Positions 1 to 23,604 of a stretch of DNA of 23,604 nt are shown here, one piece after another. The position numbers and the translations under genes are program-made. The stretch comes from a virus. The notes beneath the pieces were generated by a model. The model searched no databases and had not been told where the DNA came from. It saw only the letters and a program-made list of their open reading frames with translations. How positions within the stretch are numbered: the first letter of the stretch is position 1; each line of letters opens with the position of its first letter. The stretch is from positions 1 through 23,604 of IMG/VR virus record IMGVR_UViG_3300037520_000704, one strand, 5' to 3'.

Positions 1-101
1 GTTAGGTTCCGCCGCGTTCGGTTTGGCTTGGTATCAGGCCAAACAATTCTTGCCACTATTGAGAATCCTCCCCCGGCTGGTCGCTGCCTGCTATGCACTT
101 G

Positions 102-125
102 CGCAAGATCAGCGCCAATCTTGCG
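102..125. promoter_or_regulatory. Inverted repeat upstream of small terminase
   Basis: Two perfect 8-base arms, CGCAAGAT (102-109) and ATCTTGCG (118-125), flank an 8-base spacer. The left arm overlaps a 10-base palindrome, CTTGCGCAAG (98-107). The repeat ends 12 bases before the terminase start. In lambda-type phages the cos site and terminase-binding sites lie just upstream of the small terminase gene, so this could be a terminase-recognition or operator site. That is inference from position; no nicking-site consensus is recognised. Confidence 0.4.
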
Positions 126-137
126 TAGATTTCTTGC

Positions 138-746
138 ATGGATCCACTGAATTGGTCGGCAGCTGCGGCGATTGTCGGGAAATCTCGGCAAGCGGTCTGC
201 GACCTCGTGAAACGGGGGGTATTGACTGATTGCGTGGTGCGCGATCCAAATGGCAGGGCGATCGGCGTCAAGGATGCGGCGTCGTTCACCGAGGAGTACG
301 CGGCCAAGGTCAGGCCTCGCGCTGGTGGCGGTGGCAAGGAGGCCGGCCGTGTAGCCGCCCGTAGCAGGCGCTCAAAGCCGGCTTTGGTCTCAGCAGCTGA
401 GCGCGCTCCACAGCAGCATCGCCCAGCTGATCGTCCGCGCACCACCAATGCCGAGGTGCCGGACTACAACGAAAGCCGAGCAAAGACGGAATACGAAAAG
501 AGCCTGCTGCTGGAGATCGAGCGCCGGCAGAAAGAGGGCCAGTTAGTGGAGCGTGAAAGCGTGGTGAACACTTGGGCCCAGCTGATCAACAGCGCCAAGA
601 CCAAGTTGTTGGGCGTCAGGACAGCGTGCCGCCAGCGCATCCCGCACCTGACCGCAGAGGAAGCGGAGATCATTGATGCCCTGATCAGGGACGCGATGGA
701 AGGGCTGGCGGAGGATGCCGGCTGCCCTGCGCAGGTGCAGCTGTGA
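138..746 (+). CDS. Terminase small subunit, Nu1-like
   Basis: This 202-residue protein is the probable DNA-recognition subunit of the packaging terminase. Residues 5-50 read as a winged-helix-turn-helix module (SAAAAIVGKSRQAVCDLVKRG) of the kind that binds cos DNA in lambda Nu1. A basic, low-complexity linker (about 55-110) leads to a helical region (about 112-185; EYEKSLLLEIERRQKEGQLV) typical of Nu1-family subunits. The stop overlaps the start of the large subunit, which is usual for translationally coupled terminase pairs. There is no strong Shine-Dalgarno before the ATG at 138; the 12 bases before it follow the inverted repeat at 102-125. The role rests on domain pattern and the neighbouring large subunit. 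Confidence 0.85.
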   Translation: MDPLNWSAAAAIVGKSRQAVCDLVKRGVLTDCVVRDPNGRAIGVKDAASFTEEYAAKVRPRAGGGGKEAGRVAARSRRSKPALVSAAERAPQQHRPADRPRTTNAEVPDYNESRAKTEYEKSLLLEIERRQKEGQLVERESVVNTWAQLINSAKTKLLGVRTACRQRIPHLTAEEAEIIDALIRDAMEGLAEDAGCPAQVQL

Positions 747-2623
747 GCGCGATCGATCTGCCGCTGCTGCGGGCCGGTGCGGCGATGTGGCGGCCACCAC
801 GGAAACTCAGGCTGAGCGAGTGGGCCGATGAGTACGCCATGCTCAGCGCCGAGAGCTCGGCGGAGGCCGGCCGCTGGCACTCGTTGCCGTATCAGCGTGC
901 GGTGATGGATGCGTTTACCGATCCAACCGTGGAGATGGTGGTCTGGCAGAAATCGGCGCGGGTGGGCGCCACCAAGATCTTCAACCATGTGATCGGCTAC
1001 CACACGCACCAGGACCCCTGCCCGGTGATGATCGTGCAGCCAACGGTGGAGGACGCCGAGGGCTACAGCAAGGATGAGGTTGCCCCGATGCTGCGCGATA
1101 CGCCTGTATTGCAGCCGCTGATCGTTGACCCGAAACAGAAAGACGGCAGCAACACCATCCTGCTAAAGCAGTTCAAGAACGGCGCCGCGCTGCAGATGGT
1201 GGGGGCCAACAGCGCTAGGGGGTTTCGCCGCGTCAGCCGGCGCATTGTGCTGTTCGATGAGGTGGACGGATATCCGGCCAGCACGCCCGAGGGCGATCAG
1301 ATCAAGCTGGGCATTAAGCGATCGGAGTATTTTTGGAATCGAAAGATTGGGCTGATCAGCACGCCAACCCTGAAAGGGTTTAGCCGAATCGAGAAGTGGT
1401 TTGAGCTGTCGGATCAGCGGCGGTATTTCGTGCCCTGCCCGCACTGTGACCACTACCAGGTGCTGCGGTGGACTCAGATGAAGTGGGAGAAGGATGCCGA
1501 CGGCAACGGGCTACCGGAAACGGCGGCCTACGAATGCGAGAACTGCCAGCAGCTGATCCCGCACAGCAAGAAGCGATGGATGGTGGAGCGGGGTGAGTGG
1601 CGGGCCACAGCGGAAAGCAAGCGTCCTGGGCTGGCGGGATTCCATATCTGGGCGGCCTACAGCTACAGCCCGAACGCCAGCTGGGCCCAGCTGGTTCAGG
1701 AGTTCTTGGAGGTGAAGAGCGACCGCACGCAGCTGCAGACCTTTGTCAACACGCTGCTGGGCGAGACGTTCGAGGATGACTACGCCGCTGCTCTGAGCGC
1801 CACAGGGCTGGCTGCACGCCGCGAGGAATACCCACCGGGGCACTGCCCTGCTGGCGTGTTGCTGCTGACTGCTGGCGTGGACGTGCAGGACAACCGTTTA
1901 GCGGTGAGCGTGTGGGGCTGGGGCGCCGGTGAAGAGGCGTGGCTGGTGTGGCACCAAGAGATCATGGGCGACCCTACGCAGTCCAAGGTATGGGATCAGC
2001 TTGATGCCGTGCTGGACACTGCCTGGCCTGTGGAGGGTGGCGGAGAGCTCAGGCTGGCGCAAGTGGCGATCGACTCAGGCGGCCACGCAACCCATGAGGT
2101 GTACCAGTACGCCAGGGAGCGCCGAGATCGATACGTGGTGGCGATCAAGGGCAGCAGCCGCCGCAGTCAGCAGCCCGTCAACAAGGGGACGCCGCAGGAT
2201 GTGAACTGGAAGGGCAAGACAATTAAGCGCGGCGTGGTGCTGTATCAAGTGGGCACCGACACGGTGAAGACCACGCTGTTTGGCCGGCTGCGGCACAACA
2301 AGCCAGGGCCTGGCTATGTGCACTTCGGCCTATCGGGTGATGACGAATGGTGCAGCCAAGTGACCAGCGAAAAGCAGCAGCTGCGCTACGTGAAGGGATT
2401 CCCGGTGCGCGAATGGGTCAAGAGCCCGAGCGCACGGAATGAGGCGCTGGATTGCATGGTGTACGCCTATGCGGCGCTGCAGCTGGCGTCGAGGCGCTAT
2501 GCGAAGGCGAGCATGTGGGAGAAGCTGGCCGCGCAGCTGCAGGCATCAAGGGATCTGGCGGCGTCAGTAGCCTTAGACCAGCAGCCCGCGCCGCGCCGGG
2601 CCCGATCCTTCAAGGTGATCTAA
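743..2623 (+). CDS. Terminase large subunit, GpA family
   Basis: This 626-residue protein is the ATP-driven DNA-packaging motor and genome-cutting nuclease. The Walker A-like stretch QKSARVGATK (about residues 69-78) closely resembles lambda gpA, and IVLFDEVD (168-175) is the Walker B. Cysteine pairs at about 232/235 (CPHC) and 265/268 (CENC) form a zinc ribbon common in this family. The C-terminal RNase H-like nuclease begins with GVDVQDN (378-384), and a second acidic site, AIDSGG, follows near 444. The start is GTG at 743, overlapping the small-subunit stop (GTGA). An ATG at residue 15 is a weaker alternative. Length is in the usual 600-700 residue range and no breaks are visible. Confidence 0.95.
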   Translation: MSAIDLPLLRAGAAMWRPPRKLRLSEWADEYAMLSAESSAEAGRWHSLPYQRAVMDAFTDPTVEMVVWQKSARVGATKIFNHVIGYHTHQDPCPVMIVQPTVEDAEGYSKDEVAPMLRDTPVLQPLIVDPKQKDGSNTILLKQFKNGAALQMVGANSARGFRRVSRRIVLFDEVDGYPASTPEGDQIKLGIKRSEYFWNRKIGLISTPTLKGFSRIEKWFELSDQRRYFVPCPHCDHYQVLRWTQMKWEKDADGNGLPETAAYECENCQQLIPHSKKRWMVERGEWRATAESKRPGLAGFHIWAAYSYSPNASWAQLVQEFLEVKSDRTQLQTFVNTLLGETFEDDYAAALSATGLAARREEYPPGHCPAGVLLLTAGVDVQDNRLAVSVWGWGAGEEAWLVWHQEIMGDPTQSKVWDQLDAVLDTAWPVEGGGELRLAQVAIDSGGHATHEVYQYARERRDRYVVAIKGSSRRSQQPVNKGTPQDVNWKGKTIKRGVVLYQVGTDTVKTTLFGRLRHNKPGPGYVHFGLSGDDEWCSQVTSEKQQLRYVKGFPVREWVKSPSARNEALDCMVYAYAALQLASRRYAKASMWEKLAAQLQASRDLAASVALDQQPAPRRARSFKVI

Positions 2624-2787
2624 GGCGCGTCAGCAGGCCTTGCGAGGTCAGGTATCGCCCGCAGGCCCGCCTCGATGAAGAACGCCCCCATGGCGGAGAC
2701 GGTGCGACCCTCCGCCTTGGCGCGGGCCCTAAGGGCCTCGACGGTGGGCACCGGCAGAACGACCTGGACCCTGATTCCTTGCGCCAT
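2620..2787 (-). CDS. Small ribbon-helix-helix-like protein, antisense to the late operon
   Basis: The reading frame is open further upstream, but the start MAQG at 2787 gives a clean 55-residue protein. A beta strand (RVQVVLPV) is followed by two helices (TVEALRARAKAEGRTVSAMGAFFIEAGLR), the layout of Arc/CopG ribbon-helix-helix DNA-binding proteins. Its TAG stop (2620-2622) overlaps the TAA of the large terminase, so the two genes are convergent. It has no toxin partner next to it, so it is more likely an orphan regulator than half of a toxin-antitoxin pair. Only an AT-richer stretch (TATACC near 2800 on the minus strand) hints at a promoter. Function is inferred from fold pattern only. Confidence 0.6.
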   Translation of the reverse strand: MAQGIRVQVVLPVPTVEALRARAKAEGRTVSAMGAFFIEAGLRAIPDLARPADAP

Positions 2788-2870
2788 GCTCTGATCGTGG
2801 TATAGTTTGATCCAACAGCAGCCTAGCGGCCGCTGACACCTCGCCCGGTCCAGAACCGGCTTTACCATGC

Positions 2871-3368
2871 TTGAACACTCCTAGCGGCTACTACCTGTCT
2901 CGCCAGTGGCGGCAGCGCAGGCAGCAACGCCTTGAGATCGACGGCCACCAGTGCCAAGGGTGCGGCATCACTGCTGCGCAGTTGGCTGAGCTGGGCTGGC
3001 CTGTGCTTCAGGTTCATCACAAGAACGCTGGCCCACCGAACTACACGTACCCGTCATTCGGCAACGAGCAAATGTCAGACCTGCTGACGCTGTGCTCCGA
3101 GTGCCATGACGGCATCACCAATTCAGTTCGGCGCCAACGATTCAAGCTGGACCCCAAAAAGCAAGTCGATCCGGTTCACATTGCCCCGCCTTCACTTTCT
3201 GTTCCAACAACTTCACGGAGACAAAATGTCCAGCCTTCCTTCTGTTCAGATTCGACTGCAAGGCGTGAGCCCACTGTTGTGCCACAACGGTCAGACCGCC
3301 GATCCGCGAAATACTTACGCGAAGGCGATGAAAGCAGTCAGCAGCAAGCGCAAGAAGACCGACGCTGA
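2871..3368 (+). CDS. HNH endonuclease, short form
   Basis: Residues 10-85 carry a classic HNH/zinc-finger layout: CQGC (28-31), VHH (48-50), then DLLTLCSECH (70-79) with the second cysteine pair and histidine. Such HNH proteins sit beside terminases in many phages, where they assist terminase cleavage, or act as free-standing homing nucleases; the sequence does not decide which. The only in-frame start is TTG at 2871; the nearby ATG at 2867 is in another frame and stops after five codons. After about residue 90 the sequence is low in pattern, and the frame runs 143 bases into the next gene. A lost stop codon or a frameshift at the 3' end is therefore plausible, and the natural protein may end near 3160. 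Confidence 0.75.
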   Translation: MNTPSGYYLSRQWRQRRQQRLEIDGHQCQGCGITAAQLAELGWPVLQVHHKNAGPPNYTYPSFGNEQMSDLLTLCSECHDGITNSVRRQRFKLDPKKQVDPVHIAPPSLSVPTTSRRQNVQPSFCSDSTARREPTVVPQRSDRRSAKYLREGDESSQQQAQEDRR

Positions 3369-3858
3369 TTACGACGAGCTGGCCCGGCTTGAATGGCTTG
3401 CTGGCCTATATCGCATCGACGGCGACTTGGTGATCCCTGATTACGTGATTGAAAGCACGATGATCGGCGGCGCCAAAAAGTCAAAGCGCGGCCCTCAAGC
3501 GAAGTGCGGCCTGTTCTTCACTGAGCACGCTTCACTGCAGTTTGACGGCAAACCTGAGATCATCACCGATGAAACGCTTTCGGAAATGTTTGCCAGTGGC
3601 GACTTCACCCACACGATTGGCGTCAAGGTAGGCATGGCCAAGGTGATGCGCACCCGCCCCGTGTTCCGCAACTGGAACATCACTGCCTTGGCTCAGTACG
3701 ACCCCGACGTGCTCAACATGCGGGACGTTGAAGAGATCGCCATCGACGCCGGCAAGCTGGTGGGGATTGGCGATTGGCGGCCTAAGCATGGCCGGTTTGA
3801 TGCTGAGGTGATACCTGTCGCCGAGCAACTAGATCGACTGCTGGCGGAGGTGGCCTGA
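3226..3858 (+). CDS. Unassigned phage protein; possible RAMP/Cas7-like fold
   Basis: The frame is open from 3106, but the ATG at 3226 has a good ribosome-binding site (GGAG at 3217-3220), giving 210 residues. It opens with a beta-strand and signature VQIRLQGVSPLLCHNG, followed by a Lys/Arg-rich helical insert (about 25-50), a GAKKSKRG loop near residue 85, GVKVGMAKVMRTRPVFRNW (about 135-155) and VGIGDWRPKHGRF near the end. I recognise this as a type of protein found in phage genomes, but I do not know a proven function. The strand pattern and Gly-rich basic loops would suit a nucleic-acid-binding RRM/RAMP-like fold; that is a guess. It ends directly at the repeat array that follows. Confidence 0.7.
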   Translation: MSSLPSVQIRLQGVSPLLCHNGQTADPRNTYAKAMKAVSSKRKKTDADYDELARLEWLAGLYRIDGDLVIPDYVIESTMIGGAKKSKRGPQAKCGLFFTEHASLQFDGKPEIITDETLSEMFASGDFTHTIGVKVGMAKVMRTRPVFRNWNITALAQYDPDVLNMRDVEEIAIDAGKLVGIGDWRPKHGRFDAEVIPVAEQLDRLLAEVA

Positions 3859-3974
3859 TGCGCTGGCATCCGGTGACGGTGTAAGTCCCAGCAAGGCCTG
3901 GCGGGGTTCGGTCAGGCGGAGCCCGGCATGGTCAGGTCAGGCAGGGCGAGGCATGGCGCGGCAAGGGCTGCGAT

Positions 3975-4010
3975 GGCAGCACGGAGGGCCTACGGGCCTT
4001 CCCTGCCGCC
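3975..4010 (+). other. Array hairpin 1 (UACG tetraloop)
   Basis: The outer stem GGCAGCA/TGCCGCC has one A-C mismatch. It is followed by a C-C mismatch, an 8-bp inner stem GGAGGGCC/GGCCTTCC with one G-T wobble, and the loop TACG closed by C-G. C(UACG)G belongs to the exceptionally stable UNCG tetraloops in RNA, which favours function as RNA on the plus strand. The 3' arm CCGCC (4006-4010) can instead pair with GGCGG at 4017-4021. Confidence 0.75.
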
Positions 4011-4101
4011 TTCATTGGCGGATGAGGCGCGGCGAGGCCTGGCTAGGTCAGGCGGGGCGATGTCAAGCTCGGCAGGGCTGGGCATGGTGTGGGCCACAGA
4101 C

Positions 4102-4133
4102 GGTGGCACGGAGGCTCCGGCCTCCCTGCCACC
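4102..4133 (+). other. Array hairpin 2 (UCCG tetraloop)
   Basis: A perfect 7-bp outer stem GGTGGCA/TGCCACC, a C-C mismatch, a 6-bp inner stem GGAGGC/GCCTCC and loop TCCG closed by C-G. The architecture is that of hairpin 1 with changed but still paired bases. The 3' arm CCACCC (4129-4134) can instead pair with GGGTGG at 4142-4147. Confidence 0.8.
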
Positions 4134-4227
4134 CTCACAAGGGGTGGGCAAGGCCAGGCGCAGCGGGGTACGTTGTGGCGGGGCGAGCCCATGCGAGGCA
4201 TGGCCGGGCCTGGCAAGGGCTGCAGAC

Positions 4228-4263
4228 AGCAGCACGGAGCTTCTGCGGAGGCTCCCTGCTGCT
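4228..4263 (+). other. Array hairpin 3 (UGCG tetraloop)
   Basis: Outer stem AGCAGCA/TGCTGCT (7 bp), C-C mismatch, inner 8-bp stem GGAGCTTC/GAGGCTCC with one wobble, loop TGCG closed by C-G. Compared with hairpins 1 and 2, outer-stem positions vary in a compensated way. The 3' side CTGCTCTC (4259-4266) can instead pair with GAGGGCAG (4271-4278) across a TTTT loop. Confidence 0.8.
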
Positions 4264-4354
4264 CTCTTTTGAGGGCAGACGCGGCACCCTGGGGCGCGGC
4301 TGGGCGATGCTAGGCCAGGCATGGCGTGGCAGGGACTGGCGTGGCAAGGCGAGG

Positions 4355-4369
4355 GCCGCTTCCGGCGGC
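4355..4369 (+). other. Array hairpin 4 (reduced copy)
   Basis: GCCGC/GCGGC with a 5-base loop TTCCG. It lacks the C-C mismatch and the outer stem of the other three, but it starts 127 bases after hairpin 3, keeping the spacing. It could be a shortened last unit of the array or an unrelated small stem. Confidence 0.5.
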
Positions 4370-4374
4370 AAGGC

Positions 4375-4396
4375 AAGGCGGGGCAACCCGCCTTTT
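4375..4396 (+). terminator. Intrinsic terminator ending the repeat array
   Basis: A GC-rich stem GGCGGG/CCCGCC (extended to 8 bp by AA/TT) with a GCAA (GNRA) tetraloop is followed at once by TTTT. This is a textbook Rho-independent terminator on the plus strand. It would separate transcripts of the terminase region and array from the head genes beginning at 4450, which then need their own promoter or read-through. Confidence 0.8.
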
Positions 4397-4449
4397 CCTG
4401 TTCTCCCTAGTCTTGAGTCAGGATCTAGACAGGCTGCCGACACTGATCA

Positions 4450-5013
4450 ATGACCCAGCCGCTGCAGATCTACCAAGGCGATCAGGTCACCTGGCTTGAG
4501 CCTGCGCCTGATGACGCTACGGCCGTGGTCGCATGGCTCCGCGCCGCTGCAGCCGGCGCCGGCGTCGAGGCCCCGGCGACGCTGACGGATGACGGCTGGC
4601 GCGTCACGCTGACCACGGCCACCACCGCTGCGATGGCATCGGGCGACTGGACTGTGCAGGTGGTGGCCACGGTTGACGGCGTGCCGCACACTCTGCGCCG
4701 CGGCAGCCTGACCGTCCGCAAGACTTTGGCCTTCAGCGGAACGTCTGGCGCGTTCGACGATCGCAGTCAGGCCGAGAAAGATTTGGCTGCTGCCGAGGAA
4801 GCCATTCGGGCCTTGGTCGGTGGTGCGGTTGAGTATCAGATCGGCAGCCTCGGCTCCGGCGGCAGGAAAGTTCGCCGGGTGGACCTGCCCGATCTAATCA
4901 TGTGGCGCGACCGCCTCAAGGCCGAGGTCGCCCGTGAGAAACGCGCCGAGATGATCGCGCAAGGCCTCGGCGATCCGCGCCGGCTCTATGTGCGGTTTCA
5001 GGGGGTGAGCTGA
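4450..5013 (+). CDS. gpW-like head-completion protein with N-terminal beta domain
   Basis: The 187-residue protein has two parts. The C-terminal region (about 105-187: AEKDLAAAEEAIRALVGGAVEY, then VRRVDLPDLIMWRDRLKAEV) has the helix-strand-helix order and motif of lambda gpW, the small protein joining the filled head to the tail. Residues 1-95 form an Ala/Thr-rich beta-sandwich-like domain (DGWRVTLTT, WTVQVVATVDG, RRGSLTVRKT) resembling phage immunoglobulin-like or tail-decoration domains. Canonical gpW is under 70 residues, so this is a fusion. It overlaps the portal start by one base (TGATG), matching the lambda gene order terminase-W-portal. The gpW assignment is by pattern and position. 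Confidence 0.7.
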   Translation: MTQPLQIYQGDQVTWLEPAPDDATAVVAWLRAAAAGAGVEAPATLTDDGWRVTLTTATTAAMASGDWTVQVVATVDGVPHTLRRGSLTVRKTLAFSGTSGAFDDRSQAEKDLAAAEEAIRALVGGAVEYQIGSLGSGGRKVRRVDLPDLIMWRDRLKAEVAREKRAEMIAQGLGDPRRLYVRFQGVS

Positions 5014-6545
5014 TGGGTGTTCGATCCTGGCTGCAGCGGCAGATCCTGACCACCCGGCACGGCCGGCAGCAGGGCCAGCGGATGTTTGAGGGCGCCCGGC
5101 GTAACCGGCTGCTCCACGACTTGGTGGCGCCAACCACCTCCGCCGATGCCGAGCTGCGCGTCAGCCTGGCGGTGCTGCGCGACCGCTGCCATCAGCTGGT
5201 CAGGGACAACCCCTATGCCCGCCAGGCCAAGCGGACCACGCAGATCAACGTGGTCGGCCCTCGCGGGATCCAGATGCAGGGGCAGGTGATGCGCCCTAAC
5301 GGCACGGAAAAGGACGTGCGCCGGAATCGGCTGCTGGAGGAAGCATGGCGCCGCTGGTGCCGACCGGATACCTGCGACGTGGCGGGCCGGCTGTCGTTCC
5401 ACGGCTTTGAGATGATGATCGCAGGCAGCCTGCCGGAGTCGGGCGAGTGCCTGATCAGGATCGTGCGGCAGCCGATGGGGCAGGGCCGCACCCCGCTGGC
5501 GCTGGAGCTGATCGAGGCGCACCAGCTCGATGAGGACAAGAGCGGGGTATCAGATCGCGCTGGCCACGAATGGCGGCTGGGCGTCGAGATCAACGAATGG
5601 GGCCGCCCCACCCGGTACGCCATCCTGACCCGCCACCCTGGTGATGTGGAGCTCGGCCTGAACCGCCGTGGCGTAGAGCGGAAGCACGTCCTAGTGCCGG
5701 CGGCGGACATGATCCATGTGTTCCTGCCGGAGCGGATCGGGCAGAACCGGGGCGTGCCGTGGCTGGCGTCGGTGATCACAACTGTCCATGGGCTTTCTGA
5801 ATACGAAAAGGCTCACCTGGTACGGAAGCGCGTCCAAGCGGCAGCTCTGGGATGGATCCGCACCCCAGACGGTGAGTTGCAGGGTGATGAGGTCCAGAAC
5901 GGCCAGCAGCTGTTCAACACTGAGCCCGGCAGCTGGAACATCCTCGACCCCGGCCAGGAACCGGTACCGCCGAACTTCGGACCTGACGACGGCCAGTACA
6001 GTCATGTAGTAAAGAACCTTACGAGGCGGTTTGCGGCTGGGTTTGGGTGTAGTTACGCGACCATTAGCAAGGATTTCAGCGACACGAACTACAGCAGCAT
6101 GCGCACCAGCGTGCTGGAGGATCGCGACCACTGGCGGGTAGTGCAGAGCGCAATCATTGAGGTGTTCCACCAGCGCGTATTTGAAGAGTGGCTACGCGCT
6201 GCAATGCTGGCGGGTGAGTTGCCGTCGCCAGCTTTTAATGACTATTGGACCAGGCCAGAAAGGTATAACGCTCCACGCTGGCAGGCTAGATCATGGGACT
6301 GGGTGGACCCAGTTAAGGATGTTTCCGCCATGGAAAAAGCCAAGGCGATGCTATTGAAATCTCACAGCGAGCTGATAACTGAATACAGCGGCGAGCAGTT
6401 TGAGCAGGTGATGGCGCAAATCGCCATGGAAAACGAGCTGAAAGAATCACTGGGCCTGATGCCCACCGTGGAGCAACCGCCTGAGCCCGTGGTGCAACCG
6501 CCTGAGCCGGAAGAGGACGACGACGCCCCAGAAGATGTAGAATAG
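5013..6545 (+). CDS. Portal protein, lambda gpB family
   Basis: This 510-residue protein forms the dodecameric ring through which DNA enters and leaves the head. The N-terminal region (about 60-100: RDRCHQLVRDNPYARQAKRTTQINVVGPRGIQ) and the central LIEAHQLD and HVFLPERIGQNRGVPWLASVI segments (about 165-255) are characteristic of lambda-type portals. So are the later SYATISKDFSDTNYSSMRTS block (about 345-365) and WVDPVKDVSAMEKA (about 430). The tail is acidic and Pro-rich (PEPEEDDDAPEDVE). The ATG at 5013 overlaps the upstream stop. Length is normal and no interruption is seen. Lambda fuses or overlaps its portal with the gpC protease; here an HNH gene follows instead. Confidence 0.93.
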   Translation: MGVRSWLQRQILTTRHGRQQGQRMFEGARRNRLLHDLVAPTTSADAELRVSLAVLRDRCHQLVRDNPYARQAKRTTQINVVGPRGIQMQGQVMRPNGTEKDVRRNRLLEEAWRRWCRPDTCDVAGRLSFHGFEMMIAGSLPESGECLIRIVRQPMGQGRTPLALELIEAHQLDEDKSGVSDRAGHEWRLGVEINEWGRPTRYAILTRHPGDVELGLNRRGVERKHVLVPAADMIHVFLPERIGQNRGVPWLASVITTVHGLSEYEKAHLVRKRVQAAALGWIRTPDGELQGDEVQNGQQLFNTEPGSWNILDPGQEPVPPNFGPDDGQYSHVVKNLTRRFAAGFGCSYATISKDFSDTNYSSMRTSVLEDRDHWRVVQSAIIEVFHQRVFEEWLRAAMLAGELPSPAFNDYWTRPERYNAPRWQARSWDWVDPVKDVSAMEKAKAMLLKSHSELITEYSGEQFEQVMAQIAMENELKESLGLMPTVEQPPEPVVQPPEPEEDDDAPEDVE

Positions 6546-6603
6546 GTGTGCCCCGGCGCTGTGTCACCAGCCCGAGGCGTGACCAACCTGAAAGGACAGG
6601 CCG

Positions 6604-7389
6604 ATGGCATCAGTATCGCAGAGCAGCCGTCAGAAGCGTCGACCGTGGACAGCGCAAGACCAAGTAACCGCCGAAGTCATGGCGGCGTGTGGCATAAAAT
6701 GCAAGGCGATTGCTCGGTATATGGGCCGATCAGACGGCACCATTTCAGCGCACCTAATCCAAGGTGAAACAGAAAAAATCTTTGAGCGCAACAAGCGATA
6801 CTATTACGACAATTTACATGAAGAGCGCCAACGAAGGCGCCGCTACTATCAATCGAACATCAAGATTGAACGCGAACGCGCTCGGCTCCGTTACAGAGCC
6901 AATCCTGAAATAGAGCGAGAAAGAACCCGTCGATGGCAAAGAGAAAATCCAGAAAAAGCATTTGAGCTTCGGCGCCGCGTGTATCAGAACAATCCTGGAG
7001 CTGCTCGGGAAAAGTGCCGTCGGCGTCGCGAATGGAGGAGGTCATCCCGCCGCGCCGCCCTCCACCCCGTCACCCGCGCTCAAATCGACGCTCGCTTCGC
7101 CATCTGGGACAACCGCTGCGCATTCTGTGGAGTGGATGCCAGCCACGAACGAAACCACGGCCGCGAACGCCTCACGGTTGAACACGTGTTGGCCCTGACC
7201 AAGGGCGGGCTTGACGAGGCGAGCAACATCATTCCCGCCTGCACCGCTTGCAACTCCAGCAAGCACAACTCACCGGTTGAGGATTGGTACCGGCAGCAAC
7301 CGTGGTTCACAGAGGCTCGCTGGCGCAAGATCCAGCGCCATTGCCCCGCCGCCGTGGTGGGCCAACTACCTCTGGCGCTGGCGGCGTAG
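6604..7389 (+). CDS. HNH endonuclease inserted between portal and capsid genes
   Basis: The 261-residue protein has an N-terminal helix-turn-helix-like segment (about 20-52: AEVMAACGIKCKAIARYMG). A highly basic region (about 60-150) follows, built of roughly 20-residue repeats with the pattern Arg-rich helix plus NPE/NP. The C-terminal HNH domain has CAFC (172-175), LTVEHVLALTKGG (190-202), N208 and PACTACNSSKHN (211-222), a complete HNH/zinc site. A ribosome-binding site AAAGGAC precedes the ATG. Its position between two essential head genes, with its own start and spacer, fits a free-standing homing nuclease that has inserted in the operon. The Arg repeats probably contact DNA; this is inference. 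Confidence 0.88.
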   Translation: MASVSQSSRQKRRPWTAQDQVTAEVMAACGIKCKAIARYMGRSDGTISAHLIQGETEKIFERNKRYYYDNLHEERQRRRRYYQSNIKIERERARLRYRANPEIERERTRRWQRENPEKAFELRRRVYQNNPGAAREKCRRRREWRRSSRRAALHPVTRAQIDARFAIWDNRCAFCGVDASHERNHGRERLTVEHVLALTKGGLDEASNIIPACTACNSSKHNSPVEDWYRQQPWFTEARWRKIQRHCPAAVVGQLPLALAA

Positions 7390-7424
7390 GCCGTCTTTAA
7401 CCTGAGACCAGCGACTATCCGGCT

Positions 7425-9413
7425 TTGGATCTCACGAAACTCAAAGGCCCCCAGCGGCGAGAGCTGCCGATGGGTCTCCAGATTGAAGAGAAAACGGATG
7501 AGACCCTCACCTTTTCGTTTTCCAGTGAACAGCCAGTAGATCGCTGGTTTGGCCGCGAGATCCTAGTGCACGAGGAAGGCACCATGGACCTCTCGCGCCT
7601 GAACGACGGCGCACCATGGCTCTGGGGGCATGACCCTAACAAGGTCCTGGGAGTCGTTGAAAAGGCCTGGCTCGGCGACGATCGCCGGCTCTACAGCACG
7701 GTGCGGTGGTCGCCCAACACCACTGAGCGCGGAACTGAGGAGTTCCGTCGCCGCGTCGATATTGAAGCCGGCATTACGAAAAACGTCTCGTTCGCCTACA
7801 GCATTGACGACATCGAAGAGCGCAGCGGCGACTTTTACGTGACTAGCTGGAAGGCCCTGGAAGTCTCCAGCGTCAGCGTCCCCGCCGATCAGACCGTAGG
7901 CCTGGGCCGCGCCATGGATGAGCCGGCGGCTGAGCCTGAGCCTGCTGCTGAGCCCACCCCGGAGCCCTCCGCACCGGCAGAGCCGACCGTGACGGCTCAC
8001 GATGAGGCAATCAAGGCAGCCGTTAGTCAGGCCCTCCATAGCCTGACAGCACAGACCGCCGAGCGGACTGACACCCCTGTTCAGACTCTCATGACCACTG
8101 AAACGATCAACGTGGAGGAGGTGGCGCAATCCGCTCGCATTGCTGAGCGTGAGCGCGTCGCGTCCATCAAATCAATGTGCGACCAGTTCCAGCTTTCCGA
8201 GCTGGCCGAGAAACTCATCAATGACGACGCTTCCATCGACGCCGCCCGTGCGGTGGTGATGGAACAGATCGGCATGCGCAAGGTTTCCTTTGAGGGCCGC
8301 GTGCACGATGCCGGCGGCGCTGAGCTTGGCCTGAGCAAGCGTGAAGTGAAGCGCTACAGCTTCCTGCGCGTCGCTCAGTATTTGGCCGACCCCAACCCCC
8401 GTACCGCTGAGGCCGCCGGCTTTGAGCTGGAGGTGGCCCGTGCCGCCCAGGCCAAGCACAGCCGCTCTGCCAACGGCGTGCTGATCCCCTGGGAAGTGCT
8501 GGGCTCCAGCCGCGCTGCTGAGACCCCCGGCCAGGTGGTCGGCACCTTCGGCGATGGCGGCGCACTGGTCGGCACCGATCGGCTCGATGCGCAGTTCATT
8601 GACCTGATCCGCACCCGCAGCGCCTTCCTGAACAGCGGCCTCACCATGCTCTCCGGCCTGGAGGGCAACGTTGAGATTCCCAAGAAGCTCAGCTCCAGCC
8701 AGTATTACTTTGTCGGCGAGAATGCTGGGGTTGCCAACAGCAAGCTCACCTTCGGCCTGGTGAACATGATCCCCCGGACCATCGGCGTTCGCGTGCCGAT
8801 CAGCCGCCGGATGATGATCCAGAGCTCCCCTGACGTGGAGAACCTGGTACGGATCGACATGGCCGAGTCTGTCGCTTTGGGCATGGATTACACCATCGGT
8901 TATGGCACCGGCTCCAACGGTCAGCCGCTGGGCATCATCAACACCACCGGCATCGGCAGCGTGACCTTGGGCGGCGGCACTGCCAAGGCATTCCCTGTGA
9001 GCCTCGGCGGCGACGGCTCCACCACTCACAACTGCGGCGACTGGGCCGACTACGTGGACCTGGAAACCGAACTGGCGATCGACAATCTTGACGCCGGCTC
9101 AATGCGCTACATCGGCAACAGCGTGGTGCGCGGCGCCCTGAAGCAGACCCTGAGGGCATCCTCGGCTGGTTCTGACTACATCATGACCGATGCCGGCACT
9201 GTGAACGGCTACCAGTTCACCGTGTCCAACCAGATGCAGCTGAACGATGTTCTGTTCGGCAACTTTGCCGATTGCGTGGTGGGCATGTGGAGCGGCCTGG
9301 ATGTGGTGGTTGACCCCTACACCCAGAGCGCCAGCGGCCAGGTAATCCTGACCGTGCATCAGGACTTCGACGTGGCGGTTCGCCGCCCGCAGTCCTTCGC
9401 TCTGGGCACCTGA
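7425..9413 (+). CDS. Fused prohead protease and HK97-type major capsid protein
   Basis: Residues 1-165 are an HK97-type (U35/S78-like) prohead protease: RRELPMGLQIE strand, LWGHDPNKVLG with the likely catalytic His, NVSFAYSI with the likely Ser, and VSSVSVPADQTVG. A Pro/Glu/Ala linker (about 166-190) and a helical scaffold-like delta region (about 195-300) lead to an HK97-fold capsid protein (about 305-662). Landmarks there are the LVGTDRLDAQFIDLIRTRSAFL segment, IPRTIGVRVPISRRM, MDYTIGYGTGSNGQPLGI and the C-terminal DFDVAVRRPQSFAL. The start given is TTG at 7425, which includes the typical RRELP N-terminus; the ATG at 7470 is an alternative. Self-processing of such fusions releases mature capsid subunits. 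Confidence 0.93.
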   Translation: MDLTKLKGPQRRELPMGLQIEEKTDETLTFSFSSEQPVDRWFGREILVHEEGTMDLSRLNDGAPWLWGHDPNKVLGVVEKAWLGDDRRLYSTVRWSPNTTERGTEEFRRRVDIEAGITKNVSFAYSIDDIEERSGDFYVTSWKALEVSSVSVPADQTVGLGRAMDEPAAEPEPAAEPTPEPSAPAEPTVTAHDEAIKAAVSQALHSLTAQTAERTDTPVQTLMTTETINVEEVAQSARIAERERVASIKSMCDQFQLSELAEKLINDDASIDAARAVVMEQIGMRKVSFEGRVHDAGGAELGLSKREVKRYSFLRVAQYLADPNPRTAEAAGFELEVARAAQAKHSRSANGVLIPWEVLGSSRAAETPGQVVGTFGDGGALVGTDRLDAQFIDLIRTRSAFLNSGLTMLSGLEGNVEIPKKLSSSQYYFVGENAGVANSKLTFGLVNMIPRTIGVRVPISRRMMIQSSPDVENLVRIDMAESVALGMDYTIGYGTGSNGQPLGIINTTGIGSVTLGGGTAKAFPVSLGGDGSTTHNCGDWADYVDLETELAIDNLDAGSMRYIGNSVVRGALKQTLRASSAGSDYIMTDAGTVNGYQFTVSNQMQLNDVLFGNFADCVVGMWSGLDVVVDPYTQSASGQVILTVHQDFDVAVRRPQSFALGT

Positions 9414-9415
9414 TT

Positions 9416-9637
9416 ATGAGGCTGCAGATTCTCTCGAACTGCAGAGCAGACGGTCGCCACCTCGCTATGGGTGAGGTGGCTGACCTTCCTCAAGGCCCAG
9501 CCAACGAGCTGCTGGCGCTGGGCATGGCGTCAATTGCGCCAGAGCCCGAACTTGAGCCCGCCCCGGCCTGTCCACCCAAGCCGCGGCGCTCTGCAAAGAC
9601 TTCCACCCCTGACCCCACCCCCACCCCGGAGGATTGA
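9416..9637 (+). CDS. Small proline-rich head protein, unassigned
   Basis: This 73-residue protein has a short folded N-terminus (MRLQILSN, MGEVADLPQGPANELLALGMA) and a Pro/Glu-rich, probably disordered tail. The first half resembles short proteins that often follow HK97-type capsid genes and carry a KGGKVVDLPEGEANALIAAGKA-like strand-helix pattern. It starts three bases after the capsid stop. A role in head completion or decoration is inferred from position only. Confidence 0.65.
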   Translation: MRLQILSNCRADGRHLAMGEVADLPQGPANELLALGMASIAPEPELEPAPACPPKPRRSAKTSTPDPTPTPED

Positions 9638-9640
9638 TCC

Positions 9641-10021
9641 ATGGCCATTGAACTCAGAAACCTGGAGCAACTCCAGACCTTCAACATCCGCACTCCCGCG
9701 ACCCTCAGCTCCAACAGCGACACCACCGGCGTCGATCTGTCGGGCATCGATGGTGACGCCCTGTTCATCCTGAGCGCCGGCACCAGTTCGACGGGAACCA
9801 TCAACGCCAAGCTGCAGCACTCGCTGACCGTCGGCGGCACTTATGAAGACGTGCCCAACGGCGCGTTCGCTCAGCTGACCGCTACTGCCAGCACCCAGAA
9901 AGTGGCGGTTGCCCGCGAGGAACTGCGCCCCTTCCTGCGCATCAACTTCTCCGGCCTGGCATCCTCCTACTCGGCTGCCGTGAGCTGTGTGGCAGTCGGC
10001 GGCGCCCGTTACGCGGTCTGA
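9641..10021 (+). CDS. Probable virion structural protein (decoration or head-completion)
   Basis: The 126-residue protein is preceded by a good ribosome-binding site (GGAGGATTGATCC before the ATG at 9641). It is beta-rich with Gly/Ser/Thr content and a repeating pattern of short strands (VDLSGIDGDALFILSAG, INAKLQHSLTVGGTYEDVP, PFLRINFSGL). The AKLQHS...GTYEDV and LRINFSG motifs are common in small phage structural proteins lying between capsid and tail-joining genes. I cannot assign a specific function. Its place between the capsid and the FII-like protein suggests a surface or head-vertex role. Confidence 0.65.
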   Translation: MAIELRNLEQLQTFNIRTPATLSSNSDTTGVDLSGIDGDALFILSAGTSSTGTINAKLQHSLTVGGTYEDVPNGAFAQLTATASTQKVAVAREELRPFLRINFSGLASSYSAAVSCVAVGGARYAV

Positions 10022-10023
10022 CC

Positions 10024-10383
10024 ATGATCCAGGAAATCCCCGATGATTTCCTGCTGGCTGACTTCGGCTCCAGCGTCACTGCTGGGGCCGTTGTTGGTTT
10101 GGGGTTTATGGACCGCGCTAGCCAGATCATTATGAATGACAACGTGGTGACGGTGGACTATGCGCTGACTGCCAGGACTGATCAGTTCGGCGGTTTGCAG
10201 TATGGCGACCAGGTGCAGCACGAAGGGCAGACATACAGGCTGCAGCATGAGCCGCTACGGCTAGCTGATGGCCGGTTCTGCGTGATGGTGCTGGAGATGG
10301 TGGAGGCAGCTGTCACGTACCTCACCACGCTGAGCGGCCTGCGGATCACGACCCTGAATAACAAGCAACTCCGCATTCTGTAG
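10024..10383 (+). CDS. Head-tail joining protein, lambda FII-like
   Basis: The 119-residue protein has the length and pattern of lambda gpFII-type attachment proteins: DDFLLADFGSSVTAG near the N-terminus, then a small beta barrel ending in GLQYGDQVQHEGQTYRLQHE and RFCVMVLE. Such proteins bind the gpW-closed portal and create the tail-docking site. The gene starts three bases after its neighbour, so it is co-transcribed. The last 25 residues (AVTYLTTLSGLRITTLNNKQ) extend past the usual domain. Assignment rests on pattern and on the presence of gpW and a lambda portal upstream. Confidence 0.65.
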   Translation: MIQEIPDDFLLADFGSSVTAGAVVGLGFMDRASQIIMNDNVVTVDYALTARTDQFGGLQYGDQVQHEGQTYRLQHEPLRLADGRFCVMVLEMVEAAVTYLTTLSGLRITTLNNKQLRIL

Positions 10384-10385
10384 GC

Positions 10386-11801
10386 ATGGCTGAAACCACG
10401 ATCACAGGCCTGCCGAACGCCACGACCCCGCTCGATGGAACCGAGCGGGTGCCGATGGATCAGAACGGCGCCACGGTGGACGCCAGCACCCAGGCGATCG
10501 CGAATCTGGCGGCTGGCGCGATCAGCAGTGCTGTGGCTGCCCACGTAGCAGCTGCAGACCCGCATCCTGGCTACCTGACCGCCGCCGAGGGTGACGCGGC
10601 CTATGTGGGGTTGAGCGACGCCCGGCTGAGCGACGCCCGCGAATGGACCGCTGCCACAATCGAGCAGGCTGAGGCCGAGACCGGCACCGCGACGACCCGA
10701 CGGGCGTTTACCGCGCAACGGGTGCGGCAGGCCATCGCGGCATGGTGGACCAGCGCCAGCAGCGTGGCAGGCCGCGCCATGGTGGAGGCCCTTGACGCGG
10801 CCGCACAGCGCACGCTGCTGGGCCTGGGCACGGCTGACAGCCCATCATTCACCGGCCTGACGATCACCGGCACGGCGCCGGTCGTCATCCCCCACATCCA
10901 CGGCAGCATCGCCGGCAATTTTTACGTTCACGTCAAAAACACCAGCGGCGGCCCGCTAGCAGCGGGCACGGCGGTCTATGCGACCGGCAGCGTGGGCGAC
11001 ACCGATCGGATCACAGTGGCGGCCTGCGACCCGACCGATCCGCTCAAAATGCCGGCGATCGCCGTGCTGGAGACCACCCTTGCCAACAACGACCCCGGCG
11101 ATGCCGTGATCTTGGGCGAGCTGAGGCCGTTCAATTCCAATAGCTATCAGCTGGGCGATCAGCTCTATGTCGGCGCTGGTGGCGCCATGGTGGCGACGAT
11201 CCCGGCATCTGGCGAGGTGCAGCAGGTCGGCAGCGTAGTGAGGGTGAACGTCAACACCGGGACCATCCTGGTGAACACCGGCGCGGCGATGGCCCGGGTG
11301 GGATTCACGGGGGCCTATGGCGATCTAAGCGGGCGCCCTGCCATTCCCTCCCCCGCCGACGCCGCCCCGCAGCCGCTGGCGGCCACTGCAGCCATCGGCA
11401 GCAGCGCAGACTACGCCAGGGAGGATCACGCCCACCAGCGCGATTCCGATGTAATCGTGATTCCTGTTGGCGACGAGACCACCGCGCTCACCACCGGCAC
11501 CAACCGGGTGAGATTCAGGATGCCGTTTGCTGCCACGCTGCTGGCGGTGCGGGCCAATGTGAACACAGCGCCGACCGGCAGCACGCTGATCGTGGACGTG
11601 AACGAGGCAGGCGCCAGCGTGCTGGGCACGAAACTCAGCATCGACGCCAGCGAGTTCAGTAGCACCACAGCAGCTAGCGCCGCGACGATCACCGATTCCA
11701 GCCTGGCGGACGACGCCGAGATCAGCATCGATATTGACCAGATCGGTTCAACGGTGGCCGGTGCGGGCCTGAAGGTCTCGCTGTTCGTGCGGAGGGCATG
11801 A
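10386..11801 (+). CDS. Fibre-like virion protein
   Basis: The 471-residue protein begins with ITGLPNATTPLDGTERVPMDQNG, a strand pattern seen at the N-terminus of many phage fibres. DPHPGYLTAAEGDAAYV (about 60-76) follows, a motif shared by head or tail fibre shafts. Next come short repeats (SDARLSDAREW), a GTADSPSFTGLTITG segment of the kind that precedes trimeric fibre heads, and a long Thr/Ala/Gly-rich beta region. A second segment (YGDLSGRPAIPSPADAAPQPL) introduces a C-terminal beta domain (about 355-471). Its stop overlaps the next start (ATGA). It probably forms an adsorption fibre; whether it attaches to head or tail cannot be read here. Confidence 0.75.
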   Translation: MAETTITGLPNATTPLDGTERVPMDQNGATVDASTQAIANLAAGAISSAVAAHVAAADPHPGYLTAAEGDAAYVGLSDARLSDAREWTAATIEQAEAETGTATTRRAFTAQRVRQAIAAWWTSASSVAGRAMVEALDAAAQRTLLGLGTADSPSFTGLTITGTAPVVIPHIHGSIAGNFYVHVKNTSGGPLAAGTAVYATGSVGDTDRITVAACDPTDPLKMPAIAVLETTLANNDPGDAVILGELRPFNSNSYQLGDQLYVGAGGAMVATIPASGEVQQVGSVVRVNVNTGTILVNTGAAMARVGFTGAYGDLSGRPAIPSPADAAPQPLAATAAIGSSADYAREDHAHQRDSDVIVIPVGDETTALTTGTNRVRFRMPFAATLLAVRANVNTAPTGSTLIVDVNEAGASVLGTKLSIDASEFSSTTAASAATITDSSLADDAEISIDIDQIGSTVAGAGLKVSLFVRRA

Positions 11802-12331
11802 TGGCCAACCTGGTGATCTGGAACAGCCAGACCAACGAGATCCGCGATTACCCACGCGGCGACGATGAGCCGGTCGTGGGGCTGGAGCAGCCGCCGCTTT
11901 TCGCGCTGCAGGTGGTGCGGGAGCCTCAGCCTGAGTACGACCCTGCCACGCAGCGCCTGTCAGAAACTCGCGCTGTGAACCCTGAGGCGCTGACCTGGAT
12001 CTGGGGCTGGGACGTTCAGGATCTGCCGCCGCCGCCCCCGCCGGAGCCGAACTATCGGTCGTTCTATGACGCCCTGCTGGCCAGCCAGGTGTATGGCGCC
12101 GTGGTGGCCACGCCGGGGAAAAGTGGCGATCAGGCCGCCGCGATGACGGTGTTTCTCGGCGCGATCCAGGACTCCCTCAGTGGCCGCGAAAACCGCCCTG
12201 CACTGCAGCAGGCAGTCTGGCTGCTGCTGGGCCAGCTCCAGTTGAGCGCCGAGGGGCTGGCTGAGCTGCTGGCGCTGATGGATGAGCACCGCCTGTCGGG
12301 CGTTTACTCGCTGTCGCCGGGGGTGAGCTGA
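11798..12331 (+). CDS. Fibre-associated protein, possible assembly chaperone
   Basis: The 177-residue protein has an N-terminal beta region (NLVIWNSQTNEIRDYPR, FALQVVREPQPEYDP) and a WIWGWDV segment. A PPPPPPEP linker near residue 83 is followed by a helical C-terminal half (YRSFYDALLASQVY ... LLALMDEHRL). Small proteins with such a strand domain, Pro linker and helical tail often follow fibre genes, sometimes as assembly factors. I do not recognise a named family. It overlaps both neighbours (ATGA at 11798, shared base at 12331), indicating tight coupling within the fibre block. Confidence 0.6.
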   Translation: MMANLVIWNSQTNEIRDYPRGDDEPVVGLEQPPLFALQVVREPQPEYDPATQRLSETRAVNPEALTWIWGWDVQDLPPPPPPEPNYRSFYDALLASQVYGAVVATPGKSGDQAAAMTVFLGAIQDSLSGRENRPALQQAVWLLLGQLQLSAEGLAELLALMDEHRLSGVYSLSPGVS

Positions 12332-13164
12332 TGGCGATTATCTGGGTTGGAACGGGGAGGTTTAGCGCCTACATCGGCCCTGTTCAGGATTACATCGACC
12401 GGGTGGTGGCTGCTGATGTAGCAGCGGGCAACACGCTGGGCCTAGAGGTTGGCGTGCGTGACGCCTACGACGTGTTCATCCGCGACTCAATCAACGTCGG
12501 CGACCTGGGCACCAGCGGCGGCGTGCTGAGCCAAGCCAACAGCATCATCAAGGCCGCGCCGATCATGGCCGGCGCCCGCACGCTGGCCGGTGCGCTGACG
12601 CCGTTGGTGGGGACGGCGCCGACACGGTTTGGCACGGCTGGCGGGTGGAATTACAACCGAAAGACGGGGTTACAGGCGAATGGGACCAATAACTATTTAG
12701 ATAGCAATAGGAGTAATAGCGCTGACCCACAAAATAGCAAGCATGTCGCAGTATTCACCTCCGAACCGGAAACACGCAATGCCACTAGAGCTGCGATTGC
12801 CTCGCGAAGCCCCAGCGGAGCCGTTGGATCAACGCATATTCTAACAACCGCCAGCGTAGTGGTTGCGCGCATAAACACCTCAGGCACGTCAAGTACGGCA
12901 AACGCTACACCATTTACAGGGCTATTTGGTGGGTCTAGATCTAGCGACACTCAATGCACTGTAAGGTTTAGCGGAGCAAGTACAACGATCAACGAAAGCA
13001 GCTCCGCCCCGGCAGCGGTTCCTATTGATGTTTTCTCTAGGAACGGCGGCGATTTCTCCAACGCCCGCTTCGCCTTCTACTCCATCGGCGAATCCCTCAA
13101 CCTCGCCCTGCTGGATACCCGCATCACCGCCCTAATCAACGCCTTCGCGGCTGCTATCCCATGA
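12331..13164 (+). CDS. Concanavalin/LamG-like virion protein, probable receptor-binding
   Basis: In this 277-residue protein the N-terminal 80 residues are helical. They are followed by a probable jelly-roll lectin domain: GGWNYNRKTGLQANGTNNYLDSN (about 108-130), HVAVFTSEP, then alternating strands, and a C-terminal strand-helix FAFYSIGESLNLALLDTRI. The YNRKTGL.ANGT..YLDSN and FYSIGESL motifs are seen in phage fibre or tail-tip proteins with concanavalin-like folds. Bases from about 12,640 to 13,060 are noticeably AT-richer than their surroundings, so the lectin domain may have been acquired or be evolving fast. It would bind a host surface glycan; this is inference. Confidence 0.7.
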   Translation: MAIIWVGTGRFSAYIGPVQDYIDRVVAADVAAGNTLGLEVGVRDAYDVFIRDSINVGDLGTSGGVLSQANSIIKAAPIMAGARTLAGALTPLVGTAPTRFGTAGGWNYNRKTGLQANGTNNYLDSNRSNSADPQNSKHVAVFTSEPETRNATRAAIASRSPSGAVGSTHILTTASVVVARINTSGTSSTANATPFTGLFGGSRSSDTQCTVRFSGASTTINESSSAPAAVPIDVFSRNGGDFSNARFAFYSIGESLNLALLDTRITALINAFAAAIP

Positions 13165-13234
13165 CCCATGTAATGAGCTATAGCAAGCCAACCCCATTTT
13201 CCACTGCCTCTACGAAGTGCGCGGAGGTGTTGCG

Positions 13235-13426
13235 ATGAGTTGGATAACTACAGGAAAATCTGATGCTGCGATGCCCAATTTCAGCAGCCTGACATTCTCC
13301 GGCCCGTTCCTACTGCCCCGTGATGGCTGGGACATCGGCACTGCGGGACAGTCTCCTTACGGCGTCGGCATCAAAAACGTGGGCGTTGATGAGCCCATTC
13401 ACGATCTCTCTGGGAGCATCATGTAA
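13235..13426 (+). CDS. Small protein before the lectin-type gene, unassigned
   Basis: The frame opens earlier, but ATG at 13235 has a strong ribosome-binding site (GGAGGTG six bases upstream), giving 63 residues. The sequence is short and beta-like, with PNFSSLTFSGPFLLPRDGWDIGTAG and a Gly/Val stretch. It has no signal peptide or membrane segment. Its stop shares a base with the next start at 13426, so it is translationally coupled to the C-type-lectin gene. It may be a small partner of that protein. Function unknown. Confidence 0.6.
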   Translation: MSWITTGKSDAAMPNFSSLTFSGPFLLPRDGWDIGTAGQSPYGVGIKNVGVDEPIHDLSGSIM

Positions 13427-14952
13427 TGACAATCTCACCACTTCTCAAGGTTAAAGAACGCATCGTCGGCCCCTCTGGGATCTACAACATCCAAAATGAA
13501 TGGTACGGCTACGCCGACGAGTTCAGATACACGATTGGCCTGGCTGGTCTGATGGGGTTCGGCGTGGGCTGCTGCCCACCTGAGCTGCTGCCGGATGACA
13601 TGGCGCCAATGCCAGGCACAGAGGATCGCTTCAGCCCCAACTACGGCACCTATGTCCACATCCCGAGCGCCTCGATCATGTGCTTCCTGCCGAAGCACTT
13701 TATTGATGTTCAGGGCGGCGCTGATACTAACGCCCCGACTTATGGACAGCCAATTGTCATCAGCAATAGCCAGACGGGCAACGCGGTGCTGGCACGAGCT
13801 TTTAGGGACGGCGGTAGCGAACTGGCTGGCGTGTTCATTGACAAGTACCACCCGAGTAATTGCCGCCCTGACGGCTCTGGGCTGCCAAATCGCGCTGACG
13901 CTTCGCCTGGCGGCTATCCAGATAGCGGTGGAGTGGCTGCTTCTAGACCCCTTCATTGGCCTGTATCGGCGAACTTGAGCGGCATCCTTAGGAGCCCGTT
14001 CAGCCTGTGCAATAGCACCGTGCTAAATCCTGCGGCCACCACGCCAGCAAACAATCTTGGCGGCTGCTGGGCATTGGCACGAAGCCGTGGCGCAGATTTC
14101 AACCCCGTGCCGATTTGGGTGTATTCGCAGTTGGCGTATCTGAGCCTCGCCCATGCACAGGCTTTGTTAGGCACCGACGGCCTGCCCATCAGTGGTGCGA
14201 CCAGTAATGCTGCATGGATGGATGTTGCGCCTTATGCGCCTAAGGGCAACAACAATAACAACTGCGCTGACGTCAACAAAACCTCGCTGCGGTTTGATCG
14301 CACTGACATTACAGGCAACGTCAACAGTGGTCGTGCTGGCGAAAACCACCGCGCCTTCACTGGTGCCGCGTGGATTGGCAGTGTGTCAACCCCTGCGCTC
14401 GCAGACACAACACACAACGGACAGCTCAGTGGCATTGTTGACCTCAATGGCAACCATTGGGAATGCGCTCCGGGGCTGACCAATATTGGAGGCAATAACG
14501 CTGGATATCGAATGTTGGCGGATTCAGTGGGCTGGAATACTATCAACAGCAATGCCAACATTTCATCAGCAAGCACAGTAAGCCTGATTGCAAATGTCAG
14601 TGACAACGGAGTTTGGTGGACCGATGCCAATACATGGATTTACATGATCCCGGCGGTTGGCGGAACGTACCACCCGGCCAGCTCGTGGAGCGGTGAGGCA
14701 ACTAGGCAAGCAATGACCGAGTGCTTGCTGCCCCGTGAATCAGGAACCAGTACGACGCAGACGAGCACCAACCACTTTGGAGGTGATGGCCTGTTCCGGC
14801 GTCATCTAAACGACCTGCTGCCTCTTGCCGGTGGTCACTGGGGCGCCGGCGCCGCCGCAGGGATGTTTACAGTCTTTCTGAGCACCACCTCCGGCACCAG
14901 CGGCGGCTTCGTCTTCAGCGGTGCCCGTTGCCTGCGCCTTCTGTCCGCGTGA
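13426..14952 (+). CDS. C-type-lectin-like tail protein, candidate diversity-generating retroelement target
   Basis: This 508-residue protein has the layout of phage variable receptor-binding proteins. Middle landmarks include PVPIWVYSQLAYLSLAHAQA, then WMDVAPYAPKGNNNN (a PKGNN motif usual in this fold) and VDLNGNHWECAPGL (the GN-WE motif). The C-terminus has GGDGLF followed by LAGGHWGAGAAAGMFTVFLS and GARCL in the last 45 residues. The GG-W--G--AG-F pattern with a terminal G-RC matches variable regions of DGR proteins such as Mtd. Codons 14881-14931 are 17 consecutive codons ending in C or T, as expected if AAC/AAT codons in a template were mutated. Two tetraloop hairpins follow the gene. No template repeat or reverse transcriptase is in the window, so the DGR link is inferred. 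Confidence 0.72.
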   Translation: MTISPLLKVKERIVGPSGIYNIQNEWYGYADEFRYTIGLAGLMGFGVGCCPPELLPDDMAPMPGTEDRFSPNYGTYVHIPSASIMCFLPKHFIDVQGGADTNAPTYGQPIVISNSQTGNAVLARAFRDGGSELAGVFIDKYHPSNCRPDGSGLPNRADASPGGYPDSGGVAASRPLHWPVSANLSGILRSPFSLCNSTVLNPAATTPANNLGGCWALARSRGADFNPVPIWVYSQLAYLSLAHAQALLGTDGLPISGATSNAAWMDVAPYAPKGNNNNNCADVNKTSLRFDRTDITGNVNSGRAGENHRAFTGAAWIGSVSTPALADTTHNGQLSGIVDLNGNHWECAPGLTNIGGNNAGYRMLADSVGWNTINSNANISSASTVSLIANVSDNGVWWTDANTWIYMIPAVGGTYHPASSWSGEATRQAMTECLLPRESGTSTTQTSTNHFGGDGLFRRHLNDLLPLAGGHWGAGAAAGMFTVFLSTTSGTSGGFVFSGARCLRLLSA

Positions 14953-14959
14953 GCGGACA
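14942..14959 (+). other. Tetraloop hairpin spanning the stop codon
   Basis: A perfect 7-bp stem TGTCCGC/GCGGACA encloses GTGA. The TGA in the loop is the stop codon of the lectin-type gene. Stem-loops at the end of the variable region are required for target recognition in the Bordetella phage retroelement. Confidence 0.65.
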
Positions 14960-14964
14960 TGCTC

Positions 14965-14982
14965 GGGATGCGACAGCATCCC
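14965..14982 (+). other. GRNA-tetraloop hairpin downstream of the variable region
   Basis: A perfect 7-bp stem GGGATGC/GCATCCC encloses GACA. The length and loop fit the 5'-GRNA tetraloop hairpins reported just downstream of variable regions in phage diversity-generating retroelements. It lacks a T tract, so it is a poor intrinsic terminator. Confidence 0.65.
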
Positions 14983-15005
14983 CTCCCCGAACGGATTAGG
15001 ACCCC

Positions 15006-15149
15006 ATGCCCTACCTAACCCGCTTCACCGCCGCCGTTGCACTGGTGGCCGGCCTGCTGATCTGGCTGCTGAATGCCGCGCCCCTACCGGTGGCGCTGGG
15101 CGTCGCGGTCGTCTGCGCTTGGCTGGTGTTCGATCTGGTGCAGCCGTAG
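15006..15149 (+). CDS. Small two-helix membrane protein
   Basis: This short gene encodes 47 residues. Two hydrophobic helices are visible, AAVALVAGLLIWLL (about 9-22) and LPVALGVAVVCAWLVFDLV (about 28-45), with a short turn between. A ribosome-binding-like AGGA lies 6-7 bases before the ATG. Size and topology would suit a small holin, a pinholin-like protein or a superinfection-type membrane protein, but no lysis gene is next to it. It is the last gene with the GC-rich composition of the first half. Confidence 0.6.
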   Translation: MPYLTRFTAAVALVAGLLIWLLNAAPLPVALGVAVVCAWLVFDLVQP

Positions 15150-15221
15150 GGGGCTGAGCTACAGCCCTGCGGCCATACTCATGAATATGGCGCTGGTTGA
15201 AATGCCTGAATTATAAACGAC
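15150..15221. other. Composition junction between GC-rich phage and T4-like phage sequence
   Basis: GC-rich sequence with an imperfect hairpin (GGGCTG/CAGCCC, 15151-15167) gives way within a few tens of bases to AT-rich DNA. An in-frame tail ending NMALVEMPEL and stopping at 15213 could be the truncated end of an upstream gene in either parent, such as the portal gene expected before gp21 in T4-like phages, but I cannot confirm it. Lambda/HK97-type head genes lie on the left, T4-type head genes on the right. Confidence 0.6.
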
Positions 15222-15242
15222 AGGCCCCTAAGGGGCCTTTTT
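15222..15242 (+). terminator. Intrinsic terminator upstream of the T4-like block
   Basis: A 7-bp stem AGGCCCC/GGGGCCT with a three-base loop (TAA) is followed by a run of five T. It would end transcription from the left before the late promoter at 15257. Confidence 0.85.
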
Positions 15243-15256
15243 AATGTCTATTTTTT

Positions 15257-15264
15257 CTAAATAG
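15257..15264 (+). promoter_or_regulatory. Putative T4-like late promoter
   Basis: CTAAATAG lies 22 bases before the ATG at 15286, close to the T4 late -10 consensus TATAAATA. The same CTAAATA core occurs twice before gp22, supporting its use as the late promoter read with the phage sigma factor gp55. Confidence 0.5.
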
Positions 15265-15285
15265 GTTTATACCCTAAATGAAATC

Positions 15286-15852
15286 ATGGCTGCATTCAAA
15301 ATAGTACAAGAAGTGAATTCACTTATTTTACCCCTGAGCGGTGTACAAACTAGTAATCCCATTTCTCTAAAAAGTGGATATTTAAGAATCAGGGCCGAAT
15401 CTGATTGTTATCTTGAAGTTGGATATACACCAGTCGGTATTAATACAATATCTAGTCTTTGGATTGATAGGGCCGAAACCTTAGTCCTTAAAGAAAACAT
15501 AGCATCACAAAGAGTGGTAGGTGTTATTACTGGAACTAATACACTAATCGACTTTCCACAAGGAACTGGTTCTCCAGTAGAGGTCAATGATTATGTGAGC
15601 CTTTCTGGGATTCAACCAGTTGGAATTAATACTAATTATGCAAGAGTATCAAATATTTATACATCATCCGGTGTTGGTGGTTATTATTCTACTCGTATTG
15701 CATTGGACTGGAATACATCTTCTGTCACTGGAGTCATAACGGCTACTGATTCTGCAGAAATTAGGAAAGCCGTTAAGGTATCGGCTCTTGATGGTGGTTT
15801 TGGCCCCAACAAAGTTCATATTACAGAAATTCAAATCGCATCAGAGGCATAA
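15286..15852 (+). CDS. Unassigned structural protein preceding gp21
   Basis: The 188-residue protein is beta-rich. A strand-rich first half (YLRIRAESDCYLEVGYTPVGINTISSLWIDRAETLVLKE) is followed by GVITGTNTLIDFPQGTGSPVEVNDYVSLSG and another Gly/Ser/Thr-rich strand region. Two motifs recur: PVGINT occurs twice and GVIT twice, suggesting two related beta subdomains. It lies where T4-like phages carry genes between the portal (gp20) and protease (gp21). T4 has small core proteins there, but this one is unlike them; a head surface or vertex role is possible. It ends two bases before gp21 and probably shares its transcript. Confidence 0.7.
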   Translation: MAAFKIVQEVNSLILPLSGVQTSNPISLKSGYLRIRAESDCYLEVGYTPVGINTISSLWIDRAETLVLKENIASQRVVGVITGTNTLIDFPQGTGSPVEVNDYVSLSGIQPVGINTNYARVSNIYTSSGVGGYYSTRIALDWNTSSVTGVITATDSAEIRKAVKVSALDGGFGPNKVHITEIQIASEA

Positions 15853-15854
15853 AA

Positions 15855-16505
15855 ATGAAACTAATCATCGAAGAAGCAGAATCAGTAAAATACATTACCG
15901 AAGAAATTAACGGTAAAAAGGCTCTTTGTATTGAAGGAAATTTTCTTATGGCCAATGAGCCAAATAGAAATAATCGAGTATATCCAATGAAAATTCTTAG
16001 AGATGCAGTGAATACCTATACTAAGAATTTTATTGAATCAAAAAGATCTCTAGGTGAACTTAATCATAATTCCATTCCAGGAGTAGATCTAACAAAAGTA
16101 TCTCATATGATTACCTCTCTTAAAGAGAATGGTAATTATTTTTATGGTAAGGCCCGAATTCTAAACACCCCAATGGGTAAAATTGCTCAGGGTCTGATTG
16201 ATGAGGGGGTAGTTCTTGGAGTCAGTTCACGGGCTCTGGGTAGTGTTAAACAAACTAACGAAGGATATTCCGTAGTTGGTCCGGATCTTGTTATTAATTG
16301 TGTGGACATTGTTCATGATCCTTCTGTTGGTGCTGCCGCATTTGTCAATGGCATTTATGAAGGAAAAGAATGGATTTATGACTCCGCAAAGCAAGAATAT
16401 GTCGCAATGAATATTAAAAACAAGATTGAACGTGACGTAGTAAGCAAAAGATTGAGTGAAGAGCGTATGATTATGCATTTTGAGAACTACTTGAACATGC
16501 TCTGA
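15855..16505 (+). CDS. 21: T4 gp21-type prohead protease
   Basis: This 216-residue enzyme matches the T4 prohead core protease in length and motifs: SLGELNH with the likely catalytic His71, GVSSRA with the likely Ser124/125, and NCVDIVHDPSVGAA around D151-A160. During head maturation it cleaves scaffold and capsid precursors after Glu in an (L/I)xE context and degrades the scaffold. Its order before gp22 and gp23 is the conserved T4 arrangement. The N-terminus (MKLIIEEAESVKYITEE) is typical of cyanomyovirus versions. Confidence 0.93.
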   Translation: MKLIIEEAESVKYITEEINGKKALCIEGNFLMANEPNRNNRVYPMKILRDAVNTYTKNFIESKRSLGELNHNSIPGVDLTKVSHMITSLKENGNYFYGKARILNTPMGKIAQGLIDEGVVLGVSSRALGSVKQTNEGYSVVGPDLVINCVDIVHDPSVGAAAFVNGIYEGKEWIYDSAKQEYVAMNIKNKIERDVVSKRLSEERMIMHFENYLNML

Positions 16506-16507
16506 TG

Positions 16508-16545
16508 CTAAATAACTCTATTAAAGTGTCAACTTTTCTAAATAA
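16508..16545 (+). promoter_or_regulatory. Tandem putative late promoters before gp22
   Basis: CTAAATAA occurs at 16508-16515 and again at 16538-16545 in the short gap before the scaffold gene, with AAGGAG as ribosome-binding site downstream. Two copies 30 bases apart in a 77-base intergenic space suggest duplicated late promoters, giving extra scaffold and capsid transcript. Confidence 0.5.
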
Positions 16546-16582
16546 TAATAGATTAAATACAACTGTTAAGGAGACTTTTTAA

Positions 16583-17749
16583 ATGGCTCGCAAGCAACAA
16601 CTAGATGAAATGGAAGCAAAGAATCCCCAGTCTAAGACTGCGGTGAATGCAAATGCCAAGCCAGGCGATCCAATGCCCAAACTCACCACTGGTATTCCTG
16701 ATGGTCAAACAGGCAGCTGGGAAGATCTTGGTGGCCCAACTCCAGAAAATGCCAAGCCTGATGACGACAGCGCAAAACTCAAGGATCCCGCTTCAAACAT
16801 TAAGCGAGTTGCCGAGATTATTCGCGGTCGTAAAGGTTCACAAGAAGGTGATGTGGCAATGTCAAAAATGTCTCTTCCTGAAGAGGATGAGCATGATGAA
16901 GAGGATCTCGTAACTGAGGAATCATGCGAAGATGATGAAGAAAAAGATGAAGATGAAGAAAAGCATGATAAGAAAAAGAAAAAAGAAGATGACGAAGATG
17001 AAGATGAAATGAAAGAAGACTTCGACATTGATAAAGATGTCGAGGCTCTTGTAGGTGGCGAAGATCTTTCCGAAGAATTCAAAGAAAAGGCCAAGACCAT
17101 CTTTGAGGCCGCACTTCGTTCTAAAGTCTCCGAGATCAAAGAATCTCTAGAAGAGAGCTATACCCAGGCTCTTCAAGAAGAAGTTCAGGCTATTGCCGAA
17201 GAACTACAGGAACGTGCTGATTCCTACCTAGAATATGTTGCAGACGAGTGGATGCATGAGAATCAGCTAGTAATCACTCGCGGAATCAAGGAAGAACTCA
17301 CCGAGTCATTCCTTGTCAATCTCAAGAATCTTTTTGAGCAACATTATGTGTCCATGCCTGATGAGAAATATGATGTTCTTGAGAACATGGTGACTAAACT
17401 AGATGAAATGGAAGATAAACTCAACGAGCAAATTGAGAAAAATATTCAACTTAGCAAGCGTCTCTGTGAGGCTGTTGCTGATGGAATCTTTGATGATGTT
17501 GCTGAGGGCCTAGCCGAAACTCAGAAAGAAAAGCTCGCTTCACTTGCCGAAAGTGTTGAGTTTGAAGGTGAAGATCTTTATCGTGAAAAACTAGAGACTC
17601 TACGGGAATCTTATTTCCCCGCGAATTATGTCTCTCCAATCGCTCACTCTGAAGTACTAACCGAAGATACCGAATTTGTTGCACCTGAGTCTTACTCAAA
17701 TTCAATGGATCGTTATCTCAGAATGGCTTCAATGATAGCTAAAAATTGA
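16583..17749 (+). CDS. 22: T4 gp22-type prohead scaffold protein
   Basis: This 388-residue protein is strongly acidic and helical. An N-terminal low-complexity region is followed by a charged tract of Asp/Glu with a short Lys run (about residues 90-145: EEDEHDEEDL, EEKHDKKKKKEDDEDEDE). A long coiled-coil-like region (about 155-330) and a C-terminal segment (SYSNSMDRYLRMASMIAKN) common in scaffold proteins follow. Scaffolds form the prohead core and are cut by gp21. Its place between gp21 and gp23 is diagnostic. It is longer than T4 gp22 (269 residues), mainly because of the charged tract. Confidence 0.9.
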   Translation: MARKQQLDEMEAKNPQSKTAVNANAKPGDPMPKLTTGIPDGQTGSWEDLGGPTPENAKPDDDSAKLKDPASNIKRVAEIIRGRKGSQEGDVAMSKMSLPEEDEHDEEDLVTEESCEDDEEKDEDEEKHDKKKKKEDDEDEDEMKEDFDIDKDVEALVGGEDLSEEFKEKAKTIFEAALRSKVSEIKESLEESYTQALQEEVQAIAEELQERADSYLEYVADEWMHENQLVITRGIKEELTESFLVNLKNLFEQHYVSMPDEKYDVLENMVTKLDEMEDKLNEQIEKNIQLSKRLCEAVADGIFDDVAEGLAETQKEKLASLAESVEFEGEDLYREKLETLRESYFPANYVSPIAHSEVLTEDTEFVAPESYSNSMDRYLRMASMIAKN

Positions 17750-17803
17750 TTTCAATATTTAAATCAAACCCAAACTTTTAAACTCTAAAGAGGTAAACGC
17801 AAA

Positions 17804-19213
17804 ATGCTTCAACTTAACGAAAGCCAATTGCAGGAAAAGTGGGCTCCGCTTCTGAACTTTGACGGCCTTGATCCCATCAAGGATGCTCATCGCAGAAAGA
17901 TCACCGCTATCCTGCTAGAAAACGCCGAACATGATCTTCGGGAAACCAATTCTTTCAACAATGGACTTCTTCTAGAAAGTCCTACTATTGCTAATGCCCC
18001 TGGTGCATCTGGTGGTTTTAGCGGCTCAGCCGATGCTGCTGGTCCAGTAGCCGGTTTTGACCCAATTCTAATCAGCATGATTCGTCGTGCTATGCCTAAT
18101 CTTGTGGCCTATGATCTGGCTGGTGTACAGCCCATGACTGGCCCTACTGGTCTAATCTTCGCCATGCGCTCTCGCTATGAAGGCCAAAGTGGTGATGAGA
18201 CCTTCTTCGATGAAGTAGACACCTCATTCTCTGCTCAAAACAGTGGTCGTAGCCTGACTGCCGGTATCACCTCTGCCATCTCTGGTATGGGTACTACTGC
18301 TGGTCAACTTGGCACCAATCCTGGTCTACTTAACCCAACCGGTTCAGCCAATCAGGCTGCATATAACCTAGGTCAGGGTATGGTAACCGGTGATGCTGAG
18401 AATCTTGGCAATGGTGATAATAATCAGTTCAACGAAATGAGCTTCTCGATTGAGAAAGTTCTTGTTGAGGCTAAGAGCCGCGCTCTCCGGGCTCAGTACA
18501 CTCTAGAAATGGCCCAGGATCTCAAGGCGATTCATGGTCTTTCTGCCGAAGCCGAGCTGGCTAACATTCTGTCTACCGAAATTCTTGCCGAAATTAACCG
18601 CGAGGTTATTCGTACCATTTATAAGGTAGCCGAACAAGGTGCAGCCGTAAACACTTCTACTCCTGGTATTTTTGACCTTGATATTGACTCCAACGGTCGT
18701 TGGTCAGTTGAGAAGTTTAAGGGTCTAATCTTCCAGATTGAGCGTGATGCAAACGCTATCGCCCAGCGTACTCGTAGAGGGAAGGGTAACGTAATCATGT
18801 GCTCTGCTGACGTAGCCTCCGCGCTAACCATGGCTGGTGTACTTGATTATACTCCTGCTCTAAATGCTAACCTAAACGTAGACGATACTGGCAATACTTT
18901 TGCTGGCGTTCTTATGGGTAAGTACCGTGTATACATTGATCCTTATTCTGCCAACGTAAGTGCTAATCAGTATTATGTTGTTGGTTACAAGGGTTCTTCA
19001 CCTTATGATGCGGGGATTTTCTATGCTCCATATTTGCCACTGCAAATGGTTCGTGCTGTAGATCCTAAGACTTTCCAGCCTGCTATCGGATTTAAGACTC
19101 GTTATGGCATGGTCGCAAACCCCTTCGCTGAGGGCTTGGATCAAGGCCTGGGCCGTCTGAAAATCAATAGCAACCGCTATTATCGTAGAGTTTCCATCCG
19201 AAACTTATCTTAA
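17804..19213 (+). CDS. 23: T4 gp23-type major capsid protein
   Basis: The 469-residue protein is preceded by a strong ribosome-binding site (AAAGAGGTAA). The N-terminus (QLQEKWAPLLNFDGLDPIKDAHRRKITAILLENAEHDLRE) is the processed leader; the segment ending NGLLLE (about residue 54) offers an LxE site for gp21 cleavage. The conserved core includes PILISMIRRAMPNLVAYDLAGVQPMTGPTGLIFAMRSRY, the RALRAQYTLEMAQDLKAIHGL region and IGFKTRYGMVANPFAEG near the end. These are typical of cyanomyovirus gp23. It is more GC-balanced than its neighbours, as expected for a highly expressed gene. Confidence 0.97.
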   Translation: MLQLNESQLQEKWAPLLNFDGLDPIKDAHRRKITAILLENAEHDLRETNSFNNGLLLESPTIANAPGASGGFSGSADAAGPVAGFDPILISMIRRAMPNLVAYDLAGVQPMTGPTGLIFAMRSRYEGQSGDETFFDEVDTSFSAQNSGRSLTAGITSAISGMGTTAGQLGTNPGLLNPTGSANQAAYNLGQGMVTGDAENLGNGDNNQFNEMSFSIEKVLVEAKSRALRAQYTLEMAQDLKAIHGLSAEAELANILSTEILAEINREVIRTIYKVAEQGAAVNTSTPGIFDLDIDSNGRWSVEKFKGLIFQIERDANAIAQRTRRGKGNVIMCSADVASALTMAGVLDYTPALNANLNVDDTGNTFAGVLMGKYRVYIDPYSANVSANQYYVVGYKGSSPYDAGIFYAPYLPLQMVRAVDPKTFQPAIGFKTRYGMVANPFAEGLDQGLGRLKINSNRYYRRVSIRNLS

Positions 19214-19245
19214 TATCTAAAACCTTAGCTAAAACTAGCCAATAT

Positions 19246-19271
19246 AAAGAGGTGGGAAACCACCTCTTTTT
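19246..19271 (+). terminator. Intrinsic terminator after gp23
   Basis: A perfect 10-bp stem AAAGAGGTGG/CCACCTCTTT with a GAAA (GNRA) tetraloop is followed by TTC. It lies 33 bases after the gp23 stop and would define the 3' end of the capsid transcript. Confidence 0.9.
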
Positions 19272-19287
19272 CATTTGCAATAAAATT

Positions 19288-19489
19288 ATGACTAAAGTTT
19301 TTACAAAAGAAACGAGCAGAAGAAGCAAGCAGTAAATGTTGGCTTATTATTGCTCCAGATGGAACTGAAGAAATTATTGTAAATCTTTCAAAGTATTGTA
19401 GAGAACGAGAATTAAATAATAGTTCTATGAGATTAGTTGCTTATGGTAAACAGGACGATTATAAAGGCTATAGAGTAAAAAAAACTAGA
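19288..19489 (+). pseudogene. Remnant of a homing endonuclease DNA-binding domain
   Basis: An ATG at 19288 starts MTKVFTKE and stops after 15 codons. One frame over, from 19292, the sequence reads KKRAEEASSKCWLIIAPDGTEE, then VNLSKYCRERELNNSSM and VAYGKQDDYKGYRVKK. That is the C-terminal module (W-I--PDG...NL--FCRE--L....GK...-KGW) found in phage GIY-YIG and HNH homing nucleases. A single-base shift near 19315 would join the ATG to this module. No nuclease domain remains, so this is a degraded fragment. The module runs up to the stop of the convergent endonuclease at 19490. Confidence 0.65.
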
Positions 19490-20989
19490 CTAATTTATAG
19501 GGCCGAAAGGTCCCAACCCATAAGTAAGACTCCCACAGTCCCAAATTTTCTCAAATCCCATTTCTCTGGCCTTCTCATACTCTGAACAATCATACGCCCC
19601 TATCAATTTCTTTTGAAACTTCATTCGATTGTGCCGCTCTAAACAATTCTTATTGACATAAAAATAAGAAGGCCCATTAACATGAATTAAATTGAAACCG
19701 TTTTTCTTATAAACATCACCATTAGAAATTCTTCGATCAGCATAACTTACAATAGAACCACCATAAGAATCAATAAAATTCTTCAACATCTTAGAAAATC
19801 CACCAACAACAGTAATTCCACCGAGACAGGCAAACCTAGAAAGTTCCCACTGATAATTTCGATTAAATCTAGAATTACAAAAAGTCATTACACAAACTAG
19901 TTTATTCTCATAAAAAAGGCCCAGTTTAATTTTACTTTTGTCTTCTCTTTGAATATGATTTTGGTTTAAAAAAGAATTCTTTAATGAAACGTCGATTTCG
20001 TTAACAATACATTTTCGTGCATAAAGTCTCTTATTTAGACCCAATTTACTTTTGATAATATTTTGAACGATTTCTTTTTTAAATTTCCACTCATCACTAT
20101 AAAACTGTAATAGTTGTATTCCATTTTTACTACACTCTATTGTTTTCTGTAAATGATAAGAAGAACCTTTAATTAAACATTCTTTTTCTTCCCAAGGACG
20201 ATAAAGATGAGAGTATAACCCATTATACTCAATTGCCAGATTATCTTCTGGTAAATAAAGATCTAATTCTTTCCCATTAAGAACAGAACGATTAGATTGT
20301 TGAATTTCTTTATTGTAGATTGTTTTCAACCAATTATAAATCTCATTTTCTTCTTTACTAATCTTTTTGATTTTTCTTTCATAAGAATTTGAACTTCTGG
20401 TTTCAATTCCATGAACCTGCATCCATCTAGAAACGGTTCCTTTTGTGGTATTTAATTGTTCGGCAACTTCTTCTACTTTAAGACCCGAACTATAAAGAGC
20501 AGATAGTTCTTCCTTGGACTGAAGAATTCGATTGGCATTTAGATTTCTTTGTCTTGCGTCAAAAAGATTATCTAGGCCATATTCTTTAAGTTTGTTTCGG
20601 ATCGTGACCGGACTTGTTTTTAGATCACTTGCAATCTGGTCTACTGATTTTTGAGCAACAATTCTTTCATTATATAGAGTCTCTTTTGTAATGATTGGAG
20701 ATTTTACTTTTAAAGAGTGGTCATTATTATAAAATCTTCTAAATCCTTGTTCTGGATAGGTATAGTTAAGGTTGGCTGCTAGGCCACAACCACATTCACA
20801 TAAAGGAACTTTTTTGATGTCATTCAGAACAACATAGGCTCGGTGCTTGTTTTGAATCTTTTCATAATGTTTATCCATAAAGAAAGTTTGATTTCTTAAT
20901 TCAGAAACAAATTCTTTGTTCTTTACAAGCGACGCAAAGAGACTTTTATCACTCCATGAGGCTTTAACCAATTCTTTGAAATTGTCCAT
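19490..20989 (-). CDS. Free-standing homing endonuclease with Vsr-like nuclease domain
   Basis: This 499-residue protein is on the strand opposite to its neighbours. The N-terminal part has a CECGCG zinc-binding motif (about 64-68). Two helix-turn-helix modules follow (VDQIASDLKTSPVTIRNKL, about 116-134; VEEVAEQLNTTKGTVSRWM, about 172-190). The nuclease domain (about 205-300) contains GKELDLYLPEDNLAIEYNG, H279 and GIQLLQFYSDEW, a PD-(D/E)xK/Vsr-like layout seen in EDxHD homing enzymes. The C-terminal domain (about 330-495) may recognise the target. It sits between gp23 and the gp3-position gene, a place usually free of genes in T4-like cyanophages, so it is probably a recent mobile insertion. 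Confidence 0.8.
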   Translation of the reverse strand: MDNFKELVKASWSDKSLFASLVKNKEFVSELRNQTFFMDKHYEKIQNKHRAYVVLNDIKKVPLCECGCGLAANLNYTYPEQGFRRFYNNDHSLKVKSPIITKETLYNERIVAQKSVDQIASDLKTSPVTIRNKLKEYGLDNLFDARQRNLNANRILQSKEELSALYSSGLKVEEVAEQLNTTKGTVSRWMQVHGIETRSSNSYERKIKKISKEENEIYNWLKTIYNKEIQQSNRSVLNGKELDLYLPEDNLAIEYNGLYSHLYRPWEEKECLIKGSSYHLQKTIECSKNGIQLLQFYSDEWKFKKEIVQNIIKSKLGLNKRLYARKCIVNEIDVSLKNSFLNQNHIQREDKSKIKLGLFYENKLVCVMTFCNSRFNRNYQWELSRFACLGGITVVGGFSKMLKNFIDSYGGSIVSYADRRISNGDVYKKNGFNLIHVNGPSYFYVNKNCLERHNRMKFQKKLIGAYDCSEYEKAREMGFEKIWDCGSLTYGLGPFGPIN

Positions 20990-20995
20990 AAATAG
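20987..20995 (+). promoter_or_regulatory. Late promoter for the gp3-uvsY-uvsW unit
   Basis: CATAAATAG matches the T4-like late consensus and lies 18 bases before the ATG at 21013. Its first three bases are also the complement of the start codon of the minus-strand homing endonuclease. Confidence 0.6.
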
Positions 20996-21012
20996 TTAAA
21001 AGAGTTTATGAA

Positions 21013-21585
21013 ATGCCTGAATTTCCTTATTTGAAGCCAGATAGACAAATAGAGAACCGAAATTTTCTTCAGCCCACTCAGTTCTTATTTACTCTATCAA
21101 GAACTCCCAAAGTTTCTTTTTATTCTAACAGAGCAAACATCCCCTCAATGAATTTGGGAATTGCGGATTTCCCCACTCCCTTCAGAGACCTACAAGAACC
21201 TGGGGACAAGATTACCTTTGAGGACTTGAATCTTCAGTTCTTGGTGGATGAAAATCTAGAAAATTATTTAGAGATTCATAAGTGGATTAAAGGTCTTGGA
21301 TACCCAGAAGATCTTCATCAAATTTATGATTTACAAAGAGACAATGTAGAAAGTGGTTATGGAAGTATCAATCCAGGGCTAGGAATTTATTCGGACGGTA
21401 CTCTTCAGGTACTAAATAGCAGTCAGAGACCTAATTTCTTGGTGAAGTATTTTAATCTCTTCCCCTATGGTCTCACCACTTTGCTGTTTGATGCCACTCT
21501 GACTGCTTCCGATCCATTTACAGCAGAAGTTAAATTCAAGTATTCACACTACATTATTACTGATAATAAAGGAAACCCCCTATGA
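21013..21585 (+). CDS. T4-like tail protein in the gp3 position (tube-fold)
   Basis: The 190-residue protein has FLFTLSRTPKVSFYSNRANIPSMNLG, then PGDKITFEDLNLQFLVDENLENYLEIHKWIKGLG (about 70-103) and LFPYGLTTLLFDATLTASDPFTAEVKFKYSHYII (about 148-182). These strand patterns belong to the tail-tube fold shared by contractile-tail tube and terminator proteins. In T4-like cyanophages the gene between gp23 and uvsY is usually annotated gp3, the tail-completion and sheath-stabilising protein, which fits the length (T4 gp3 is 176 residues). A tail-tube paralogue is the alternative. Its stop overlaps the uvsY start (ATGA). Confidence 0.65.
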   Translation: MPEFPYLKPDRQIENRNFLQPTQFLFTLSRTPKVSFYSNRANIPSMNLGIADFPTPFRDLQEPGDKITFEDLNLQFLVDENLENYLEIHKWIKGLGYPEDLHQIYDLQRDNVESGYGSINPGLGIYSDGTLQVLNSSQRPNFLVKYFNLFPYGLTTLLFDATLTASDPFTAEVKFKYSHYIITDNKGNPL

Positions 21586-22007
21586 ACATAAATGAAATTG
21601 AAGAAATGTGGAAAATTGATTCTCAAATTGATCCGGATAATCTTCATGAAGAGGCCCTGAGAATTCCACAGTTACATGGTAGGTATCATGAAATGCAGAA
21701 TAAGACGTATATAAAAAAGAAACTCAAAGAGTCTGAATATAATAATCTATATGCAGAAAAGACTCATTATTACTTGGGGAAGTCCGATCCTCATGTCTAC
21801 ATAGAAAAACCTCTTGGTCATCGAATTATAAAGGCAGATCTTCCGATCTACTTAAACTCAGACGAAGAGCTAGTCAAACTTAAGACTCAGGTTGAATACT
21901 TGGGTTTTGTGATGTCTTACCTAACAGACATTTTGAAAATGATTCATAATCGATCATTTCAAATTCGTGATTCAATTGAATGGAGTAAATTTATCGCAGG
22001 ACAGTAA
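21582..22007 (+). CDS. uvsY: UvsY recombination mediator
   Basis: The 141-residue protein aligns by eye with T4 UvsY (137 residues): an N-terminal helix (EEMWKIDSQIDPDNLHEEALRIPQLH), a basic Lys-rich region (KTYIKKKLKESEYNNLYAEKTHYYLGKSD) and a C-terminal segment (VEYLGFVMSYLTDILKMIHNRSFQIRDSIEWSKFIAG) that forms the hexamer interface in T4. It loads UvsX recombinase onto gp32-coated single-stranded DNA. The start overlaps the upstream stop and uvsW begins immediately after the TAA, so the genes are co-translated. Confidence 0.9.
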   Translation: MNINEIEEMWKIDSQIDPDNLHEEALRIPQLHGRYHEMQNKTYIKKKLKESEYNNLYAEKTHYYLGKSDPHVYIEKPLGHRIIKADLPIYLNSDEELVKLKTQVEYLGFVMSYLTDILKMIHNRSFQIRDSIEWSKFIAGQ

Positions 22008-23474
22008 ATGTCAGACGTAATTATTGAAAAGAAAAATGAGGTCTATAATCGCCTCATTTGCGAACCGCATGTTCTATACGAATTGGCTCCCTATTTTACC
22101 TTTGAGGTTCCGGGGGCCAAGTTTTCCCCGGCATATAAAAGAGGTGGTTGGAATGGCCAGATTAGTCTTTTGTCCAAGACCAATGGAGAAATCTATTGTG
22201 GTTTAATTGATAAGATTATTGAAAAAATTAAGGCTTATGGCTATTCTTATGAATTTAAAAATAGTAAGTTCTTTGGCTGTCCTTTTGAGGTTAATGAACA
22301 AATCACCAAAGAAGGTGTGGCCGAGTTTGTTAAGGCCCTAGGAAAAAAATCAGGTCTGGATCCTTATGATTATCAGATTGGAACTGTTTATGAATGTTTA
22401 AGATACAATAGAAAAACAATTGTTTCGGCTACTTCTTCTGGTAAATCTTTTATGATTTACTGTATCGCAAGATATTACTTGATGAAGGGTTTGAGAATTC
22501 TTTGTGTATTTCCTACCACATCACTGATACATCAGATGTATAATGACTGGATTGAGTATGGATATGATTCCGAATCAAACATTCATATGATTTATGCTGG
22601 GCAAAATCATAAGACAGATAAATCAGTAACCTACAGTACTTGGCAGGGGATTTACGAGAATCCAAAGTCCTTTTATGATAATTATGACGTTATCATGGTT
22701 GATGAATGTCACGGAGTAAAGTCCAAGAGTCTCATCAATATTATGAAAAACTGCCATGAGATCAAATACCGTTTTGGTTTTACTGGTACTCTCAGTAACA
22801 ATGATGATGGAAAAGCCTGTAATGAATTGACAATTACTGGTCTATTTGGTCCCCCTTATCGGGCCATTAATACCAAAGAATTGATTGAAAAGGGTAGAGC
22901 CGCAAAATTAGATATTAAGTGTTTGGTATTAAAGCACAAAGAACAAAAGTTTGCGAATTATGAAGAAGAAGTTCAGTTTCTGATTACTAGTGAGAAGAGA
23001 AATAATTACTTAAAAAATCTTGCATTGAATTTAAAAGGAAACACTCTTTTGATTTTCTCAAGAGTAGAGACTCATGGGGAAGTTCTTTACAATTTAATTA
23101 AGAATGCCGCAGATGATAAAAGAAAGATATTCTTTGTTCATGGTGGAGTAGAGGCAAAAGAAAGAGAAGAAGTTCGCGGTATTGTAGAGAGAGAAAATAA
23201 TGCGATTATTGTTGCATCTTATGGAGTTTTTAGCACCGGAATTTCAATTAAGAATCTTAACAACATCATCTTTGGATTTCCAAGTAAAGGAAAGATTAGA
23301 GTATTGCAAACAATTGGTCGAGGATTAAGAAAGTCAAAAACCAAAGATAAATGTATTCTTTATGATATTGCGGATGATTGTGGGAAGAATTATACTTTAA
23401 ACCACTTTATAGAAAGAGTGAAATTATACAATGAAGAAGAGTTTGAGTATGATATTTATAATATTACTCTATGA
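22008..23474 (+). CDS. uvsW: UvsW recombination helicase
   Basis: This 488-residue superfamily 2 helicase has Q-motif-like PYDYQ (119-123), motif I ATSSGKS (141-147), motif II DECH (232-235), motif III TGT (259-261) and motif VI QTIGRGLRKS near residue 450. Length is close to T4 UvsW (503 residues). It unwinds branched DNA and R-loops and shifts replication from origin to recombination-dependent mode. The N-terminal domain (1-100) has the small DNA-binding fold typical of UvsW. Its TGA overlaps the stop codon of the convergent gene at the window end. Confidence 0.95.
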   Translation: MSDVIIEKKNEVYNRLICEPHVLYELAPYFTFEVPGAKFSPAYKRGGWNGQISLLSKTNGEIYCGLIDKIIEKIKAYGYSYEFKNSKFFGCPFEVNEQITKEGVAEFVKALGKKSGLDPYDYQIGTVYECLRYNRKTIVSATSSGKSFMIYCIARYYLMKGLRILCVFPTTSLIHQMYNDWIEYGYDSESNIHMIYAGQNHKTDKSVTYSTWQGIYENPKSFYDNYDVIMVDECHGVKSKSLINIMKNCHEIKYRFGFTGTLSNNDDGKACNELTITGLFGPPYRAINTKELIEKGRAAKLDIKCLVLKHKEQKFANYEEEVQFLITSEKRNNYLKNLALNLKGNTLLIFSRVETHGEVLYNLIKNAADDKRKIFFVHGGVEAKEREEVRGIVERENNAIIVASYGVFSTGISIKNLNNIIFGFPSKGKIRVLQTIGRGLRKSKTKDKCILYDIADDCGKNYTLNHFIERVKLYNEEEFEYDIYNITL

Positions 23475-23604
23475 ATACCACTCCTCGGCTTCTTTTTTTG
23501 TCATAAAGAAATGAATTCCTGAAGTACAATCAACCCTAATGTCGTCATTAAAGGCATCGGCATAAACAACTTCTCCTTCTTTATATTCTAATTTCTTTTC
23601 AGTA
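23469..23604 (-). CDS. Partial gene, C-terminus of a DUF5758/pentapeptide-repeat-associated type protein
   Basis: Forty-four codons and a TAG stop are open on the minus strand to the window edge. The end reads EYKEGEVVYADAFNDD, DCTSGIHFF and MTKKEAEEWYS. The pattern YK-GEVVY-D-F-DD...C--GIHFF-T--EAE is familiar as a C-terminal domain in phage proteins, often after pentapeptide-like repeats. The start lies outside the window. It converges on uvsW with a six-base overlap that holds both stop codons. The role is unknown. Confidence 0.65.
   Translation of the reverse strand, partial: TEKKLEYKEGEVVYADAFNDDIRVDCTSGIHFFMTKKEAEEWYS

Follow-up and report, generated by a model that had tools for sequence, protein, structure and literature searches.

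Background

What does a phage gain from a gene-sized stretch of five-base repeats and hairpins? The window analysed here, a 23,604-nucleotide stretch of viral DNA from a cyanophage genome, holds such an array in a gap at 3859-4449, for which a preliminary description had proposed a structured phage RNA. Viral Interference Programmable Repeat (VIPR) systems, first reported in a 2026 preprint (PMC13142463; bioRxiv 2026.04.26.720920), offer a point of comparison, being presented there as RNA-guided weapons that phages use against each other. According to that preprint, VIPR comprises a RAMP protein, Vipr, and vrRNAs with 9-16 YNNGG repeats and a structured tail, reads DNA through the NN dinucleotides with one base skipped, occurs in seven published types, and is proposed to be older than CRISPR effectors (PMC13142463).

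Results

Repeat tracts and hairpins form composite units

The gap is built of GGC/GGT-NN pentamers in four tracts, each followed by a hairpin, with an intrinsic terminator after the last one (Table 1). At 13-14 pentamers per tract, with GGY conserved and NN hypervariable, the tracts lie within the 9-16 YNNGG repeats that define vrRNAs. GGYNNGGY occurs 33 times in 3895-4352 vs 3.6 times on average in shuffles (at most 10 in 1000 shuffles), and no other 458-nt stretch of the contig has more than five; the excess is confined to period 5 among the periods compared, and the array folds better than its dinucleotide shuffles (z -4.6). In hairpins 1-3 the conserved cores begin at 3978, 4105, and 4231, which puts them 127 and 126 bases apart; they share GCACGGAG...YUCCCUGC, a C-C mismatch, and loops of the UNCG class.

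These three hairpins of one plan, with their mismatch and the loops UACG, UCCG, and UGCG, had been described correctly beforehand, as had the GNRA-loop terminator (GCAA). The proposed series of four hairpins 126-127 bases apart holds for the three cores, while the fourth hairpin (about 4356-4369) has a different plan and is probably a reduced tail. The pentamer repeats are likewise far above chance, but the tracts between hairpins are part of the unit and not filler: the hairpins are half of the feature, each closing, as a 3' tail, a unit that begins with a run of GGY-NN pentamers.

Table 1 Features of the cassette in the window, in order of position
Feature	Position	Strand	Basis
Ribbon-helix-helix (RHH, CopG-like) gene, antisense, cassette 5' edge	2620-2868	-	Pfam RHH_5 E 3.8e-10; position conserved
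HNH nuclease-like gene, candidate accessory (Vap) gene	2871-3368	+	PHROG HNH E 2e-10; conserved upstream of Vipr
Vipr homologue P210, 210 aa, Cas7-like RAMP protein, phrog_4652	3226-3858	+	Homology and structure model
Conserved leader CUGG(G)CAUCC-loop-GGUGUAAGUCC(C)AG, hairpin	3862-3893	+	Motif count in relatives
Guide tract 1: CT GG TC CA GG CC AT CA CA AG GA AT GC (AA)	3895-3964	+	GGY scaffold, variable NN
vrRNA tail 1, loop UACG	3965-4021	+	Tail alignment and covariation
Guide tract 2: GC GA CT TA CA GG GA CA TC AG TG AT (GT)	4026-4090	+	GGY scaffold, variable NN
vrRNA tail 2, loop UCCG	4091-4147	+	Tail alignment and covariation
Guide tract 3: AA CA GC GG AC GT GG GA CA GA AT CG CT (AA)	4147-4216	+	GGY scaffold, variable NN
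vrRNA tail 3, loop UGCG	4217-4278	+	Tail alignment and covariation
Guide tract 4: AC GG GC TG GA TA CA AT GT AG CT GT AA GA	4283-4352	+	Read by eye
Short hairpin GCCGC-UUCC-GGCGGC after tract 4, other plan	4353-4369	+	Sequence, inference
Intrinsic terminator GGCGGG-GCAA-CCCGCC-UUUU, closes array	4377-4396	+	Sequence

The tails belong to a covarying RNA family

Scanning IMG/VR for the core recovered numerous phage contigs, each carrying one to five units, and the exact unit pattern was absent from 84,980 prokaryote species genomes, so that at this stringency the units do not form a host repeat family. A blastn search of the array against phage records gave no match, as expected if the guides are hypervariable. 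In Rfam, the window had no match above the gathering threshold and the sub-threshold matches were implausible; the earlier remark that no named RNA family has this plan is true for Rfam, but the class does have a published name, the vrRNAs of VIPR systems (PMC13142463).

Among 76 distinct homologous tails, the pairing H1 + core + H3 is formed in 98.2% of cells. Its covariation score is 0.50, compared with 0.25 for shuffles (0/500) and no more than 0.15 when partners are slid. The pairing supplies the structured 3' tail of a vrRNA and carries the covariation first noticed within one locus far beyond it; the window's fourth unit departs from the plan. The long hairpin of the preliminary description is paired in 97.6% and scores 0.47. 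Its 7-bp outer stem thus covaries, but it is only one of two pairings that both covary and yet share strands, and hence exclude each other, making possible either an RNA switch or a single dominant fold. In the tail alignment (A6), columns 12-16, 22-26, 53-56, and 70-72 are four mutually complementary strands that allow two outer hairpins or one long one. Across this alignment, UUCG-like and GCAA/GUAA tetraloops replace each other, a sign of selection on RNA, and loop lengths shift by one or two bases while the stems stay paired. With covarying stems, interchanging UNCG/GNRA tetraloops, and no conserved reading frame, the gap is very probably the structured phage RNA array that had been suggested.

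Ahead of the arrays lies a leader whose TGTAAGNCC motif was found in 48 of 52 loci and, in the DNA compared, almost solely in that place. The leader hairpin carries an invariant GGUGUAAG in the window and in relatives, and may serve in processing or regulation.

The adjoining gene encodes a Vipr homologue

P210 falls in phrog_4652, a family of unknown function, and had no match in PADLOC. AlphaFold models reached pLDDT 82 and, for the window's own protein, 91; the PDB matches listed for them include Cas7-like RAMP subunits of CRISPR effector complexes (Csm, type VII, and type IV), the best with E 1.9e-5 and TM about 0.4-0.5. As in RAMP proteins, a glycine-rich loop (GLGDWRPxxGRF) lies ahead of the last strand. 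A protein of Escherichia phage SUSP1 (KT454805.2) that adjoins pentamer arrays is 32% identical to P210 (E 3e-34), and from its place and context we infer it to be the published Vipr (PMC13142463). Judged by sequence and modelled fold, P210 is the predicted partner protein of the array, a RAMP homologue of the kind that characterises VIPR, where Vipr has an RRM core and a G-loop.

When relatives were collected with the P210 protein alone (71 loci at least 70% identical), recognisable tails lay downstream in 69; the two others comprise a locus with just 164 bases downstream (L107) and one with pentamers only (L153). More distant homologues with adjoining GGY-NN arrays occur in Gordonia, Mycobacterium, Pseudomonas, and Escherichia phages and in contig L165, and a same-strand pentamer block exceeded all 20 shuffles in 85/88 distant loci (opposite strand, 2/88). 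In the actinophage VIPR loci of MakoManhole and LittleE (L086:2970-3145, L087:4200-4400), the tails resemble tRNA acceptor/T-arm minihelices with GTTCGANTC loops. L165, another kind of phage, has at 2464-3690, amid tail genes, an HNH-Vipr cassette that also comprises GGY pentamers, an RHH-like frame in antisense orientation, and a UUCG terminator.

The cassette lies at different places in different phages, and one Vipr clade is linked to an HNH gene

Ahead of the array, relatives carry the HNH gene, P210, and, in most of them, the antisense RHH gene, a possible regulator, at the cassette's 5' edge. P210 is 70-98% identical among relatives, and the surrounding TerL often only 38-60%. Insertion sites vary: some relatives have the cassette between terL and the gene for head-tail joining, L031 has it ahead of terL, and L026 has it away from packaging genes; the cultured relatives S-LBS1, S-CBS1, and S-CBS3 have no cassette at the corresponding place. 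The window has a second HNH endonuclease gene, unrelated to the cassette, at 6604-7389 between the portal and capsid genes. From 15262 to 23604 the window's GC content falls from about 60% to about 37% and its genes are T4-like (gp21 protease, gp23 capsid); an independent 28-kb contig (G009) is 99.99% identical to window 1-15261 and ends exactly there, and 15262-23604 is a probable assembly chimera.

Across 105 Vipr loci, 87 have a vap1-like gene (phrog_5926) downstream and 17 an HNH gene upstream, with none having both and one neither. The HNH-linked Viprs form one clade (support 100/96) of cyanophages, L165, two Methylobacterium genomes, and one Acidobacteriota MAG, with the HNH gene upstream of Vipr in 17/17 of its loci examined, and the HNH core is retained in 42 full-length copies, with D replacing N (one copy read by eye). 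This linkage and retention suggest that the HNH protein is a functional partner of Vipr.

Some guides of relatives match other phages when one base is skipped

In relatives, 103 distinct tracts were parsed, with GGY conserved and NN hypervariable; together with the window's fourth tract, read by eye, they gave 90 guides long enough to test. Against 2.0 Mb of cyanophage DNA with arrays masked, and allowing at most two mismatches in 22 bases, 8/90 guides matched with a one-base skip (one with no mismatch, four with one, three with two), none matched with a skip of 0 or 2, and guides with shuffled dinucleotide order matched in 1 of 1080 cases at the one-base skip. A skip of 3 is confounded, since unmasked arrays match themselves.

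Guide 3 of L031 agrees at 27 of its first 28 NN bases with terL of the Synechococcus phages S-CBS3 and S-CBS1 and also matches several IMG/VR phages, with no comparable match within its own locus. The target codons are LLKGWVNKRAAEAW, and the skips fall on the wobble position, where the targets differ from one another. At the 3' end of terL, guides of L053 and L121 match the same site, so the eight matches are not all independent. Other guides match S-CBS3 gp02 (L064) and a 474-aa reading frame (L068), in our reading a further terminase large subunit. With one mismatch in 22 bases, guide 1 of L026 matches a stretch of G009 without a clear gene; because G009 is nearly identical to the window's first part, phages of this kind appear from these sequences to be both carriers and targets.

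For the window's own four guides, the cyanophage DNA, IMG/VR, and related phage records searched gave no confident target. Exact nine-dinucleotide scans of IMG/VR with guides 4, 3, and 1 returned 1, 3, and 0 loci; the loci for guides 4 and 3 were judged chance, as their flanking dinucleotides do not match, and guide 1 had no match in 40 related phage records with three mismatches allowed. The target matches of the relatives' guides point to one-base-skip DNA recognition in the clade, natural sequences thereby backing the code separately from the preprint authors' data.

Discussion

Weighing the explanations

We hold with high confidence that the locus is a phage-borne VIPR cassette with a guide-RNA array, because of the identity to the SUSP1 protein and the Cas7-like fold, the tails beside nearly all close homologues and their covariation, the pentamer blocks beside distant ones and the GGY/NN pattern of the tracts, and the excess of one-base-skip matches over shuffled guides, with terL targets in which the skips fall on the wobble phase. 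Weighing against it are the small share of guides with a clear target (8/90), some of them non-independent, the failure of the window's four guides to find a confident target in the DNA searched, the position of one of the best matches, that in G009, outside any clear gene, and a tie to the published Vipr that runs through place and context. A homing cassette, spread by a free-standing HNH endonuclease with the pentamer and hairpin DNA as by-product or recombination tail, would account for the HNH gene and for genes still 70-98% identical at positions that vary between phages; it leaves unexplained the Cas7-like protein, the GGY arrays of HNH-less loci, the covarying RNA stems, and the one-base-skip matches, and we regard it as very unlikely.

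A structured RNA acting in cis, or as a scaffold, on the phage's own packaging and head genes draws on the many relatives whose cassette has terL on one side and the head-tail joining and portal genes on the other. Since other relatives have it before terL or away from packaging genes, and their decodable guides match other phages and, in the case checked, not their own record, this is a highly improbable account, and the regulator of packaging or head gene expression offered in the preliminary description, taken as one of the phage's own genes, is not supported. Translation of the gap into an Arg/Gly/Ala-rich protein is barely credible: stop-free plus-strand frames do reach 166 aa, one of them overlapping the next start codon, but the five-base period runs through all frames, unit spacing varies freely across loci, and stems keep their pairing through loop-length changes of one or two bases. 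A protein-coding gap was rejected on the period and the free spacing.

On the VIPR reading, transcription of the region would yield about four vrRNAs, each roughly 125 nt long and made of a 5' GGY-NN pentamer tract with a folded 3' tail. Vipr would coat the pentamers and display the NN dinucleotides, which would pair with double-stranded DNA in the pattern NNxNNxNN, passing over one base at each step, a pairing shown for other VIPRs (PMC13142463). The complex would then silence rival-phage genes, above all that for the terminase large subunit, silencing being carried over from the preprint (PMC13142463), and the HNH partner might, by conjecture, cut them. An undescribed nuclease-armed phage VIPR type, in which Vipr recruits the HNH protein to cut competitors' terminase gene, is a tentative idea that we think somewhat less probable than its negation. 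If true, VIPR would here destroy rival phage genomes beyond silencing them, a departure from the preprint, according to which it is the nuclease-encoding types that are enriched in host defence islands (PMC13142463).

Comparison with known systems

The locus extends the range of VIPR to phages of Synechococcus type and suggests a use, blocking the packaging-motor gene of rivals; guide decoding can map conflicts among uncultivated phages, and the HNH-linked clade offers a candidate RNA-guided nuclease that is small and would use a gapped code. Like free-standing phage HNH homing endonucleases, the HNH protein is small and its insertion site variable; unlike them, it is paired with Vipr and an array throughout the clade. 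With class 1 CRISPR-Cas effectors of the Cas7 family (Csm3 of type III-A, type VII Cas7), the cassette shares the fold, the glycine-rich loop, and a presumed coating of the guide RNA, but it has one small protein and neither a cas operon nor a CRISPR array, and its guide is read as dinucleotides, whereas a CRISPR spacer is contiguous. At the locus there are no spacers between identical repeats and no adjoining cas genes.

The closest counterpart is the VIPR of SUSP1, with which the cassette shares a RAMP protein of about 20 kDa adjoining GGY-NN tracts with structured 3' tails, carriage by a phage, targets in competing phages, a one-base-skip code, and skips at wobble positions. It differs in having an HNH gene upstream, where SUSP1-type loci have vap1 downstream, in its tail fold, which in the SUSP1 clade is a pseudoknot (PMC13142463), and in its conserved leader, antisense RHH gene, and occurrence in cyanophages. 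Set against the main text of the preprint (PMC13142463), what is new here is an HNH-linked, phage-borne cyanophage clade of VIPR with a tail fold and leader of its own.
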